The position numbers and the translations under genes are program-made. 64,000 nt of DNA from Paracoccaceae bacterium (GTDB lineage: Bacteria; Pseudomonadota; Alphaproteobacteria; Rhodobacterales; Rhodobacteraceae). Of this stretch, positions 1 through 64,000 are shown in pieces. The notes beneath the pieces are model-generated. The model was given only the letters and a program-made list of their open reading frames with translations. It ran no database searches and was not told the origin of the DNA. The stretch spans positions 570,580 through 634,579 of the forward strand of contig JACVZW010000007.1 of assembly GCA_014654775.1 (NCBI GenBank), given 5' to 3'. Each line of letters opens with the position of its first letter. Positions within the stretch are counted from its first letter, which is position 1.

Positions 1-68
1 ACGGCCGCCCCCTGCCCGAGGCGCGCGCCCGGCTGATCGACCGCCTCGCCCGCCGCGTCGCGCCCTAA
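1..68 (+). CDS. C-terminal end of an unidentified protein (partial)
   Basis: Only the last 21 codons lie in the window. They read in the frame ending with TAA at 66-68 and give an Arg/Ala/Leu-rich tail ending RRVAP. The high-GC codon choice matches neighbouring genes, so this is probably the end of a real gene entering from the left. The tail is too short to assign a family. Its stop overlaps the stop of the convergent permease gene by 3 bases. Confidence 0.5.
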   Translation, partial: GRPLPEARARLIDRLARRVAP

Positions 69-958
69 GCCTCGCCCTGCTGCGCCTTCACCCGCTGCCG
101 CCACAGGGTGAAAACCCCCGCCGCCACCACCAGCCCCGCGCCGATGGCGACATTGGTCCGCAGATCCTCGCCGAACAGGAACAGCCCGATCCCCGATGCC
201 CAGACCAGTTGCAGATAGGCAAAGGGCTGGATAGCCGACGCCTCGGCCACCGCAAAAGCCTTGATCAGCAGCCAATGCCCAAGGCAGGCCGTGCAGCACA
301 GGGTCAGCATCCAGCCCCAATCCGCGCCCGTCATCGGCTCCCAGAACCACATGCCGACCAGCGTCATCGCCGCCGCCCCCACCGTGCCCGTCCAGAAAAA
401 CGACACCGCCGCGCTGTCCCCCCGCGCCACATAGCGCGTCAGCAGCCCGTAGACGGCGAACAGGAAGGCCGAGAGCAGCGGCACCAGCGCCCAAGGCGAA
501 AACACCGCATAGCCCGGCTGCAGGATGATCAGCACGCCCACGAACCCGATCAGGATCGCCGTCCAGCGCCGCCACCCCACCTTCTCCCCCAGCAGAGGCC
601 CCGATAGCGCCGCGATCAGCAGCGGATAGCAGGTGAACACCGCATGGCTTTCCACCAGCCCCAGCTTGACGAAGGCAATGACCATTACGCAGACCTCGGT
701 CACCAGCAGCAACCCCCGCGCCACCTGCAACCACGGGAATTGCGACTTCACCGCAGCCGCGATCCCGCCCTTGTCCCGCGCCGCCAGCAGCATCACGAAG
801 ACGGCAAAGAACCAAAAGCGGATCATCACCACCATGTAGACGTTGTAGGCCTCCGCCAGATGGCGCGAAATGCCGTCCTGCACCGAAAAGACGACCGTCG
901 TCGCCACCATCAGCCAGATGCCCAGCCGCGTGTTCTGCGCCGTCGCCTGCCCGCTCAT
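65..958 (-). CDS. EamA-family (DMT) inner-membrane transporter, copy 1
   Basis: This 297-residue protein is almost entirely hydrophobic, with about ten predicted membrane segments in two similar halves, the layout of the drug/metabolite (EamA) permease superfamily. The first half carries QDGISRHLAE and the sequence LLGEKVGWRRW follows near residue 125; both are shared almost word for word with the next gene upstream, so the two are tandem paralogues. Its start overlaps the stop of that gene by 4 bases (ATGA), so the pair is translationally coupled. Members export amino acids, metabolites or drugs; the substrate cannot be read from the sequence. Confidence 0.88.
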   Translation of the reverse strand: MSGQATAQNTRLGIWLMVATTVVFSVQDGISRHLAEAYNVYMVVMIRFWFFAVFVMLLAARDKGGIAAAVKSQFPWLQVARGLLLVTEVCVMVIAFVKLGLVESHAVFTCYPLLIAALSGPLLGEKVGWRRWTAILIGFVGVLIILQPGYAVFSPWALVPLLSAFLFAVYGLLTRYVARGDSAAVSFFWTGTVGAAAMTLVGMWFWEPMTGADWGWMLTLCCTACLGHWLLIKAFAVAEASAIQPFAYLQLVWASGIGLFLFGEDLRTNVAIGAGLVVAAGVFTLWRQRVKAQQGEA

Positions 959-1827
959 CCCGCGACCTTCCTGCCTCTTTCCTGCAGCAGCGCATAAAGC
1001 CCCGCCGCCACGACCACCGCCGTCCCCAAGGCGACAGCCGGGGCCAGCACCTCGTCATAGACCAATATGCCGATGATCGTGACGAACACGATCTGCAGAT
1101 AGGCATAGGGCTGCACCACATTCGCCTCCGCCATCTCATAGCATTTCGTCAGCAGCCAATGCGACAGGATCGCCAGCGCGCAATAGACGGCCAGAAAGGC
1201 CAGATCCACCCCCGCCACGGGTTCCCAATTGGGCAGGCCCAGCAGGGTCATGAACCCCGCCCCGATGATCCCCGCCCAGAAAAAGCCCGCAAACACCGGC
1301 TCATCCCGCGCCGTCTTGCGGGTCAGGATCGAATACAGCGCAAACATCAGCGCCGCCGCGAAGGGCAGAAGCGCAGGCCAAGAAAACACCCCCGACGTGG
1401 GCCGCAGGATGATCAGCACCCCCACCATCCCCGCCCCGATCGCCGCCCAGCGCTGCCAGCCGACCTTTTCCCCCAGCAGCGGCCCCGACAGCGCCGCGAT
1501 CAGCAGCGGGCAGATGGCAAACACCGCATGGCTCTCGATCAGACCGATCAGCGTATAGCCCCAGACGATCAGGCAGACCTCCGCCACCAACAGCGTGCCA
1601 CGCAGGCCATGGGTGAAGGGCCGCTTCGTCACCACCGCGGCGCGAAACCCTTCGGGCCGCCGCATCGCAAGGAACAGCACAAAGCCCGCAAAGACCCAAT
1701 AGCGCACCATCACGATCATCAGCGTGTTGTATTCGCTGGCCAGATGGCGCGAAAACCCGTCCTGCGCGGCAAAGGCCGCCACGGCGGCAATCATCAGCCA
1801 GATGCCCGCCCTGCGGTTGCGGCTCAT
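955..1827 (-). CDS. EamA-family (DMT) inner-membrane transporter, copy 2
   Basis: This 290-residue integral membrane protein has the EamA double-repeat layout and is clearly paralogous to its downstream neighbour: both share QDGxSRHLA near the N-terminus and the block SGPLLGEKVGW. The start codon overlaps the stop of mnmD by 4 bases and its stop overlaps the start of copy 1 by 4 bases, giving a three-gene overlapping minus-strand operon mnmD-eamA-eamA. Two adjacent copies could form a heterodimer or reflect a simple tandem duplication. The substrate is unknown. Confidence 0.88.
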   Translation of the reverse strand: MSRNRRAGIWLMIAAVAAFAAQDGFSRHLASEYNTLMIVMVRYWVFAGFVLFLAMRRPEGFRAAVVTKRPFTHGLRGTLLVAEVCLIVWGYTLIGLIESHAVFAICPLLIAALSGPLLGEKVGWQRWAAIGAGMVGVLIILRPTSGVFSWPALLPFAAALMFALYSILTRKTARDEPVFAGFFWAGIIGAGFMTLLGLPNWEPVAGVDLAFLAVYCALAILSHWLLTKCYEMAEANVVQPYAYLQIVFVTIIGILVYDEVLAPAVALGTAVVVAAGLYALLQERGRKVAG

Positions 1828-2516
1828 TCCCGCCGCTCCGCCAGATGCCCCGCCGTCATGTGCCGCTTCCTTCCATGCCCCGGCCGCCGTTCGACCGCAA
1901 ACCCCGCCGCCGCCAGTGCCCGCCGCACATGCCCCGCCGCCGTATAGGTGGCGAATGTGCCGCCCGGCGCGGTATGCGCCGCCACCGCCACCATCAGGTC
2001 GTCAGACCACAGTTCGGGGTTCTTCGCGGGCGAAAACCCGTCCAGAAACCACGCGTCCGCGACGCCCTCCCATGCGGGCAGCGTCTCGCGCGCATCGCCG
2101 ATCACCACCTCCGCCCGCAGCCCCGGCAGATCGATCACCCGCGCGCCCGCGCCCCATTGCGCAAGGAACGGCCCCGCCACCGCCGCCGCCTCGGGAAAGG
2201 CCGCCAAGGCCCGTGCCATCTCCTCTGCCGTCAAGGGATAGGCCTCAAAGGATGTGAACCGCAGCACCCCCGGCGCGCCCGCCCCCTGCCACGCGATCCA
2301 CAGCGCCAGCAGGTTCAGCCCGGTTCCGAATCCCAGTTCCGCCACATGGAACCCATCCCGCAGCCGACCCGGCAGACCATTTCCTTCCAGAAACACATGC
2401 CGCGTTTCCGCCAGCCCGTCGGCCAAGGAAAAGTAGGGGTCATCGAAGCGGCGCGACACGGGCACGATCCCCTCGCGCCAGTCCAGACCCTCCGCTCCCT
2501 GTTCCCCGCCGCCCAT
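1824..2516 (-). CDS. mnmD: tRNA 5-methylaminomethyl-2-thiouridine methyltransferase MnmD
   Basis: The product (230 aa) matches the SAM-dependent half of MnmC: a glycine-rich SAM loop GFGTGLN at residues 62-68 and the signature block DAWFLDGFSPAKNP at 154-167. The family methylates nm5U34 to mnm5U34 in the wobble position of several tRNAs. The start at 2516 is chosen because the recognisable domain begins directly after it; a longer frame runs upstream into the divergent gene but encodes no family sequence. In gammaproteobacteria this domain is fused to a FAD oxidoreductase; here it stands alone and a matching oxidoreductase is transcribed divergently 49 bp away. Confidence 0.85.
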   Translation of the reverse strand: MGGGEQGAEGLDWREGIVPVSRRFDDPYFSLADGLAETRHVFLEGNGLPGRLRDGFHVAELGFGTGLNLLALWIAWQGAGAPGVLRFTSFEAYPLTAEEMARALAAFPEAAAVAGPFLAQWGAGARVIDLPGLRAEVVIGDARETLPAWEGVADAWFLDGFSPAKNPELWSDDLMVAVAAHTAPGGTFATYTAAGHVRRALAAAGFAVERRPGHGRKRHMTAGHLAERRE

Positions 2517-2565
2517 ATGCCCTAAATCCGGAAATCGCGGCGGACCATGGGCAAGGGCAGGCGGA

Positions 2566-3621
2566 ATGGCAAGGGTCGATCTGACGGTGATGGGGGGCGG
2601 CATCTTCGGCCTCGCCTGCGCCTGGGAAGCGGCCCGTCGCGGCGCCCGCGTCCGGCTGATCGAACGCCACCGCATCGGCGCAGGCTCCTCCGGCGGGCTC
2701 GTCGGCGCGCTGGCCCCGCATGTGCCGGAAAACTGGAACGACAAAAAGCAGTTCCAACTGGAAAGCCTCCTCATGGCCCCCTCTTGGTGGGCCGAGGTGG
2801 CCGCCACCGGCGGCACCGATCCCGGCTATCTGCAATCCGGCCGCCTGCAACCCATCGCGGACGACCGCGCGCTGGCCAATGCCCGCGCCCGGATCGCGGA
2901 ATCCGAAACCCTCTGGCAAGGCCGCGCCCAGTGGCGCGTCATCCCCGCTACCGGCGCGGCTTGGGAACCGCACAGCCCCACGGGATACCTCATCCACGAC
3001 ACGCTGACCGCCCGCCTGCATCCCCGCCGCGCCGCCGCCGCCCTGACCGACGCGCTGCGCGCCACAGGGGCCGAAGTGACCCTCGGCACCGCTGCACCCG
3101 AAGGCCCCACCCTCTGGGCCACCGGCTATCCCGGCCTTCTCGCCCTGAACGAGGCGCTGAACCAACCCGTCGGCGCGGGCGTCAAGGGTCAGGCCCTCCT
3201 CTTCGACCACGACGCCCGCGACCTGCCCCAGCTTTTCGCCGACCAGCTCCACATCGTCCCCCATGCCGACGGCACCACTGCCATCGGCTCCACCTCCGAA
3301 AACGACTGGACCGACCCGACGGAAACCGACGCCCAGCTTGACGACATCCTCGCCCGCGCCCGCGCTGCCCTACCGATCCTGAGCGACGCGAAAATCCTCG
3401 ACCGCTGGGCAGGCATCCGCCCCCGCGCCCGTTCCCGCGCGCCCATGCTGGGGGAATGGCCCGGCAGACCCGGCCATTACATCGCCAATGGCGGCTTCAA
3501 GATCGGCTTCGGCATGGCCCCCAAGGTCGCCGCCACCATGGCCGACCTCATCCTCAACGGGCAGGACAGCATCCCCCCCGGCTTCCGCGTCGAATCCAGC
3601 CTTCAGGCGCGCGGCAGGTAA
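2566..3621 (+). CDS. FAD-dependent oxidoreductase, candidate stand-alone MnmC oxidase half
   Basis: This 351-residue protein starts with a beta strand and a dinucleotide loop GGGIFG at residues 10-15, continues with a DAO-type FAD domain, and ends with a GGFKIGFGMAPKVA segment typical of the glycine-oxidase/MnmC FAD fold. The MnmC oxidase removes the carboxymethyl group of cmnm5U34 to give nm5U34, the substrate of MnmD. Position supports this role: mnmD lies head to head with it, 49 bp away. A general D-amino-acid or glycine oxidase is the main alternative, because a free DAO-family protein cannot be separated from MnmC by motifs alone. Confidence 0.75.
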   Translation: MARVDLTVMGGGIFGLACAWEAARRGARVRLIERHRIGAGSSGGLVGALAPHVPENWNDKKQFQLESLLMAPSWWAEVAATGGTDPGYLQSGRLQPIADDRALANARARIAESETLWQGRAQWRVIPATGAAWEPHSPTGYLIHDTLTARLHPRRAAAALTDALRATGAEVTLGTAAPEGPTLWATGYPGLLALNEALNQPVGAGVKGQALLFDHDARDLPQLFADQLHIVPHADGTTAIGSTSENDWTDPTETDAQLDDILARARAALPILSDAKILDRWAGIRPRARSRAPMLGEWPGRPGHYIANGGFKIGFGMAPKVAATMADLILNGQDSIPPGFRVESSLQARGR

Positions 3622-3953
3622 CCGACAGGCGCGTTCTCGTCGCGCCAGTAATCCAGCGCAGGCCGATCCAGCACGGCGGTGGACCGCTTGAATTCGCAGA
3701 TCAGTTCGCCGTTCTCCTCGACCGAGGCGATGATCAGGCACTGAAAGATGTGGTTGGCCCCGTCATAGACATCGACCAGCCCCCGCAGATGCGGTGTCAG
3801 CTTGGCATCCAGCGCAAAGCCCTCATCCCAGAAACGCAGCACCGGGAAAACCGCCCCGCCCACCTGCGCCCGCAGCCGCGATTTGCGCTTGAGGTCCCGC
3901 TTGCGCGCGGCCTCCAGCCCCTCCCGGATCTCTTGCGACAGGAATTCGAACAT
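3603..3953 (-). CDS. Conserved hypothetical protein, 116 aa
   Basis: The frame from ATG at 3953 gives a compact mixed protein with a basic helix near residues 12-28 and a C-terminal beta-rich half ending NAPVGYLPRA. No signal peptide, membrane segment or recognised catalytic motif is visible. The frame stays open further upstream but that part is the antisense of the following gene. Its 3' end overlaps the 3' end of the convergent oxidoreductase by 19 bp. I recognise no family. A balanced amino-acid composition, unlike GC-rich shadow frames, supports it being real. Confidence 0.65.
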   Translation of the reverse strand: MFEFLSQEIREGLEAARKRDLKRKSRLRAQVGGAVFPVLRFWDEGFALDAKLTPHLRGLVDVYDGANHIFQCLIIASVEENGELICEFKRSTAVLDRPALDYWRDENAPVGYLPRA

Positions 3954-4110
3954 CGCGGCGTCCTCCTTGGGAATAAGTCTGATCCGCATCCGGGCCAAAT
4001 CAAGGAAACGGAAAGACATGACCGTGATGTTAACGAAGCGTGGCGCAAAAGCCGCAAGCCCCGCTTTTCCGCCGGAAATCGCCCCGAAGCCCGCCGCCTG
4101 TCCCGCGAAA

Positions 4111-4132
4111 GCGCGGTGGACTTGCACCGCGC
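4111..4132 (+). promoter_or_regulatory. Perfect hairpin just upstream of cobC
   Basis: The arms GCGCGGTG and CACCGCGC (8 bp, perfect) surround a 6-base loop and end 19 bases before the cobC start codon. No uridine run follows, so it is not a simple terminator. It could shape the leader of the cobalamin mRNA. I see no full cobalamin riboswitch consensus in this 200-bp gap. Confidence 0.3.
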
Positions 4133-4151
4133 AATCGGGTTCTTGCCCCGC

Positions 4152-5102
4152 ATGGACAGGCCAAAGACGCGAATCGCAGACCCCGATCACGGCGGCGGCA
4201 TCGATGCCGCCTGCGCCCGCTGGGGCGGCAGCCGCGCCGATTGGCTCGACCTCTCCACCGGCATCAACCCGCGCCCCTACCCGATCCCTTCCCTCCCCCC
4301 CGACGCATGGACCGCGCTGCCCGACAGCAAAGCCTTCGCCGCGCTGGAACAGGCCGCCCGCCGCTTCTGGGCCATCCCCGACGCCGCCGCCCTCATCGCC
4401 GCCCCCGGCGCCTCGGCCCTCATCGCCCGCATCCCCGCGCTTTTGCCGTCGGGGCAGGTCGCCATCCCCGCGCCGACCTACAACGAACACGCCCGCGCCT
4501 TCCGCGCCTGCGGCTGGACCGTGACCGATGACGCGACCGAAGCCACCGTCATCGTCCACCCCAACAACCCTGATGGCCGCCTTCACCCCGCGCCCCAAAG
4601 CCCCTTCCGCGTGATCGACGAAAGCTTCTGCGACGTCACGCCCGACGCCACCCATATGGGCGACGCCACCCGCCCCGGCACGCTGATCCTGAAAAGCTTT
4701 GGCAAGTTCTGGGGCCTCGCCGGGGCCCGCCTCGGCTTCGCCATCGGCGACCCGGCCCTCATCGACCGCCTGAAACCCATGATCGGACCTTGGGCCGTCC
4801 CCGGCCCGACGCTGGCCATCGCCACCGCTGCGCTGAACGATCCCGCATGGGCCGACGCCACCCGCGCCCGCCTCGCAACAGACTCACAGCGCCTCGACGC
4901 CCTCATGGTATCCGCTGGCCTCACCGCCCTCGGCGGCACCACCCTCTTCCGCCTCTATGACACGCCCGATGCCGCCGCTTGGCAGGACCGCCTCGCCCGC
5001 CACCGCATCCTGTCTCGTATCTTCCCCTATTCCACCCGCTGGCTGCGCCTCGGCCTGCCCGACGGCGATGGCTGGTCCCGGCTGGAGCATGCCCTGACAT
5101 GA
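4152..5102 (+). CDS. cobC: Threonine-phosphate decarboxylase, cobalamin biosynthesis (CobC in alphaproteobacterial naming, CobD in enteric naming)
   Basis: The product (316 aa) is a class-I aminotransferase-fold PLP enzyme. It opens with HGGGIDAAC and [12 protein letters not shown], typical of this family, has a substrate/PLP segment HPNNPDG, and carries the Schiff-base lysine at about residue 181 in [17 protein letters not shown]. The enzyme decarboxylates threonine phosphate to (R)-1-amino-2-propanol phosphate, which joins the corrin ring to the lower ligand arm. The ATG at 4152 fits the conserved N-terminus. The last codon overlaps the next gene by 4 bases, and that gene encodes the enzyme that uses the product. 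Confidence 0.9.
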
Positions 5103-6007
5103 GCGCGACCCTCCTCCTCCCCGCCCTCCTCCTCGACGCAGCCTTGGGCGAACCGAAATGGCTCTGGGACCGCTTCCCCCACCCGGCTGTCCTCATGGGC
5201 CGCGCCATCGGCTGGATGGACCAGCGTTTCAACAAAGGCGCGCAGAAACGCCTCAAAGGCACCGCCACCATGGCCGCCCTCGGCCTCGCGGCGATCACCC
5301 TCGGCTGGCTCATCCACGAAATCCCCGATTTCGGCATCTTCGAAGTCATCGCCGCCGCCATCCTTCTTGCGCAGAAATCGCTCGTGCAGCATGTGCAGGC
5401 CGTGGCCGACGCGCTGCGCCTCTCCACCGAAGGGGGCCGCCGCGCCGTGTCCATGATCGTGGGCCGTGACACGGCCAGCCTCGACGATCCCGCCATCTCC
5501 CGCGCCGCCATCGAAAGCGCGGCCGAAAACCTGTCGGACGGCGTCATCGCCCCCGCCTTCTGGTTCCTCATCGCAGGCCTTCCGGGCCTGATGCTCTACA
5601 AGATCGCCAACACCGCCGACAGCATGATCGGCCACCGCACCCCAAGGCATGAGGAATTCGGCTGGGCCGCCGCCCGCTTCGACGATCTGCTGAACCTGAT
5701 CCCCGCGCGCCTGACCGCGCTCCTCCTCGCCCTCACCCATGGCTGGACGGACCCGCGCCCGATCCTGCGCGACGCGCCCCTCCACCGTTCGCCGAATGCC
5801 GGCTGGCCCGAGGCGGCCATGGCCGTGATCCTGAACACCGCCCTTTCCGGCCCCCGCGCCTATCACGGCGAGATGCGCGATTACCCTTGGGTCTGGCCGG
5901 AAGGCCGCCGCGACCCCGGCCCGGACCAGATCGATGCCGCCGTCTCCGCCCTCTGGCGGGCATGGGGGGCGATGCTGGCCCTCACCGCCCTTATCGCGCT
6001 CTTCTGA
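5099..6007 (+). CDS. cobD: Adenosylcobinamide-phosphate synthase (CbiB/CobD)
   Basis: This 302-residue inner-membrane protein opens with [25 protein letters not shown], the usual family N-terminus with GEP and HP motifs, and has several hydrophobic segments plus the conserved block [19 protein letters not shown] and [10 protein letters not shown] in the middle. The family amidates adenosylcobyric acid with aminopropanol (phosphate) to give adenosylcobinamide (phosphate). The ATGA overlap with the preceding decarboxylase supplies substrate and enzyme from one mRNA. Corrin-ring genes are not in this window. Confidence 0.92.
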
Positions 6008-6069
6008 TCGCCACACGATTGCGCGCCCAGTGCCACCCGCCTACCCTGACCGGGTCAACGGAGAAAACC

Positions 6070-7239
6070 ATGCGCCCCGCCCTCATCGCCGCCCTGATCG
6101 CCGCCCTCGCCACCCCTGCGATGGCAGATGTACCCTGCGGCGGCGAATTCGCCAACTGGACCCGCGCGATGAAGGCCGAGGCCACCGCGCGCGGCATCCC
6201 CCCCGAAACCGCGGATGCCTTCTTCGCAGGCCTCTCCCCCGATCCCCGCGTGCTCAAGGCCGACCGTTCCCAAGGCGTCTTTCGCAAAAGCTTTCTCGAC
6301 TTCTCGCAAAGCCTGATCTCCAAGGACCGCCTCATCCGGGGCCGCACCCTCTCCGAACAATGGGATGCGATCTTCGCCCGGGCGGAACAGGAATACGGCG
6401 TCTCGCGCGGCATCCTCCTCGCCTTCTGGGCGTTCGAGACGGATTATGGCGCGGTGCAGGGCGATTTCGAAACCCGCCGCGCCCTCGTCACCCTCGCCCA
6501 TGACTGCCGCCGCCCCGAGCTGTTCCAGCCGCAGGTCTTCGCCGCCCTCGAAATGCACCGCTTGGGCGAGTTTGACCTGAACACCACCGGCGCTTGGGCG
6601 GGCGAGATCGGAATGGTCCAGATGCTCCCCGGCGACATCCTCGCCCGCGGGGTCGATGGCGATGGCGACGGGCTCATCACACTCAAGACCTCCGTCCCCG
6701 ATGCGCTCTTGTCGGGCGCGCGCATGCTGCAGCATCACGGCTGGCAGGCGGGCCAACCTTGGTTGCAAGAGGTGATCCTGCCCGAAACCTTCGACTGGTC
6801 GCTCACCGGGCTGGAAACCGAACTTCCCGCCGAACAATGGGCCGCGATGGGCGTGCAACTGCGCGCGGGCGTCCTCCCCAACGGTCTGCCCGCCTCCATC
6901 CTGCTGCCGCAAGGCAGGAACGGCCCCGCCTTTCTCGCCTATCCGAACTTCCGCACCCTGTTCGAGTGGAACAAAAGCTTCGTCTACGTCACCACCGCCG
7001 CCTATTTCGCCACACGCCTGATGGGGGCAGATCCCTACCGCGCGGGCAATCCCGACCCGGCCCTCTCCGGGGATGAGATGAAGGTGCTGCAGGAAAAACT
7101 CGCCGCCCTCGGTCATGACGTGGGCGCCATCGACGGCATCCTCGGGGCCGCCACCCGCATCGCCGTGCAGAAGGAACAGGCCCGCCTCGGCTTGCCCGCC
7201 GATGCCTGGCCTACGCGCGCCCTGCTCGACGCGCTCTAA
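6070..7239 (+). CDS. Periplasmic lytic murein transglycosylase, MltB type, with peptidoglycan-binding tail
   Basis: The 389-residue product has a cleavable signal peptide (about residues 1-20, ending AMADV). An SLT_2/MltB catalytic domain follows, with the probable catalytic glutamate E123 in FETDYGAVQG, and a C-terminal peptidoglycan-binding repeat spans about 330-389 (LQEKLAALGHDVGAIDGILG). The enzyme cleaves MurNAc-GlcNAc bonds in the cell wall with formation of 1,6-anhydro ends. A purine-rich ribosome site, GGAGAAAACC, sits just upstream of the start. Its stop overlaps the stop of the convergent cupin gene by 4 bp. Confidence 0.9.
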   Translation: MRPALIAALIAALATPAMADVPCGGEFANWTRAMKAEATARGIPPETADAFFAGLSPDPRVLKADRSQGVFRKSFLDFSQSLISKDRLIRGRTLSEQWDAIFARAEQEYGVSRGILLAFWAFETDYGAVQGDFETRRALVTLAHDCRRPELFQPQVFAALEMHRLGEFDLNTTGAWAGEIGMVQMLPGDILARGVDGDGDGLITLKTSVPDALLSGARMLQHHGWQAGQPWLQEVILPETFDWSLTGLETELPAEQWAAMGVQLRAGVLPNGLPASILLPQGRNGPAFLAYPNFRTLFEWNKSFVYVTTAAYFATRLMGADPYRAGNPDPALSGDEMKVLQEKLAALGHDVGAIDGILGAATRIAVQKEQARLGLPADAWPTRALLDAL

Positions 7240-7820
7240 AGCGGCAGATACCACAGCGCGAGGAAAGGCCGATCCCCCGACCGCATCGCATGCAGGATGC
7301 CCGGCGGGTTATAGATCAGCCGCTCCATCCCCGGATCGGTCCAGTCCATCTCGGCATTCCACCACTCGCCGGGGGCCAGCGACAGATAGACCTCCGCCGG
7401 AGGATGCTTGTGATCCACATAGGTCACTCCCGGCGCCATCAGCGTGACGCCCACCCAAAGATCGTCCCGCTCCTCATACCCGCCGGGGCCAAGGATCAGC
7501 GCATTCGCATGGCCATCGTAAAAGCTGCGATTGGCCGGATCGGCCGCATCCCGCCGCTCCCATTCCAGCTTGTCCACCATCGCCTCCAGCGCATCGGCCA
7601 CCGCCCGGCGCGGCCCCTCCGTCGCGCTGTCCAGCGCCTCCTCCAGCCAACCGCAGACTGGCAGCATGGCGGGCGGCACCTCCTGCGCCCGTCCGACCCG
7701 TGCGCGACACCGCCCGAAGACCTCGCGCGCCACGGCCTCAGCGGGCGATCCCGGCTCAGCCGCCGCCATCACTGCCGCCTCCGACGCCTCGATGAACCGC
7801 TGTACCACAGGATCGCGCAT
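7236..7820 (-). CDS. Dimethylsulfoniopropionate-lyase-family cupin
   Basis: This 194-residue protein has a helical N-terminal half and a C-terminal cupin. The putative metal/catalytic residues are H137, H139, E143 and Y145 in VDHKHPPAEVY and H177 in PGILHAM, followed by a PFLALWYL strand. That pattern resembles the DddL/DddQ-type DMSP lyase cupins of marine Rhodobacteraceae, which cleave DMSP to dimethyl sulfide and acrylate. ATG at 7820 is preferred over one 69 bases upstream because a G-rich ribosome site precedes it and the extra residues look non-coding. No acrylate-use genes lie nearby, so a related cupin with another substrate remains possible. Confidence 0.6.
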   Translation of the reverse strand: MRDPVVQRFIEASEAAVMAAAEPGSPAEAVAREVFGRCRARVGRAQEVPPAMLPVCGWLEEALDSATEGPRRAVADALEAMVDKLEWERRDAADPANRSFYDGHANALILGPGGYEERDDLWVGVTLMAPGVTYVDHKHPPAEVYLSLAPGEWWNAEMDWTDPGMERLIYNPPGILHAMRSGDRPFLALWYLPL

Positions 7821-8076
7821 ATCCACCCCCCGACCTACGCCGCCACCCTGCCCCGCAGCCACGCCCCGCCGCAATCCCATTTCCGACATGCGACAGGGGA
7901 AGGCTCGGGATGGGGATAGAGAACCTCCAACAGGTCACAGGCCGTGCCGCAGCCCGCGCGCCGCAACCCGGCAACCGCCCATTAACCAAACCACAGGGTG
8001 GGTCTTTACAGGGAACGCCAGACGGCACATCTTTGGGTCTCGATAGGCGATCTTCAGACTCATCATCTGATAAAGA

Positions 8077-8105
8077 ACCCGGCGCAGTTGCTACCTGCGC
8101 CGGGT
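8077..8105 (+). terminator. Strong intrinsic-terminator hairpin
   Basis: The 11-bp perfect arms ACCCGGCGCAG and CTGCGCCGGGT enclose a 7-base loop. On the plus strand the stem is followed by TTCCTTTTTC; on the minus strand by TTCTTTATC. It is therefore a good plus-strand terminator and a weaker minus-strand one, lying directly downstream of the candidate minus-strand small peptide gene. Confidence 0.7.
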
Positions 8106-8124
8106 TTCCTTTTTCACGGGCCTA

Positions 8125-8211
8125 TCACCCGATCCAAAGGCGCAGAATGGAAACCAGCAGCGTTCCCGCCGCGATGATCACCATCCATTTTCGATAGGCC
8201 TCTATCTTCAG
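8125..8211 (-). CDS. Candidate single-pass membrane micropeptide, 28 aa
   Basis: On the minus strand the sequence GGAGGTGAT (8216-8224), which matches the full anti-Shine-Dalgarno complement, is followed 8 bases after GGAGG by CTG and an open frame. That frame encodes a basic N-terminus (KIEAYRKW) and about 16 hydrophobic residues (MVIIAAGTLLVSILRL). The stop lies about 20 bases before the strong hairpin at 8077-8105. Ribosome site, charged-then-hydrophobic peptide and terminator together look like a small gene. The weak point is the start: CTG has ideal spacing, while a GTG three codons earlier overlaps the ribosome site itself. It could be a type-I-toxin-like or regulatory membrane peptide; no family is recognised. 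Confidence 0.33.
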   Translation of the reverse strand: MKIEAYRKWMVIIAAGTLLVSILRLWIG

Positions 8212-8287
8212 CCTTATCACCTCCGATCATCGCAAAGGATTGCGATGCGGAAACCCTAGAAGGCGAGGATGAATAAAATCTTAGGGA

Positions 8288-8638
8288 TCACATCCCGTGC
8301 AAAGGCCGCTCTCGCCGCCGCCAGCCCACCGCAGCCCTCGCGCAGGCCCGCACCAACCCACGCCAGACGGCCAACGCCTTGGCCAGATCGGCCCCCTCGG
8401 GCAGCACCATCACCAGTCGCGTCTCGCCCTCGACAATGTCCAGCCGCCCGGCCGGATGCGCCCTCATCCAAACTGTCCGTTCGGCCTCGCCCGCCCGCAC
8501 TGGAAACCGCAACGCGAAGCGCAGCCCCTCCACCGTGAATTCCGGCGCCTCGGCCCCGTCCCGGGCAAAGACCACGTCCCCCACCCGCTCCACACCCACG
8601 AAGCCCGCCGCGACCAGCGCCTCCTCCAGCCCTGTCAC
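8288..8638 (-). CDS. Hypothetical protein downstream of smc, 116 aa
   Basis: The gene starts 10 bases after the smc stop, at a GTG preceded by GGGGG; a TTG 18 bases further upstream would overlap smc. The protein is mixed alpha/beta with a beta-rich middle (VVFARDG, FTVEGLRFALRFPV) and an Arg-rich C-terminus. No signal peptide or catalytic motif is visible and no family is recognised. The tight spacing suggests cotranscription with smc. Confidence 0.6.
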   Translation of the reverse strand: MTGLEEALVAAGFVGVERVGDVVFARDGAEAPEFTVEGLRFALRFPVRAGEAERTVWMRAHPAGRLDIVEGETRLVMVLPEGADLAKALAVWRGLVRACARAAVGWRRRERPLHGM

Positions 8639-8648
8639 GCGACCCCCA

Positions 8649-11600
8649 TCACGCAACCAATGCCTCGGCCTTCTTCAGATCAACCGACACAAGCTGGCTC
8701 ACCCCCTGCTCCTGCATCGTCACCCCGAACAGCCGGTCCATCCGCGCCATCGTCACCGCGTGGTGCGTGATGATCAGGAACCGCGTATCCGTGCGCCGCG
8801 CCATCTCGTCCAGAAGGTCGCAGAAGCGCGTCACGTTGGCATCGTCCAAGGGCGCATCCACCTCGTCCAGCACGCAGATCGGCGCGGGGTTCGCCAAAAA
8901 CACCCCGAAGATCAGCGCCAGCGCCGTCAGCGTCTGCTCGCCCCCGGACAAAAGCGACAGGGTGGCCAGCTTCTTTCCCGGCGGCTGGCACATGATCTCC
9001 AGCCCCGCCTCCAGAGGGTCGTCCGACTCCACAAGCACCAGCCGCGCCTCGCCCCCGCCGAAGAGATGGGTGAACAGGGTGGAGAAATTCGCATTCACCT
9101 GCTCAAAGGCCGTCAGCAGCCGCTCACGCCCCTCGCGGTTCAACCCAGCGATCCCGGCGCGCAGCTTCTTGATCGCCTCTTCCAGATCGACCTTCTCGGT
9201 CACCAGCGTGTCGTATTCCTCCGACACCGCCTTGGCATCTTCTTCGGCGCGCAGGTTCACCGCCCCCAGCGCCTCGCGCTGCCGTTTCAACCGGTTCACC
9301 TCGGTGTCCAGCGTCTCGGCATCCGGCATCTTCTCCGGGTCTGCCTTCAACGTGTCCAATAACTGCTCCGGCGTGCTCTCTGTCTCTTCGAAGATGCGCT
9401 CGCTGGCATAGGCCACCGTCTCGCGCGCGGCATCCATCCGTGCCTCGGCCCGCGCGCGCGCCTCCCGCGCCTCGCCCGCCGCGCGTTCGGCCTCGCGCTC
9501 GGCCATCTGCGCCTCGCGCAGCGCGCCCTCCGCTTCGGCCAGCGCATCCGCCGCCACCCGCCGCCGCTCTTCCGCCGCGGCAATCGCCTCGGCCAGTTCC
9601 TCGCGCTTGATGGCAATCTCTTCCGGCGCGGCGCTGGCCTCGGCCAGTTCCTCTTCCGTCTCGGCCTTCCGCTCCGCCAGTTCCGCGATGCGCCGCTCCG
9701 CCGTCTCCAGCCGGTGCTTCCAGCCCGACAGTTCCTTCACCGCCTCCTGCCGCCGCCTGACCCGCGCCTCGCCCTCGCGACGCAACTCGTCATGCGCCGA
9801 CCGCCGCGTCAGCATGGCCAGCCGGGCCGCCTCCACCGCGACCTTCGCCGCCTCTACGGCATAGCGCGCGGCCTCCACATCGCCCAGATCACCCATCGCG
9901 GCTTCGGCCTCGCGCAGCCGCGCCCGCGCCGCCATCGCCTCATCCTCGAACCGCGCCACGGCCAGCCGCGCCGCTTCCAGCTTGCCGCCCGCAATGGACT
10001 TGTCCGCCTCTGCCCGCGCCGCCGCGCGGTTCGCTTCGGTCACCCGGCCATCGGCCGCCCGCCGCGCCTCCCGCGCCATCTGATCGGCCCGCGCCAGATC
10101 GGCCAGCCGCGCCTGCAACGCCTCATGCGCCTGTCGCGCCCCTTCGGCCCGCGCCGCCACATCCTCCAGATCGCGCTTCAACTGCACCAGCCGGTTCAGC
10201 TGCTGCAGCCGCAGCGCGGCGGCCGAAGGCGCATCCTCCGCCCCCGCCCGGAACCCGTCCCAGCGCCAAAGGTCGCCCTCCCGGCTCACCAGCCGCTGCC
10301 CCGGCAGCAGCGCCGCCTGCAAGGCCGCCCCCTGCGCCCGGTCGACCAGCCCGATCTGCCCCAGCCGCCGCGCCAGCACGCCGGGGGCTTTCACATGCGC
10401 CGACAGCCGTGCCACGCCACCCGGCAGGGCCTGCGGCCTGTCATAGTCGGCCAGCATCGCCCAGCCCGACCGCCCATCACTGCCCACCTCCGGCGCGCGC
10501 AAATCATCGGCCAGCGCCGCACCCAAGGCCTTCTCAAAGCCCGGCTCCACCTCCAGCCGATCCAGAAGCTGCGTCCCCGCGCTCGCCTCCCGCTCCACCA
10601 GCCGCGCCAGCGCCGCCACCTCGGCGCGCAGCGCATTGGCCTCACCCTCCGCCGCCGATCGCGCCGCCCGCGCCTCGGCCTCGCGCCCTTGCGTCTCGGC
10701 CCGCGCCGCCTCGGCCTTTTCCAACAGCGCCTCGGATTCCTCCGCCTGCGCCACGGCCAATTCCTGCGCCTCTTCCGCCGCCTCGAACGCCTCCGACGCG
10801 AAGGCCAGCGCCTCCACCGCGCCCTCGACGGCCTCCCGCGCGGCCACAGCCTGCCCCTCGGCCTTTTCCAGCACCCCGCGCGTGTCGCTCAGCATCCGTT
10901 GCGCCGATTGGTGCCGCGCCACCAGCCGCGCGCTATCCTCCGTCGCCTGCGACAGCAGCGCCTCGCGATCCCCAAGGATCGCCCCCGCCTCGCGGGCCGC
11001 CTCCGCCGCCTCGGCCAGCCGATCCTCATGCCCCTCATGGGCCCGCGCCAGCTGCTCGATCTCCCAATCCAGCCGCGAGATCGTCTCCCCGGCATCCCGG
11101 TTCAACCCCGCCTCGCGCTCCATGTCGCGCACCAACTGCTCGATCCGCCCGCGCAGCGTCTCGATCATCGCGCGCGCCCGCGCCTCCTGCTCGGCCAGCC
11201 CGTCCCGCTGCACGGCCAGCCGCTGCAGGATGGCACTGGCAATCGCCTCCTCCTCCCGCCGACCGGGCAGCACATCCTCGCGCCCCTCGCGCCCCTTGCC
11301 CGCCGCCCGCGCCGCCGCCTCCGCCTGACTGGCCGCCACCAGCCGCTCCCGCAGCACGCCCTCGGCCTCCAGCCGCGCCATCTCGGCCTCGCGCCAGCGC
11401 CGGTACAGCAGCATCCCCTCCGCCCGCCGCAACTCCTCGCCGATCTCGCGATAGCGCGCCGCCTGCTTGGCCTGCCGGTTCAGGGTCGACAATTGCTGCG
11501 CCAACTGCTCCAGCACGTCATCCACGCGGGTCAGGTTCTGCTCTGCCCCCTGCAGCTTCAGCTCCGCCTCATGCCGCCGCGCATAAAGGCCCGAGATTCC

Positions 11601-12104
11601 CGCCGCCTCTTCCAGCACCCGCCTGCGCGCTTTCGGCTTGGCGTTGATCAGTTCCGAGATTTGCCCCTGCCGCACCAGCGCCGGGGAATGGCTCCCCGTC
11701 GAGGCATCGGCAAACAGCATCTGCACATCCCGCGCCCGCACATCCTTGGCATTGGCCTTATAGGCCGACCCCGCATCCCGCGTGATCCGCCGCACGATCT
11801 CGATCTGGTCGGCATCGTTAAAGCCCGACGGGGCGAGCCGCTCCTGATTGTCGATAACCAGCGCCACTTCCGCGAAATGCCGCGCGGGCCGGGTGGCCGC
11901 CCCGGCAAAGATCACATCCTCCATCCCGCCGCCGCGCATCGCCGTCGGGCGGTTCTCGCCCATCACCCAGCGGAGCGCCTCCAGCAGGTTCGACTTGCCA
12001 CAGCCATTGGGCCCGACCACACCCGTCAGCCCCTCATGGATCACCAAATCCGTGGGGTCGACAAAGCTCTTGAACCCGTTCAGGCGCAGCTTGGTGAAAC
12101 GCAA
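8649..12104 (-). CDS. smc: Chromosome segregation ATPase SMC
   Basis: The 1151-residue product has all SMC landmarks: N-terminal FTKLRLNGFKSFVDPTDL and Walker A GPNGCGKSN at about residues 33-41; two long charged coiled coils rich in Ala, Glu and Arg; a central hinge near 500-650; and a C-terminal signature LSGGEQTLTALALIF followed by Walker B VLDEVDAPLDD. SMC dimers with ScpAB compact and help separate sister chromosomes. The length is normal for the family. About 520 bp of non-coding sequence lies upstream, so smc probably has its own promoter; the small downstream gene may be cotranscribed. Confidence 0.97.
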   Translation of the reverse strand: MRFTKLRLNGFKSFVDPTDLVIHEGLTGVVGPNGCGKSNLLEALRWVMGENRPTAMRGGGMEDVIFAGAATRPARHFAEVALVIDNQERLAPSGFNDADQIEIVRRITRDAGSAYKANAKDVRARDVQMLFADASTGSHSPALVRQGQISELINAKPKARRRVLEEAAGISGLYARRHEAELKLQGAEQNLTRVDDVLEQLAQQLSTLNRQAKQAARYREIGEELRRAEGMLLYRRWREAEMARLEAEGVLRERLVAASQAEAAARAAGKGREGREDVLPGRREEEAIASAILQRLAVQRDGLAEQEARARAMIETLRGRIEQLVRDMEREAGLNRDAGETISRLDWEIEQLARAHEGHEDRLAEAAEAAREAGAILGDREALLSQATEDSARLVARHQSAQRMLSDTRGVLEKAEGQAVAAREAVEGAVEALAFASEAFEAAEEAQELAVAQAEESEALLEKAEAARAETQGREAEARAARSAAEGEANALRAEVAALARLVEREASAGTQLLDRLEVEPGFEKALGAALADDLRAPEVGSDGRSGWAMLADYDRPQALPGGVARLSAHVKAPGVLARRLGQIGLVDRAQGAALQAALLPGQRLVSREGDLWRWDGFRAGAEDAPSAAALRLQQLNRLVQLKRDLEDVAARAEGARQAHEALQARLADLARADQMAREARRAADGRVTEANRAAARAEADKSIAGGKLEAARLAVARFEDEAMAARARLREAEAAMGDLGDVEAARYAVEAAKVAVEAARLAMLTRRSAHDELRREGEARVRRRQEAVKELSGWKHRLETAERRIAELAERKAETEEELAEASAAPEEIAIKREELAEAIAAAEERRRVAADALAEAEGALREAQMAEREAERAAGEAREARARAEARMDAARETVAYASERIFEETESTPEQLLDTLKADPEKMPDAETLDTEVNRLKRQREALGAVNLRAEEDAKAVSEEYDTLVTEKVDLEEAIKKLRAGIAGLNREGRERLLTAFEQVNANFSTLFTHLFGGGEARLVLVESDDPLEAGLEIMCQPPGKKLATLSLLSGGEQTLTALALIFGVFLANPAPICVLDEVDAPLDDANVTRFCDLLDEMARRTDTRFLIITHHAVTMARMDRLFGVTMQEQGVSQLVSVDLKKAEALVA

Positions 12105-12634
12105 GGGCGATAATCCAAGATTGATTCCGTCAAACCCGCATCGTCCGACCGTTCCCCTGTCCCGTCAACCGCCCGCACACCGCATATCGGCCCGACCAGA
12201 CGCTTATCCCCAAGATATTGCGCGCGCCCGCCCCAACACACCCCCACGCGCAGGTCCGCGACGGCCACCCAGCCCTCCCTTTCCTCCCGCCGTGTTCTGT
12301 CGGGCGATGTCCAGATCCTGGCGTCTTCCCCCGGACCGGACCGCACCCATCGCCCGGCACGTGTGCCGCCGCAACCGGCAACGCCCCCGTCTTCACCCCG
12401 GTCAAACACTGCCGCCCCCCGGCATCTGCCCCGACCCCAAGGTCATCCACGCCCAAATCCCCGCCAGACCCGTCCAACGCACCCCCGCCGCGACCCGTCG
12501 GAAATCCACGCTCCTGCTTCATCTTGGTTCAAATACTCAAACCTCCCCGCGCCGCCCGCCCCCATCGCTAGGTCATCGCATGCAGCGCCCCGATCCCGGT
12601 TTACCGGCCCCTCGCCCCGCGCTACCCTCGCGCC
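12105..12634. other. 530-bp non-coding gap between smc and the GFA gene
   Basis: Several frames are open here only because of high GC; their translations are Pro/Arg-rich or lack ribosome sites. It presumably carries the divergent promoters of smc and the GFA gene. The only notable element is one copy of a dispersed repeat at 12517-12538. Confidence 0.5.
12517..12538 (+). repeat. Single copy of the CTTCATCTTGG...AAATACTC repeat
   Basis: The element reads CTTCATCTTGG, then TTC, then AAATACTC. The same 22-bp unit occurs at 48502-48523 and 51629-51650, and in inverted form at 48466-48487. Here it is unpaired and sits in a divergent intergenic region. Confidence 0.7.
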
Positions 12635-13039
12635 ATGCACCCGCCCATCACTGGCCGCTGCCTCTGCGGCGCCATCGCCTATACCGCCGATGACCCGCCG
12701 CTCTGGCAGATGCACTGCCATTGCGACAGCTGCCGCCGCGCCACTGGCTCCGCCTTCGCCTCCTTCTTCGGTCTGGCCGATGGCACGTGGCGCTGGAGCC
12801 GGGGCACCCCCGCCACCTATCGCTCCTCCCCGGATGTGGACCGCCTCTTCTGCCCCCGTTGCGGCACACCATTGGCCTATCGCTCCACCCGCTTCCCCGG
12901 TGAAACGCATCTCTATGCAGGCACGCTCGACCGACCGGGCACCTATCGACCAACCGCCCATGTCCATTTCGCCGAAGCCCAAAGCTGGGCCGATCTCCAC
13001 GACGGCCTGCCCCGCCATGACACCGCATCAGGCGGTTGA
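12635..13039 (+). CDS. GFA-family zinc protein (glutathione-dependent formaldehyde-activating-like)
   Basis: This 134-residue protein has the cysteine layout of the GFA (Mss4-like) fold: C9 and C11 in RCLCG, C28, C30 and C33 in CHCDSCRR, and C73/C76 in FCPRCG. In the founding member this fold was linked to S-hydroxymethylglutathione formation, but most homologues have no proven reaction. Its 3' end overlaps the start of the next gene by 23 bases, so the two are one transcription unit. Confidence 0.85.
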   Translation: MHPPITGRCLCGAIAYTADDPPLWQMHCHCDSCRRATGSAFASFFGLADGTWRWSRGTPATYRSSPDVDRLFCPRCGTPLAYRSTRFPGETHLYAGTLDRPGTYRPTAHVHFAEAQSWADLHDGLPRHDTASGG

Positions 13040-13481
13040 TCCCTACGACTGGCCGGCGCTCCTCGCCCTCATTCAACGGGCTTTCGCCGGAATGGAGGGG
13101 GTGATCGACCCGCCCTCCTCGCTCCACAGCCTGACGCCTGCAGCCATCGCCGATCAGGCCCGCAGCGGAGAGGTCTGGGTGATCGGCCGCCCCGCCATCG
13201 CCTGCCTCTTCCTCACCCCAAGGGCCGAAGCCCTCTATGTCGGCAAACTCGCTGTGGACCCGGCGCATCAGGGCAAGGGCCATGGCCGCGCCCTTCTCAG
13301 CCGCGCCGAAACCCGCGCCCGCGCCCTCGGCCTGCCCGCGCTGGAACTCCAGACACGGGTGGAACTCACCGCAAACCACACGATCTTCCAAAGGCTCGGC
13401 TTCGTCCAGACCGCCGCCACCGCGCATCCCGGCTACGACCGCACCACCACGCTCACCTTCCGCCGACCACTCGTCGGCTAG
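13017..13481 (+). CDS. GNAT-family N-acetyltransferase
   Basis: The 154-residue product has the GNAT acetyl-CoA segment LAVDPAHQGKGHGRALL near residues 82-98 and the C-terminal strand ANHTIFQRLGFV. These enzymes transfer acetyl from acetyl-CoA to an amine; the substrate is not evident. ATG at 13017 lies inside the end of the GFA gene in another frame. The stop codon TAG at 13479-13481 is formed by the first, degenerate unit of the 119-bp repeat array, so the array reaches into the gene. Confidence 0.85.
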   Translation: MTPHQAVDPYDWPALLALIQRAFAGMEGVIDPPSSLHSLTPAAIADQARSGEVWVIGRPAIACLFLTPRAEALYVGKLAVDPAHQGKGHGRALLSRAETRARALGLPALELQTRVELTANHTIFQRLGFVQTAATAHPGYDRTTTLTFRRPLVG

Positions 13482-14666
13482 GATGGCCAGTCCCGCCCAT
13501 TAGCCCCTCTTCGCCGTTCTGCGGCCCGCAGCACTGCCACGCGCCCCTCCCGGCAACGTCCACGCCGACCGCTCCGCCTTCCAACCCGCCATCCCGCCCC
13601 GCGCGGTTTCCAAAATGACGCACGACAGACTCCCCCGTCCCGCCGACCTCCGTCCCAATCGCCCAGCCCTCTACAGACACCTACCCCCGTAGGATGGGCA
13701 ATCCTGCCCATCTCCCGCCCCGCACATTCTCTGCAGACCGCACAATCGCCAAGAACCCCTCTCAGCAGCGCCCAATCCGACCCCTCGGCCTCCCAACCCT
13801 CCACCCCGTAGGATGGGCAGCCCTGCCCATCCCGCCCCGCGCGTTTTCCAAAATGACCCTCGACCGACACCCCATTCCCGCCGACCTCCGTCCCAATGGC
13901 CCAGCCCTCCCCAGACACCTTCCCCCGTAGGATGGGCAATCCTGCCCATCTCACCACCACACATTCTCTCCAGACCGCACAACCGCCACGCGCCCCTTAC
14001 GGCAGCGCCCAATCCGCCCCCTCGGCCTCCCAACCGTCCACCCCGTAGGATGGGCAGTCCTGCCCATCCCGCCCCGCGCGTTTTCCAAAATGACGCACGA
14101 CAGACTCCCCCGTCCCGCCGACATCCGTCCCAATCGCCCAGCCCTCTACAGACACCTACCCCCGTAGGATGGGCAATCCTGCCCATCTCCCGCCCCGCAC
14201 ATTCTCTGCAGACCGCACAATCGCCAAGAACCCCTCTCAGCAGCGCCCAATCCGACCCCTCGGCCTCCCAACCCTCCACCCCGTAGGATGGGCAGCCCTG
14301 CCCATCCCGCCCCGCGCGTTTTCCAAAATGACGCACGACAGACTCCCCCGTCCCGCCGACATCCGTCCCAATCGCCCAGCCCTCCCCAGACACCCCACAC
14401 CGTAGGATGGGCAATCTTGCCCATCTCCCGCCCCAGACATGCTCTGCAGACCGCACAACCGCCACGCGCCCCTCACGGCAGCGTCCAATCCGACCCCTCG
14501 GCCTCCCGACCCTCCACCGCGTAGGATGGGCAGCCCTGCCCATCCTGCCAACCCAATCCTCCAAAATGACCCTCGACCGACACCCCCGTCCCGCCGACCC
14601 CCGTCCCTATGGCCCAGCCCTCCCCAGACACCTCGCACCGTAGGATGGGCAGTCCTGCCCATCCCA
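13478..14666. repeat. Tandem array of ~119-bp units, each opening with a GTAGGATGGGCA hairpin
   Basis: Nine clear units start at 13689, 13808, 13927, 14045, 14164, 14283, 14402, 14521 and 14640, spaced 118 or 119 bp, plus a degenerate first copy at 13478. Each opens with GTAG and the inverted repeat GATGGGCA-(4 bases)-TGCCCATC. Two unit types alternate: type A continues with ACATTCTCTGCAGACCGCACAA or a variant, type B with CGCGTTTTCCAAAATGAC, so the higher-order period is about 238 bp. A second B unit around 13590-13688 lost its hairpin. Long frames on both strands cross the array but are GC artefacts: the unit length is not a multiple of three. No protein is supported. Confidence 0.95.
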
Positions 14667-14861
14667 GCCACCCCGAACCGCCACCCCCTGCAGATCGTTA
14701 ACCCTAACGATCCCTGACCCCAGCGCCCGCTGCGTGCCCACAGTTTGCGGCACAAAAGGCGGCACAGCTTGCGGCACAGCCGATGCGCGGCCTTCCGCCC
14801 TTGCAGCGGCGGGTTAACCGCATACCTTCCCGACCGGAACCAGATCACGAAGGCCCGCGAC
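14667..14861. other. Spacer with a 12-bp triplet repeat upstream of the FMN reductase
   Basis: Between the last array hairpin and the reductase gene lie three direct copies of GCGGCACA with a 12-bp period (14747, 14759, 14771), then about 80 bp that probably hold the promoter of the downstream gene. A short AT-richer stretch, CGTTAACCCTAACGATC, lies near 14696-14712. Confidence 0.6.
14747..14782. repeat. Three tandem 12-bp repeats (GCGGCACAAAAG type)
   Basis: The units are GCGGCACAAAAG, GCGGCACAGCTT and GCGGCACAGCCG. A matching triplet with the same 12-bp period occurs at 61180-61215. Each triplet is near a GTAGGATGGGC hairpin. Confidence 0.75.
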
Positions 14862-15407
14862 ATGCTCACCCTCCTCGGCATCCCCGGCGCGCTCCGCGCC
14901 GCCTCGACCAACCGTCTTCTTCTCGCCGAAGCCCGCCGCGCCTTCGGCGAGGCGCTCCACACCGAGGCCGACCTGCGCCTGCCTCTCTTCGACGAAGACC
15001 TTGAAATCGCAGAAGGCTTTCCCGAGCCCGTCCTGCGCCTGCATGCCCAGATCAAGGCCGCCGATGCCATCGTCATCGCCACGCCCGAATACAACAAGGC
15101 GCTTCCGGGCGTGCTGAAGAACGCGCTTGACTGGGTCTCCCGCGTGCCCGGCGCGGCCTGGCGCGACAAGCCGGTGGCGATCCTCTCTGCCGCCGATGGC
15201 CGCGCCGGGGGCGAAAGGTCGCAATACTCCCTCCGCCTCTGCCTCACCCCTTTCCGCCCCCGCCTCCTGACCGGGCCGGAAGTGCTCGTCGCCAATTCCC
15301 GCAGCGCCTTCGATGCCGAAGGCCGCCTCATCGACGAACGCTATCGCAAATCTGTGACCGAACTCATGGGCCTGCTCCGCTCCGAGGCAGAGCGGCAGCA
15401 GCCCTGA
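14862..15407 (+). CDS. NAD(P)H-dependent FMN reductase (flavodoxin-like fold)
   Basis: The 181-residue product begins with LLGIPGALRAASTNRLLL, the family's phosphate/FMN loop region, and has the hallmark TPEYNKALPGVLKNALDWVSR in the middle. It then has the GxxGG-like segment DGRAGGERSQY. Members reduce FMN, quinones or chromate with NAD(P)H. ATG at 14862 is chosen because the conserved fold starts there and GAAGG lies just upstream; the open frame runs further upstream into repeat sequence. It ends 10 bp before the convergent kinase gene. Confidence 0.88.
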   Translation: MLTLLGIPGALRAASTNRLLLAEARRAFGEALHTEADLRLPLFDEDLEIAEGFPEPVLRLHAQIKAADAIVIATPEYNKALPGVLKNALDWVSRVPGAAWRDKPVAILSAADGRAGGERSQYSLRLCLTPFRPRLLTGPEVLVANSRSAFDAEGRLIDERYRKSVTELMGLLRSEAERQQP

Positions 15408-15417
15408 TTCACCCGCC

Positions 15418-17964
15418 TCACTTCACCGCGGCGGCACGGGCGCGGGCGCGGGCTTCCAGCCGGTCCAGCACCTCCAGCAACTGGCGGGTAGAGACCGGCT
15501 TGGTCAGCACCAGATCGGTCCCCGCCTCCTCGAACCGGGTCCGCTCATCCCCGATGGCGGCCGCGGTCATCCCGATGATCAGGCAATCCGCCCCCCGCTC
15601 CCGCAGGGTGGAGGTCAGGTCGTCCCCGCCCAGTTCGGGCATGAAGAGATCGGTCAGCACCACATCCGGCTGGATCACCTTGTAGGCAGCCAGCGCATCC
15701 GCCCCGTTCTTGACCCAGACGACTTCCTCAAACAGCCGGTTCAGCCGCGCCACCAGCAGTTCGCCGATAAGCTCGCTGTCCTCGGCCATCAGGATGCGCC
15801 CCCGCTGGCCCGGCTGCTTTGTCACCGCTTCAGGGGCTGCACTCCCCTCCGCCTCGGCGGGCACCGCCATCGGCACCCGCAGTTCAAAGATCGACCCGCC
15901 CGAGACGTCGGGCACATAGGCGACAGTCCCGCCCAGAAGCTCGATGGACGATTTGGTGACATAGAGGCCAAGCCCCGACCCGTCCGTTCGCGCCGTGCCA
16001 AGACCGTCGCCCCGGCGGAACGGTTCGAACAGCGTCGCCCGCGCCTCTTCCGGCACGCCCATGCCGTCATCCATCACCCGCCACAGCGCGACGGGACCCT
16101 GCTCTTCGACATAGCCGATGATGATGCGCCCGCATTCGGAATGCAGGATCGCGTTCTTCACAAGGTTCGACAGCGCCTGCACCAGCCGCACCCGATCCGT
16201 CATCCGCGGCATCCAGGCGATGGGCGACAGGTCCAGCCCGATCTCGACACCCTTCGCCTCGGCCATCAGAAGGAAGGTGTTTCGCACCGTCTCGGCGATC
16301 TCGCTCGGCCGGACCGTCTCGATCCGCACGGGCAGGTTCTCCTCCGGTCGCACCGTCTGACGCATGTCGGCCAAAACGGAAAGAAGCTGCCCGCTCACCG
16401 ACCGCATCCGCGGTCCCATCTCTTCCCAGCTGGCGCCTGCGTCCAGTTCCTCCACCAGCATCGAAATGACAGAGGCCGGCGTCCGCAACTCGTGCGACAC
16501 GATCGAGAACATCTGCGTCTGCCGGTTCTGCTGTTCCGACAGAGAGGCCAGCGCATCGGCCAGCGCCATCTCACGCCGATGGTCCGATGTCAGGTCGATC
16601 AGCACACCATAGGCATAGATCACCGCCCCGGCGCGTTCCTCGAACCAGCCATGCATGCTGATGAAGCGGGCCGCTTCCTCGCCCCCCCAGACCGGACCGG
16701 GCGACAGTTGGAAGGACAGCGTCCGCTCCCCCAGCGAAAGGTCCGAAATCGCGGCCACGATGGCCGCCCCATCCTGCGGATGCACCCGGCGCAGGAACAG
16801 GCCCAGATCGAATTTCTGGGCTGTGCCGAGGATGCCCGCCGCCACCCCGTCCACCCGCACCTGATTGTTGCTCAGGTCCAGCACGAAATAGCCCACCGTC
16901 GCCAGTTCCTGCACCCGCTCCAGCCGCGCGATGGTCTCGCGGCTCTGCCGCCGCTCCAAAAGCGTCCTGTGCCGCAACAGCAGCAGCAGGCAGACCAGCG
17001 CCATCAGCAGAACCGAGGCCACCTCCAGCCGCAGCACATCGACCGAGGTGATGGGGATCTGCACCAGAAACTCGCCCGTGATGACGACATAGACCACCAC
17101 GCCCATCACATTGGCCACCACCGCCGCATAGGCGGGCGCCATCAGCGCCACGGCCAGCGCCAGCATCACCACGTCCAACGTGGGATGCACCGCAAAGCCT
17201 TCCACCCGCAGCATGCCCAGCACGATGAAGGCAGGCTGGATCGCCAACGCCACCGTCATGTTGCGCCGATCCGGCCGATCCATCAGCAACAGCATCAGCG
17301 CCATCCCGCACAGACCGATCCGCGCCGCGCGGAACAGGCCCGCCTCAGTCAGGTCGCTGCCCCCGCCAAGCGGCGTGATCCAGCCGGGATCGTACAGCGT
17401 CGCCACCACAACGGGCACCATCGCCAAGGCCAGCAGGATATAGGCCGCCACCGTCCCGACCAGCAGCAGCGTGTCCTCACGCCCCGCGCGGCCCGGAAGC
17501 CCGCGCGCCTGTACTGTCGCCACCAGCCAGCGCCCGAAAAGCCCCGCCGCCAAAGCCGGAAGCGCATTCAGCACCAGCCCGAAGGCCAGCACCGGAAAGA
17601 CCGCAACCCCGTCGGGCAGATAGGCCGGTTCCAGCCACAGCCGCAGCACCGCCGACGCGAGGAAGGCAAGCGCATAGGTGCCCACCGCCACCCAGATGTA
17701 TCGCAGCGGAAACAGCGCCGCCCCCATCAAAAGGGGAAAGACGGCCTCGCTTGGAAGAAGATCGACGATGGCACCGTTGGTATCGGCCCTTGCCTGCGCC
17801 AGCGTCAGCAGCACAGACAGACCGATCATCACGGCGGCGAAGGTCGCACCCTCGCGCCATGGATTGGCCGACAACCGCTGGGGGAAGCGAGCATACTGCG
17901 GTTCCGCAAGGGCGGAAAAAAGCCCTTGCGGGCCGGATCGTCCGGTCTCCGCATCATCAAGCAT
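15418..17964 (-). CDS. Membrane hybrid sensor histidine kinase with receiver domain
   Basis: The 848-residue product has about nine or ten N-terminal membrane segments (residues 40-332, MASE1-like arrangement), a PAS-like stretch near 340-460, and a HisKA domain with the phospho-accepting H491 in FSIVSHELRTP. An HATPase domain follows with N-box NLVKNAILHS and G-boxes DDGMGVPEEA and GSGLGLY, and a C-terminal receiver (about 720-840) has the aspartate in VVLTDLFMPELGG. It would autophosphorylate in response to an envelope or membrane-soluble signal and pass phosphate to its receiver and then on. No cognate DNA-binding regulator is adjacent; the small response regulator at 24082 is one candidate partner. 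Confidence 0.92.
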   Translation of the reverse strand: MLDDAETGRSGPQGLFSALAEPQYARFPQRLSANPWREGATFAAVMIGLSVLLTLAQARADTNGAIVDLLPSEAVFPLLMGAALFPLRYIWVAVGTYALAFLASAVLRLWLEPAYLPDGVAVFPVLAFGLVLNALPALAAGLFGRWLVATVQARGLPGRAGREDTLLLVGTVAAYILLALAMVPVVVATLYDPGWITPLGGGSDLTEAGLFRAARIGLCGMALMLLLMDRPDRRNMTVALAIQPAFIVLGMLRVEGFAVHPTLDVVMLALAVALMAPAYAAVVANVMGVVVYVVITGEFLVQIPITSVDVLRLEVASVLLMALVCLLLLLRHRTLLERRQSRETIARLERVQELATVGYFVLDLSNNQVRVDGVAAGILGTAQKFDLGLFLRRVHPQDGAAIVAAISDLSLGERTLSFQLSPGPVWGGEEAARFISMHGWFEERAGAVIYAYGVLIDLTSDHRREMALADALASLSEQQNRQTQMFSIVSHELRTPASVISMLVEELDAGASWEEMGPRMRSVSGQLLSVLADMRQTVRPEENLPVRIETVRPSEIAETVRNTFLLMAEAKGVEIGLDLSPIAWMPRMTDRVRLVQALSNLVKNAILHSECGRIIIGYVEEQGPVALWRVMDDGMGVPEEARATLFEPFRRGDGLGTARTDGSGLGLYVTKSSIELLGGTVAYVPDVSGGSIFELRVPMAVPAEAEGSAAPEAVTKQPGQRGRILMAEDSELIGELLVARLNRLFEEVVWVKNGADALAAYKVIQPDVVLTDLFMPELGGDDLTSTLRERGADCLIIGMTAAAIGDERTRFEEAGTDLVLTKPVSTRQLLEVLDRLEARARARAAAVK

Positions 17965-18295
17965 GGCTCACCTCAGGCGTAAGTCTTCGTAACGGCACGC
18001 TTCCGGTTCCTAACCCGATGCCGAAAAGGCGCATACGTGGCCAAACGGATGGGCGACATCCTTTCTGCCATGCCCCGTCCCCGGCCCTTCTGCCGCCGCC
18101 CCGCATCATTTTGCACCTGCAGCATGGTTTCTGCGCAATAAATGTGCGACTCCAACGCCTTGGCGCGGCAATTTCACGCCGCGCCGATCACGGCCGGTTG
18201 AACGCGCCTTGCAGTCGGCCTTCCCTCCGCCCTATATGCCGCGCTGAGTCGCGCAGGCCCCATGCGCGGGAAAAACCTTTGGGTTATAGACCTCT
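17965..18295. other. Divergent promoter region, kinase / opgG
   Basis: This 331-bp gap separates the divergent starts of the hybrid kinase and opgG. The sequence around 18090-18150 is less GC-rich (CATCATTTTGCACC, GCGCAATAAATGTG), the likeliest place for promoters. No gene, terminator or clear operator was found. No strong ribosome site precedes the opgG ATG. Confidence 0.45.
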
Positions 18296-19915
18296 ATGCC
18301 GATGAACAGCCCTCTGAATGCCCCGCTCTCTCGCCGGGCCCTGCTCTCCGTTGCAGCCGCCACGCTGCCTGCGGCGCTCGTGGCACTGCCCGTCCGCACG
18401 CTTGCCCAAGAAACGACCACCGACGCCCCCGCAACCCCAGAGATTGCGGCAGCGCAGCAATTCTCCTTCGATCTGCTCACCGAAGAGATGCGCGCGCTTT
18501 CCACCCAGCCGCATGCCACCGCGCCTGCGCCAGAAGGCTTTCTCGGCGACCTCGATTACGATGATTACCGCCTGATCCGCTTTGCCGATTCTCGCGCCCG
18601 CTGGAAGGACGAAGCGACGCGCTTCCGCCTTGCCGCCTTCCACATGGGCTGGCTCTTCCCCGAACCCGTGCGTCTCTTCGAAGTCGAAGACGGACTGGCG
18701 TCCGAGATGCTCTTCTCCACCGACGATTTCGAATATCTCAACGAACTGGCAGATCGTGTCCCGGCCCATGCCGAACTGCCCGGCGTTGCGGGCTTTCGGC
18801 TGAACCACCCTCTCAACCGCCCGGACAAGTGGGATGAATTGGTGGCCTTCGTCGGCGCGTCCTACTTCCGGGCCCTCGGCCGCAACTCGGCCTATGGCAT
18901 CTCGGCCCGCGGCCTCGCGCTCAACACCGCCACCGCGCAGGGCGAGGAATTCCCCCGCTTCTCGCGCTTCTACACCGAACGCGACACCTCGGGCGGCGAC
19001 AGCATCACCGTCTATGCCACGCTGGAAGGGCCCAGCGTGACGGGCGCCTATCGCTTCGTCATCACACCCGGCACGGAAACCGTGATGGACGTCACCTGCC
19101 GCCTCTTCTTCCGTCAGGACGTGGCCGAGTTGGGCGTTGCCCCCCTCACCTCCATGTTCCTCTTCTCGGAAAAGAACCGCGCCGAATTCGACGATTTCCG
19201 CCCCAATGTGCATGACAGCGACGGGCTGCGCATCCTGCGCGCCGATGGCGATGTGATCTGGCGGCCCCTCAACAACCCGCCGCAACTGACGGGCAGCTAT
19301 TTCGCCGAAACCGCACCGCGCCGCTTTGGTCTGCATCAGCGCGACCGCTTCTTCGACAGCTATCAGGACACTCACTCCCGCTATGAACGCCGCCCCTCGC
19401 TGGACATCGAACCGTTGGGCGACTGGGGCAACGGCCATGTCCGTCTGGTCGAGATTCCCTCCGACCTCGAGGCGAATGATAACATCGTCGCCTATTGGGT
19501 GCCCGAAGCGCCGGCCAAGGCGGGCGATGCACGGGAATTCGCCTATCGGATGCATTGGGGCGACCTGCCGCATGACTCGGGCGATCCTCTGGCCTATGTC
19601 TTTGAAACGCGCTCGGGCCATGGCGGTTTCGCCGGGGTCGAGGTGCAGCAGGGCACACGCAAATTCGTCGTGGACTACAAGGGCGGCCTGATCGGCGGGA
19701 TGGAACCCGACTCCGACATCAAAGCCGTCGTAACGATTGCCAATGGTGAGATCACGGGAACCGTGGTCGAAAAGATTCCGGATAGCGATATCTGGCGTCT
19801 CGTCATCGACATTTCCGCCGCCGACGGCGCGGTTGTCGAACTGGCGGCCCATCTCGCGGGCTTCGACCGCAAACTGACCGAAAACTGGCTCTATCAGTGG
19901 ATCAACGCAGCATGA
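18296..19915 (+). CDS. opgG: Osmoregulated periplasmic glucan biosynthesis protein OpgG (MdoG)
   Basis: The 539-residue product has an N-terminal export signal (SRRALLSVAAATLPAALVALPVRTLAQ, with twin arginine) and a full-length OpgG/OpgD periplasmic beta-sandwich protein, recognisable from QQFSFDLL, FRLAAFHMGWLFPEPV, FYTERDTSGGDS and DDFRPNVHDSDGL. OpgG acts in the periplasm on the beta-glucan chain made by OpgH. The stop overlaps the start of opgI by 4 bases. Gene order matches the opgGIHC operon described in Rhodobacter sphaeroides. Confidence 0.95.
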   Translation: MPMNSPLNAPLSRRALLSVAAATLPAALVALPVRTLAQETTTDAPATPEIAAAQQFSFDLLTEEMRALSTQPHATAPAPEGFLGDLDYDDYRLIRFADSRARWKDEATRFRLAAFHMGWLFPEPVRLFEVEDGLASEMLFSTDDFEYLNELADRVPAHAELPGVAGFRLNHPLNRPDKWDELVAFVGASYFRALGRNSAYGISARGLALNTATAQGEEFPRFSRFYTERDTSGGDSITVYATLEGPSVTGAYRFVITPGTETVMDVTCRLFFRQDVAELGVAPLTSMFLFSEKNRAEFDDFRPNVHDSDGLRILRADGDVIWRPLNNPPQLTGSYFAETAPRRFGLHQRDRFFDSYQDTHSRYERRPSLDIEPLGDWGNGHVRLVEIPSDLEANDNIVAYWVPEAPAKAGDAREFAYRMHWGDLPHDSGDPLAYVFETRSGHGGFAGVEVQQGTRKFVVDYKGGLIGGMEPDSDIKAVVTIANGEITGTVVEKIPDSDIWRLVIDISAADGAVVELAAHLAGFDRKLTENWLYQWINAA

Positions 19916-20091
19916 TGGATCTCGCGAAGCCGGACCAATTCGATCTGGACCGCCTTGCCGAAGAGCTGGGCGCTTTGCCGCACGCACCCCTTGCCATGCC
20001 GCTCCAGACGCTCGAACCCGCCCCGCGCGAGGGGCTTTTCTCGGCTCTTCTGCGCGCCCGTCCGCGGCGCATGGGCAAGGCCGGGTCATAG
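19912..20091 (+). CDS. opgI: OpgI-like small protein of the opgGIHC operon
   Basis: This is a 59-residue, leucine- and proline-rich soluble peptide (DLDRLAEELGALPHAPLAMP, then an Arg-rich C-terminus RARPRRMGKAGS). Its ATG overlaps the opgG stop (ATGA). It ends with TAG at 20089-20091; one GGC codon later opgH starts in the same reading frame. Position and size fit OpgI of Rhodobacter sphaeroides. Its AMP...RxRxR character resembles the cytosolic N-terminal extension of long OpgH proteins, so it may be the separated N-terminus of OpgH. Confidence 0.8.
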   Translation: MMDLAKPDQFDLDRLAEELGALPHAPLAMPLQTLEPAPREGLFSALLRARPRRMGKAGS

Positions 20092-20094
20092 GGC

Positions 20095-21855
20095 ATGGGG
20101 GCCACCGCCGCCCCTTTGCGCCGGGTGTATGCGACACGCACCCTCACCCTGACGGCCTCACTTCTTGCCGCAGGGCTTGGCTTCGTTGTCTTCCTGCAAT
20201 TCGGCGCCTCGGACGGTTTCGATGCCTTCGACGTGCTGCGCGCGGCGCTGATATTCGCCTCCACCTTTTGGCTGGCTTGGGGGGCCTTCACCGCCCTTGC
20301 GGGCCTGACCACCCGCCCCCCTGCCGTGCCGCGCGATCCGGGCCCGCTCCGCGCCATGACGGCGATCCTTGTCCCGGCCTACAACGAAGACCCCGTCGCC
20401 ACCTTTGCCCGCATCGCCGCGATGGAGGCTTCGCTGCGCGCCACGGGCCATGGCGACCGCTTCCACTTCGCCATCCTGTCGGACACCCGCAATGACGAAG
20501 TGGCGGCGCGCGAACGCATCTGGTTCCTGCGCCTGCTGGCCGACACCCATGGCGAAGGGCGCATCTTCTACCGCCGTCGCACCTCGAACAAAGGGCGCAA
20601 AGCGGGGAACATCGAGGATTTCATCAAACGCGCAGGCGGGGCCTATACCTACGCCATCATCCTTGATGCCGACAGCCTGATGGAAGGCGCGACCATGGTG
20701 GAAATGGTCCGCCGGATGGAGGCCGCGCCCGATCTCGGCCTTCTCCAGACCCTGCCCAAGGTGATCCGCGCCCGCTCCCGCTTCGGGCGCATCATGCAAT
20801 TCGCAGGCGGCTTCTATTCTCCCGTCTTCGCCCGTGGCCTTGCCATGATGCAGGGCCGCACCGGCCCCTTCTGGGGCCACAACGCCATCGTCCGCATGCG
20901 CGCCTTCGCCGAAAGCTGCGGCCTGCCGGAACTCTCGGGCAAACCTCCCTTCGGCGGCCACATCCTCAGCCATGACTATGTCGAGGCGGCCCTTCTCGCC
21001 CGCGCGGGCTGGACGGTGCGGGTGGATGACGATCTGCAGGGCAGCTATGAGGAAGCCCCCGAAAACATCATCGACCATGCCAAGCGCGACCGCCGCTGGT
21101 GCCAAGGCAACCTGCAGCATTCCCGCCTCCTCCTCGCCCCCGGCCTGAAGGCGTGGAGCCGCTTCGTCTTCCTGCAGGGCATCCTCGCCTATATCGCCCC
21201 GGTCTTCTGGCTGGCCTTCCTTGCCGCCTCCATCGCCGCGCCGCTTTTCGCGCCGCCGATTGACTATTTTCCCATCGAATACTGGCCCTTCCCGGTGCTT
21301 CCGGTCAGTCAGGTGTCCAAAGCGCTGGCGCTGGCCGTCGGCATCGGTGGCCTGCTGTTCCTGCCGAAACTCCTCATCCTGCTCGACGCAGCCCTGCGCG
21401 GCCGCGCGCGGGGCTTCGGCGGCGGCCTGCGCGCCCTGCAATCGACGCTGACGGAGCTCCTCTTCTCCTCTCTCACCGCGCCGATCTTCCTGATGTTCCA
21501 GACCCGCTCGGTCCTGCAGGTGCTGCGCGGGGCCGATGGCGGCTGGCCTGCCCAGTCGCGCGGCGACGGCACGCTGTCCTTCCGCGATGCATGGGCCGCC
21601 TCACACTGGATCGTCACCACTGGCGGCGTGGTGCTGGTCATGGCGCAATGGCTGTCGCCGGAACTCGTGCTCTGGCTGATGCCCGTGGCCCTGCCCATGG
21701 TGCTGGCACCGCTCCTGATCTCGTGGTCCTCGCGCCCCAGCCGCAGCCTGCTCTTCACCACCGAAACCGAAATCACCCCCGCCCCAGTGATGCGCCTGCA
21801 CGACGCCATTCTCGCGCGCTGGGACGAAAGCCTCGAAGACCGCAACGCCGCCTGA
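20095..21855 (+). CDS. opgH: Glucan biosynthesis glucosyltransferase OpgH (MdoH)
   Basis: The 586-residue inner-membrane enzyme has two N-terminal membrane segments (about 20-80), a family-2 glycosyltransferase core (PAYNEDPVATFARI, LSDTRNDEV, FYRRRTSNKGRKAGN, ILDADSLMEG, the QxxRW-like RRWCQGN), and several C-terminal membrane segments. It polymerises glucose from UDP-glucose and is thought to move the chain across the membrane. It is shorter than the roughly 850-residue enteric protein, which has a longer cytosolic N-terminus and C-terminal extension. In-frame opgI ends only one codon before its ATG. Confidence 0.95.
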   Translation: MGATAAPLRRVYATRTLTLTASLLAAGLGFVVFLQFGASDGFDAFDVLRAALIFASTFWLAWGAFTALAGLTTRPPAVPRDPGPLRAMTAILVPAYNEDPVATFARIAAMEASLRATGHGDRFHFAILSDTRNDEVAARERIWFLRLLADTHGEGRIFYRRRTSNKGRKAGNIEDFIKRAGGAYTYAIILDADSLMEGATMVEMVRRMEAAPDLGLLQTLPKVIRARSRFGRIMQFAGGFYSPVFARGLAMMQGRTGPFWGHNAIVRMRAFAESCGLPELSGKPPFGGHILSHDYVEAALLARAGWTVRVDDDLQGSYEEAPENIIDHAKRDRRWCQGNLQHSRLLLAPGLKAWSRFVFLQGILAYIAPVFWLAFLAASIAAPLFAPPIDYFPIEYWPFPVLPVSQVSKALALAVGIGGLLFLPKLLILLDAALRGRARGFGGGLRALQSTLTELLFSSLTAPIFLMFQTRSVLQVLRGADGGWPAQSRGDGTLSFRDAWAASHWIVTTGGVVLVMAQWLSPELVLWLMPVALPMVLAPLLISWSSRPSRSLLFTTETEITPAPVMRLHDAILARWDESLEDRNAA

Positions 21856-21929
21856 CCGCCGAAAGGCCTCCGCCTGCCGCGCGGCATTCTGCCGGACCTG
21901 TCATGCAACCCTTGCAGAACCGTCACGAA

Positions 21930-21964
21930 GCGGGCAATAGCCCGCCCGACGCGCCCCGTCGGGC
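21930..21964 (+). promoter_or_regulatory. Two overlapping hairpins in the opgH-opgC spacer
   Basis: The arms GCGGGC / GCCCGC (21930-21935 and 21940-21945) and GCCCGACG / CGTCGGGC (21944-21951 and 21957-21964) share two bases, so the two stems are mutually exclusive. They sit 13 bases upstream of the opgC start with no uridine run. This looks like a possible mRNA switch or processing site that sets OpgC level rather than a terminator. Confidence 0.4.
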
Positions 21965-21977
21965 GCTCTGGTGACCC

Positions 21978-23135
21978 ATGCCTTCGCCTTCCCAGCCCAT
22001 CCCTTCCCGGCCATCCTCGACCCGCGACCCAAGGCTCGACGTGTTCCGCGGCCTCTGCCTCGTGATGATCTTCATCAACCACGTCCCCGGCAACGCCTAC
22101 GAGGAATGGACCACCCGCAACTTCGGCTTCTCTGATGCCGCCGAAGGCTTCGTGATGATGTCCGGCATCGCCGCGGGCCTTGCCTATTCCGCCGATTTCC
22201 GCGCCGTCTCCATGCGCCTCTGGACCGGGGTCGCCCGCGTCTGGCACCGGGTCTGGACTCTCTACCTCGTCCATATCCTCACCACCTTCGCGGCGCTGGC
22301 CGCGGCCTCTGCCGTGGCGGTCTGGCTCGGCAATTCCGAAGTCCTGTTCGAGAACCAGATCAAATGGGTCTGGCTCGATCCGCTGCGCACCCTGATCGGC
22401 CTTGTGATCCTTACCCACCAATTCGGCTATGTGAACATCCTGCCGCTCTACCTCGTGCTGCTGGCCGTCTCGCCCCTGCTCTTTTTCGCGGCATGGCGCT
22501 GGCCGCTCTGGCTGCTGGCCGCCTCGGTCGCTGTCTGGATGGCGGCGGGCTATTGGCGCCTCGGCCCGCCCAACTTTCCCACCTCGGGCGTGTGGTTCTT
22601 CAACCCGCTGACATGGCAGGTGATCTTCGTCACTGGCCTCGTGACCGGCGTCATGCTGAAGGACGGCCGCCGCCTTGTCCCCATCCGCCTCTGGCTGCAG
22701 ATCGCGACCGGGCTCTTCCTGCTCTATGCCGCGCTGTCGGTGCAGATCCCGGCGGTGTCCAAAGTGACGGGCCAGACCCTCTGGCTCGCCAAGGAAACCT
22801 TCCACCTGCCGTGGAACATCACCGCCTTCGACAAGACCTATGTCGCAGGACCGCGCCTGCTGCACATCCTCGCGCTGGCCTATTTCCTGTCGTCCTTCGC
22901 CTTCATCCGCCGCGCCTGCGCGCATTGGCTGGCAGCACCCTTCGAACTCTTGGGCCGTCAGGCGCTGCCCGTCTTCGCGCTGGGATCGGTGCTCTGCATC
23001 GGGCTGCAAGGCGTAAAGCATGTGACGGGCGAAGACTTCCTCGCCGATACCCTGATCATCGCGGGCGGCCTTGCCCTGCAATTCGCGCTGGCCGCCGCCC
23101 GGCAATACTGGCCGAAACCCCCGAAGGTTAGTTGA
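21978..23135 (+). CDS. opgC: OpgC glucan succinyltransferase-type membrane protein
   Basis: The 385-residue product has about ten membrane segments and starts with RDPRLDVFRGLCLVMIFINHVPGNAYE, the OpgC signature with an early Arg-Asp and a conserved His in the first helix. In Rhodobacter sphaeroides OpgC adds succinyl groups to periplasmic glucans. It lies 122 bp after opgH, in the same direction, and its 3' end overlaps the convergent aldo/keto reductase by 8 bp. Confidence 0.93.
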   Translation: MPSPSQPIPSRPSSTRDPRLDVFRGLCLVMIFINHVPGNAYEEWTTRNFGFSDAAEGFVMMSGIAAGLAYSADFRAVSMRLWTGVARVWHRVWTLYLVHILTTFAALAAASAVAVWLGNSEVLFENQIKWVWLDPLRTLIGLVILTHQFGYVNILPLYLVLLAVSPLLFFAAWRWPLWLLAASVAVWMAAGYWRLGPPNFPTSGVWFFNPLTWQVIFVTGLVTGVMLKDGRRLVPIRLWLQIATGLFLLYAALSVQIPAVSKVTGQTLWLAKETFHLPWNITAFDKTYVAGPRLLHILALAYFLSSFAFIRRACAHWLAAPFELLGRQALPVFALGSVLCIGLQGVKHVTGEDFLADTLIIAGGLALQFALAAARQYWPKPPKVS

Positions 23136-23949
23136 AGGTCGCGGGGTCCGGTCCCGTCCGCTCGCCCGCCTCCAGCGTGGCGATGGCCGCCATCTCCGCC
23201 TCGGTCAGCGCAAAGTCGAAGATGTCGATATTCTCGGCCAGCCCCGCTGCCCGCGTCGACCGCGGGATGACCGAACAGCCCAGTTGCAGATGCCAACGCA
23301 GGATCACCTGCGCCGGGCTTTTCCCCACGCGCGCCGCCGCCGCCCGGACGGGCGCCGCCTCGAAGGATCGCCCCTGCCCCAGCGGCGTCCAGCTTTGCGT
23401 GACGATCCCGTGCTGCGCGTGGAAGGCCCGCAATTCCGCCTGCTGCAGGCGGGGATGCAACTCGATCTGGTTCAAAACCGGCACCACCCCCGTCTCGCCG
23501 ATGATCCGCTCCAGATCCGCCACGCGGAAGTTCGACACCCCGATCGAGGCGACCTTCCCCTCCTTCCGCAATGCGATCAGCGTCTTCCACGTGTCGAGGA
23601 ACCGCCCCCGCTCTGGACAGGGCCAGTGGATCAGCATCAGATCCACCTGCGGCACGCCGATCCGGGCAAGGCTCTCCTCCACCGCGCGGCGCGTCTCTGC
23701 CGTCCCCTGCCGGTCATTCCACACCTTGGTGGTGACAAAGACCTGATCGCGCGGCACCTCTATGCTGCGCAGCCCTTCGCCTAGGCCCGCCTCGTTGCCA
23801 TAGATCGCCGCGCCGTCGATCAGCCGGTATCCCGCTGCCACGCCCTCGCGCACCACCCGCGCGGTCTGATCCGCCGGAACCTGCCACAGACCGAAACCCA
23901 GCTGCGGCATCGCGCGCCCGTCATTCAGGCCAAGCCATCCTTCCGTCAT
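23128..23949 (-). CDS. Aldo/keto reductase (2,5-diketo-D-gluconate reductase-like)
   Basis: The 273-residue TIM-barrel protein carries the full AKR tetrad D45, Y50, K75 and H108 (RLIDGAAIYGNE, VTTKVW, LIHWPCP) and the NADP-binding tail VIPRSTRAAGLAENIDIFDF. Members reduce aldehydes and ketones with NADPH; the substrate is unknown. ATG at 23949 follows the ribosome site GAGAGGG by 4 bases, better than an upstream in-frame ATG at 24030. Confidence 0.93.
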   Translation of the reverse strand: MTEGWLGLNDGRAMPQLGFGLWQVPADQTARVVREGVAAGYRLIDGAAIYGNEAGLGEGLRSIEVPRDQVFVTTKVWNDRQGTAETRRAVEESLARIGVPQVDLMLIHWPCPERGRFLDTWKTLIALRKEGKVASIGVSNFRVADLERIIGETGVVPVLNQIELHPRLQQAELRAFHAQHGIVTQSWTPLGQGRSFEAAPVRAAAARVGKSPAQVILRWHLQLGCSVIPRSTRAAGLAENIDIFDFALTEAEMAAIATLEAGERTGPDPATFN

Positions 23950-24081
23950 CAAACCCTCTCCTCTGGCCTTTTCATGCGGCCATACAACAGCAGCCGATCG
24001 CCAAAGGCCACCCTGCCCTAATTTCGCCACAACTCGCGTCGTTGGCCCATTCGTGAATTCAAATTCAACAGGGGGACTAAC

Positions 24082-24483
24082 ATGACCACTTCATCCATGA
24101 CGGGCGGGCTGCGCGTGCTGCTTGCCGATGACAATCCGATCAACCTGCAAATCCTCACCAGCTTCCTGCGCCGCCTTGGTCACGTCGTGACCACCGCCGA
24201 AACCGGGCGCGAGGCGGTCGAAAAATGGGAACCGAACCAGTTCGACCTGCTCTGCTTCGATATCTCTATGCCCGAGTTGGACGGCATCGCCGCGCTGAAA
24301 CAGATCGAGGTCCGCGCCAAGGCCGCCCGCGCCCCGGCCCCGCCTGCGCTGACGATCACGGCCAATGCCCAGCCTCATCAGTTGGAAAGCTATCTCGCCG
24401 CAGGTTTCCGGGCCAATCTGCCCAAACCCGTGCGGCGGCTGGACCTAGATCAGATCATCAACGGCCTCAGCCGCAGCACCTGA
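24082..24483 (+). CDS. Single-domain CheY-like response regulator
   Basis: The 133-residue protein is one receiver domain: acidic pair D16/D17 in LLADDNPINLQI, phospho-acceptor D60 in LLCFDISMPELDG, switch Thr near 91-93 and K115 in LPKPVRRLD. DDNxxN is typical of receivers that work in phosphorelays with hybrid kinases. No output domain is present. A GGGGGA ribosome site precedes the ATG. The hybrid kinase at 15418-17964 is a possible partner, by inference only. Confidence 0.92.
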   Translation: MTTSSMTGGLRVLLADDNPINLQILTSFLRRLGHVVTTAETGREAVEKWEPNQFDLLCFDISMPELDGIAALKQIEVRAKAARAPAPPALTITANAQPHQLESYLAAGFRANLPKPVRRLDLDQIINGLSRST

Positions 24484-24486
24484 CCG

Positions 24487-25377
24487 TCACGCCACCCGCA
24501 CGGGCCGAAGCATCAGGATCAGCCCCACCAGCGCCGTCAGGGTGAACACCGCCCCGAAGGCGGCGCTGGCGGCAAAGCCTTCCGCCCCGCTGGCCCCCGC
24601 CAGCGGAAACAGTGCGACGGCCGCCCCTTCCCGCAACCCCCAACCGCCCACCGTCAGCGGCACCAGCATCGCAAACAGCACCAGCGGCAGCACCACCAGC
24701 GCCGCGCCAAGGGGCAGCCACACCCCCACCGCCGCCGCCGCCGCCCAGAAGGCCACAAGGTTCAGTGCGACCGTCCCAAGGCTCAGCCCCGCCTGCAGGC
24801 CCCGCACCTCGCGCGCCAAAATCGCCACGCGCACCCCCTGACGCCACCGCGCCACCGCCGCCCGTTGCCCCGCCATCCGCGACAGACCCACCAGCGTCAG
24901 CCCAACCCCCCCGACCACCAGCAGCAGCACCCAGATCACCGCCCCCGGCACCTCCATCCCGCCGGGCACCAGCGTCACCGCGCCAACCCCCACCGCCGTC
25001 ACCACAACCAACGCCACCTGCCCCGCCGCCCGTTCCAGCACCACCGCCATCCCGGCCCGTTCCAGCCCCACTTCGGCCCGCGCACGGACGGCCCGCGCCG
25101 CATCGCCCGCCACGCCCCCCGGCAAGGCCATGTTCCCCGCCTGCGCCAGAAAATACTCACGCAGCGCATGGCCCATCGCGATCCGCTGCCCCAGCCGCGC
25201 CGCCACCAACCGCCAGCGCAGCGCCGACACCGCCGTCTGCGCCACCAGAAGCCCCGCCGCCAGCAACAGCCATCCCGGCTCCGCCCGCTGCAGAATGCCC
25301 AGCACCGCCCGCCAGTCCACAAACCACAGAAGCAGCCCCAGCAGCAGCACCGCCAGCACCCCGCGCAGCACCCTCAT
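24487..25377 (-). CDS. UPF0104 / lysylphosphatidylglycerol-synthase-TM flippase-like membrane protein
   Basis: The 296-residue protein has about eight membrane segments and the family marks ALRWRLVAARLG in an early loop, FLAQAGNMALPGGVAGDAARA near residues 75-95, and LTVGGWGLREGAA in the C-terminal part. These resemble the membrane domain of MprF and AglD-type proteins, which move or bind lipid-linked head groups. It lacks the MprF catalytic domain. It is the third gene of an overlapping operon after a CDP-alcohol transferase and a sulfatase-like protein, which points to envelope lipid or polymer transport. Confidence 0.82.
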   Translation of the reverse strand: MRVLRGVLAVLLLGLLLWFVDWRAVLGILQRAEPGWLLLAAGLLVAQTAVSALRWRLVAARLGQRIAMGHALREYFLAQAGNMALPGGVAGDAARAVRARAEVGLERAGMAVVLERAAGQVALVVVTAVGVGAVTLVPGGMEVPGAVIWVLLLVVGGVGLTLVGLSRMAGQRAAVARWRQGVRVAILAREVRGLQAGLSLGTVALNLVAFWAAAAAVGVWLPLGAALVVLPLVLFAMLVPLTVGGWGLREGAAVALFPLAGASGAEGFAASAAFGAVFTLTALVGLILMLRPVRVA

Positions 25378-26990
25378 GGCAAGGCCACCGAACTATAAGC
25401 CGCCACGATCCGGTCCCGCATCGCCTGCATCGGCAGAGGGATCATCTCGACCGGCGGCACCAGCCCCGGCGCAAAACCCCACTCCGCCACCCGCTCCACC
25501 AAGGCCGCAGGCCCGATCACATGCAGCGGCACATCCAGCCGATCCTCACCTGCGACGAACCCCGCCGCCTGATGATCGCCCAGCACAAAGGTCAGCGGCA
25601 TCCGCTCCGGGTCCATCCGCGCCAGCCAGTCCAGCACCACCTCCACAGAATAGGCCACCGACTGGCGATACTGGTCCCGCACCCGATCCCGGTCGCGCCA
25701 CACCACGGCGGGCGGATCGCCCTCTTGCGCCATCGCGTCGAAGATGCGGCCGTCGCCCACCTCCTCCCATGGCACCAGACGCGGCACCGGCACCCAGGGC
25801 GCATGTGACGAAATCAGCACCACCTGCGAGAACCGCCGACCCTCTCCCGCCACCCCCAGCAACCGGTCAAAGGCCGCCAATGTATACTGATCCGGCATCG
25901 TCACCCAGTTGAAGGGCAGGCCCTTGTATCCCAGTTCCGCCGCCGGAAAGATGCGGTCGAACCCCTTCTTCTCCCCTTCCGGCCAGGCCATGGTGATGGC
26001 CGGCATCACCGCCCCCGTCTCGAACCCCGCTCTTTGCGCGATGTGGAACAGCCCCTCTCGCCCGCTCGCCAGCAGGGCCTGATAGCGCAGCTGATCGCTC
26101 ACCCGCAGGCCGCTGGCAAAGGTGGCATGGGCCAGCCAGCTCTGCCCGCCCCGGGTGGATGAGGCCAGATAGCCCGACCGCATCGCTACCCCCCGCGCCG
26201 CCAGCGCGGCCTCCCCCTTGGTTAGAACGCCCTGCGTCGTCTCGGCGAAAAGTGGCCCTTCCACGCTCGCCCGCCCATAGCTTTCGATGAAGACGACCAC
26301 CACATCCCGGTCGATCCGGTCCAGAAGGTCCGTCCGCCCAAGCAGGGGATCGGCCTCTGCCGCCGCGCGGAACTCGCGCATCGCGGCCCCTGCGCGAAAC
26401 ACCAGCCGCACCTCCTCCGCCGCCACCCGCGCGGTAAAGGCGGCGCCCGGCGGGTTCCATGGCATCTGCCAGCGGTTCATGATCCCCGCCACCTCATAGG
26501 TCGCAACCAGCGCCAGCGTCAGCGCCACGCCCCCCGCCAACCGCCGCGCCAGAGGCTGCACCAGCAGCCCCGCCCGCGCCCAAGTGGCCATCGCCCGCTC
26601 CAGCAGCCAAAACAGCCCGCCGACCAGCACGACCAGCCCCAGCACCGCCGCCACCGCCACCACAGGCCCCGCCGACCCCGTCAGCAGGTTCACCCCCGCC
26701 CCGGCCAGCATCCGGTCCCCCACCGGGTTGAACCCCCGGCCAAAGGCCACGAACATCGCCATATCCGCCGCCTTCGCCGCGATCACCAGAACCAGCAGAC
26801 CCGCCAGACCCCGCCGCAGCCACCGCCCTGCGCGCCCGTCGCCCAACAGCGCCAGCCCCAGCAGCAGCACGGGCAGTTCCAGCGGAAACAGGATCAGCGC
26901 CCGCCACGTCACCGCGTCTGGATGGTTGGGCTGCACCAGCACCAGATGCAGGACCAAAGCTGACAGCAGCAGCGCGAGTCCCTGCCTCAT
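25374..26990 (-). CDS. Membrane-anchored sulfatase/phosphatase-fold protein (LtaS-like architecture)
   Basis: The 538-residue protein has about five N-terminal membrane segments (residues 1-170) and a large periplasmic alkaline-phosphatase-superfamily domain. The domain starts VVVFIESYGRAS (E236) and continues with SSTRGGQSWLAHATF, where S278 or T279 could be the nucleophile. Later come ISSHAPWVP and the metal-type LGDHQAAGF. This layout is that of lipoteichoic-acid synthases and phosphoglycerol or phosphoethanolamine transferases. Start and stop overlap both neighbours by 4 bases. Together with the CDP-alcohol transferase it may transfer a glycerophosphate-type group outside the membrane; this is inference. 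Confidence 0.8.
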   Translation of the reverse strand: MRQGLALLLSALVLHLVLVQPNHPDAVTWRALILFPLELPVLLLGLALLGDGRAGRWLRRGLAGLLVLVIAAKAADMAMFVAFGRGFNPVGDRMLAGAGVNLLTGSAGPVVAVAAVLGLVVLVGGLFWLLERAMATWARAGLLVQPLARRLAGGVALTLALVATYEVAGIMNRWQMPWNPPGAAFTARVAAEEVRLVFRAGAAMREFRAAAEADPLLGRTDLLDRIDRDVVVVFIESYGRASVEGPLFAETTQGVLTKGEAALAARGVAMRSGYLASSTRGGQSWLAHATFASGLRVSDQLRYQALLASGREGLFHIAQRAGFETGAVMPAITMAWPEGEKKGFDRIFPAAELGYKGLPFNWVTMPDQYTLAAFDRLLGVAGEGRRFSQVVLISSHAPWVPVPRLVPWEEVGDGRIFDAMAQEGDPPAVVWRDRDRVRDQYRQSVAYSVEVVLDWLARMDPERMPLTFVLGDHQAAGFVAGEDRLDVPLHVIGPAALVERVAEWGFAPGLVPPVEMIPLPMQAMRDRIVAAYSSVALP

Positions 26991-27697
26991 CCCCGGTTCC
27001 GCCACAGCCACAGCACATCCCGCCCGAAGGACCAGCCCAGCACCGCCACCGCCGCCCAGCCGATCACCCGCGCCACACCCTCCGGCCAGCCCGGCGCCTG
27101 CAACAGGATCAGCGCCGCGATCTGCACCACGCAAGCCGCCTTGCGCCCGAACTTTGGCGGCAAGGGCGCGGCCAGCCACGGAAAGGGCAAGAACCCGGCG
27201 ACAAAGACATAACGCATCAGGCCCAGCGCAAGGATTTCCACTCCGGTCTGCCCCGACAGCCATAGGTGCCCCGCAAGCACCGCCGCCAGCGCCGCATCCA
27301 CCTCCATGTCGAACCGCGCCCCAAAGGCCGAGGACAGGCCGCTCCGCCGCGCCAGCCACCCATCCACCCCATCTGCGGCCAGCGCCACCGCCGCCACCGC
27401 CAGCACCGCCCAACCACCCGGTTCCGCGATCATCAACGCCGCCAGCCCCGCCACCGCGCCCGCCCGCGCCAGCGTCACCGCATTGCACCCGCCGAAGCGC
27501 GCATGCGGATAATGCCGCCCCGCCTGCCGCATCACGAAGGCCAGCACAGCCACCATCCCCGCCACCGCCAGGAGCGCAGCCCCGGTCCCGCCCATCGCGC
27601 CGACCGCCAACGCCAGAAGCAGCGCCAAGCCCCCCGCCGGGATCACACCCTCGGGCAAGCCCCTTGAACCGCCGATGCCAGCCTCTACCTGCCCCAT
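26987..27697 (-). CDS. CDP-alcohol phosphatidyltransferase-family membrane enzyme
   Basis: The 236-residue protein contains a complete CDP-alcohol phosphotransferase motif: D109, D112, G113, A116, R117, G126, D130 and D134, in DGVDGWLARR followed by GARFDMEVD. The enzymes swap CMP of a CDP-alcohol for an acceptor alcohol, as in phosphatidylglycerophosphate or phosphatidylinositol synthesis. A longer-than-usual N-terminal region holds extra hydrophobic segments. It heads an overlapping operon with a sulfatase-like and a flippase-like protein. Its start codon is only 23 bp from the divergent cytochrome b561 start. Confidence 0.88.
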   Translation of the reverse strand: MGQVEAGIGGSRGLPEGVIPAGGLALLLALAVGAMGGTGAALLAVAGMVAVLAFVMRQAGRHYPHARFGGCNAVTLARAGAVAGLAALMIAEPGGWAVLAVAAVALAADGVDGWLARRSGLSSAFGARFDMEVDAALAAVLAGHLWLSGQTGVEILALGLMRYVFVAGFLPFPWLAAPLPPKFGRKAACVVQIAALILLQAPGWPEGVARVIGWAAVAVLGWSFGRDVLWLWRNRG

Positions 27698-27720
27698 GTC
27701 ACCCCCGACGGAGGGAACCG

Positions 27721-28254
27721 ATGCCCCAAGGCTATACCCCCGCCCAACGCTGGCTGCACTGGATCATCGCGGCGCTCATCCTGCCGATGATCGTGGCGGG
27801 CCTCATCATGGTGCAATCCGGCCTGCCGCGCGGTCTTCAGAACGCGCTCTTCATCGGCCACAAGAACATCGGCACACTGCTCCTGGTCCTCGTCACCCTG
27901 CGCCTTGCCCTCCGCCTGCGCCGGGGCGCACCCGCCCTGCCTGCCAGCATCCCCGCCCTCCAGCGCCGCATCGCCGAGGCCAGCCACGCCACTCTTTACG
28001 CGCTGATGCTGCTGCTGCCCCTCTCGGGCTATATCCGCGTCCGCGCGGGCGGCTTCCCGATCGAGGCGCTGGATCGTCTTGGCCTGCCCACCTTCGTCCC
28101 GCGCTCCGACACCCTCGCCACAGCGGCGAAGACCGTGCACGAATATGGCGGCTATGCTCTGATGGCGCTCCTCCTTGCCCATATCGGCGCGGCCATCCAT
28201 CACGGCCTGCGCCGCGACGGCCTCTGGGCGCGCATCTGGCCGCCGCAGGGCTAA
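27721..28254 (+). CDS. Cytochrome b561-family membrane protein
   Basis: The 177-residue protein has four membrane segments and histidines placed for two b hemes (H13, H47, H89, H140, H154, in WLHW, IGHKN, ASHAT, TVHEYG and LAHIG). The start YTPAQRWLHWIIA is typical of bacterial b561 proteins such as CybB/YceJ, which exchange electrons between quinone and periplasmic acceptors, including superoxide. A GGAGGG ribosome site lies 5 bases before the ATG. The stop is 10 bp from the convergent RibD-like gene. Confidence 0.9.
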   Translation: MPQGYTPAQRWLHWIIAALILPMIVAGLIMVQSGLPRGLQNALFIGHKNIGTLLLVLVTLRLALRLRRGAPALPASIPALQRRIAEASHATLYALMLLLPLSGYIRVRAGGFPIEALDRLGLPTFVPRSDTLATAAKTVHEYGGYALMALLLAHIGAAIHHGLRRDGLWARIWPPQG

Positions 28255-28264
28255 GGCCACCACC

Positions 28265-29095
28265 TCACAGCCCCCCCGCCGCCACCACCGGCGCGGCATG
28301 GATCGGCGCCCAGGCCGCAACCGCTTCTGGCACCAGCGCGCAATCGAAAACGACCTCCGGCCCCAGCCCGTAGGTCCGCGCCTCGGGCCGGATCGCATCC
28401 GCCAACCGCGCCACCGGATCGCGCAGCGTGAGGCTTGCAGGCCCCGCCCCGATCAGCAGCGGCGAAATCGCCACCTGCAACCGCGTCAGCAACCCCGCCT
28501 CCAAGAACCGCCCGATGGTGATCCCGCCACCTTCGACCAGCAGCGTCGCGATCCCCCGCGCCTGCAGCGCCGCCAGAATGTCCCCCGGCGCGAACCACCC
28601 CTCGCCTTCGGGCAGATGGACCACTTCCACCCCCTCCGGGCGCGGCCGATCCACGGCCTGCACCACGATCCGCCGCGCTCCATCCTCGCGGAAGATCTCC
28701 ATGTCATCCGGCACCCGCCCGCGCGGGTCCAACAGGATGCGTGCCGGGTTCTCGCCCTTGCACATCCGCACCGTCAGCCGTGGCCGGTCATGCAGCGCCG
28801 TCCGCGCCCCGATCAGCACCCCATCGACCAGCGCCCGCATGCGGTGCAGGTGGGCCAACCCGTCTGGCCCGGAAATATCCTTCGCATCCCCCGAAACCGT
28901 CGCAATCCGCCCATCCAGCGACTGCCCGATCTGCGCCACCGTCACCGGCCCCAGATCGCGCCGGGCGAGCGGCGCATAAAGCGACAGCGCCGCCCGCTCC
29001 CCCGCGCTCCAGCGCCCGCAGCAGGCACAGCCCCGGCCCTCCCGCAGCGCAAGGATGCGGTCCCAGACCCGCGGCGTCACCTCAACCGTCTGCAT
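28265..29095 (-). CDS. RibD C-terminal-domain (dihydrofolate-reductase-like) reductase
   Basis: The 276-residue protein has an unusual ~50-residue N-terminus with a Cys cluster (C23, C25, C26 in GCACCG). A RibD reductase domain follows: GQSLDGRIATVSGDAKDISG, HRMRALVDGVLIGARTALHD, LLVEGGGITIGRFLEAGL and a closing ISPLLIG. In riboflavin synthesis this fold reduces the ribosylamino side chain with NADPH, but free RibD-C proteins act on other pteridine- or pyrimidine-like substrates. The deaminase half of RibD is absent. It overlaps the preceding methyltransferase by 14 bases and ends a four-gene operon with a PTPS-fold protein. Confidence 0.82.
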   Translation of the reverse strand: MQTVEVTPRVWDRILALREGRGCACCGRWSAGERAALSLYAPLARRDLGPVTVAQIGQSLDGRIATVSGDAKDISGPDGLAHLHRMRALVDGVLIGARTALHDRPRLTVRMCKGENPARILLDPRGRVPDDMEIFREDGARRIVVQAVDRPRPEGVEVVHLPEGEGWFAPGDILAALQARGIATLLVEGGGITIGRFLEAGLLTRLQVAISPLLIGAGPASLTLRDPVARLADAIRPEARTYGLGPEVVFDCALVPEAVAAWAPIHAAPVVAAGGL

Positions 29096-29861
29096 CGCGC
29101 GCCTCCCTTCCTGGCGGCACTGCCAGCAGGTCCAAATGGCCGATCACCATCGCCCCCTGACCCAGCATCGCCCGCCGCGCCGCCAACCAGCGCGCCGCCT
29201 CATCCACCGCCACACCCGCCTCCTCCGCCGCCGCCGCGATGCCCTCCAGCAGCGCCGCGCCAAGCGCCGCCTGATCCGGGCCGATCCGCCACGGGCTGTC
29301 AGCAAGGCGCACGCGATACCCCGCCGCTTCGAACAGCGCTGCCGCCCGTGCCACGGCGTCAGGCCCCAGCGCCGGACCAAAGCCCTTGTCGCCCCGCTGG
29401 TGCCGATTGAAGGCCGCCGTCACGCCCGCATCCCCGCCATCCGCCGGGTCCCATGCCATCCGCCCGTCATAGCTCAGCGCCGCCAGAAACGGCAGCCGCC
29501 GCGCCGCCAGAACCTGCACCAGCCCCGCCAGCCACGCTTCCGACACAAGGTCCAGCAGCGCCGACGCCGTCACCAGCGTCGCCCCCGCCAAGGGCAGCGC
29601 CGCCAGATCGCGCAGGTCCATGAGATGCCGCTCGCCCGAGCAGAGCGACAACAGCGCCGCATCCCCCTCCACCATCCGCCAGACGGCGCCCTCGGGCAGA
29701 GCTGCGCCAAAGGCCCGCCGCGTGGACCCCGTCCCCGCGCCAAGGTCCACGACCACGGGCCGCGCCCCGGCCAACCCCGCCGCCTCGGCCATCAAGGCAG
29801 CATCCCGCGCCGCATGGTCGGCGGGTTCGCGCAGGGACAGCCAGTCGGCGGAAAACCCCAT
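29082..29861 (-). CDS. Class I SAM-dependent methyltransferase
   Basis: The 259-residue protein has the glycine-rich SAM loop VVDLGAGTGSTRRAF at 37-51 and a plausible acidic motif II (MVEGDAALL), then a mixed alpha/beta core. The N-terminus SADWLSLREPADHAARD is unlike ubiquinone or small-molecule methyltransferases I recognise. The start is 4 bases from the stop of the PTPS-like gene and the end overlaps the RibD-like gene, so these act together. The substrate is unknown; a small heterocycle made by the neighbours is an inference. Confidence 0.8.
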   Translation of the reverse strand: MGFSADWLSLREPADHAARDAALMAEAAGLAGARPVVVDLGAGTGSTRRAFGAALPEGAVWRMVEGDAALLSLCSGERHLMDLRDLAALPLAGATLVTASALLDLVSEAWLAGLVQVLAARRLPFLAALSYDGRMAWDPADGGDAGVTAAFNRHQRGDKGFGPALGPDAVARAAALFEAAGYRVRLADSPWRIGPDQAALGAALLEGIAAAAEEAGVAVDEAARWLAARRAMLGQGAMVIGHLDLLAVPPGREARDADG

Positions 29862-29864
29862 CCC

Positions 29865-30260
29865 TCAGATGTCCCCTTCGCACCACGCCCGGGCCATGTG
29901 GCTTTCGTGCAAAGTGATCCGCAGCCGCTTCACCCGGCCGCCATCCTTCAAATCGCCCGCCCGCAGCCGCGCGGCCATCCCCTTGTGGATCACCCCGCAG
30001 AGGAACTCGGTCGTGGTGAACTTGCCTTTGAACTCCGGCACCTCGTCCAGATTGCGATAGCGCAGCGGCGTCAGCACCGCCGCCAAGGCCTCCACCGCCA
30101 GCCCGATATCCACCACCAAACCGTGATCATCGATATCCTCGGCAAAGAAGGCCGCATCGACCGTAAAAGTCGCCCCATGCATCCCCTGCGCCGGCCCAAA
30201 AACGGGCGAAGGCAGGCTATGGGCGATCATGATATGGTCTCTCACTTCGACGGCATACAT
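29865..30260 (-). CDS. PTPS/QueD-fold protein lacking canonical zinc and catalytic residues
   Basis: The 131-residue protein follows the T-fold of 6-pyruvoyl-tetrahydropterin synthase: IAHSLPSP (H14), GMHGATFTVD (H28), GLVVDIG, FTTTEFLCGVI and the end TLHESHMARAW (E118). In QueD-type enzymes two zinc histidines flank a glycine (HGH), with a catalytic Cys before them and an Asp-His pair in the middle. Here HGH is HGA, no Cys sits before it, and the DHxxLND block reads RYRNLDEV. Fold and pterin pocket are kept but the standard chemistry is unlikely. It lies between a BchC-like dehydrogenase and a methyltransferase. Confidence 0.8.
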   Translation of the reverse strand: MYAVEVRDHIMIAHSLPSPVFGPAQGMHGATFTVDAAFFAEDIDDHGLVVDIGLAVEALAAVLTPLRYRNLDEVPEFKGKFTTTEFLCGVIHKGMAARLRAGDLKDGGRVKRLRITLHESHMARAWCEGDI

Positions 30261-30290
30261 CGGTCGGTCCTTCCGGTCTGTCGGTTTGGG

Positions 30291-31373
30291 TCAATAACGA
30301 ATGCGGTGGCACAAGGTTTCAGGATCGGTCAGCACGCGCCCATAGTCCTCGGCCATCTCGGCAAAGGGCGTCTCGCCGGATATCAGCGCCTCCAGCACCG
30401 GATCGCGCAATAACTCCAGCGCCTTTTCCAACCGCCGCCGATAGGTCCAGCGCGGCGCGCGGGCCGGCGGCACCTGCCCCACCTGCGACCCAATCAGCCG
30501 CAGCCTTTGGCTGTGGAACGCCCCGCCCAGCGCCACGGGCACCGCCCCTGCGCCATACCAGCTCGCCTCCACCACCGCCGCTTCAGGTCCCGCAAGACCG
30601 ATCGCCGTCTCCAGCCCGGCGGCACTCGCGCTCGTGTGGATCACCACGTCGCGCGCGCCCGTTGCCTCCCCCGGCAAGGCGAAACCGCACCCAAGGCCCG
30701 CCGCCAACGGCGCGCGCGCAGTCAGTCGGTCCACCAGCACCACCTCCGCCCCCGGCAGCCGCGCCGCAAGGTATCCCACCAACGCCCCCACGACGCCCGC
30801 GCCCACCACGGCGATCCGATCCCCCGGCCCCGCGCCGCTGTCCCAGATCACGTTCAGCGCTGTCTCCATGTTCGCGGCCAGCACCGCCCGCGCAGGCGGC
30901 ACACCCTCGGGCACGGGCACCAACGCCGCCTCGGGCAGCCGGAACCCGCGCTGATGGGGATGCAGCGCAAAGACCGCCCGCCCCGCCATCGGCCCTTCCG
31001 TCACCTCGGCCACCATCGCATAGCCGTACTTCACCGGATGGGGAAACTCCCCCTCCTGAAACGGCGCACGCATCCGCACCCGTTCTGCCTCCGGCACCCG
31101 GCCCTCGAAGACCAGCCGCTCGGTTCCCCGGCTGATCCCCGAATACAGCGCGCGGCAGGCCAAGCCTTCGCCCATCGCACCGGGCCGCAGCGCCGCGCGT
31201 CCCGCGCCTTCGCACCACAGCGCCATCCGGTGATCCGCGTCCCGCTCCAGCCCCGCCTCCCGCCGATGATGAACCGTCGCAGGTGACGCCATCCGATCCC
31301 CCGGCGCAAGCCCAAGGGAATCGCCACCCGGCGCGGCCTGCCCTTCGGCCCGGAAATTGGCGTTGCTTTTCAT
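30291..31373 (-). CDS. BchC-like medium-chain dehydrogenase without the catalytic-zinc cysteine
   Basis: The 360-residue protein is an MDR-superfamily oxidoreductase with a Rossmann loop VVGAGVVGALVGY (G190, G192, G195). The catalytic region reads ALYSGISRGTERLVFEGRVP, with Ser-Gly-Ile-Ser where zinc alcohol dehydrogenases have a Cys ligand; this resembles BchC, the bacteriochlorophyllide dehydrogenase. The start at 31373 has a GGGAG ribosome site. Family similarity begins only near residue 50, so starts at 31292 or 31226 are possible. It heads the operon with the PTPS-like, methyltransferase and RibD-like genes; no photosynthesis gene is nearby. Confidence 0.82.
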   Translation of the reverse strand: MKSNANFRAEGQAAPGGDSLGLAPGDRMASPATVHHRREAGLERDADHRMALWCEGAGRAALRPGAMGEGLACRALYSGISRGTERLVFEGRVPEAERVRMRAPFQEGEFPHPVKYGYAMVAEVTEGPMAGRAVFALHPHQRGFRLPEAALVPVPEGVPPARAVLAANMETALNVIWDSGAGPGDRIAVVGAGVVGALVGYLAARLPGAEVVLVDRLTARAPLAAGLGCGFALPGEATGARDVVIHTSASAAGLETAIGLAGPEAAVVEASWYGAGAVPVALGGAFHSQRLRLIGSQVGQVPPARAPRWTYRRRLEKALELLRDPVLEALISGETPFAEMAEDYGRVLTDPETLCHRIRY

Positions 31374-31566
31374 GCCTCTCCCAGCCTTGACACCCGCTGC
31401 TCAAGGTAGTCTTTCCCCGCCCCGAACAAGACCCGTGACACCGCGATGACGGATTTTCGCGCGCCCGATCACGTTTCCGTCAGATGCCCGCTTTCGCGGC
31501 CCGCTTGCCTCGACCCGTGGTTCCGCGTCCTATCCTGCCCAGTGCAGGCGAAAGCAAAGGCCAGAC

Positions 31567-32304
31567 ATGACCATGGACATCTCCACCACGCTCGGCCTCG
31601 CCCGGTCGCTGGTGATCTATCACAACCCGCTGCGCCTGATCGCCCTGCGCCGCTTCTACGCGGCCCTCCTGCCCGCCGGGGCGCTGGCCTTCGACGTGGG
31701 CGCCCATGTCGGGAGCCGCGCCCGCGTCCTGCGCGCGGCGGGCGCGCGGGTCGTGGCCGTCGAACCGCAGGCCGCCTTCGCCCGCTTCCTGCGCCGCACC
31801 CTGCCCCGCGACATCACCCTGATCGAAGCCGCCCTCGGCCCTCGCGAAACCACCGCAGAAATGGCCGTCTCCGCGCTCCACCCCACCGTCTCCACCCTGC
31901 AACCCGATTTCGCCGAAACCGCAGGCGCGGCCCCCGGCTTCGGCCATGTCCGCTGGGACCGGCGGCAAACCGTGCAGGTCACCACGCTCGACCGCCTGAT
32001 CGCCACCCATGGCCGCCCCGACTACATCAAGATCGACGTGGAGGGGTTCGAGCTTGACGTGCTCTCCGGCCTCTCCCAACCCGTCCCGCTGATCTCGATC
32101 GAATACCTGCCACCCTTGCCCGACAGCACGCTCCGCGTCATCGCGCGGCTTGCCGAGCTTGGCCCCTACCGCTTCAACTCCGTCGCGGGCGAAAGCGGCC
32201 GCTTCCTCTGGTCCGACTGGCGCGACGGCACCGCCACGGCGGCGTGGCTGCAAGGCCTTCCGCCCACCGCCCGCTCCGGCGATCTCTACGCCCGGCTGTC
32301 CTGA
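31567..32304 (+). CDS. FkbM-family SAM-dependent methyltransferase
   Basis: The 245-residue protein has SAM motif LAFDVGAHVGSRARVLRAAG near residues 41-60, AVEPQ as motif II, and the FkbM hallmark YIKIDVEGFELDVLSGL near 155-172. Family members O-methylate sugars and other hydroxyl groups in glycan, lipid or polyketide products. Two ATGs six bases apart could start it. Its end overlaps the convergent inositol-monophosphatase-like gene by 19 bp. The 190-bp divergent region before it is shared with the BchC-like gene. Confidence 0.85.
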   Translation: MTMDISTTLGLARSLVIYHNPLRLIALRRFYAALLPAGALAFDVGAHVGSRARVLRAAGARVVAVEPQAAFARFLRRTLPRDITLIEAALGPRETTAEMAVSALHPTVSTLQPDFAETAGAAPGFGHVRWDRRQTVQVTTLDRLIATHGRPDYIKIDVEGFELDVLSGLSQPVPLISIEYLPPLPDSTLRVIARLAELGPYRFNSVAGESGRFLWSDWRDGTATAAWLQGLPPTARSGDLYARLS

Positions 32305-33086
32305 CCGCCCCGCACCAGCACGGCAAAGGCGTCAAACAAAGCGGGCGTCGCACAGAGCACGCTGCCCGTCTCCCACGGGTCCTCACCCAACGTCACGCCT
32401 TCCACCCGCACGCCCGCCTCCGCCATCAGCGCCAGCCCCGCCGCCACATCCCAAGGCCGCAGCCGCCGCTCCCAGAACCCGTCCAGCCGCCCCGCCGCCA
32501 CATAGGCGAGATCAAGCGCCGAGGCCCCCGTCCGCCGCACCCCGGCGCAATGCGGCATCAGCCGCGCGATATCGGCGGCATGGTCTTCGATATGCGCCAT
32601 GCCCCCGAACGGGATCCCCGTCCCGAACAGCGCCCCCGACATCCCCGCCCGCGCCACGGCAGGCAGGATGCGTCCATTCACCCGCAGCCCCGTCCCCGGC
32701 GCGGCGGCAAAAGTCTCGCCATGCAGCGGGTCATGGATCACCCCCAGCAAAGGCCGCCCCTCCACCTCCAGCGCGACAGACACGCACCAATAGGGCAGGC
32801 CGCGCAGGAAATTCGTGGTCCCGTCCAGCGGATCGACGACCCAGCGCCGCCCCTGTCCCGCTTCTTCCCCCATCTCCTCGCCCAGCCAGCCATCCCCCGG
32901 CCGCGCCCCCAGAAGCCGCCGCTTCAAAAGTGCCTCGGCCTCGCGATCCGCCTCCGACACAAAGTCGCCCGCGCGCTTCTCCTCCACCCGCAGCCGATCA
33001 CGCGCCCGGTGATGGCGGAGCAGCGCCACCCCTGCATCCTCGGCCGCCGCCACGGCCAACGCCAGTTCGTCTTCCCACTTCGTCAC
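32286..33086 (-). CDS. Inositol-monophosphatase-family phosphatase
   Basis: The 266-residue product has the family's metal motifs: DFVSEADREAE, GEEMGEE (E70/E71), WVVDPLDGTTNF (D85, D88) and RPWDVAAGLALMAEAG. Enzymes of this type hydrolyse inositol monophosphate, histidinol phosphate, PAP or related esters using Mg. The GTG start at 33086 overlaps the stop of the glycosyltransferase gene (GTGA), which sets it over an upstream ATG that would give a glycine-rich non-family leader. Coupling to a GT4 and proximity to a CDP-alcohol transferase suggest a sugar- or polyol-phosphate substrate. Confidence 0.87.
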   Translation of the reverse strand: MTKWEDELALAVAAAEDAGVALLRHHRARDRLRVEEKRAGDFVSEADREAEALLKRRLLGARPGDGWLGEEMGEEAGQGRRWVVDPLDGTTNFLRGLPYWCVSVALEVEGRPLLGVIHDPLHGETFAAAPGTGLRVNGRILPAVARAGMSGALFGTGIPFGGMAHIEDHAADIARLMPHCAGVRRTGASALDLAYVAAGRLDGFWERRLRPWDVAAGLALMAEAGVRVEGVTLGEDPWETGSVLCATPALFDAFAVLVRGGQDSRA

Positions 33087-34144
33087 GCCCGCACCCCCGC
33101 CACCACCTGCGCCAAGACCTCCGCCGCCCGGCGCGCCACCGCATCCCATCCCGGCAGTGCCGCCCCTGCCCGCCGCGCGGCCCCGGCCATCGCTGCCCGC
33201 CGCGCCGCATCCGTCAGCACCGCCCGAAGCGCCGCCGCAAAGGCTACCGGATCATCCGGCGGCACCAGCAACCCCGCCTCCGCAGGCACCGTGTCCGGCA
33301 CCGCGCCTGCCCGGCAACTCACAATGGGCAGCCCCGCCAACAGCGCCTCGTTGAAGACGATCCCATAGCCCTCATAACGCGTCGCCAGCGCGAAGACGGA
33401 TGCCTGCGCATAAAGCCGATCCCGCTCCTCCATCGACACCCGCCCTGCCAGCCGGATGCGCCCGCGCAAGGGCGACGCCGCCAGCTGTGACTCAAGCGCC
33501 TCCACATGCGCAGCATCACGCGGAGTCCCGGCGATCACCGCCTGCCAGTCCAGATCCCCCAGACCCTCCAGCGCCGTGATCAGGACATCATGCCCCTTGC
33601 GCGGGTCCAGCAGCCCGACCGACAGGATCAGCGGCGGCACCGCCCTCGCCACCTCGGCTGCGGCAGGCCGATCCACCCCCGGCTCCAGCACTTCGATCCG
33701 CGCCCGAGGCACGCCATAGCGCGCAACCAAAAGCCCCGCCACATGCCCGCTTGGCACCAGCACATGGCGGGCCAGCGCCAGATTGTCCCGCTCCCGCCGC
33801 CACAGCGCCTCGGCCACCGCCGGGTCCAACCCCGGCTCCATCGCCAAGGGATGATGCACCAGCGCCACCAAGGGCGCGGTGATCCCTGCCACAGCCGCCG
33901 TCGGCAGCGCCCCGAAGGCGAGCCCGTCCACAATCACCACCCGTCCCGCAGGCTGCGCCGCAATCTGTGCCACCGCTGATGCCATCGCCGCCGCGCCGGG
34001 ATCGGGAAACCCGTCAGGCAGCGTCACCACCGCCACCCCGTGCCCCGCTCCCCGCAGCGAGTCGACCAGCCGCCGGTCATAGAAAGACCCCCCGGTCAGG
34101 GTCTCAAGCGCACCGGGAAGGGCAAGGGCAAGGTCAAGCGGCAT
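33083..34144 (-). CDS. GT-B fold glycosyltransferase, family 4
   Basis: The 353-residue protein starts with LALPGALETLTGGSFYDRRLVDSLR, a typical acceptor-side N-terminus. It has a nucleotide-sugar domain with SVGLLDPRKGHDVLITAL and the EX7E-type motif EGYGIVFNEALLAGLPIVSCRAGAVPDTV. Such retaining enzymes transfer sugar from nucleotide sugars to lipids, proteins or small molecules. ATG at 34144 suits the family N-terminus; a GTG 36 bases upstream is the alternative, and neither has a strong ribosome site. It is followed with overlap by the phosphatase. Confidence 0.88.
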   Translation of the reverse strand: MPLDLALALPGALETLTGGSFYDRRLVDSLRGAGHGVAVVTLPDGFPDPGAAAMASAVAQIAAQPAGRVVIVDGLAFGALPTAAVAGITAPLVALVHHPLAMEPGLDPAVAEALWRRERDNLALARHVLVPSGHVAGLLVARYGVPRARIEVLEPGVDRPAAAEVARAVPPLILSVGLLDPRKGHDVLITALEGLGDLDWQAVIAGTPRDAAHVEALESQLAASPLRGRIRLAGRVSMEERDRLYAQASVFALATRYEGYGIVFNEALLAGLPIVSCRAGAVPDTVPAEAGLLVPPDDPVAFAAALRAVLTDAARRAAMAGAARRAGAALPGWDAVARRAAEVLAQVVAGVRA

Positions 34145-34359
34145 GAAGGAAAGGTCGTCCCGAACAACGGCGCCATGCACCGCCCGGCATCAGATAGGGT
34201 CGCGGGGCAGCACATCAATCGCCCGCCGCCTCCCGCTCTGCGCCGTCGGGCGCGAGATCCTCCTGCAACCGATAAGCCGGGACAAAACCACCCCTGCCTG
34301 ACTCAACTCCGACCTTCACCTTCAGAGGATGATGAATACCACCGGCACCGGCGGACCGA

Positions 34360-34602
34360 ATGAAGTTTCTTAACTCCTCGGCGCTCTGCCTTGGGCTGGC
34401 CATCACAGCCGCTGCTCCAGCAGGCGCAACCACCATCTCGAATACGGCGATGGCGGCCTGCAAAGAGATGGTCGGCCTGCCCTCCAAGGTCGAGGTCGTG
34501 AGCCCCCTGCGCCCCGGCTTCACCGATATCATCCTGCGCGAGAACGCGAGCGGTCGCCGCATCGCCTGCACCGCGACCGATCCGGGGTCCACCGAGGATT
34601 GA
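34360..34602 (+). CDS. Small secreted protein, 80 aa
   Basis: The frame gives a clear signal peptide (MKFLNSSALCLGLAITAAAPAGA, cleavage near residue 23), then about 55 residues with two cysteines (C34 and C69) that could form a disulfide in the periplasm. The central part, KVEVVSPLRPGFTDIILRENASGRRIACTATD, looks like a small beta domain. No family is recognised. There is no strong ribosome site. Confidence 0.6.
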   Translation: MKFLNSSALCLGLAITAAAPAGATTISNTAMAACKEMVGLPSKVEVVSPLRPGFTDIILRENASGRRIACTATDPGSTED

Positions 34603-34684
34603 ATGGAACCGAACTGCGCGCCCGTCGCTCTTGGCGCTGGACCTATGCAGGGGCGGTACCGAAAGGTGCCGCCCTCTATATATG

Positions 34685-35458
34685 TCAGGGCTGGCACTCC
34701 TCCGGCGTCAATTGGATCAGCCAGTGCCGGAAGGCCGGACTTTCCTCATAGGCGCCCGGCCCTTCGTAACGCACCGGAGGCAGGCCAAGGCGCGCCATAT
34801 CCGCGATGGAAAATCCCCAGCCCAGCTGATCGCCACTCAGACGGTTCTCGAACCGGTCGCCCACGCCGCAGATGGCGAAGGTGTCGTTGGGCAGGCCGAT
34901 CCGATCATACAGCGCCGCCTCTTCGACGATCAGCGCCTCCAGCGTCGGCACCGCCTCGTCCAGCCATGCCTCTATGTCGGTGCCGCTCTCCGCAGCCCCA
35001 GCCGCGACAGAGGCGCGCAGATGCTCGCGCAGGGTGATCCCTTTCTGCTCTGCCACGATCTGAAACCCGCGATCGTTGCCATGCCAGCCAAGGAAGGCAT
35101 TCTCGCGGATCGTGATGCTGGCGGCAGCAGGGGCGATGAAGTTGGCACAGGAAGAAAAGCAGCCGACCTCGATGGTCAGATCGGGCTTCAGGTCCGCGAC
35201 GATCGATCCGATATAGATCCCGACCTTGGTATCCCCGCCGCCGGAATTGACCAGCATCTTGGTGACCTGCCCGCGCGGCAGGTCGCGCACAGCCTCGCTC
35301 AGCGCGGTCAGGCCCGCCGCGTTGATGCCGCCGATATAGGTCAGCGTATCCCCTTCGATCGTCACGATGGGGTTTGGATCGGTGGACGGCTTGCCGGGCG
35401 CCTCCCCGGCCAAAGCGGGGCCTGCGATCAGGCAGGCGGCAAGGACGGCGGCGCGCAT
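34685..35458 (-). CDS. Secreted ClpP-fold protein (COG3904-like)
   Basis: The 257-residue product has a signal peptide (MRAAVLAACLIAGPALA). A ClpP/crotonase-like core follows: TYIGGINAAGLTAL, KMLVNSGGGDTKVGIYIG, then VGCFSSCANFIAPAA, where Ser in the SSC segment sits at the place of the ClpP nucleophile, and FLGWHG with a possible catalytic His. Members are uncharacterised periplasmic proteins with presumed protease or binding roles. Its ATG overlaps the stop of the CPBP gene by one base (TGATG), so they are coupled. Confidence 0.75.
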   Translation of the reverse strand: MRAAVLAACLIAGPALAGEAPGKPSTDPNPIVTIEGDTLTYIGGINAAGLTALSEAVRDLPRGQVTKMLVNSGGGDTKVGIYIGSIVADLKPDLTIEVGCFSSCANFIAPAAASITIRENAFLGWHGNDRGFQIVAEQKGITLREHLRASVAAGAAESGTDIEAWLDEAVPTLEALIVEEAALYDRIGLPNDTFAICGVGDRFENRLSGDQLGWGFSIADMARLGLPPVRYEGPGAYEESPAFRHWLIQLTPEECQP

Positions 35459-36234
35459 CAGGCGTAATCCTTGCCGTAATCGCGCCCGGCATGGCGCAGA
35501 AAGTAAAGGCCCAGCAGGAACAGCGGCAAGCTCATCACGATGCTGCCATAGTCGCCGAACGCGGTCGGACCTGCCGCTGCCCCGGCTGCCGCAGCGCCCC
35601 CTGCGGCGATGAAGAAGGTGCCCGCATCCCACAGCCCATGCAGCACGATCCCGGTCCAGAGCGAGCCTGTCCGCAGCCGCACAGCGGCAAGGAAGATACC
35701 CGACAGGAAGGCGGCACCTGCCTGAATCACCGCCCCCCGCAGATCCCCGGTCAAAAAGACGTTGAGCACATGTATCGCCCCGAACAGGACCGACGACCCA
35801 AAGATCGCCACCCAGATGCCGCCACTGCGGAACAGACCGCGCAGAATGATGCCGCGGAACATCACCTCTTCGGACCAGCCGACCATCATCGTATTGGCAA
35901 GGATGAACAGCGTCACCGTTGCGGGCGGCATCCCGGCCCCCAGCGCGCTGACCGCAAAGAGCGCAAGGAACAGAAGCCACGGCCAGATCACCTTGAGCGT
36001 GCCGCGCTGCGGGCCTTGGGCCAGACCGACCTCGCGCCACCAGCGCATCACCAAAACGGTCGCCAGAAGGAACAGGCTCGCCGCCCCGAGGGAGGGCGAG
36101 ATGCCATGTTTCACGAGGTCGAGAAGATCGATCTCTTCCGATCCGCTTCCGAATTTCTGGATGCCGAGGCCGATCGCCTGCCAGATCAGATAGACGCCAA
36201 TCGCAACTAGGGCTGTCAGCTTCATTTCGACCAT
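35458..36234 (-). CDS. CPBP-family intramembrane glutamic endopeptidase
   Basis: The 258-residue protein has about eight membrane segments and the CPBP (Abi/Rce1-like) motifs SEEVMFRG (E122, E123, R127), FGAIH (H155) and LHGLWD near residue 200. These enzymes cleave inside membranes; bacterial members process peptides, bacteriocin-related factors or prenylated-like substrates. Its start lies 13 bases inside the end of the preceding hydrolase gene and its end is coupled to the ClpP-fold gene, making a three-gene minus-strand operon. Confidence 0.87.
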   Translation of the reverse strand: MVEMKLTALVAIGVYLIWQAIGLGIQKFGSGSEEIDLLDLVKHGISPSLGAASLFLLATVLVMRWWREVGLAQGPQRGTLKVIWPWLLFLALFAVSALGAGMPPATVTLFILANTMMVGWSEEVMFRGIILRGLFRSGGIWVAIFGSSVLFGAIHVLNVFLTGDLRGAVIQAGAAFLSGIFLAAVRLRTGSLWTGIVLHGLWDAGTFFIAAGGAAAAGAAAGPTAFGDYGSIVMSLPLFLLGLYFLRHAGRDYGKDYA

Positions 36235-38198
36235 GTCCCGTCAGGAAGAAGGAAGGCAGGCACCAGATCGTCCGCACATGACGCATCCAACGCTGCTTCG
36301 GGGTTTTCAAGGAAGGCCGCGCCGATATCCTTGGCGCATTGCGAAAAGGCCAGCGTGCCGTGGCCGCTTTCGGGCAGGAACACCAACCGCCCCTTCGGCA
36401 GCGACGACACCATCAACGCGCCCCAACTCGGCGCGGTCTGGGTGTCGAACGCACCCTGCATCACCAAGGTCGGGATGGCGGCGGTGACCGGATCATGGAA
36501 GCCGGGCCGGGGCTGGGGCGTGAATTCCTTGCACAGGTCGTAGAAAGTGGCGTTCAGCAGCCCTTCATACATGTCCGTCAGGCTTTTGGGCCAGCCAAAC
36601 TCGGATTGCAGGCGCAGGCTGACGGCGGCGGCCCCTTCGGGCGAATTGATGTCCATATCCTCCTGACAGGCGAACATCTGGGTCTGGAACCCTTCCAGAA
36701 GCACCCGGTCAAGGGCCGCATTGTCGGCCCCGACCCGGGCAAAGACCTGCGCCACCTGCCCGTCGTCCAGCATCCCCGCCAGCGTTTCCAGCCGAGCCAG
36801 CGTCTCGGCGCCAAAATGGCGTCGTAGCATCGCCGTCAATGCCACCCGCGTGGCCGCACCGGTTCGCAGCCGCAAGTAATCTGCCGCAAAACCCACGCGG
36901 GCGGGTTGGTCGGGCAGGGCCTGCGCGGCATCGAGAAGCGCCGCCTCAAACTCATCCACCAGCCCCGCCCCGCTGGCGGCGGCGGCCCGGTCGGCCTCCA
37001 GCCGCGTCAGCATCGCCTCGACCATCTTGGTGTTCTGCTGCCCCGCCATCGCCAGCCGCAGCGCGGTTTCAGCGAAGGCCATCGCATCGGCATCCAGCCC
37101 CGTCAGCCCGGCAAGCGCGCTTTCCGGTGTGGGGTGAAGGACGATCTTTCCCCCGGTCAAGGCAAGGAAAGTCGTTGCATCCCCCTGTTCCAGTTCCGCC
37201 ACGACTTTCGGGATGTACCCCGTCATCCCCTGCAACTGCGCCTTCCAGTTGTTGCGGGTATCGACAAGGCCAAAAAGCGCCTCGGCGTCGATGTCGCCTT
37301 CTGGTGTCTTGATCGGTTGCGTCTCCAGCTTGCCGATCAAGGTCCAGAAGCGGGCCCTCAGGTCCGGATAGGCGGCGGCGCATTTCGAATCCGCCGTGCA
37401 GGCGTCAAAGATGCCTTGGATCGCCTCGGCATGGGGCAGGGCCAGCGTGTCGTAGATAGGCACCTGCACAGGCGCGACCGAATCCAACACCACCGACCGC
37501 AATCCGTCAGGGGCAGAGCGCATCACCTCCTGCCCCAGCTTGGTGCCATAGGAAATCCCGTAGATATTGTAGACCGGATAGCCCAGCGTGTGCATCACCG
37601 CCTGCACATCCTGCGCATTCTGCCATGTGTTGATCTTGGTGATGTCCGCACCCGAGGCCGCGATTTCATCCAGACAGGCCCGGGTCATCTGGCGCGTCAG
37701 GGCGATCGTGTCCCCCACTCCCTTCGTCGCCTGCACCAGCGCTTCGGGGTCCGAGGCCAGCGTGTCAAAGCAGCGCGTCTCGGCTGCAGCCGACTGATCC
37801 ACCCCACGCTGATCGAAAGCCACCACATCGCGGCGGCCGCGCAGATGTTCAAAGAAGGTGGTGGTGATCGAGGTGCGCGCCACGATCCCCACACCGGGGC
37901 CGCCATGCAGATGCACCACCGCATCCGGCGCGGGCGAGACCGAGCGCGACTTGTAAATCATGAAGCTCAGATCAATCCGGCGGCCCTCCGGAGCCTCATG
38001 ATCCTCCGGCACGCTGATCTTGCCACAGGCCACGGTGCGGCCCTCGATCTCGAACGGGGCCAGTGGGCGCGGGCAAGGGGCGGCCACCACCGGAAAGCGC
38101 GGATCAGCCCCACCTGCGGCAATGACAGGAAAGAGCGGATCGACAGGCGCGGGCGCCGTCAACGCAAGGACGAAGGCGACGATCTGGTCGGGGGTCAT
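36222..38198 (-). CDS. Tripeptidyl-aminopeptidase-like alpha/beta hydrolase, copy 1
   Basis: The 658-residue protein has an oxyanion HGGPG at 98-102, FDQRGVDQS, and the nucleophile S216 in IYGISYGTKLG. A long helical insert follows, then a C-terminal hydrolase part with Asp in GAFDTQ and His in PESGHGTLAF. TAP-like and proline-iminopeptidase-like enzymes release short peptides or free residues. The start at 38198 has AGGA 9 bases upstream; an ATG at 38207 would sit on it. No signal peptide is seen. It is paralogous to the divergent gene 161 bp away; both begin MTPDQIVA. Confidence 0.85.
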   Translation of the reverse strand: MTPDQIVAFVLALTAPAPVDPLFPVIAAGGADPRFPVVAAPCPRPLAPFEIEGRTVACGKISVPEDHEAPEGRRIDLSFMIYKSRSVSPAPDAVVHLHGGPGVGIVARTSITTTFFEHLRGRRDVVAFDQRGVDQSAAAETRCFDTLASDPEALVQATKGVGDTIALTRQMTRACLDEIAASGADITKINTWQNAQDVQAVMHTLGYPVYNIYGISYGTKLGQEVMRSAPDGLRSVVLDSVAPVQVPIYDTLALPHAEAIQGIFDACTADSKCAAAYPDLRARFWTLIGKLETQPIKTPEGDIDAEALFGLVDTRNNWKAQLQGMTGYIPKVVAELEQGDATTFLALTGGKIVLHPTPESALAGLTGLDADAMAFAETALRLAMAGQQNTKMVEAMLTRLEADRAAAASGAGLVDEFEAALLDAAQALPDQPARVGFAADYLRLRTGAATRVALTAMLRRHFGAETLARLETLAGMLDDGQVAQVFARVGADNAALDRVLLEGFQTQMFACQEDMDINSPEGAAAVSLRLQSEFGWPKSLTDMYEGLLNATFYDLCKEFTPQPRPGFHDPVTAAIPTLVMQGAFDTQTAPSWGALMVSSLPKGRLVFLPESGHGTLAFSQCAKDIGAAFLENPEAALDASCADDLVPAFLLPDGTWSK

Positions 38199-38255
38199 GT
38201 CTGGCATTCCTGAACAAGTGCCACACTGTCCCGCCTTTGCCGCGCCCCGCCTATC

Positions 38256-38280
38256 CGAAACGCGAAATCCCAGCGTTTCG
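38256..38280. promoter_or_regulatory. Inverted repeat in the divergent hydrolase promoter region
   Basis: The perfect 8-bp arms CGAAACGC and GCGTTTCG are 9 bases apart, about one and a half helical turns centre to centre, in the 161-bp region between the two divergent paralogues. This suits an operator that could control both genes. A related half-site (CGAAGCACCGC in reverse) lies close by. Confidence 0.4.
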
Positions 38281-38359
38281 GAGCGGTGCTTCGCGTTGCG
38301 GATAGCGGCGACTCGGGCATCGCCTAAACAGATCGCAGCATCAGCGAAAAGGCCGCCCC

Positions 38360-40306
38360 ATGACCCCCGATCAGATCGTCGCCGCCGTGATGGCCTTGGT
38401 GTCCGGCACGGCAAGCCCGACCGATTTCGCCACCATCCACGCCGGGGGTGCCGATACCCGCTATCCGGTGACGGTCGAGGCCTGCCCTCGTCCCCTGCCT
38501 GCGGGCGAAGTGGAAGGCCAGACCGTCATCTGCGGGCGCGTGGAGGTGCCGGAGGTGCATGGCAAGGACGACAGTCGCCGTATCAAGCTGGCCTTCGCGG
38601 TGCTGAAGGCGCGCACGCAAAGCCCCGCCCCTGATCCGGTCGTCTATCTGCATGGCGGCCCGGGCAGCGGCACGGTCAAGGACCTGTGGTCCATCGTCGT
38701 GCCGATCTTCGACCAGTTCCGCATGCGGCGCGATCTTGTCACCTTCGACCAGCGCGCGGCGGGCCTGTCATCCGACATGGTGCTCTGCCTTGATACGCTG
38801 GGCGCCAACATCGTTTCACTCATGGCACCGGGCGCCGTGCCCGAGTCCATGCCCGAAGCCGAGCTTTTCGCCCAATGCATCGATGAGATGAAGGCCAAGA
38901 GCGGCGACATCACGGCCTATAACACCACCCAGAATGCCTATGACACGCAGGCCCTGATGCGCGCGTTGGGCTATCCGGAATGGAATCTCTACGGCATTTC
39001 CTACGGCACCCAACTGGCGCTGGAGGTGATGCGGTCCGCCCCCGAAGGCACCCGGTCGGTCGTAATCGACAGCGTCTTTCCACCCGACGTGAAAGGCTAT
39101 GACGAAAACATCAAGCCGCTGCAGGAATCCATTCAAGCCACGCTGGACCAATGCGCCGCCGATCCGCCCTGTGCTGCCGCCTATCCGGACCTTGAGGGCA
39201 CGCTTGTCCGCGTGGCTGAGAAGCTGCAAGCCAACCCGATTCCGGCATCGCGCGGACGGGCCGAGATCACGCTGAAGGCCCTGATCGACCTCTTCGATGG
39301 CCGCAACAGCCCCGGCGCATGGCCGCAGATCACCGCCCATGTGCCGCTGATCCTGACGGAATTGGACCGGGGTGAGACGACGACATGGGATATGCTGACC
39401 ACGGGCGGCACGCGCAAGCTTCCCACCAGCGCCGAGCGGCTGGCCACCGCTGCCGCGAAGCTGACGCCGGAGCAAAAGGCGCTGGCGACGCTGCTGCTCG
39501 ACCATGCCGCCGCCGAACGCACGGATGATGCCGCCATCGCGGCCGCCCTCTCGGCGCTGTCGGATTCGCTGGGGCGCAGCCAATCGGGCGCAACAGACCT
39601 CGCCACCCGCTTCGATGCCGAGGTGACGCGCTCGATCACCTCCACCGGCTCGCGCGAGGCGATGCTCGACTTCGTGGTCGCCTATGCCGGCCTCGCCACG
39701 CAGACACCGTCGCGCGACGGGCTTCGCGCCCTGATCGAACCGCGGCTGCCCGCCACCGATCTGCCGCCCCTCCTCGCCCTTGTCGATCTGATGACCGAAG
39801 CAGATGTCCGGGCGGTCTTTGCCGCAGTCTCGGGCGATGCGCGCAAGGCCTATGCCGCCATGATGGGCCTTCTCGACCTGATGGTGATCGCCTGTCAGGA
39901 ACAGATGCCGTTCAACAGCGCCGAAGGATATGCAGCTTTTAACGCCTCGCTCAAATGGCCATGGCTGACGCAGTCGAACAAGGCGGATGCGACGATGTAT
40001 ACCCTGTGTCCGCTTCTGCCCCCCGCACCCCGCCCTGAATTCCTGACGCCCGTTTCAAGCGACATCCCGACCATGGTCGTCTACGGGCTGAACGATACGC
40101 AGACCTCGTCGGTTGATGCCCGCCACGCCGCGGAGACCCTGTCACGGGCGCAGGTGATCGAGGTGCCCGAAGCCGGGCATGGCGCCATCATCTTCTCGCA
40201 ATGCGTCAAGGATATCGGCATCGCCTTCATCGAACGGCCCGAGGCGGCACCGGATACCGCCTGCCTTGCCAGTCTGAAGCCGAAATTCGTGCTTCCGCCC
40301 GGCTAG
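38360..40306 (+). CDS. Tripeptidyl-aminopeptidase-like alpha/beta hydrolase, copy 2
   Basis: The 648-residue protein has the same landmarks as copy 1: HGGPGSG near 98, FDQRAAGLS, nucleophile S214 in LYGISYGTQLA, VYGLNDTQ with the Asp, and PEAGHGAIIFSQC with the His. Identity with copy 1 is visible along the whole length, including PEDxxxGRRI-like and CAAAYPDL blocks. The head-to-head pair therefore arose by inverted duplication. The substrate is likely a peptide or an amide/ester; the exact specificity is unknown. Its end overlaps the convergent AraC gene by 4 bases. Confidence 0.86.
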   Translation: MTPDQIVAAVMALVSGTASPTDFATIHAGGADTRYPVTVEACPRPLPAGEVEGQTVICGRVEVPEVHGKDDSRRIKLAFAVLKARTQSPAPDPVVYLHGGPGSGTVKDLWSIVVPIFDQFRMRRDLVTFDQRAAGLSSDMVLCLDTLGANIVSLMAPGAVPESMPEAELFAQCIDEMKAKSGDITAYNTTQNAYDTQALMRALGYPEWNLYGISYGTQLALEVMRSAPEGTRSVVIDSVFPPDVKGYDENIKPLQESIQATLDQCAADPPCAAAYPDLEGTLVRVAEKLQANPIPASRGRAEITLKALIDLFDGRNSPGAWPQITAHVPLILTELDRGETTTWDMLTTGGTRKLPTSAERLATAAAKLTPEQKALATLLLDHAAAERTDDAAIAAALSALSDSLGRSQSGATDLATRFDAEVTRSITSTGSREAMLDFVVAYAGLATQTPSRDGLRALIEPRLPATDLPPLLALVDLMTEADVRAVFAAVSGDARKAYAAMMGLLDLMVIACQEQMPFNSAEGYAAFNASLKWPWLTQSNKADATMYTLCPLLPPAPRPEFLTPVSSDIPTMVVYGLNDTQTSSVDARHAAETLSRAQVIEVPEAGHGAIIFSQCVKDIGIAFIERPEAAPDTACLASLKPKFVLPPG

Positions 40307-41286
40307 CACAGCCGCCGACGGCTGCGCGCCAGCGTTTCCGTCGGCAACTCGCCGAACGCAATCCGGTAGGCGGCAGGGAAGCGGCCCAGATGGGCAAAGC
40401 CGCAATCCAGCGCGATGCTCGTCACCGTATCCGCAGGCCCCGCGACCCGCAGCCGCTCATGCGCCCGTTCAAGCCGCATCTGCAACAGCACGTCGCGCGG
40501 ACCCATGGCCCGCACCTCCAAAAAGGCAAGCTGCAGGCTTCGCAGTCCGACGCCGACCTCGCGCGCCACCTCTGCCATTGACAAGGGCTCGTCACTGCGC
40601 GCGCGCATGAACTCCTCGGCCATCCGCACCCGAAGCCACGCTGCAGGCAGGGCCCGCTCCTCCCGCAGCACCTCGGTCGATTGATGGATGAGGTCCGAGA
40701 GAAGCTCTTCGATCAGCACGGCCAGCGCCGCGGCGGCCTTGGGCGAAAGCGGCAGGCCATCGTCGAATTGCTGAGTGATATATCCCAGCAGATCCGACAA
40801 GCGCCGCACCTCGGGGTGCTTTGCGGCCAGCGGCAATCCATCCGGAAAACCTGTCCATGCTGCATCCGGATCGCGCGCCGCCTGCTCCAGATCGCGCAAC
40901 CTCGCCTGCGGGATCATCAGCGCATTCGCATGAAAAAGCCCCGCGCCCGAAGGGGCCTGCGCCCGCGTGCGCCGCTCGTTCGGGCCAAAGATGCACATTG
41001 CCCGCGAGGCGATCCGGTATTCCGCCGCCGCGACACGCACCCGCAAATGACCCGTCTGCGGCAGCAGGGCCGTCACCGCCGTCTCTTCCGCCAGATCGAC
41101 AAAATGCCCGGTGGAACGGACGCGACTCACCTTCAGGCCACCCGATTGCAACTCTGCCGTCTCCACCTTGATCCGGCCCTTGTCATCCAACAGCGCAAAA
41201 GCGTTCGTCCGGCTGAACATGGTGGAATCGAAGGCCCGATCGGCACCGTTGGCCGTGTTGAATTCGGTCGTTCGGACAGAGATCAC
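40303..41286 (-). CDS. AraC-family transcription regulator
   Basis: The 327-residue protein has an N-terminal AraC-binding-like sensor region and a C-terminal double helix-turn-helix (about 220-320: LSMAEVAREVGVGLRSLQLAFLE, then VTSIALDCGFAHLGRFPAAYRIAFGELP). It probably controls genes nearby, such as the adjacent hydrolase or the divergent small secreted proteins. A 12-bp AT-rich palindrome (41320-41331) lies just upstream of its start. Confidence 0.9.
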   Translation of the reverse strand: MISVRTTEFNTANGADRAFDSTMFSRTNAFALLDDKGRIKVETAELQSGGLKVSRVRSTGHFVDLAEETAVTALLPQTGHLRVRVAAAEYRIASRAMCIFGPNERRTRAQAPSGAGLFHANALMIPQARLRDLEQAARDPDAAWTGFPDGLPLAAKHPEVRRLSDLLGYITQQFDDGLPLSPKAAAALAVLIEELLSDLIHQSTEVLREERALPAAWLRVRMAEEFMRARSDEPLSMAEVAREVGVGLRSLQLAFLEVRAMGPRDVLLQMRLERAHERLRVAGPADTVTSIALDCGFAHLGRFPAAYRIAFGELPTETLARSRRRLC

Positions 41287-41319
41287 GGTCAGAGTCCCGG
41301 AATTAGCGTGCCGTTAACT

Positions 41320-41331
41320 ATACTTAAGTAT
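41320..41331. promoter_or_regulatory. AT-rich 12-bp palindrome upstream of the AraC gene
   Basis: ATACTTAAGTAT is a perfect palindrome and the most AT-rich spot of this GC-rich gap, 34 bases upstream of the AraC start. It could be an operator or part of a promoter for the regulator or the divergent gene at 41504. Confidence 0.35.
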
Positions 41332-41503
41332 TGCATCGACCTGCCTCAGACGCAAAGCAAGACTTCGGCTCAGCCCGCGACGGATTGATCGGGGCGCTGG
41401 CCGGCGCATTCGCGTTCCGGATAGCCAATGCCGCACAAGATCGGCACTCAGGATGGGTCTGCAGGCGTGATCACCCGAACCCCAACCCGAAGGAGAGCAA
41501 CCC

Positions 41504-41791
41504 ATGCGCCGCCTATCGCTCATTCTGGCGACAGCCCTCGTCGCCGCCACCGCCAATCCACCACCGGCCATGGCCGACAAGAAGACGGACGCCGTCATCG
41601 CCGGGGCGATCCTCGGTGCGCTGATCGCCAATGCCGCGCGAAAGAACGGGGCCAATCACCGCTTCGACTATTCAACCGACACGGCCTTCTACCCGGCCGA
41701 TCTGCCCGGCGTGACCTGCTACAGCCGCGCCCGCACCTGCTATCAGCGTGGCAACTATTCCGCTTGGGCAACCCGGAGGGTTTTCGGATGA
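41504..41791 (+). CDS. Small secreted protein, 95 aa
   Basis: The product has a signal peptide (MRRLSLILATALVAATANPPPAMA) followed by a hydrophobic glycine/alanine helix (DAVIAGAILGALIANAARK) and an aromatic C-terminal part with two cysteines (C72 and C79, in VTCYSRARTCYQRGNYSAW). A GGAGAG ribosome site precedes the ATG. No family is recognised. It is coupled to the next secreted protein by an ATGA overlap, so both probably act together in the envelope. Confidence 0.72.
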   Translation: MRRLSLILATALVAATANPPPAMADKKTDAVIAGAILGALIANAARKNGANHRFDYSTDTAFYPADLPGVTCYSRARTCYQRGNYSAWATRRVFG

Positions 41792-42240
41792 CACCGATCC
41801 TGTTTCGTGCGCTTGCACCCCTGATGGTGGCAGCCCTGCCCGTGGTTGCCTTTGCCGAAGAGATGCCGCTGTCGATCAAGATCGACGGAGCCGTGGCCCT
41901 TGAGGCATCGGTCCTTGCGGAAGGCACCCTGAACGAGGCGCAGGTGCAGGTCCTGAAGGATGTCGCGCATCAGAAGGCCGTCGTCCTGACCTGCGAGGGC
42001 TATGCCATCGATGACACCCGCTTTGGCGGTGTGCTGGCGGCGGCCTATCCGGACGATGCCGCATTCAACGCCATGGACGAAGACGCGCAGCTTCACATGC
42101 GGTCGGTGATCATGCTGGTGCTGGGCACCTTCCTTGGCGGCAATCTTGCCATCGCCTCCACCGATGCGGCGGCATGGTGCACCTCGGCCGCAGAAGAGAA
42201 GGGGCAGACGGACGCCCCGAACCGTATCTGGGCGGATTGA
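41788..42240 (+). CDS. Secreted hypothetical protein, 150 aa
   Basis: The start overlaps the stop of the preceding gene by 4 bases and follows GGAGGG. The product has a signal peptide (MTPILFRALAPLMVAALPVVAFA) and a mature part of about 127 residues with two cysteines (C68 in VLTCEGYA and C134 in AAWCTSA) placed for a disulfide. A mildly hydrophobic helix occurs at LVLGTFLGGNLAIAS. I recognise no family; a periplasmic or envelope role is inferred from the signal peptide. Confidence 0.75.
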   Translation: MTPILFRALAPLMVAALPVVAFAEEMPLSIKIDGAVALEASVLAEGTLNEAQVQVLKDVAHQKAVVLTCEGYAIDDTRFGGVLAAAYPDDAAFNAMDEDAQLHMRSVIMLVLGTFLGGNLAIASTDAAAWCTSAAEEKGQTDAPNRIWAD

Positions 42241-42582
42241 CACCGATCATCCGAAACCGCCGATCCCGGGTCTTTCCCCGGGGTCGGCGCACAAGGTCGG
42301 CGCAGACAAGGCGATCCTGCCTTCTGCACCAACAGGTCCAAGGCACCGAATTCACCGACCTTGAAGCCTAGGCCCCAAGGCCCCATGGATCGAATCCACC
42401 CGTCACTCAGCGGCATGATCGGGGCCACGCTCCCCGCGCGCCTGAGGGCGCATCCCCTGCAGATACCCCCGATAGGGATCGATGCCGCCGGATCGGACAC
42501 GAAAAGCTTGGCGCGTTACATCCTGAAATCCCTTATATCACAAGGATTTCCGGCTTTCTTCACAGCTATCCGAGGATGGATT
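42241..42582. other. 342-bp gap before tRNA-Met
   Basis: No convincing gene, hairpin array or promoter was found. Frames crossing it on either strand lack ribosome sites and read into the tRNA. It contains the 3' flank of the tRNA, where integrative elements often insert, but no integrase gene or repeat of the tRNA end was seen. Confidence 0.5.
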
Positions 42583-42659
42583 TGGTGGCGAGGGGGGGAC
42601 TCGAACCCCCGACCCCATGATTATGAGTCATGTGCTCTAACCAACTGAGCTACCTAGCC
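42583..42659 (-). tRNA. tRNA-Met (CAU), elongator type
   Basis: The 77-base gene on the minus strand folds as a cloverleaf: D-arm TAGCTCAGTTGGTTAGAGC, an anticodon stem of ATGAC/ATCATG type around loop CTCATAA with anticodon CAU, T-arm GGGGGTTCGAGTCCCCC and an encoded CCA end. The acceptor arm pairs GGCTAGG with CCTCGCC, leaving one U4-C69 mismatch. The D-arm and lack of the initiator A1-C72 type ends point to elongator methionine tRNA; an ileucine-accepting CAU tRNA is less likely. Confidence 0.93.
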
Positions 42660-42724
42660 ACTGCGGGCGTCCCTACAGACTCCCATGAATGGCGTCAAGC
42701 CACCATCCTTCCGCCATGCGCCCC

Positions 42725-44728
42725 CTAGCCATGCGCCACGCGCGGGCGGCCAGAGGCGGTGGCGCTCACCGTCGCCTCGATGAACATCGACCGACCCTCT
42801 ACCTCCGCCTCTTTCACGTCCCGCGCCACGCGGACCTGCACCTCTTCCGCCCCGGCGGCCCGGGCGCGCGCCATCGCCTCGGCCACCAGCGCGGCTTCCA
42901 TCGCCTCCAGCGCCGCCTCACGGCTGTTGAACGCCTGCAACCCGTCCGCCAGATGCGCCACGAACCGCCCCTCGGCAGGGCTGCTGACCAGCCCGCTCAC
43001 CCGCTGGCTTACCTGCCCGACCACCGCGCCGATGGCGTTGGCCACGCCGGCATGCTCCGGCAGCACCATCCTTGCCCCCAACCGCTCGCCCACCGCGCCG
43101 TAATAGGATGGGGCCGAGGCTCCGAGGCCGATCACCGGCACCCCCAGCCGCGCCGAGATTTCCACCACGCCGCGATGCTGCGCCAGCCCCGCCCGCATCA
43201 GCGGATGCCGCGCCAGCGCCTCCGGCGCCTCACCCGCAAAGGCGGGATCCTCGCCAAAGGCCGCCTCCAGCAGGCAGTCCACCGTCTGCGCCGTCAACTG
43301 GTCGATGATCGCCTGCGCAAAGACCCGCGCGTCGGTCGCGAACCGCTCGCCCCGCCCGTTGCGCCGCCGCGCCAGCAGGCGCACCGCCTTCTCCGCCGCT
43401 ACCCCATCCCACGCCGCCAGACGGCCCAGAACATGGCTCGCATCCGATGGCGTCACGCCGGAAATCATCACCAGCCCCCGCGCCACCAACCGCTCCAACG
43501 CCGCCACCTCCAGCCGCGAGGTCAGCACCTGCGCCACCGGCATGGGCTGCACCAACCGCCCCAGCACCGCCACATCACGCGGGCCAAGGCCGCCCGCATT
43601 CCCGCCCATGGGAATAGCGAAGCGCCCGTCGAACTCCCCCACCGCCTCGGCCGAAAGCCAGCGGTCCAGCGCCGCATGGACCATCGCCCCATGCTCCACC
43701 GCCAAAAGCGACACGGGCACCAACCGCCGCGGCCCAAGCCGCAGCCCGCCATCCAGTCCCTCGGTGATCAGATGCACCTCGCTGTCGCCGCCAAGGCCGG
43801 TGGTGCGCATCGCCACCGCCTCGACCATCGTGCGGAACCCGCCCACCCGCGCGCCCTGCGGGTCGATTTCGGGCAGCCCGTCGCGCAGCAGCGCCACATC
43901 CGTCGTGGTGCCGCCGATGTCGGACACCAGCGCGTCCTTCTCGCCCGTCAGCCAGCGCGCGCCCACGATGCTCGCCGCAGGGCCGGAAAGGATCGTCTCG
44001 ATCGGCCGTTCCCGCACCATCGCGGCGGAAATCAGCGCCCCGTCGCCACGCACCACCATCAGCGGCGCCTGCACGCCGATCGCCTCCAGATGCCGCTCGC
44101 AGGCCGCCACCAGCCGGTCGATCATCCCGATCAGCCGCGCGTTCAGCACCGCCGTCAGCGCCCGCTTCGGCCCGTTCAGATTGGCCGACAGCTCATGCGA
44201 ACAGGTCACGGGTCGCCCCGTCACCCGCCGGATCAGATCGCGCGCCGCCATCTCATGCGCCGGGTTCCGGGTGGCGAAACTCGCCGCCACCGCGAAGCCC
44301 ATCACCTGATCGGCCAGCGCGGCCACCTCCGCCTCCAGCCGCGAAAGGTCCAAGGGCGCGGCCTCCGTCCCGGCATGGGTATGCCCGCCCGCAAGCCGGA
44401 TCACTGGATCGCCCTTCAGGGCCTCGATCAACCCACCACGCTCCAGATCGGCGGCATCAAACCCGATGAAGACCAGCGCGACCCGGCCCCCCTGACCCTC
44501 GACCAGAGCATTGGTGGCCAGCGTGGTGGACAGCGACACCAGCGCCACCTCGCCCGGCTTCACCCCGGCCTCTGCCAACGCGGCATCCACCGCCCGGCCC
44601 ACGCCCAGCGCCAGATCCCCCCGCGTGGTCAGCGACTTGGCCGACCCGATCACCTTCGTCGCGGCCTCGTCCACGATGACCGCATCCGTGTAGGTGCCGC
44701 CGGTATCCACGCCCAGAAAATACGCCAT
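42725..44728 (-). CDS. Hydantoinase/oxoprolinase family protein (HyuA-like)
   Basis: The 667-residue protein has the ASKHA-type nucleotide motif GVDTGGTYTDAVIVDE at the N-terminus and the family segments SLSTTLATNALVEGQGGRVAL, SHELSANLNGPKRALTAVLNARL, ILSGPAASIVGARWL, SDIGGTTTDVALL and NAIGAVVGQVSQRV. The family hydrolyses hydantoins or 5-oxoproline with ATP, usually with a HyuB partner. No hyuB is adjacent, so it may be a single-gene type or have another substrate. Length is normal for HyuA. Confidence 0.9.
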   Translation of the reverse strand: MAYFLGVDTGGTYTDAVIVDEAATKVIGSAKSLTTRGDLALGVGRAVDAALAEAGVKPGEVALVSLSTTLATNALVEGQGGRVALVFIGFDAADLERGGLIEALKGDPVIRLAGGHTHAGTEAAPLDLSRLEAEVAALADQVMGFAVAASFATRNPAHEMAARDLIRRVTGRPVTCSHELSANLNGPKRALTAVLNARLIGMIDRLVAACERHLEAIGVQAPLMVVRGDGALISAAMVRERPIETILSGPAASIVGARWLTGEKDALVSDIGGTTTDVALLRDGLPEIDPQGARVGGFRTMVEAVAMRTTGLGGDSEVHLITEGLDGGLRLGPRRLVPVSLLAVEHGAMVHAALDRWLSAEAVGEFDGRFAIPMGGNAGGLGPRDVAVLGRLVQPMPVAQVLTSRLEVAALERLVARGLVMISGVTPSDASHVLGRLAAWDGVAAEKAVRLLARRRNGRGERFATDARVFAQAIIDQLTAQTVDCLLEAAFGEDPAFAGEAPEALARHPLMRAGLAQHRGVVEISARLGVPVIGLGASAPSYYGAVGERLGARMVLPEHAGVANAIGAVVGQVSQRVSGLVSSPAEGRFVAHLADGLQAFNSREAALEAMEAALVAEAMARARAAGAEEVQVRVARDVKEAEVEGRSMFIEATVSATASGRPRVAHG

Positions 44729-44845
44729 CGCCGTCGCTCGTCCTGCCTGCCGAGGCCCTATTGCGGCCCCTGTCGCCCCGGCACTTAAGGCGAAAGGGCG
44801 CGAAGATCACCCCCGAAGGCGACCTTTCCGCGTCGCCCCCCGCCC

Positions 44846-46120
44846 TCAGCGCCGTCGCTTGCCCGGGATGCGGCGCAGCCGCGCGGGCGCGATGCCCATC
44901 ATTTCGCGGTATTTCGAAACCGTCCGCCGTGCCACCACCGCGCCCTCTGCCTGCAGCGCCACCACCAGCGCCTCGTCCGACAGGGGCCGCGTCCGATCCT
45001 CCGCTGCCACCATCTCGGCCAGCCGCGCCCTAAGTGCCGCGGCCGAGATATCGGACGCCCCCTCGCCCCCCATCGACCCCGAAAACAGCGCCCGCAGCCA
45101 CAAAGGCCCCTTCGGCGTGTCCACGCTCGTCCCCGCCACGACCCGGCTCACCGTGCTTTCATGCAGATCAACCGCCGCGCCCACCTCGGCCATCGTCATC
45201 GGCACCAGACGGCTCGCCCCATGATCCAACGCCGCCTCCTGCCGCCGCAGGATCTCGCGCCCCACACGCAAAAGCGTGTTATTGCGCGCCTCCACCAGCC
45301 GCAGCACCGCCCGCGCTGCGCCCTGCCCCTCGCCCCGTCCCGGCTTGACCGCGATCTCGGGCAGGGACGACCGGTTCAGCGACACCATCCAGCCTTCCAT
45401 TCCCTTCCGGGCGATCAGGTCCGGCTCGCGCACCGGGGCGGATTGCATGTCGAACTGCGCGCCGGGCTTGGGGTTCATCCCCCGCAACTGCCGGATCGCC
45501 GCCATCACCTCGCTCTCGCTGACCACCAGCTTGCGCGCCAAGCGCCCGACATCGCCCGCCGCCACAAGGTCCAGATCGGCGATCACCCCGCGCAGCACTG
45601 GGTCCGCATCCCCGTCCGCCTCCGCCTGCAACAGCAGGCACTCCGCCAGCGACCGCGCGAACAGCCCCGCCGGTTCGATCCGCTGCAACCGCGCCAGAAC
45701 CAGCGCCACCCGCACCTCCGGCAGGCCCAGTTCCGCCGCCACCACGTCCGTCGCCACGCCCAGCCATCCCGACGGCTCCAACCCTTCGGTCAGCGCCAGC
45801 GCGATCCGCTGATCCTCGGCCCCCATCCGTTGCCGCGCGATCCAGCCCGACACATGGGCCATCAGGCTCGGCCCCGCGCCCTCCACCTGATCCAGTGCCT
45901 CGCCCGATCCGGTGCCCCGCAGCGCCCCATCCCATCGCGGCAGCCATTCCCCCATCGCCGAAGGCCGCAGGATCAGCGCCGGATTCTCCGCCGCCTGTTC
46001 CTCCAGATACCGCGCCAGCCCCGCCGCATCCGCCTTCAGCACGCGGATGGACGCATGCAGCCCCACCGTCAGGTGCAGCCGCTGCCGCGTGGTGACCCCG
46101 ATCCTCTGGCGCGTCGACAT
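44846..46120 (-). CDS. rpoN: RNA polymerase sigma-54 factor (RpoN paralogue)
   Basis: The 424-residue product has a shortened region I (LHLTVGLHASIRVLKADAAGLARYLEEQAAENPAL), the core-binding region, a DNA-binding helix-turn-helix near MTMAEVGAAVDLHESTVSRVVAGTSVDTPKGPLWLRALF, and an RpoN box at 397-406 reading ARRTVSKYRE instead of the usual ARRTVAKYRE. Region I has lost most of the glutamines. It directs polymerase to -24/-12 promoters with an AAA+ activator. Rhodobacter species carry several RpoN copies with separate targets; this one has no nif or flagellar gene beside it. Confidence 0.9.
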   Translation of the reverse strand: MSTRQRIGVTTRQRLHLTVGLHASIRVLKADAAGLARYLEEQAAENPALILRPSAMGEWLPRWDGALRGTGSGEALDQVEGAGPSLMAHVSGWIARQRMGAEDQRIALALTEGLEPSGWLGVATDVVAAELGLPEVRVALVLARLQRIEPAGLFARSLAECLLLQAEADGDADPVLRGVIADLDLVAAGDVGRLARKLVVSESEVMAAIRQLRGMNPKPGAQFDMQSAPVREPDLIARKGMEGWMVSLNRSSLPEIAVKPGRGEGQGAARAVLRLVEARNNTLLRVGREILRRQEAALDHGASRLVPMTMAEVGAAVDLHESTVSRVVAGTSVDTPKGPLWLRALFSGSMGGEGASDISAAALRARLAEMVAAEDRTRPLSDEALVVALQAEGAVVARRTVSKYREMMGIAPARLRRIPGKRRR

Positions 46121-46255
46121 GGGGCCAGCCTAGGCTGCCCGCCCGCCACCCGCAACACCCGGCCGGCTGCCGAAAGGCCAACCCGCCGCATCCCGCCCCC
46201 CTCGCCATTCCCGCCGATCCGGCCTAGGGTCCGCCGCGACCGACGGACAACCGCA

Positions 46256-48445
46256 ATGATGCATGAAGACCCCTTCCCCCTCGTTCAGGACATCGTCCTC
46301 ATCGGCGGCGGCCATGCCCATGCGCTGGTCCTGCGGATGTGGGCCATGGACCCGATCCCCGGCCTCCGCCTCACCCTGATCGACCCCAATCCCATCGCCC
46401 CCTACACAGGCATGCTCCCGGGCCATGTCGCAGGCCATTACCGGCGGGACGAGATCATGATCGATCTCGTCCGCCTCGCCCGTTTCGCAGGCGCAAGGCT
46501 GATCCTCGACCGCGCCACGGGCCTCGACACAACCACCCGCCGCATCCATCTGGCAAACCGCCCGCCCCTGCGCTTTGACATCGCTTCGCTCGACATCGGC
46601 ATCGGCTCCGGCCTTCCCGGCCTGCCGGGCTTCGCCGAGCATGCCGCCGCGGCCAAGCCCTTGGGCGACTATGCCCTGCGCTGGGAAACCTTCCTCTCCA
46701 CCGCCCCCGCGGAACCTGCCCTCACCCTCATTGGCGCCGGGATCGGCGGCGTGGAACTGGCGCTCGCCTCCGCCCACCGCCTGCGGGCCACGGGCCGCAC
46801 CCCGCGCATCACGCTCCTTGAACGCGCCGACACGGCGCTACCCAACATCGGCCCCCGCGCCCGTGCCACGCTCCTGTCGCGCCTCACCGCCGAAGGCATC
46901 ACGCTGCGCAGCGGCACCACCGCCACCGCCATCGGCCCCGATCACGTCACCCTCTCCGACGGCACGCGCCTGCCCTCGGATTTCACCCTCTCCACCGCAG
47001 GCACCCAGCCGCAGGGTTGGCTCACCCAAACCGGCCTCAGCCTGCAAGATGGCTTCCTCGCCGTCTCGCCCACGCTCCAAACCTCCGACCCTGCGATCTT
47101 CGCCGCAGGCGACTGCGCCCACCTCAGCCACGCCCCCCGCCCCAAGGCGGGCGTCTACGCCGTGCGCGCCGCCCCCATCCTGCTGCACAACCTGCGCGCT
47201 CTGGCCACGGGCCGACCCCTACGCCCTTACCACCCGCAGCGCGATTATCTGAAACTCGTCTCGCTGGGCGGCAAAGAGGCGGTGGCCGATAAGTTCGGCC
47301 TCCGCTCCGGCGGCCGTGCGCTGTGGTGGCTGAAAGACCGCATCGACCGCGCCTTCATGGCGAAGTTCGACGCCTACCCCACGCCCACCCGCCGCCTGCC
47401 CAACCCCGCCGCCATCGGACTGGCCGAGGCGATGGGCGACAAACCCCTCTGCGGCGGCTGCGGCGCCAAGGTCGGCCCCGGCACTCTGGCTGCCAGCCTC
47501 GTCACCCTGCCCGGACCCGCCCGCCCGGACGTGATCACAGGCGCAGGCGACGATGCCGCCATCCTGCGCCACGGGACAGGCGCTCAAATCATCACCACCG
47601 ATCACCTGCGGGCCAGCCTGAACGACCCTCGCCTCATGGCCCGCATCACCGCCATCCATGCCATGGGCGATATCTGGGCCATGGGCGCCGCCCCACAGGC
47701 GGCGCTGGCGCAGATCACGCTCCCGCGCCTCGCCCCCGCCCTGCAATCCGACATGCTGGCCGAGATCATGGAAGAAGCCGCCGCCCTCTTCACCGCCGAA
47801 GGGGCCGAAATCGTCGGCGGCCATACCAGCATCGGCGCCGAACTCACCATCGGCTTCACCCTGACGGGCCTGACCGACCACCCCGTCACCAAAGGCGGCG
47901 CACGCCCCGGCGACGCGTTGCTCCTGACCAAGTCGCTCGGCTCTGGCACGCTCATGGCCGCCGAGATGGCGCTGACCCGCCTGCCGCGCGATCTGCTCGG
48001 CCCCCATGTCGCCGCCGCTTGGGCCGCAATGTCCCGCCCCCAAGGCACCGCCGCCCGCCTCCTTGCCCCCTATGCAAGCGCGATGACCGACATCACCGGT
48101 TTCGGCCTCGCCGGCCACCTGCTTGAGATGATGGAGGCGTCACACACCGCCGCCACGATCGACCTCGCCGCCCTCCCCCTTCTTGCGGGGGCCGAGGCGC
48201 TGGCAGCCCAGGGCATCGCCTCCAGCATCGCCCCCGCCAACCGCGCCGCCACGGCTGGCCGCCTCACCGCGCCCAACACCCCCCGCGCGGCCCTCCTTTT
48301 CGACCCGCAAACCGCAGGCCCCCTGCTGGCCGCCCTGCCGCCCGATCAGGCAAACAACGCCCTCGCCGCGCTCCACGCCGCAGGCGAACCCGCCACGATC
48401 ATCGGTCATGTCACCGACGGCCCCCCCTACCTGACCGTAGGCTAA
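46256..48445 (+). CDS. selD: Selenide, water dikinase SelD fused to an N-terminal FAD/NAD(P) oxidoreductase domain
   Basis: The 729-residue fusion starts with a NDH-2-like flavoprotein domain (IVLIGGGHAHALVLRMW near 14-30, second loop LTLIGAGIGGVELAL, then FAAGDCAHLS). From about residue 385 it continues as SelD: C399-GGC-GAK405 with C402 as the usual active Cys/Sec position, GAGDDAAIL, HAMGDIWAMGA, VGGHTSIGAELTIG and DITGFGLAGHLLEM. SelD makes selenophosphate from selenide and ATP. The gene for the user of selenophosphate, mnmH, is convergent next to it. No selA, selB or selenocysteine tRNA is in the window. Confidence 0.95.
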   Translation: MMHEDPFPLVQDIVLIGGGHAHALVLRMWAMDPIPGLRLTLIDPNPIAPYTGMLPGHVAGHYRRDEIMIDLVRLARFAGARLILDRATGLDTTTRRIHLANRPPLRFDIASLDIGIGSGLPGLPGFAEHAAAAKPLGDYALRWETFLSTAPAEPALTLIGAGIGGVELALASAHRLRATGRTPRITLLERADTALPNIGPRARATLLSRLTAEGITLRSGTTATAIGPDHVTLSDGTRLPSDFTLSTAGTQPQGWLTQTGLSLQDGFLAVSPTLQTSDPAIFAAGDCAHLSHAPRPKAGVYAVRAAPILLHNLRALATGRPLRPYHPQRDYLKLVSLGGKEAVADKFGLRSGGRALWWLKDRIDRAFMAKFDAYPTPTRRLPNPAAIGLAEAMGDKPLCGGCGAKVGPGTLAASLVTLPGPARPDVITGAGDDAAILRHGTGAQIITTDHLRASLNDPRLMARITAIHAMGDIWAMGAAPQAALAQITLPRLAPALQSDMLAEIMEEAAALFTAEGAEIVGGHTSIGAELTIGFTLTGLTDHPVTKGGARPGDALLLTKSLGSGTLMAAEMALTRLPRDLLGPHVAAAWAAMSRPQGTAARLLAPYASAMTDITGFGLAGHLLEMMEASHTAATIDLAALPLLAGAEALAAQGIASSIAPANRAATAGRLTAPNTPRAALLFDPQTAGPLLAALPPDQANNALAALHAAGEPATIIGHVTDGPPYLTVG

Positions 48446-48465
48446 AGGACGACCGTCGCAAGAAT

Positions 48466-48523
48466 GAGTATTTTTCCCAAGATGAAGAGGCATCCGTTGC
48501 CCTTCATCTTGGCCCAAATACTC
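48466..48523. repeat. Inverted pair of the CTTCATCTTGG...AAATACTC repeat
   Basis: One copy lies inverted at 48466-48487 (GAGTATTTTT...AAGATGAAG) and one direct at 48502-48523, 14 bases apart. They can form a long stem of 11 and 7 pairs with a 4-base internal loop. The pair lies between the convergent selD and mnmH genes, a place where a bidirectional terminator or RNA-stabilising stem would fit. Single copies occur at 12517 and 51629. Confidence 0.8.
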
Positions 48524-48574
48524 AAAAAAACCTGAGCCAAGCGGCGAAGTCCGCGCAGGCGAGGCAAAAGGAAC

Positions 48575-48599
48575 GCGCCGCGCACTCTTCGCGCGGCGC
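48575..48599 (-). terminator. Intrinsic terminator of mnmH
   Basis: Perfect 9-bp arms GCGCCGCGC and GCGCGGCGC with a 7-base loop start 6 bases after the mnmH stop. Read on the minus strand the stem is followed by GTTCCTTTTGCC, a moderate uridine run. Confidence 0.7.
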
Positions 48600-48605
48600 T
48601 CCGCA

Positions 48606-49646
48606 TCACAGCCCGGTCACCGCCCCCGCGACACGGTCGGCAATCGCGCCCAGCTCGTCCAGCCCCTCCACCGCCACCTCGGTAAAGGGCACCGCCATTC
48701 GCGCCCGGTGCTTGCCATAGCGCGGGTCGTAATGCCGCTCCATCAACCCTTCGGCCAGATCGACAAACCGCCCCTCCGCCACCATCGCCCGCCACTCTGC
48801 GATCACCTCGCGCGGATGGGCCAGCGCCAGTGACGCCACCACCCCGTCCAGCCGCGCCACATCCGCCACCAGATCGGCATAGGCCCGCACCAGATATCCG
48901 GCCCGCGCCGCCCGCGGTGCTGCAATCGCAACCCGCGGCGCCTCCACCATCGCCCGCCACAGCTTCGGCGGCAGGCGGCACTCGCCCACCTTGGCGCTTT
49001 CCGCCTCCACCACCACCGGCCGCGACGGATCAAGCCGCGCGAGCGCCAACGCCAGCCGCCCCTCAAAGGCCTTCTGGCTCGGCTGTTCCCCCATATGCCC
49101 GAACAGCGACCCGCGATGGTTCGCCAGCCCCTCCAGATCCACCACCTGCACCCCCCGCGCAGGCAAAAGGTTCAGCACCTCGGTCTTGGCCGACCCAGTG
49201 TTTCCGTCCAGCACCACCAGCCGGAAGGGAAAGGCGTCGGTATAAAGCGCATCCACCACCAGCCGCCGCCATGCCTTATAGCCGCCCTGCAGCACCTCCA
49301 CCCGCCAGCCGATCTGGGCAAGGATCGACGCGAAACTCCCCGACCGCTGCCCGCCCCGCCAGCAATAGACCAAGGGCCGCCATCCCCCCGGCTTCTCCGC
49401 CAAGGGCCCCTCCAGATGCGCCGCGGCATTCTTCGCCACCAGCGCCGCGCCGATCTTGCGCGCCGAAAACGGGCTCACCTGCTTGTAGATCGTCCCCACC
49501 CGCGCCCGTTCGGCATCATCCAGCACCGGCAGCGATACCGCCCCCGGCACATGATCCTCCGCCCATTCCGCAGGCGACCGCACATCGATGATCTCGTCGA
49601 AATCCAGCGCCAGCACATCCGCCAGCCGCTCCAGCTTCACCGCCAT
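48606..49646 (-). CDS. mnmH: tRNA 2-selenouridine synthase MnmH (SelU/YbbB)
   Basis: The 346-residue protein has an N-terminal rhodanese domain (IIDVRSPAEW, catalytic C95 in LVYCWRGGQRSGS) and a C-terminal P-loop domain (DGNTGSAKT at 147-155) with EAESAKVGECRLP. It replaces sulfur of s2U34 by selenium from selenophosphate in tRNAs for Lys, Glu and Gln. It follows argE with a one-base TGATG overlap and faces selD, its selenophosphate source. Confidence 0.95.
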   Translation of the reverse strand: MAVKLERLADVLALDFDEIIDVRSPAEWAEDHVPGAVSLPVLDDAERARVGTIYKQVSPFSARKIGAALVAKNAAAHLEGPLAEKPGGWRPLVYCWRGGQRSGSFASILAQIGWRVEVLQGGYKAWRRLVVDALYTDAFPFRLVVLDGNTGSAKTEVLNLLPARGVQVVDLEGLANHRGSLFGHMGEQPSQKAFEGRLALALARLDPSRPVVVEAESAKVGECRLPPKLWRAMVEAPRVAIAAPRAARAGYLVRAYADLVADVARLDGVVASLALAHPREVIAEWRAMVAEGRFVDLAEGLMERHYDPRYGKHRARMAVPFTEVAVEGLDELGAIADRVAGAVTGL

Positions 49647-50800
49647 CAGAACCCCGCCTCGCAGGCAGCGACCAGCGCCGCCAGCATCGCGCCGCAGCGC
49701 CCCATCTGCTCCACGCTCACATATTCATCCGGCTTGTGCCCCTGCGCCATGGACCCCGGTCCGCAGATCACCGTCGGCACCCCCAGCCGCGCGTCAAAAA
49801 GGCCCCCTTCCGTGCCAAAGGCCACCTTGATCGTCCCGTTCGCCCCGGTCAGCCCCTTCACGAACTGCACCACCCCCGCATCCGATGGCGTCCCAAGGCC
49901 AGGATAATCCCACAACCGCTCGATCCTAATCTCCGCCTCCGGAAACTCCGCCCTGAACGGCGCCACCACCGCCTCGCACCCCGCCCGGACCTCGTCGATC
50001 AGCCCCGCAACATCCTCCCCGGCCAACGACCTTATCTCCCAATCCGCCACCGCCAGATTGGGCACGATGTTCACCTGCACGCCGCCATTCAGCTTGCCCA
50101 CATGCAGCGTGGTGTAGGGCACGTCATAATCGCCATCGCGCATCCCTTCCGCCGCCACCCGCGCCTGCACGCCGCGCAGCACGCCCACGAAATCCGCCGC
50201 CAGATGCAGCGCGTTCAGCGCCAGCGGCGCCAGCGCCGAATGCCCTTCCCGCCCCACACAGGTCGCACGCAGCGCCACCTTCCCCTTATGCCCGGTCGCC
50301 ACCGCCATTCCGGTCGGCTCCCCCACGATGCACATGCGCGGCCGCACAGGGGCCCCTTCCAGCATCTCGATCATCGACCGCACCCCCATGCAGCCGATCT
50401 CCTCGTCAAAAGACAGCGCCAGATGCAGCGGCACCCGCAACTCCCGCCGCGCCGCGTCCAGCACGGCGGCAATCGCGCAGGCGACGAACCCCTTCATATC
50501 CGCCGTCCCGCGCCCGTAAAGCCGCCCCCCGGCCTCGGTCAATTCAAAGGGCGGATAGGTCCAAGCCTGCCCCTCGACCGGCACCACATCGGTATGCCCC
50601 GACAGCATCACCCCGCCCACATCCGCAGGCCCCACCGTCGCATAAAGGTTGCACTTCCCGCCCGTCTCATCCGGGATCAGCAGCGCCTCCACCCCCGCCT
50701 CGACCAGCAGCCCCGCCACCCAATCCATCAGCGCCCGGTTGGGCCGATGGCTCACCGTGTCGAAGGCGATCAGCCGCTCCAATATCGCGCGCGCGTCCAT
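49646..50800 (-). CDS. argE: Acetylornithine deacetylase (ArgE)
   Basis: The 384-residue M20-family enzyme shows metal and catalytic motifs LSGHTDVVPV, YGRGTADMKGF, SFDEEIGCMG and CIVGEPTG, and a closing CGPGSMAQGHKPDEYV. It removes acetyl from N2-acetylornithine in arginine synthesis; a related succinyl-diaminopimelate desuccinylase is the main alternative, but the motif set favours ArgE. ATG at 50800 is preferred because GGAGG lies 8 bases upstream. It overlaps mnmH by one base. Confidence 0.9.
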   Translation of the reverse strand: MDARAILERLIAFDTVSHRPNRALMDWVAGLLVEAGVEALLIPDETGGKCNLYATVGPADVGGVMLSGHTDVVPVEGQAWTYPPFELTEAGGRLYGRGTADMKGFVACAIAAVLDAARRELRVPLHLALSFDEEIGCMGVRSMIEMLEGAPVRPRMCIVGEPTGMAVATGHKGKVALRATCVGREGHSALAPLALNALHLAADFVGVLRGVQARVAAEGMRDGDYDVPYTTLHVGKLNGGVQVNIVPNLAVADWEIRSLAGEDVAGLIDEVRAGCEAVVAPFRAEFPEAEIRIERLWDYPGLGTPSDAGVVQFVKGLTGANGTIKVAFGTEGGLFDARLGVPTVICGPGSMAQGHKPDEYVSVEQMGRCGAMLAALVAACEAGF

Positions 50801-50899
50801 TCCGGGGTCCTCCATTCCAAACGACACCTAACCGCAAAGCCGCGTGAAGCGGAACCCCCGCCCCTTTCCCGCAGCCGCCCGCAATGCCAAGGTCGCGTC

Positions 50900-51544
50900 A
50901 TGACCCGCTCCGCGATTCCCTTCCTGACCGCCCTCTTCCTCGCCCTGCCTGCCGGGGCTCAGGACACGCCCCCCAGCCCCCGCGACGGCGGCGCGGTGGC
51001 GCAGCTCCTGCAGGCCCATGCCCTCTTCGACCTCGGCCTCGCCCGCAAGGACCCACTTGCCACCCTCGCCGCCGCCCGCCTTGCCGCGGGCATCGCCGCC
51101 ACCGACAGCGACCGCGCCCCCACGCCCCCCGGCGAACCCGTCCCTGCCGCCTATCCCACGGCGGATGTGATGTTCACCGCCGCCAAGGCGCTGGCGCAGG
51201 AGGATGACCTTGCCACCGACCTCGCCGCCCGCACAGTGGCCGAGGTTTCCCGCACCCCCGCCCTCACCGTGATCCGCGCCACCCGTGGCATCGGCGCCGG
51301 CGAAACCCATGTCTGGCAGATCCCCTTCTTCGCCGAAGCGCCCGCTGAACTGGGCCTCTTGGGCGACGGCAAGGCCAATCTCGACCTCGCTGTCACAGGG
51401 GCCGAAGACAGCCCGATCTGCCTCGACACCGCCCCCACAGACCGCGCCTTCTGCAGCTTCCGGCTGACCGAAAACGCCACGCTGACGATCACCGTGACGA
51501 ACCGCAGCGAAACCGCAGCAACCTATAGCCTGCTCACCAACTAA
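50900..51544 (+). CDS. Secreted hypothetical protein, 214 aa
   Basis: The product has a signal peptide (MTRSAIPFLTALFLALPAGA), an alanine-rich helical part (AQLLQAHALFDLGLARKDPLATLAAARLAAGIA), and a C-terminal beta-rich domain (QIPFFAEAPAELGLLGDGKANLDLAVTG, ICLDTAPTDRAFCSFRLTENATLTITVTNRS) with two cysteines that may pair. The C-terminal part resembles a small jelly-roll of the bacterial pre-peptidase type, but no family is certain. ATG at 50900 is chosen from the signal peptide. It stands alone, divergent from argE. Confidence 0.72.
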   Translation: MTRSAIPFLTALFLALPAGAQDTPPSPRDGGAVAQLLQAHALFDLGLARKDPLATLAAARLAAGIAATDSDRAPTPPGEPVPAAYPTADVMFTAAKALAQEDDLATDLAARTVAEVSRTPALTVIRATRGIGAGETHVWQIPFFAEAPAELGLLGDGKANLDLAVTGAEDSPICLDTAPTDRAFCSFRLTENATLTITVTNRSETAATYSLLTN

Positions 51545-51563
51545 ACAATTGAAATTGAACATT

Positions 51564-51618
51564 TGCTGCGCAGCGAAAACCGCAGCAATTCCGCACTATG
51601 CTGCGCAGCGAAAACCGC
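51564..51618 (+). repeat. 20-bp direct repeat TGCTGCGCAGCGAAAACCGC, two copies
   Basis: Exact copies at 51564-51583 and 51599-51618, 35 bp apart. Each contains the palindrome GCTGCGCAGC. Both lie downstream of the secreted-protein gene and upstream of the CTTCATCTTGG element. Confidence 0.85.
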
Positions 51619-51628
51619 GCTCTCTGCC

Positions 51629-51650
51629 CTTCATCTTGGCCCAAATACTC
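51629..51650 (+). repeat. Single copy of the CTTCATCTTGG...AAATACTC repeat
   Basis: The element is identical to the copy at 48502-48523 (CTTCATCTTGGCCC then AAATACTC). It sits between two convergent genes. Confidence 0.8.
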
Positions 51651-51700
51651 ACCTTCCACGCCCATCTCGGGGCGGAACGTCCGCAGGTTCACCCCGCGCC

Positions 51701-51723
51701 GTAGGATGGGCCATTGGCCCATC
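51701..51723. repeat. GTAGGATGGGCC hairpin, solitary copy
   Basis: The 9-bp arms GATGGGCCA and TGGCCCATC enclose one base. The 12-bp sequence GTCCGCAGGTTC lies 10 bases upstream, as it also does upstream of the copy at 61003. It belongs to the same family as the 119-bp array units. Confidence 0.8.
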
Positions 51724-51736
51724 ACCCGAATGAAAA

Positions 51737-51757
51737 ACGCCGCGCAAGGCGCGGCGT
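51737..51757 (-). terminator. Intrinsic terminator of the iolG-like gene
   Basis: Perfect 9-bp arms ACGCCGCGC and GCGCGGCGT with a 3-base loop. On the minus strand the stem is followed by TTTTTCATT, 35 bases after the stop of the dehydrogenase gene. Confidence 0.8.
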
Positions 51758-51791
51758 CCATCGGGCGGGAAACCCCGCCCCAGCCGAAAGA

Positions 51792-52793
51792 TCACAGAAC
51801 TTCCGACAGTTTCACCACCCGCCCCTCGGCGACGGATTTCACCGCCGCATCGGCCAAGGCCAGCGCGATCAGCCCGTCCTCGCCCGTGGGTTCCGCCTTG
51901 CCCGTTCCGGCCATCGCCGCGATGAAGGTGGCGATCTCGGCTGCATAGGCCTCGGTATAGCGGGTCATAAAGAAGTCGTGCAGCGGCGGGCGCGTATAGC
52001 CCGCCCCCGTCGCCACTTCGATGGACACCGGGCGCTGGTTTTCCGCCGACACGGCCCCTTTGGAGCCATGCACTTCGATCCGCTGGTCATAACCATAGGT
52101 CGCGCGACGGCTGTTGGAGATCATCGCCTGCCGCCCACTGGCCGTCTTCAACAGAACCTGAACGCTGTCGAAATCCCCCGCCACGCCGATGGCCGGATCG
52201 ACCAGCACCGCCGCCGTGGCCACCACCTCGGTGATCTCCTCGCCCAGCAGGAACCGCGCCATGTCGAAATCATGGATCGTCATGTCGCGGAAGATGCCGC
52301 CCGACCGCTTGATATAATCCACCGGCGGCGCGCCGGGGTCGCGGCTGGTGATCACCACCATCTCAACATCGCCCACCGTGCCCTTGTCGATCTCCGCCCG
52401 CACCGCGCGGAAATGCGGGTCGAAGCGGCGGTTGAAGCCCACCATCAGCGTCCCCTTATGCGCCCGCACCACCTCCAGACAGGCCTTCACGCGGGCGAGG
52501 CTCAGGTCGATGGGCTTCTCGCAGAAGACGGCCTTGCCCGCCTTCACGAACCGCTCGATCAGGTCGGCATGGGTATCCGTCGGCGTGCAGATCACCACCG
52601 CGTCGATGTCCTTTGCCGCTTCGATCGCCTCGATCGTCCGCACGTCGCAGCCATATTGATCCGCAATCGCCTGCGCCGCCGCAGGCATGGCATCCGCCAC
52701 CGCCACCAGCTTTGCCTGCGCATCGCCCGTCACCGCCTTTGCATGCACCTTGCCGATGCGCCCCGCGCCCAAAAGCCCGAACCTGATCGCCAT
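51792..52793 (-). CDS. iolG: Inositol 2-dehydrogenase-like Gfo/Idh/MocA oxidoreductase
   Basis: The 333-residue protein has the Rossmann loop FGLLGAGRIGKVHA and the family's catalytic loop CEKPIDLS with its lysine. FNRRFDPHF, GGIFRDMTIHDFDMARFLLGEE and a final HDFFMTRYTEAYAAE block match IolG most closely. It oxidises myo-inositol (or a related polyol) with NAD. ATG at 52793 follows AAGGAG by 8 bases; an upstream ATG three codons earlier is weaker. The SDR gene upstream is in the same direction, but other iol genes are not here, so a different sugar substrate is possible. Confidence 0.85.
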   Translation of the reverse strand: MAIRFGLLGAGRIGKVHAKAVTGDAQAKLVAVADAMPAAAQAIADQYGCDVRTIEAIEAAKDIDAVVICTPTDTHADLIERFVKAGKAVFCEKPIDLSLARVKACLEVVRAHKGTLMVGFNRRFDPHFRAVRAEIDKGTVGDVEMVVITSRDPGAPPVDYIKRSGGIFRDMTIHDFDMARFLLGEEITEVVATAAVLVDPAIGVAGDFDSVQVLLKTASGRQAMISNSRRATYGYDQRIEVHGSKGAVSAENQRPVSIEVATGAGYTRPPLHDFFMTRYTEAYAAEIATFIAAMAGTGKAEPTGEDGLIALALADAAVKSVAEGRVVKLSEVL

Positions 52794-52841
52794 TTGCCTC
52801 ACTCCTTCGCCACTCTCGGCCTGTTCATCGCCCGCAAGGCG

Positions 52842-53624
52842 TCATGCCCCATAGGCCCCATTCACATTCTGATCGAAATCCACCAGCGCCCCGGTCATCA
52901 CGCCCGACTCCGCCGACAGCAGATAGGACACCAGCCCCGCCACATGGCCCGGCTTCACCAGCATCCCGAAGGGCTGCGCCGCCTCCGCCTTGGGCAGCCA
53001 GTCCGGCCCCGCCCCGTGGAACTGCCGCTGGATCGCATCCTCCCCCGGCGTGTCCATCCAGCCCACATTCACCCCGTTCACCCGGATGCGATGGGCGCGC
53101 AGAGCGTTGGCGCTGTTCTTCGTGATATTGGCCAGCGCCGCCTTGCTGGCCGAATAGCCCGCAAGGAAGGGCTGCCCGCAATGGCTGCTCATCGTCACGA
53201 TATTCACCGCCGATGCCGGATGGCCTGCCGCCACCGCCGCCTGCGCAAAGCGCTGCAGGGCAAAGAACGGCCCCTTGGCATTGGTGTCCATCAATTCGTC
53301 CCACCCCTCGGGCGTCGTCTCAAGGATTGACCCGCGCGCCGTGGACGCCGCCGCATTGACCAGCGCATTCACCGGACCGAACCGCATCAGCGCCCGCTCC
53401 ACCAGTTCCGCCGCCTGCCCCGCATCCGCCATGTCAGCAGGCAGGAACCGCGCATCCGCGCCACTGGCGCGCAAGCCTTCCGCCGCCGCTTCGCCCTTCG
53501 TCACATCCCGGCCCGAAATCACCAGCTTCCGGCACCCCTCGGCCACCAGCCGCTGCGCGATGGCCAGACCAAGGCCCTGCCCCCCGCCCGTGATGACGGC
53601 CACCGTCCCCGCATGATCCGGCAT
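52842..53624 (-). CDS. Short-chain dehydrogenase/reductase
   Basis: The 260-residue product has TGGGQGLG (residues 12-19), the NNAG-equivalent NAAAS and the catalytic set S146/S147, Y157 and K161 (SSHCGQPFLAGYSASK). Classical SDRs of this length oxidise or reduce sugars, alcohols or ketones with NAD(P). It lies 48 bp upstream of the iolG-like gene on the same strand, so both may serve one sugar or polyol route. Confidence 0.9.
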   Translation of the reverse strand: MPDHAGTVAVITGGGQGLGLAIAQRLVAEGCRKLVISGRDVTKGEAAAEGLRASGADARFLPADMADAGQAAELVERALMRFGPVNALVNAAASTARGSILETTPEGWDELMDTNAKGPFFALQRFAQAAVAAGHPASAVNIVTMSSHCGQPFLAGYSASKAALANITKNSANALRAHRIRVNGVNVGWMDTPGEDAIQRQFHGAGPDWLPKAEAAQPFGMLVKPGHVAGLVSYLLSAESGVMTGALVDFDQNVNGAYGA

Positions 53625-53730
53625 GATCCCCCCTTCGGAACCCGAAGCCCCTGAGCGGAACCTCTATTCCATTTCAATCCAATTTCAACCCAAATATTCC
53701 ATCCGGGCCGCCTCACCCTGACGAAGATCG

Positions 53731-54525
53731 TCAGACCAGCCCCAGTTCCGCATCCGACGCGATCCGGTCGTACTTGTCCTTGGGTGGCATCGGCCGCCCG
53801 CGCCAATCCGGCTGGAACACAAAGGAGGACAGCGCCCGCCCCTCTGGCAGCGCCCCGTTCCCCTTGCCCACGGCATAGTCGTAGTACAGCTTCACGATCT
53901 CTTCCGCCGTTACCTGCTGCGCCGCCGGATGCGCCAGACAGGCCTCCCGCCACCGCGCCACGCGGGCGAATGCCGGATCGTCGGGCAGGGCGAACCCCTC
54001 GTAATAGTCCAGAAACCAGAACCGCATCATCAAGGGGGTATAGACCGCCTCCGCCCAACCGAAGCGGTCGAACAGGAACACCCCATCCGGACTGTGATGC
54101 CGCAGCATGTCATCCAGCCAAGCGTATTGATCCAGCAGCGCCTGCCGCTTCGCCGCAGCCTGCGCCCGGTCGCGGTTCATCACGTAAAGATAGCCCGCAT
54201 TCCCGAACGGCCCTTCGCGGGTGATGAACAACCGCTCCACCGCCCGTTCGTAAGGATCGGTCCGCGCCACCGGCACCTCGGGGAACCGCTCTTCGAAATA
54301 GCGCATCAGGACGAGGCTTTCCTTCAGGATGCGCCCATCCTCCAACTCCAGCACCGGAAGCGCCGTCGTCCCCCGCGTCTTGGCCAGCAACTCCGGGTCA
54401 CGCGGGCGCGTGATATCCACCACGCGGAACTCCACGGCGTCGCGCAGCCCCTTCAGCGCCAGCAATATCTCCACCCGCTGCGAAAAGGGGCAGACGGGGA
54501 TGTGGTGGATGATCGGCTTGCCCAT
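53731..54525 (-). CDS. Glutathione S-transferase-family protein
   Basis: The 264-residue product has an N-terminal thioredoxin-like domain (IIHHIPVCPFSQRVEILLALKG, with VCPFS as active-site region, GTTALPVLELEDGRIL with the cis-proline, ESLVLMRYFEERFP) and an all-helical C-terminal domain. Activity and substrate are not evident. ATG at 54525 follows GGGAGG by 5 bases. The frame stays open upstream but encodes no family sequence. Confidence 0.87.
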   Translation of the reverse strand: MGKPIIHHIPVCPFSQRVEILLALKGLRDAVEFRVVDITRPRDPELLAKTRGTTALPVLELEDGRILKESLVLMRYFEERFPEVPVARTDPYERAVERLFITREGPFGNAGYLYVMNRDRAQAAAKRQALLDQYAWLDDMLRHHSPDGVFLFDRFGWAEAVYTPLMMRFWFLDYYEGFALPDDPAFARVARWREACLAHPAAQQVTAEEIVKLYYDYAVGKGNGALPEGRALSSFVFQPDWRGRPMPPKDKYDRIASDAELGLV

Positions 54526-54589
54526 GGGCGCCTCCCTTGGCCGGATGCTGCACGCATCCTGCCCCGCCCGCGCCCCTGCCCGCAAGGGC

Positions 54590-55774
54590 TCAGCCGGACA
54601 GACCCGCCTCCGCGGCAATCTCGCGCGCCGATTTCCGCGCCCGTTCCGTGGCCGATTTCAACTGCCCGCAGGCCGCCATGATATCCTCGCCGCGCGGGGT
54701 GCGGATCGGGCTTGCATAGCCCGCCTTGTAGATGATGTCGGCAAAGGCCTCGATCCGCTCCCAATCCGACCGCTCATAAGGCGCGCCGGGCCATTCGTTG
54801 AAGGGGATCAGGTTGATCTTCGCCGGAATCCCCGCGATCAGCTTCACCAGCCGCCGCGCATCCGCATCGCTGTCATTCACGCCCTTCAGCATCACGTATT
54901 CAAAGGTGATCCGCTCGGAATTCGACAGGCGCGGATAGTCCCGCAGCGCCTCCAGCAGCGTGGCGATGTTCCACTTCTTGTTGACTGGCACCAGCCTGTC
55001 CCGCACCTCATCGGTCGTGGCGTGGAAGGACACCGCCAGCAGACAGCCGATCTCCTCCGCCGTCCGCGCAATCTCAGGCACGATGCCCGATGTGGACAAA
55101 GTGATCCGCCGCCGCGACAGCGTCAGCCCTTCATTGTCCATCACCACTTTCATGGCATCCCGGACATTCTCGAAATTATACAGCGGCTCGCCCATCCCCA
55201 TCAGGACGACATTGGACACCAGCCGCGTCTCGTCCTTGGGCTCCCCCGGCTTCGGCCATTCGCCCAGATCGTCGCGCGCCAGCATGACCTGCCCCACGAT
55301 CTCGCCCGCGGTCAGGTTCCGCACCAGTTTCTGCGTCCCGGTATGGCAGAAGGAACAGGTCAGCGTGCACCCCACCTGGGATGAAATGCACAGCGTCCCC
55401 CGGTTCTCCTCCGGGATATAGACCGTCTCCACCTCATGCCCGCCCGCGATCCGCACCAGATATTTCCGGGTCCCATCGGCGGAAATCTGGCGCGACACCA
55501 CCTCCGGCACCTCGATCACGAAATGATCGGCCAGCAGGGCGCGGTAATCCTTCGCCAGATTGGTCATCGCCGCGAAATCGCGGATGCCGAAGTGATAGAC
55601 CCATTGCCAGATCTGCCCCAGCCGCATCTTGGCCTGTTTCTCGGGCGTTCCCGCCGCGACCAAAGCGTCCCGCAACTGCTCGCGCGTCAGTCCGACGATA
55701 TTGGTCTTCCCCCCCTCCGGCAGCTTGCGCGGAAGGGTCAGAACGTCCTGCGTGATGGGCGCATTTGCGGTCAT
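54590..55774 (-). CDS. rlmN: 23S rRNA (adenine2503-C2)-methyltransferase RlmN
   Basis: The 394-residue radical-SAM protein carries the [4Fe-4S] cluster cysteines C136, C140 and C143 in [50 protein letters not shown], and the second catalytic cysteine C369 in IMAACGQL. It methylates A2503 of 23S rRNA and A37 of some tRNAs. The start at 55774 gives the usual alphaproteobacterial N-terminus. The divergent ParD gene is about 140 bp away. Confidence 0.96.
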
Positions 55775-55883
55775 GGGTCTTTGTCCTGAACGGCAGGGAA
55801 GGCGTTGATATAGGGGATTCGCCCGAAAAACGAAAGCCACCCCCCGCGCCCCCGCCTTGACCCCTGCCCACCCGCCCCACATA

Positions 55884-55894
55884 CTACTCAGTAG
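55884..55894. promoter_or_regulatory. Likely ParD operator palindrome
   Basis: CTACT-C-AGTAG is a perfect 5-bp inverted repeat centred 25 bases before the parD start codon, in an AT-richer patch (ACATACTACTCAGTAGC). ParD proteins usually repress their own promoter through such palindromes. Confidence 0.5.
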
Positions 55895-55913
55895 CACCGG
55901 AGAGAGCCTGAAG

Positions 55914-56177
55914 ATGACCGTCAAATCCTCCATCTCCCTGACCGACCAGCAAGATGCCTTCGCCCGCCGCCTCGTCGCCGAAGGCCGCTACAGCAGCCTC
56001 AGCGCGGTGATCCAGCACGGGCTGGAACTGGTCCAGCGCGAATCCGACGAAACCGAGGCGCTCCGTCTCCTCCTGCAACAGCGACGGCAGGAACCATCGA
56101 TCTCACCCGAGGAAATGGCTCAGCGGATCGAAGCCATGTTCAAGGAAAGGCGAAAGGAACGTGGTTTGGAGGCATGA
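55914..56177 (+). CDS. parD: ParD-family antitoxin (ribbon-helix-helix)
   Basis: The 87-residue product has an N-terminal ribbon ([13 protein letters not shown]) and helix ([24 protein letters not shown]) that form the RHH DNA-binding dimer, and a charged C-terminal tail ([19 protein letters not shown]) suited to wrap the toxin. It neutralises ParE and represses the operon. ATG at 55914 follows GGAGAGAG. Its end overlaps parE by 17 bases. Confidence 0.9.
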
Positions 56178-56511
56178 GTTCGTTACCAGTGCGCTACGTG
56201 ACCTAGACGTTATAGGTCGCTTTATCGAGTTGAATGCCTTGGACCGCGGAGAGTCGGCAGAACGCGCTCTCTCGATGGGCCAGTCGAGAGTCCAGAAGAT
56301 ACTGACTTCCGCCAAAGCCCTGACGCGTGCGCCCTATCAGGGCACGCGCCTTCCCGGTTACGGGCCGGGTATTCGCCGCGTTACCAAGGACCGGACCATC
56401 TTCTATTTCGACCTGATCGAAGACAGGCAAACGCTCCGCATCCTCGCCATCTTCTTCGGCGGGCAGGACCATGACGCCCGCATCCTCGCCCGCCTCCTGA
56501 CGCCAGACTGA
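56161..56511 (+). CDS. parE: ParE/RelE-family toxin
   Basis: The 116-residue product has the ParE layout: N-terminal helices (RDLDVIGRFIELNALDRGESAERALSMGQ), then APYQGTRLPGYGPGIRRVTKDRTIFYFDLIEDRQTLRILAIFFGGQDH. ParE toxins block DNA gyrase. A GTG start at 56161, preceded by GAAAGGAAC, overlaps parD; the ATG at 56174 is in another frame and stops quickly. The coding sequence is visibly less GC-rich than its neighbours, consistent with acquisition. Confidence 0.87.
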   Translation: MVWRHEFVTSALRDLDVIGRFIELNALDRGESAERALSMGQSRVQKILTSAKALTRAPYQGTRLPGYGPGIRRVTKDRTIFYFDLIEDRQTLRILAIFFGGQDHDARILARLLTPD

Positions 56512-56519
56512 AACGAAAA

Positions 56520-56538
56520 GGCCCCCGAAGCGGGGGCC
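56520..56538 (-). terminator. Intrinsic terminator of the IalB-like gene
   Basis: The arms GGCCCCCG and CGGGGGCC with a 3-base loop lie in the 53-bp spacer between convergent parE and the IalB-like gene. On the minus strand the stem is followed by TTTTCGTTT. Confidence 0.8.
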
Positions 56539-56564
56539 CAAATCCGTTCCTGCCGCGCAGGCCC

Positions 56565-57098
56565 TTACTGGCAGCGCGTCTCGGCCTCGGTCATTGCGGC
56601 GGTGAAACCGCGCAGGCTGAAAGTATCCTTGGTCTGCGTGCCCCGGTCCGACCGGGCCGAAAGCACCGCCGTCGACCCCGCCTTCATCGCCGCGAGCAGC
56701 TGCGCATCCGCCTCCGGCGTCGCGGGCCACGCCCATTCGCCATCGGTGAACAGGTCATAGGCATTGCCATCCACTTCCATCTGCACGGTCGACCCGTTGG
56801 CGAAAGGATAGCCGCCGGTAAAGGACACCTCGCCCGGACGCCCGGGCCGGAAGGTCACGAACAGCAGGATATCGCCGCGCCGCACCGAAACCGGCTGCCC
56901 GTCGCGGGTGTTGACCGTCTCCTTCGGGACGGTCACGCCCCAGCATTCCTTCGGTTCCTCTTCGGTGAAGACGTTCCAGTCCGACGTCACCGCCACGCGG
57001 TTGTCGGATTCCTGCGCAAACACCGTCACAGGGGCCGCAAACGAAACGGTCGCCGCAATCAAAGCAGCGCCAGCGACGCGGCCGAACAGGGTGGTCAT
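56565..57098 (-). CDS. Invasion-associated locus B (IalB)-family periplasmic protein
   Basis: The 177-residue product has a signal peptide (MTTLFGRVAGAALIAATVSFAAPVTVFAQ) and an IalB-type beta domain: DWNVFTEEEPKECWGVTVP, LFVTFRPGRPGEVSFTGGYPF, a DLFTDGEWAWPATPEAD turn and a closing TFSLRGFTAAMTEAETRC. Two cysteines (C58 region and the last residues) may be joined. The family's biochemical role is not known; in Bartonella a member supports erythrocyte invasion. ATG at 57098 is chosen from the signal peptide. Confidence 0.85.
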   Translation of the reverse strand: MTTLFGRVAGAALIAATVSFAAPVTVFAQESDNRVAVTSDWNVFTEEEPKECWGVTVPKETVNTRDGQPVSVRRGDILLFVTFRPGRPGEVSFTGGYPFANGSTVQMEVDGNAYDLFTDGEWAWPATPEADAQLLAAMKAGSTAVLSARSDRGTQTKDTFSLRGFTAAMTEAETRCQ

Positions 57099-57279
57099 GG
57101 GGTCGGGCCTCCGCATTTGCCTCTCATCCGCCCACCGCCCTCGCTACCCTACGGATAGACGGGCCTTTTCCTGTGGCGCGGACCTTGCCAACTCGATATC
57201 CCCTTGTAACCGATGAAGACCATTGCGCGAAAGCCCCATGGGCAACAATTCGCGCATCTGTGAGCAAGGATTCCCGATC

Positions 57280-58278
57280 ATGCCCGCCCCCCACCCGATG
57301 ATCGAGCTTTGGCGCGGCTCGCTTCTGGAAAGCACCCATGCCGGTCACGCCGTGATCTGCGACGCATCCGGCGACATCGTCGAAAGCTGGGGCGATCCGG
57401 GCGCCGTGATCTTCCCCCGCTCCTCCTGCAAGATGATCCAGGCCCTGCCCCTCCTCGAATCCGGCGCGGCCGAGGCACACGGCCTCACCGACCGGCAGAT
57501 CGCGCTGGCCTGCGCCTCCCATCAGGGCGCGGCGATCCATACCGAGGCCGTCACCCGCTGGCTTGCCGACCTTGGCCTCTCCGATGCCGATCTGCGCTGC
57601 GGCGCGCATGAACCCTATGACACCGCCGAACGGAACCGCCTCATCAAGGCGGACGAAAAGCCCTGCCAGTGCCACAACAACTGCTCGGGCAAACATGCAG
57701 GCTTCCTCACCCTCAACCGCCACCTGAAGGGCGACGCGGAATATGTCGAGGTGGACCACCCCGTCCAACGCGCCGCCAAACAGGCGCATGAAGAGGTGAC
57801 GGGCGAAACCTCCCCCGGCTATGGCATCGACGGCTGCTCTGCCCCCAACTTCGCCACCTCCGTCCACGGCCTTGCCCGCGCCATGGCGCGCTTCGCCACA
57901 GCCACGGGCACGGGCGATGCCCGCGACCGCGCGATGCACCGCCTGACCCGCGCCATGGCGCACTACCCGGAAATGGTCGCGGGCGAAGGCCGCGCCTGCA
58001 CCGAACTGATGCGCGCGATGGAGGGCCGCGTGGCGATCAAGACCGGGGCCGAGGCCGTCTTCATCGCCATTGTGCCGGAACGCCAAATGGGCATCGCGCT
58101 GAAAGTCACCGACGGCGGCACCCGCGGCGCCGAAGGCGCGATCACCGCGCTGTTGGTCAAACTCGGCGTCCTCGACGCCAACCACCCCGCCGCCAAGAAA
58201 CGCCTCGATGCGGTGCAAAAGAACTGGCGCGGCCGCGAAACGGGCATCCTCCGCGCCGCCCCCGGCTTTCCCGGCTGA
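57280..58278 (+). CDS. L-asparaginase of the Rhizobium etli (AnsA/COG4448) type
   Basis: The 332-residue protein shows the COG4448 motifs: ELWRGSLLESTHAGHAVI near the start, a serine-hydrolase-like RSSCKMIQALPLLESGAA (S-x-x-K), CHNNCSGKHAGFL with its cysteines, GIDGCSAPNFA and a late KTGAEAVF. It hydrolyses asparagine to aspartate and ammonia in the cytoplasm, unrelated to enteric asparaginases. The start at 57280 has AAGGA nine bases before it; two earlier in-frame ATGs would add residues not typical of the family. Confidence 0.9.
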   Translation: MPAPHPMIELWRGSLLESTHAGHAVICDASGDIVESWGDPGAVIFPRSSCKMIQALPLLESGAAEAHGLTDRQIALACASHQGAAIHTEAVTRWLADLGLSDADLRCGAHEPYDTAERNRLIKADEKPCQCHNNCSGKHAGFLTLNRHLKGDAEYVEVDHPVQRAAKQAHEEVTGETSPGYGIDGCSAPNFATSVHGLARAMARFATATGTGDARDRAMHRLTRAMAHYPEMVAGEGRACTELMRAMEGRVAIKTGAEAVFIAIVPERQMGIALKVTDGGTRGAEGAITALLVKLGVLDANHPAAKKRLDAVQKNWRGRETGILRAAPGFPG

Positions 58279-58542
58279 CCTTGCCCCGGAAAACCGAAAG
58301 GCCCCCGCCGCGCTTCGACGGGGGCCTCCGATAATGAACAACGCAGCGGACCCGGTGCTTGGTGGGGGCTGTCATACCGACCCCGCGTCGTCGTCTGATC
58401 CTCTTCTGACGGAACAACAGGGCGGAAATCGGATCGGATCAAGGAATATTCGCGGAGTCTTCGCGGCAGGTCCAAGGCCGTCCACAGACCGCATCGCAGC
58501 CCTTGGCTTGATTTGCCGCGCCAAGGGGGTAAGCTTGGCCCC
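58279..58542. other. Gap with a GC-rich hairpin (58299-58327)
   Basis: The 9-bp arms AGGCCCCCG and CGGGGGCCT with an 11-base loop end about 50 bases after the asparaginase stop. On the minus strand the stem is followed by TTCGGTTTT, on the plus strand by no uridine run, so it is a better minus-strand terminator although no gene lies on that strand. The rest probably includes the promoter of the DUF2794 gene. Confidence 0.45.
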
Positions 58543-58890
58543 ATGTCGGTCAACCCGCCAACCCCTTTCCCGATCTCAGAGCGCCTGTCCGAACAGGTCA
58601 GCTTCGACCGGCATGAACTCTCGACCATCCTCACCCTCTATGGGCGCATGGTGGCGATGGGCGAATGGCGCGACTACGGCATCGCCTCGCTGCGCGATCT
58701 GGCCGTCTTCTCCGTCTTCCGCCGCACCGCCGAACATCCGCTCTACCGGATCGAGAAACGCCCCAAACTGCGCGCCCGCCAAGGCATGTATGCCGTCGTG
58801 GGCATGGACGGGCAGATCCTGCGCCGGGGCCATGATCTGGCCGCCGTCCTCAAGGTGCTGGAAAAGCGCCTGATCCGCCCGATCGACTGA
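58543..58890 (+). CDS. DUF2794-family protein
   Basis: The 115-residue protein matches the small alphaproteobacterial DUF2794 pattern: VSFDRHELSTILTLYGRMVAMGEWRDYGIASLRDLAVFSVFRR, EHPLYRIEKRPKLRARQGMYAVVGMDGQILRRGHDLAAVLKVLEKRL. No function is known. The protein is cytoplasmic. ATG at 58543 lies downstream of AAGGGGG. It stands alone. Confidence 0.88.
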   Translation: MSVNPPTPFPISERLSEQVSFDRHELSTILTLYGRMVAMGEWRDYGIASLRDLAVFSVFRRTAEHPLYRIEKRPKLRARQGMYAVVGMDGQILRRGHDLAAVLKVLEKRLIRPID

Positions 58891-58896
58891 CGCGCC

Positions 58897-59079
58897 TCAG
58901 CCCCTCGTCGCCGATTTCGTCCCCAGCACGACATCCTTGCCCGTCTGCGGGACGGCCGTCCCCTCCGGCCAAGTCAGATTGGGCAGATCAAAGACGATCC
59001 CGCCCGCCGCCGCCGGGGCCGTCAACATCGGCGTCACAGCCAGCGCAGAGATCAGGGCAAGGGAAAGGATGCGTGTCAT
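58897..59079 (-). CDS. Small secreted protein, 60 aa
   Basis: The frame begins after a good ribosome site (AGGAGA, 7 bases spacing) and encodes a signal peptide (MTRILSLALISALAVTPMLTAPAAA) plus a mature peptide of about 35 residues (GGIVFDLPNLTWPEGTAVPQTGKDV...). Signal peptide and ribosome site make it a credible gene in spite of its size. Role unknown. Confidence 0.72.
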   Translation of the reverse strand: MTRILSLALISALAVTPMLTAPAAAGGIVFDLPNLTWPEGTAVPQTGKDVVLGTKSATRG

Positions 59080-59208
59080 CTGGTCATCTCCTGAAATGAA
59101 CTGTTTCGTTCACCTCTCCAATATGGCCAATCCACCCCCGCCTTCAACCCCATTCTGAACCAATCGGTTCACTTTTTCACCTTGCGGCCAAACGCGAAAG
59201 CACTAACC

Positions 59209-59223
59209 TTAGAATCATTCTAA
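59209..59223. promoter_or_regulatory. Irr/ICE-type iron-control palindrome
   Basis: TTAGAAT-C-ATTCTAA is a perfect 7-bp inverted repeat with a one-base centre, 15 bases before the mbfA-like start codon. It matches the TTAGAA-type boxes bound by Irr in alphaproteobacteria. At this place it would block transcription or translation initiation, as expected for Irr repression when iron is low. Confidence 0.75.
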
Positions 59224-59238
59224 ATCATCCGGTGCCCC

Positions 59239-60216
59239 ATGATCCCCGGCCTTTCCACCCGCCGCCGCTTTTCCGATCTCAGCGAACAGGAAATCCTCGC
59301 CCTCGCCATCTCGTCGGAAGAGGATGACGCCCGCATCTACCGCTCCTACGGCGAAAGGCTGCGCGGCGAATTTCCCGCCTCCGCCGCCATTTTCGACGGC
59401 ATGGCCGCCGAGGAAGATCAGCACCGCCAGCGCCTGATCGACCTGCACCGCACCCGCTTCGGCGAGGTCATCCCCCTGATCCGCCGCGAACATGTGGCGG
59501 GCCATTACGCCCGCAAACCCATCTGGCTCTCCGCCAACCTCCCCCTCGCCACCATCCGGGGCGAGGCGGCGGCGATGGAGCAAGAGGCGCAGCACTTCTA
59601 CACCCGCGCCGCCGGGTCCACGCAGGACGCCGCCACGCGCAAACTCTTGGGCGATCTCGCCGCCGCCGAAGCAGGCCACGAACGCAAGGCGGGCGAACTG
59701 ACCGACAAACACCTCACCGATGACGCGCGGACGGAAGAGGATTTCACCGCCCGCCGCCAATTCATCCTGACATGGGTGCAGCCGGGGCTTGCGGGGCTGA
59801 TGGATGGCTCCGTCTCCACCCTCGCGCCCATCTTCGCCACCGCCTTCGCCACGCAGGACACATGGACGACATTCCTCGTCGGCACCGCCGCCTCCGTCGG
59901 CGCCGGAATAAGCATGGGCTTCACCGAGGCCGCGCATGATGACGGGGTCCTTTCCGGGCGCGGCAGCCCATGGAAACGCGGCCTCGCCTCCGGCGTGATG
60001 ACGACGCTGGGCGGCATGGGCCACGCCCTGCCCTATTTGATCCCCGATTTCTGGACCGCCACGATCATCGCGATGGTGGTCGTCTTCGTGGAACTCTGGG
60101 CCATCGCCTGGATCCAGAACCGCTTCATGGAAACCCCCTTCCTCCGCGCGGCCTTGCAGGTTGTCGTGGGCGGTGCTCTGGTCTTCGCTGCAGGGGCATT
60201 GATCGGAGGGGGCTAA
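59239..60216 (+). CDS. mbfA: Membrane-bound ferritin MbfA (Er/VIT1 iron exporter)
   Basis: The 325-residue protein has an N-terminal ferritin-like (erythrin/rubrerythrin) domain with diiron ligands (ISSEEDDARIYRSYGERL, MAAEEDQHR, EAAAMEQEAQHFYTRAA, AAAEAGHERKA) and a C-terminal VIT1-like membrane domain (LTWVQPGLAGLMDGSVSTLAPIFATAFA, then four more helices). MbfA exports iron in excess. The Irr-type palindrome lies directly upstream. The next gene starts 1 base after the stop. Confidence 0.92.
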   Translation: MIPGLSTRRRFSDLSEQEILALAISSEEDDARIYRSYGERLRGEFPASAAIFDGMAAEEDQHRQRLIDLHRTRFGEVIPLIRREHVAGHYARKPIWLSANLPLATIRGEAAAMEQEAQHFYTRAAGSTQDAATRKLLGDLAAAEAGHERKAGELTDKHLTDDARTEEDFTARRQFILTWVQPGLAGLMDGSVSTLAPIFATAFATQDTWTTFLVGTAASVGAGISMGFTEAAHDDGVLSGRGSPWKRGLASGVMTTLGGMGHALPYLIPDFWTATIIAMVVVFVELWAIAWIQNRFMETPFLRAALQVVVGGALVFAAGALIGGG

Positions 60217-60217
60217 G

Positions 60218-60922
60218 ATGTATCGCAAGGGCGAGGTGACCTATCAACCGCTCCCGCTGCCCGACCGCGTGCAGAAACCCGACGATCTGGCGCTGGCCGA
60301 TGCGCAAGCCTTCCTCGCCTATATGAAGAAACGCCACTCCGTCCGCCACTTCTCCACCCGCCCCGTGCCAAGGGAGGTGATCGAAACCTGCATCGCCACC
60401 GCGGGCACCGCGCCCTCGGGTGCGAACCATCAGCCATGGCATTTCGTGGCCATATCCGACCCAGCGCTGAAGGCCCGCATCCGCGACGGGGCCGAAGAAG
60501 AGGAACGCGCCTTCTATGCAGGCGCCGCAGGCGATGAATGGCTCGCCGCGCTGGAACCCATCGGAACGGGGGCGGAAAAACCCCATCTCACCGATGCGCC
60601 ATGGCTGATCGTCGTCTTCGCCCAGCGCTACGGCGTGACCCATGACGGCACCCGCTACAAGAACTACTACGTCCCGGAAAGCGTGGGTCTGGCCACCGGT
60701 TTCCTCATCGCCGCGCTGCATCACGCAGGCCTCGTCTGCCTCGAACACACGCCCAACCCGATGAAATTCTTGGGCCCCCTGCTGGGCCGCCCCGATCACG
60801 AAAAGCCCGTGATGATCCTGCCCGTCGGCTGGCCGTCCGAGGATGCCACCGTCCCTGCCGTGGCCAAGCGGAAAAAACCCCTCGACCAGATCCTGACGAT
60901 CTTCCCGCAAGGCGGTTCCTGA
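60218..60922 (+). CDS. Nitroreductase-family flavoprotein
   Basis: The 234-residue protein shows the FMN-binding start KKRHSVRHFSTRPVP, the APSGANHQPWHFV block and a late YVPESVGLATGFLIAALHHAGL region typical of NTR-fold enzymes close to iodotyrosine-deiodinase and BluB relatives. They reduce quinones, nitro compounds or halogenated aromatics with FMN. It is 1 base from mbfA, so iron and redox stress may induce it. Its stop codon lies inside a hairpin. Confidence 0.88.
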   Translation: MYRKGEVTYQPLPLPDRVQKPDDLALADAQAFLAYMKKRHSVRHFSTRPVPREVIETCIATAGTAPSGANHQPWHFVAISDPALKARIRDGAEEEERAFYAGAAGDEWLAALEPIGTGAEKPHLTDAPWLIVVFAQRYGVTHDGTRYKNYYVPESVGLATGFLIAALHHAGLVCLEHTPNPMKFLGPLLGRPDHEKPVMILPVGWPSEDATVPAVAKRKKPLDQILTIFPQGGS

Positions 60923-60934
60923 CGCAGGAACCGC
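60912..60934 (+). terminator. Hairpin spanning the nitroreductase stop codon
   Basis: The 9-bp arms GCGGTTCCT and AGGAACCGC are 5 bases apart and include the TGA at 60920-60922. No uridine run follows, so it may be a processing or stability stem rather than a standard terminator. Confidence 0.4.
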
Positions 60935-61002
60935 GCCGGAATTTGACGCAAGTTCCGGGTCCGCAGGTTCCGCCCCTCCGCATCGGGCAAGCCCGGCCGT
61001 CC

Positions 61003-61112
61003 GTAGGATGGGCCATCCGGCCCATCCCCGATTTCCGCGCCAAAAATCGCCACGAAATCTGCGTCAGATTTCGCCCCTTGTCCCGTAGGATGGGCAATCC
61101 TGCCCATCCTAC
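61003..61112. repeat. Pair of GTAGGATGGGC hairpins
   Basis: The first hairpin (61003-61026) has arms GATGGGCC/GGCCCATC. The second (61085-61112) has perfect 12-bp arms GTAGGATGGGCA and TGCCCATCCTAC around ATCC. They are 82 bp apart. The first is preceded by GTCCGCAGGTTC (60959-60970), as is the solitary hairpin at 51701. Confidence 0.85.
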
Positions 61113-61179
61113 CTGTGCATCTGCGCACCCTTAACCACGAATCCGCCCGCCACTCTGCCCAGATTTGTATGTACACTTT

Positions 61180-61215
61180 GCTGCACAAAAGGCGGCACAA
61201 AACAGGGCACAGGCT
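61180..61215. repeat. Three tandem 12-bp repeats (GCGGCACAAAAG type)
   Basis: The units are GCTGCACAAAAG, GCGGCACAAAAC and AGGGCACAGGCT. They have the same period and consensus as the triplet at 14747-14782 and end 7 bases before the HAD gene stop. Confidence 0.75.
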
Positions 61216-61222
61216 CTGACGG

Positions 61223-61867
61223 CTAAACCCCCAGAATCCCGGGCAATTCCGCCATATCCCTAAACAGGATCGCCCCCTCCGCCTCCAGTGCCGCATGCAC
61301 CCCTTTCGGCGCATAGCCATGGCAGCGCATCCCGGCCAGACGCGCCGCACGCGCCCCCGCCGCGCTGTCCTCGATCACCACGCAATCCGCTGCCGGAACC
61401 CCCAACCGCCCCGCCGCATGCAGGAACAGGTCCGGCGCGGGCTTGGGCTTGCCCAAGGCCTGCCCCGAATAAAGATGCCCCCTGAACCGCTCCACCAACC
61501 CATGCTGGCCCAGCGTGATCTGCATCTTCTCCGGCGTCCCGTTCGACCCCATCGCAAAGGGAATCCCAGCCTTATCAAGGGCATCCAGCACCCCCAGCAC
61601 CCCGGGGATCAGCGGGACAGACGCCCGCAGCATGGCATACATCCGCTCATAGAAATCGCTGACCCAATCCTCGGGCAGCCGCGCCCCATTGGCCCGCGCC
61701 TTCTGCGCCACGCTCTCCACCGTCCCGCCGATATAGCCGGCCTCCAAATCCTCCATGGTCAAGGGCAGCCCGTACCGCTCCAGATCGTCGCGCACCATGA
61801 TCAGCGTCGGATGCTCGCTGTCCACGACCACCCCGTCACAGTCAAAGATCACCGCCGCAGGCCTCAT
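61223..61867 (-). CDS. HAD-superfamily phosphatase/phosphomutase-like enzyme
   Basis: The 214-residue protein has the HAD nucleophile D9 and acid D11 in VIFDCDGVVVDSEHP, motif II AMGSNGTPEK, motif III lysine in LGKPKPAPDLFLHAA and motif IV VIEDSAAGARAA, with a helical cap. It resembles beta-phosphoglucomutase/phosphoglycolate phosphatase relatives; the substrate is unknown. Its ATG overlaps the rsmD stop by 4 bases. Confidence 0.9.
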   Translation of the reverse strand: MRPAAVIFDCDGVVVDSEHPTLIMVRDDLERYGLPLTMEDLEAGYIGGTVESVAQKARANGARLPEDWVSDFYERMYAMLRASVPLIPGVLGVLDALDKAGIPFAMGSNGTPEKMQITLGQHGLVERFRGHLYSGQALGKPKPAPDLFLHAAGRLGVPAADCVVIEDSAAGARAARLAGMRCHGYAPKGVHAALEAEGAILFRDMAELPGILGV

Positions 61868-62427
61868 TCCGCAGCCCTCAGGATGCTGACGACCGTATCC
61901 CCATAGGCTCTTTGATCAAGCATTTCAAAACCTTGCGGAACGTCCGGGGCCACCCCTTCCTCCCAAACCACCAATGCTTCGGGCGCAATCCACCCCCCCT
62001 CGACGCAGGACAAAAGCGCCTTTTCCCCCAGCCCCATCCGGTACGGTGGGTCCAGAAACACCAGCGAATATCCCGCCCCCCGGTTCGGCCCCATCCGCGT
62101 CGCATCGCGCCGCCAGACATCCGTCACGCCCATCGTCCGCGTCAGTTCAATGTTGCGCCGCAAAAGCGCCCGCGCCGCCGCCCCGTCATCCACAAAGGCC
62201 GCCCGCGCCGCACCCCGAGAGATCGCCTCCAACCCCAAGGCCCCGGTCCCGGCAAACAGGTCCAGCACCCGCGCCCCGGTGATCGGATCGCCATAACCGC
62301 CATTTATCAACAGGTTGAACAGCGACTCCCGCACCCGGTCAGAGGTGGGGCGCAGATGCGCCTTCGCATCCCCCTCACCCACGGGCGCCAGATGCAGCCC
62401 CCGGAACTGGCCGCCGATGATCCTCAT
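61864..62427 (-). CDS. rsmD: 16S rRNA (guanine966-N2)-methyltransferase RsmD
   Basis: The 187-residue protein begins MRIIGGQFRGLHLAPV and has LRPTSDRVRESLFNLL, SAM loop VLDLFAGTGALGLEAISRGA and the base-methylase LVFLDPPYRMG. It methylates G966 of 16S rRNA during 30S assembly. Overlaps of 4 bases on both sides form an operon ferredoxin reductase-rsmD-HAD. Confidence 0.95.
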   Translation of the reverse strand: MRIIGGQFRGLHLAPVGEGDAKAHLRPTSDRVRESLFNLLINGGYGDPITGARVLDLFAGTGALGLEAISRGAARAAFVDDGAAARALLRRNIELTRTMGVTDVWRRDATRMGPNRGAGYSLVFLDPPYRMGLGEKALLSCVEGGWIAPEALVVWEEGVAPDVPQGFEMLDQRAYGDTVVSILRAAE

Positions 62428-63635
62428 CCCTTCAGCAAGCCCTTCAACTCGGTCGCCGGGTCCGCCACCAGCTCGGCAGCCGGGGATTTCCCCATCTCGA
62501 TCAACCGCTTGCCCACCATATAGGCGCGGCTGTCATTCATCGCGTCCACCGCCAGCAGGTCCGCCCCGCGATAATACCAGAAGGACACCGCCCCCCCCTC
62601 GCCCGGCCGCGTGACGATCCGGTCATAGCCCGTGTTCAGCCCCGCGATCTGCAATTTGCAGTCGTACTGATCCGACCAGAACCACGGCCGCGCCTCGTAA
62701 GGCTTTGCCGTACCACAGATGTTTTCTGCCACCGCCTCGGCCATGTCGATGGCATTGCCCACCGATTCCAGCCGCAACCGTCCGCCCTTCCATGGGAAGG
62801 ACGCGCAATCCCCCGCCGCCCAGACATGGGGGGCCGATGTCCGCCCCATCGCATCGCAGGCAATCCCGTTTTCCACCGCGATCCCCGCCGCCTCGGCCAG
62901 CGCGGTGGCAGGCACGATCCCCACCCCTGCGATCACGAAATCCGCAGGCAACTCCCGCCCATCCGAAAGCCGGACCCCCGTCACCCGCCCCTCGCCCAGC
63001 AACCGCTCAAGCCCCGTGGACTCAAGGATTTTCACCCCCCTCGCCGCATGCAGCGCGCGGAAGAAATCCGATGTCTCCGGCGCCGCCACCCGTTGCAGGA
63101 TGCGCGGCGCCATCTCCAAAACGGTGACATCCAGCCCCAGCTTGGCCCCCACCGCCGCCGCCTCCAGCCCGATATAGCCGCCGCCCACGATCACCAGCCG
63201 CCGCCCGGCCAAGAACTCGCCCCGCATCGCATCCACATCGGCCAGCGTCCGCACGGTATAGACCCCGCCCAGATCGCCCCCGATGGCCGCAGGCAGCCGC
63301 CGCGGCACCGACCCCGTGGTCAGCACCAGCTCGTCATATGGCACGACCTCGCCGCCCACGGTCACCGTCCGCGCGCCTATGTCGATCGCCTCGACCGTTG
63401 CCCCAAGACGCAAGCCAATCCCTTGATCGGCATAGAATTCCGCCGCCCGCAGCCACAGCCGCTCCTCCTCCATCTCGCCCAAGAGATAGGCCTTCGACAA
63501 AGGCGGCCGCTGATAGGGCGGCGCGGCTTCCTCGCCGATGATCGTTACCGCGCCGTCAAAGCCCAGCGCGCGCAGCTTCGCCGCACAGGCAGCCCCCGCC
63601 TGCCCCGCCCCCACGATCACCACATGCGCCATCAT
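62424..63635 (-). CDS. FAD-dependent ferredoxin-reductase-like pyridine nucleotide oxidoreductase
   Basis: The 403-residue protein has an FAD loop VVIVGAGQAGAACAAKLRALG, a middle NAD loop LVIVGGGYIGLEAAAVGAKLG, the YQRPPLSKAYLLGE segment and a late WAAGDCASFPW, as in rubredoxin/ferredoxin reductases (BenA-/HcaD-type) that pass electrons from NADH to iron-sulfur proteins. The partner is unknown; no ferredoxin gene is nearby. Two ATGs at 63635 and 63632 are possible. Confidence 0.9.
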   Translation of the reverse strand: MMAHVVIVGAGQAGAACAAKLRALGFDGAVTIIGEEAAPPYQRPPLSKAYLLGEMEEERLWLRAAEFYADQGIGLRLGATVEAIDIGARTVTVGGEVVPYDELVLTTGSVPRRLPAAIGGDLGGVYTVRTLADVDAMRGEFLAGRRLVIVGGGYIGLEAAAVGAKLGLDVTVLEMAPRILQRVAAPETSDFFRALHAARGVKILESTGLERLLGEGRVTGVRLSDGRELPADFVIAGVGIVPATALAEAAGIAVENGIACDAMGRTSAPHVWAAGDCASFPWKGGRLRLESVGNAIDMAEAVAENICGTAKPYEARPWFWSDQYDCKLQIAGLNTGYDRIVTRPGEGGAVSFWYYRGADLLAVDAMNDSRAYMVGKRLIEMGKSPAAELVADPATELKGLLKG

Positions 63636-63719
63636 TCGCCCCCGTTTCCATCTGGCCGAAGCCCGGGCCGGACCCTATATCCCCCGATCAGTGAAACGCA
63701 ACGACACGAGGGACGAAGA

Positions 63720-64000
63720 ATGACGATTTCCGTAGGCCAGACGCTGCCCGAAGCCACGCTCATTCGCATGGGCGACGGCGGGGCCGAACAGGTGTCCATC
63801 TCCACGCTGACCAAAGGCCGCAAGGTCGTGATCTTCGCCGTTCCCGGCGCCTTCACCCCCACCTGCCACTCTGCCCATGTGCCCAGCTTCATCCGCACCA
63901 AGGACGGGTTCGCGGCCAAGGGCGTGGAAGAGATCATCTGCGTCTCCGTCAACGATCCCTTCGTGATGAAGGCTTGGGGTGAGGCCACGGGTGCCGCAAC
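63720..64000 (+). CDS. Peroxiredoxin of the Prx5 (AhpC/TSA-redoxin) type, partial
   Basis: The gene starts at 63720 with AGGGA just upstream and runs out of the window after 93 codons. The product shows the peroxidatic cysteine C49 in VPGAFTPTCH, the preceding RKVVIFA strand and IICVSVNDPFVMKAWG, typical of Prx5 enzymes that reduce H2O2 and organic peroxides with glutathione/glutaredoxin or thioredoxin. It is divergent from the ferredoxin-reductase gene. Confidence 0.93.
   Translation, partial: MTISVGQTLPEATLIRMGDGGAEQVSISTLTKGRKVVIFAVPGAFTPTCHSAHVPSFIRTKDGFAAKGVEEIICVSVNDPFVMKAWGEATGAA

Follow-up and report, generated by a model that had tools for sequence, protein, structure and literature searches.

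In the 64,000-nucleotide stretch of Paracoccaceae bacterium DNA analysed here (the window), four closely packed minus-strand genes encode a stand-alone RibD_C-like reductase (RibD-like), a class I methyltransferase (MT), an SCO6650-type PTPS homologue (PTPS-like), and a medium-chain dehydrogenase/reductase (MDR; Table 1). RibD-like and MT overlap by 14 bases, MT and PTPS-like are 3 bases apart, and PTPS-like and MDR are separated by 30, so the open reading frames agree with the spacings of -14 to 30 bases in the initial annotation. Dozens of genomes encode conserved proteins corresponding to these frames, so the operon is not a chance arrangement and is real. The functional unit is nevertheless larger than the four genes that were first taken for the whole: a GT4-family glycosyltransferase (GT4) and an inositol-monophosphatase-like gene, overlooked at 32286-34180, lie upstream on the same strand and recur with the core. 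An MdoH gene is also present in the window.

Table 1. Genes of the cluster and its surroundings, with positions in the window.
Feature	Position	Strand	Evidence
Lysylphosphatidylglycerol-synthase-TM (flippase-like) protein, accessory	24487..25377	-	Pfam LPG_synthase_TM E 6.1e-36
Membrane sulfatase-family protein, accessory neighbour	25374..27011	-	Pfam Sulfatase E 4.7e-08
CDP-alcohol phosphatidyltransferase, accessory neighbour	26987..27697	-	Pfam CDP-OH_P_transf E 6.8e-16
Cytochrome b561-type protein, accessory neighbour	27721..28254	+	Pfam Ni_hydr_CYTB E 6.2e-24 (longer frame)
RibD_C-like stand-alone reductase, without deaminase domain	28265..29095	-	Pfam RibD_C E 1.6e-35; solved relatives 6p8c, 2azn
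Class I SAM-dependent methyltransferase (MT), unnamed family	29082..29861	-	model fold; no Pfam/NCBIfam match
SCO6650-type PTPS homologue (PTPS-like), T-fold	29865..30260	-	Pfam PTPS E 4.4e-20; 3d7j match
BchC-like MDR, without zinc-ligand motif	30291..31373	-	NCBIfam bchC 25.5 bits, under cut-off
FkbM-family methyltransferase, frequent neighbour on opposite strand	31567..32304	+	Pfam Methyltransf_21 E 2.4e-19
Inositol-monophosphatase-family gene	32286..33149	-	Pfam Inositol_P E 3.9e-56
GT4-family glycosyltransferase, core member	33083..34180	-	Pfam Glycos_transf_1 E 2.1e-27

Conservation of the neighbourhood was judged in two sets of loci: a close set, which is the best 80 of 469 named loci and is biased toward near relatives of the PTPS-like gene, and a distant set of 40 alphaproteobacterial loci, evenly drawn. 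In the class sample, 48 genomes matched; excluding the weak matches in G211, G214, and G425 (E 2e-6 to 1e-4) left 45 carriers, from which 40 loci were compared (G000, G212, G406, G407, and G465 were left out). The genes are indeed neighbours in other genomes, as the initial annotation had required of its pathway: among the best 80 of 469, MT lies near PTPS-like in 78, MDR in 77, and RibD-like in 76, and the distant loci retain MDR in 39/40, GT4 in 38/40, MT in 34/40, RibD-like in 32/40, and GTP cyclohydrolase II (GCHII) in 16/40. Where at least 5 kb was available on both sides (33/40 distant loci), the counts are 33 for MDR, 32 for GT4, 29 for MT, 26 for RibD-like, and 15 for GCHII. GT4 is found in 49 of the best 80 of 469 and usually stands immediately after PTPS-like in the distant loci, while the inositol-monophosphatase-family gene occurs in 56 of the former and in 0/40 of the latter at >50 bits. 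The four genes are the core of a conserved biosynthetic cluster centred on a PTPS homologue of the SCO6650 type; GT4, often GCHII, and here an inositol-phosphatase-like enzyme also belong to it. The best 80 of 469 show 23 different patterns in which genes are present and how they are ordered, some of them truncated by contig ends; among these patterns, the genes for MDR, PTPS-like, MT, and RibD-like occur in four arrangements. Correlations between protein distance matrices are all positive (r 0.47-0.79), but carry little weight because they cannot separate co-inheritance from species relatedness. The G083 PTPS-like locus holds PTPS-like and GT4 only, with MDR and MT absent. RibD-like was not found in 8/40 distant loci (7/33 uncut) and GCHII not in 24/40 (18/33 uncut), and hence the steps that these two enzymes would catalyse may not be dedicated everywhere.

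Further genes surround this core. Within the best 80 of 469 and the 40 distant loci, respectively, the FkbM-family methyltransferase is found in 49 and 6, the cytochrome b561-type gene in 25 and 9, and the sulfatase-family gene in 34 and 5; the flippase-like (LPG_synthase_TM) gene is present in 33 of the best 80 of 469, in 0/40 distant loci at >50 bits, and again in Microbacterium and two Streptomyces clusters. Were the phosphatidyltransferase, flippase-like protein, sulfatase, cytochrome b561, and MdoH the true partners, the product would be a lipid-linked or envelope compound for which the core supplies the head group. The CDP-alcohol phosphatidyltransferase speaks for this, being found in 37 of the best 80 of 469, in 13/40 distant loci, and in the Thiodictyon, Streptomyces, and Microbacterium clusters, as does MdoH, which occurs in 10/40 distant loci besides the window. 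However, 27/40 distant loci have no phosphatidyltransferase within about 9 kb when MDR is retained in 39/40, and across the distant loci the accessory genes are more variable than the core, which makes such a product quite improbable.

The closest solved relative of PTPS-like is SCO6650 of Streptomyces coelicolor (PDB 3d7j; E 4.6e-51, TM 0.96, 52% identity), and its T-fold and close sequence match to 3d7j place it among the SCO6650-type proteins. Residues A24, A30, and R67-Y68 align with the catalytic Cys, the zinc His (second of HGH), and the Asp-His pair of 1b66, and A24, A30, and Y68 are invariant in 40 aligned PTPS-like sequences. H14, H28, and E119 are likewise invariant, and the fold is retained. 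The QueD motif CxxxHGH and the three-histidine zinc site are absent from all 40, as are the PTPS-II and PTPS-III motifs (CxxxxxHGH and ExxHGH) and the Asp-His pair, following the PTPS-type motif definitions given in part of PMC5041015. Judged by these residues, PTPS-like is neither a QueD nor a PTPS, its catalytic triad and one zinc ligand having been lost. SCO6650 itself is an orphan structure that has likewise lost the triad. SCO6650-type PTPS homologues are not known to bind zinc or to have PTPS activity, and the residue loss in PTPS-like is consistent with such a state.

Public records mostly name the gene 6-carboxytetrahydropterin synthase, which would make PTPS-like a QueD in the synthesis of queuosine or a related deazaguanine. 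The QueD NCBIfam model does match it (E 1.6e-06), but at 28.4 bits against a cut-off of 89.25. The genome also contains one match to the QueC Pfam profile, barely above its cut-off at 25.2 versus 22 bits; the match lies in a frame of 622 aa and spans 57 of the 210 positions. With no PTPS homologue other than PTPS-like found and the QueD active site lost, queuosine synthesis is so unlikely as to be scarcely credible, in agreement with the initial annotation; the deazapurine-like product that it also entertained has no support of its own.

The same residue loss bears on whether the product is a pteridine at all. PTPS-like might instead be a binding or chaperone protein in a cluster whose product is a decorated compound of ribityl-pyrimidine or nucleoside-like type, as would be allowed by the replacement of one zinc ligand, the Asp-His pair, and the catalytic Cys (with A24, A30, and Y68 fixed), and neither GCHI nor lumazine synthase is among the recurrent cluster genes identified. 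Against this, 35 of 131 PTPS-like positions are invariant in the 40 sequences, a degree of constraint that points to a specific role with a small molecule and away from decay, and we regard the non-pteridine product as unlikely.

RibD-like consists of a RibD_C domain only (residues 53-222 of 276), and its nearest solved structures, 6p8c (E 3.8e-33) and 2azn (E 1.8e-32), are both riboflavin-route reductases. It is not a bifunctional RibD, as it lacks the deaminase domain and scores 90.6 bits on eubact_ribD against 156.35; nor does it reach the level of an archaeal ArfC-type reductase of 2,5-diamino-6-ribosylamino-4(3H)-pyrimidinone 5'-phosphate (DARPP), scoring 97.7 bits on TIGR01508 against a cut-off of 186.45. 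Because GCHII and RibD-type proteins are riboflavin enzymes, the cluster could be a variant of the route to riboflavin, folate, or biopterin, and part of PMC5041015 describes PTPS paralogues able to serve folate. Nonetheless, a full-length RibD, a GCHII (RibA, contig C10), and FolE2 are encoded elsewhere in the genome, and the PTPS-like gene is present in only 13 of 149 genomes of the family sample. The cluster is therefore not a housekeeping route, a reading that we consider highly improbable; the lost motifs and low QueD score complete the grounds for rejecting synthesis of queuosine, folate, biopterin, or riboflavin as the role of the cluster. The cell thus has a full RibD besides RibD-like, and the proposed pterin-like route survives on both points that might have overturned it, with the genes adjacent in nearly all relatives. 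The core of the idea—a short route apart from riboflavin, folate, queuosine, and bacteriochlorophyll synthesis—stands, although the gene list was incomplete. For MT, which has no named family, the AF2 model (pLDDT 96.5) has a class I methyltransferase fold, with 3mgg as the nearest PDB entry at 11% identity.

GCHII is absent from the window's copy of the cluster, and the initial statement that no other riboflavin-type genes accompany the four genes is correct for this copy, but not for the relatives, given the presence of GCHII in 43 of the best 80 of 469 and the distant counts above. In G063 and G074 the cluster GCHII is additional to another full GCHII; of the 13 carriers in the family sample, only 2 have such an additional full enzyme encoded close to the cluster. 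A Tyr is found in 62 of 64 cluster GCHIIs—a count that omits L044 (a fragment), L155 (RibBA-type), the organism's own RibA (L018 and L178), and the G074 copy (L180)—with Met at the same position in both GCHII-bearing Streptomyces clusters, where a creatininase-family gene adjoins the Met-type GCHII. Creatininase is not strictly confined to clusters with Met-type GCHII, as it also occurs with Tyr-type GCHII (L139, L140, L160, and L161) and where no GCHII was counted nearby (L141, L142, and L153). In part of PMC9478397, the creatininase-family protein BrbF is described as a formamidase yielding DARPP, and on that account both types of cluster can reach DARPP. A passage of PMC2853524 names SCO6655 as a GTP cyclohydrolase II.

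MDR has no Pfam match. Among NCBIfam models, bchC scores highest, but the 25.5 bits are far short of the 291.25 required, and MDR shares 38% identity over 76 aa with a BchC-like protein of G083; its Rossmann part resembles alcohol dehydrogenases. Zinc-dependent MDR alcohol dehydrogenases carry catalytic Cys and His zinc ligands, whereas in 26 sequences GISRGTE-type and KYGY blocks, placed by reading, stand at the expected zinc-motif sites. The first ~50 residues of MDR are missing from nearly all homologues; the longer form may be real in this genus, since the ATG at 31373 and the preceding GAGAGGC are conserved in L020. Fourteen photosynthesis queries (E 1e-15) matched neither the window nor any of loci L020-L172, which extend up to ~10 kb to each side; matches came only from the separately retrieved stretches L173 and L174 (G083), L176 (G244), and L177 (the organism's own reaction-centre contig). 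MDR is also found in genomes without reaction-centre genes. BchC, the bacteriochlorophyllide dehydrogenase, is the best-named relative of MDR, but the score is far too low for a BchC and no photosynthesis genes lie near MDR in the window; bacteriochlorophyll synthesis was rejected on the results of the 14 queries.

The gene set also occurs in Gammaproteobacteria and Actinomycetota. Of 20 plasmid records, 14 were examined; these show the cluster to be plasmid-borne in Rhizobiaceae, Methylosinus, Thiodictyon, Streptomyces, and Microbacterium, although two of the Streptomyces plasmids have PTPS-like in the absence of the cluster; this patchy distribution, plasmids included, suggests that the cluster spreads horizontally. 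Photosynthetic reaction centres are commoner in carriers (11/45) than in other genomes (15/340), a comparison confounded by phylogeny and genome size, and are absent from 34/45 carriers. A family-level Fisher test (9 shared families of 24 and 19; a total of 162 families assumed, the highest label met) gave p = 0.0003. Rhodopsins are not enriched (4/45 carriers versus 31/340 others, p = 1; G394, one of the 31, is under the curated cut-off), and the gene set is kept even in rhodopsin-bearing genomes of 1.4-1.6 Mb. A tie between the cluster and light exposure is a possible but weaker reading.

From the observed gene set, its conservation, the family assignments, and the PTPS residue loss, we infer all substrates, the order of steps, and a pteridine-type product. 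In this scheme, to which we give a probability of just under 60%, the cluster converts GTP to a methylated, glycosylated pteridine-type product via DARPP and a ribityl-diaminopyrimidinone. GCHII would open GTP to give DARPP, the enzyme being supplied by the cluster in many relatives and here probably by RibA on contig C10. The lone RibD-like protein would then reduce DARPP ahead of deamination, yielding a 2-amino ribityl compound outside the bacterial riboflavin route; in archaea, reduction precedes deamination. After removal of the phosphate by the inositol-phosphatase-like enzyme, the T-fold protein PTPS-like would hold the 2-amino-4-oxo ring, probably via conserved E119, and guide a ring-closing or isomerising reaction for which zinc is not needed. 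The zinc-less MDR may next alter a hydroxyl or carbonyl of the side chain, and the product would finally be methylated by MT and glycosylated by GT4. It is doubtful, albeit conceivable, that this represents a new class of bacterial cofactor or natural product, in which a T-fold enzyme with zinc-free chemistry converts DARPP to a methylated glycoside of 8-ribityl-pterin or related type, possibly with a lipid anchor; the compound would be common to Pseudomonadota and Actinomycetota and serve in light as antenna, photosensor, or UV screen.

Several known systems invite comparison. The archaeal entry to riboflavin comprises an FAPy-forming GTP cyclohydrolase, the ArfB deformylase, and the ArfC reductase. 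Two Streptomyces clusters resemble it in pairing Met-type GCHII with a creatininase-family gene, as does the lone RibD_C protein related to 2azn and 6p8c; unlike it, the cluster adds PTPS-like, a zinc-less MDR, MT, and GT4, and the window genome has its separate full RibD. The cyanobacterial biopterin glucoside pathway uses GCHI, PTPS-II, sepiapterin reductase, and a glucosyltransferase. By description, it too combines a GTP cyclohydrolase, a PTPS fold, an oxidoreductase, and a glycosyltransferase, but in the present cluster GCHII replaces GCHI, the PTPS has lost its active site, the reductases are of RibD and MDR type, and there is an extra methyltransferase. No description of the pathway was found in open-licence PMC papers; the initial view of it as undescribed is nevertheless too strong, in that the PTPS-like family already has a solved orphan member. 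With SCO6650, PTPS-like has family and fold in common; to that lone orphan structure are here added triad loss in 40 relatives, conserved neighbours, and a cross-phylum cluster.

The present evidence contradicts the public annotation of PTPS-like as a queuosine enzyme. If the proposed pathway is correct, two bacterial phyla would share a small molecule that derives from what GCHII produces, and a T-fold enzyme would act without the zinc site typical of its better-known relatives. The gene set makes the orphan SCO6650 testable: it comprises six or seven genes, several of its carriers can be cultured, and its first committed intermediate is predicted.

All four minus-strand open reading frames described in the initial annotation, and their spacings, are borne out by the ORF listing of the window (one overlap of 14 bases; gaps of 3 and 30 bases). 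Pfam places the RibD-like gene in RibD_C (E = 1.6e-35) and the PTPS-like gene in PTPS (E = 4.4e-20), with no match for the methyltransferase (MT) or the dehydrogenase (MDR). Scores fall below the NCBIfam cut-offs for PTPS-like against QueD (28.4 bits; cut-off 89.25), RibD-like against the RibD C-terminal domain (117.3; 150.15) and the archaeal reductase equivalog model (97.7; 186.45), and MDR against bchC (25.5; 291.25); the family-4 glycosyltransferase (GT4) is also under the cut-offs of the specific models shown. MDR has BchC as a distant relative (38% over 76 residues), and all 26 MDR sequences compared have GISRGTE-type and KYGY blocks at the expected zinc-motif positions. MT is modelled (pLDDT 96.5) as a class I methyltransferase; no solved structure is close to it, the best match being 3mgg at 11% identity.

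Features of the window and of related loci
Feature	Location	Strand	Remark
RibD-like	28265-29095	-
MT	29082-29861	-
PTPS-like	29865-30260	-
MDR	30291-31373	-
MDR N-terminal extension	31202-31373	-	~50-55 residues longer in the window and in L020 (same genus); conserved Shine-Dalgarno-like GAGAGGC precedes the ATG
FkbM	31567-32304	+
Phosphatase-like	32286-33149	-	inositol-monophosphatase family
GT4	33083-34180	-
MdoH-like gene and gene read as MdoG	18296-21855		near the cluster; 33% to annotated MdoH, 255 bits
Two divergent large alpha/beta hydrolase genes	36222-40306		TAP-like C-terminal domain; 730- and 648-aa frames
PfkB-family ribokinase-like kinase genes	L119 9997-10887 (Palleronia); L129 7834-8754 (strain SC52)		adjoin the cluster
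PTPS-like and GT4 beside photosynthesis-type genes	L173 15591-18001; L174 1-12000		genome G083

SCO6650 of S. coelicolor (3d7j), the best solved match of the PTPS-like protein by sequence (E = 4.6e-51), is also the best by fold (TM 0.96, 52% identity) for its AlphaFold2 model (pLDDT 94.4), followed by QueD and human PTPS (TM 0.7–0.8). A 2008 report is said to have found SCO6650 without zinc, without the triad and without PTPS activity. When aligned to 1b66, A24, A30 and R67–Y68 correspond to the catalytic Cys, the second His of HGH and the Asp–His pair; A24, A30 and Y68 are invariant across 40 PTPS-like sequences, and H14 (read as a zinc ligand), H28 and E119 (read as the pterin anchor) are retained. 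None of the PTPS subfamily motifs given in PMC5041015 (CxxxHGH, CxxxxxHGH, ExxHGH) is present in these sequences. Public records for the plasmids inspected mostly label the gene '6-carboxytetrahydropterin synthase'; given the SCO6650 match, the reported properties of that protein, the Cys/HGH/Asp–His replacements and the motif absence, this label is very probably wrong for the family. The unit centres on an orphan fold already known, that of the SCO6650 type.

With the PTPS-like protein as query, at least 469 relatives were confirmed in a one-genome-per-species collection, and neighbours were sought by tblastn with window proteins around the best 80. This comparison, of the kind that the initial annotation proposed across Rhodobacterales, finds the four genes to be neighbours in nearly all of these 80 of at least 469 loci (MT 78, MDR 77, RibD-like 76), alongside phosphatase-like (56), FkbM and GT4 (49 each), CDP-alcohol phosphatidyltransferase (37), sulfatase (34), flippase-like (33) and cytochrome b561 (25) genes; clustering of called proteins adds a GTP cyclohydrolase II (GCHII) of ~374 residues, not in the window, at 43. 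Across the 80 there are 23 presence/order patterns and four MDR/PTPS-like/MT/RibD-like arrangements; the genes nonetheless remain together.

Because near relatives have synteny by descent, 385 evenly drawn alphaproteobacteria were also searched; the PTPS-like profile matched 48, strongly in 45, and 40 of these 45 loci were taken with ~9 kb either side where the contig permits. MDR is found in 39/40 (33 of the 33 loci whose two flanks each reach at least 5 kb), GT4 in 38 (32), MT in 34 (29), RibD-like in 32 (26) and GCHII in 16 (15), together with CDP-alcohol phosphatidyltransferase (13/40), MdoH (10), cytochrome b (9), creatininase (7), FkbM (6) and sulfatase (5); phosphatase-like and flippase-like genes occur in none of the 40 within that span. 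Two rhodopsin-bearing genomes of 1.4–1.6 Mb (G483, L160; G308, L161) carry the full cluster in divergent form, with both GCHII and creatininase.

RibD-like comprises the reductase domain only (Pfam), and its nearest solved structures, 6p8c and 2azn, are archaeal enzymes that reduce 2,5-diamino-6-ribosylamino-4(3H)-pyrimidinone 5'-phosphate (DARPP) ahead of deamination. At the RAYxLQ position, cluster GCHIIs carry Tyr at 62 of 64 loci and Met in the two Streptomyces loci; work by Spoonamore in 2006 is said to have shown that Met in S. coelicolor SCO6655 leads to release of a formylated product instead of DARPP. Both Streptomyces clusters with Met-type GCHII also hold a creatininase-family gene, and Sinorhizobium BrbF, of that family, is reported as a formamidase yielding DARPP (PMC9478397); thus, Tyr-type and Met-type clusters alike could reach DARPP. 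A simple rule pairing creatininase with Met-type GCHII is contradicted by creatininase beside the Tyr type in L139, L140, L160 and L161, and L141, L142 and L153 have creatininase without any GCHII counted. Conversion of GTP into a ribityl-diaminopyrimidinone is likely, and later steps would lead to a methylated, glycosylated product.

The possibility that RibD-like is the cell's sole riboflavin reductase does not hold, as the window's genome encodes a separate full-length RibD (398 residues; N-terminal half read as deaminase). RibA (contig C10; ~57–60% identical to cluster GCHIIs), a RibBA-type protein and FolE2 are also encoded elsewhere, and the cluster is therefore unnecessary for riboflavin or folate; a search of this genome for FolE found none. 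It holds one PTPS homologue, and its one QueC-profile match over cut-off spans just 57/210 positions. FkbM lies directly upstream of MDR in the window and L020, where other close relatives (e.g. L021, L024) have GCHII; the window's genus has thus probably lost the cluster GCHII.

In the family sample, reaction-centre genes are found in 9/13 carriers against 52/136 non-carriers (p = 0.039); the class sample has them in 11/45 carriers against 15/340 others (p = 3.5e-5), and rhodopsin shows no enrichment there (4/45 against 31/340; p = 1). Carriers mostly have large genomes (39/45 of at least 3 Mb), so genome size and phylogeny may account for the reaction-centre association, and a link to light is a lead only. 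In G083, the genes beside PTPS-like and GT4 are read as crtC, crtD, crtE, crtF, bchC, bchXYZ and puf, the puf placement being consistent with the reaction-centre match; MT and MDR were sought at this locus and not found, raising the question of whether BchC replaces MDR. The missing genes there, and the fact that only 2/13 family carriers (G063, G074) have a further complete GCHII close to the cluster, slightly reduce confidence in the overall reading.

Within the window's own family, PTPS-like occurs in 13/149 genomes, with MT in 12, MDR in 9, GT4 in 7 and RibD-like in 6 of the 13 within ~1.5 kb. Plasmid records matched number 20; among the 14 inspected, the set occurs, with variations, in Palleronia, Peteryoungia, Agrobacterium, Rhizobium rhizoryzae, Methylosinus, the gammaproteobacterium Thiodictyon and the actinomycetes Streptomyces fungicidicus, S. 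globisporus and Microbacterium. Neorhizobium has no RibD-like near the cluster, strain SC52 no GT4, Arthrobacter MDR, PTPS-like and GT4 only, and two Streptomyces plasmids PTPS-like by itself. Among the best 80 of at least 469 genome loci are those of Pseudohaliea rubra and of Aquiluna MAGs, of which one lies on a 748-kb contig.

The pathway idea of the initial annotation is correct in outline, with a unit that exceeds four genes and a range that exceeds Rhodobacterales. A conserved cluster leading from GTP through DARPP to a methylated, glycosylated pteridine-type product is the favoured reading, at a probability of roughly 0.6, and its patchy distribution suggests that the cluster moves horizontally.
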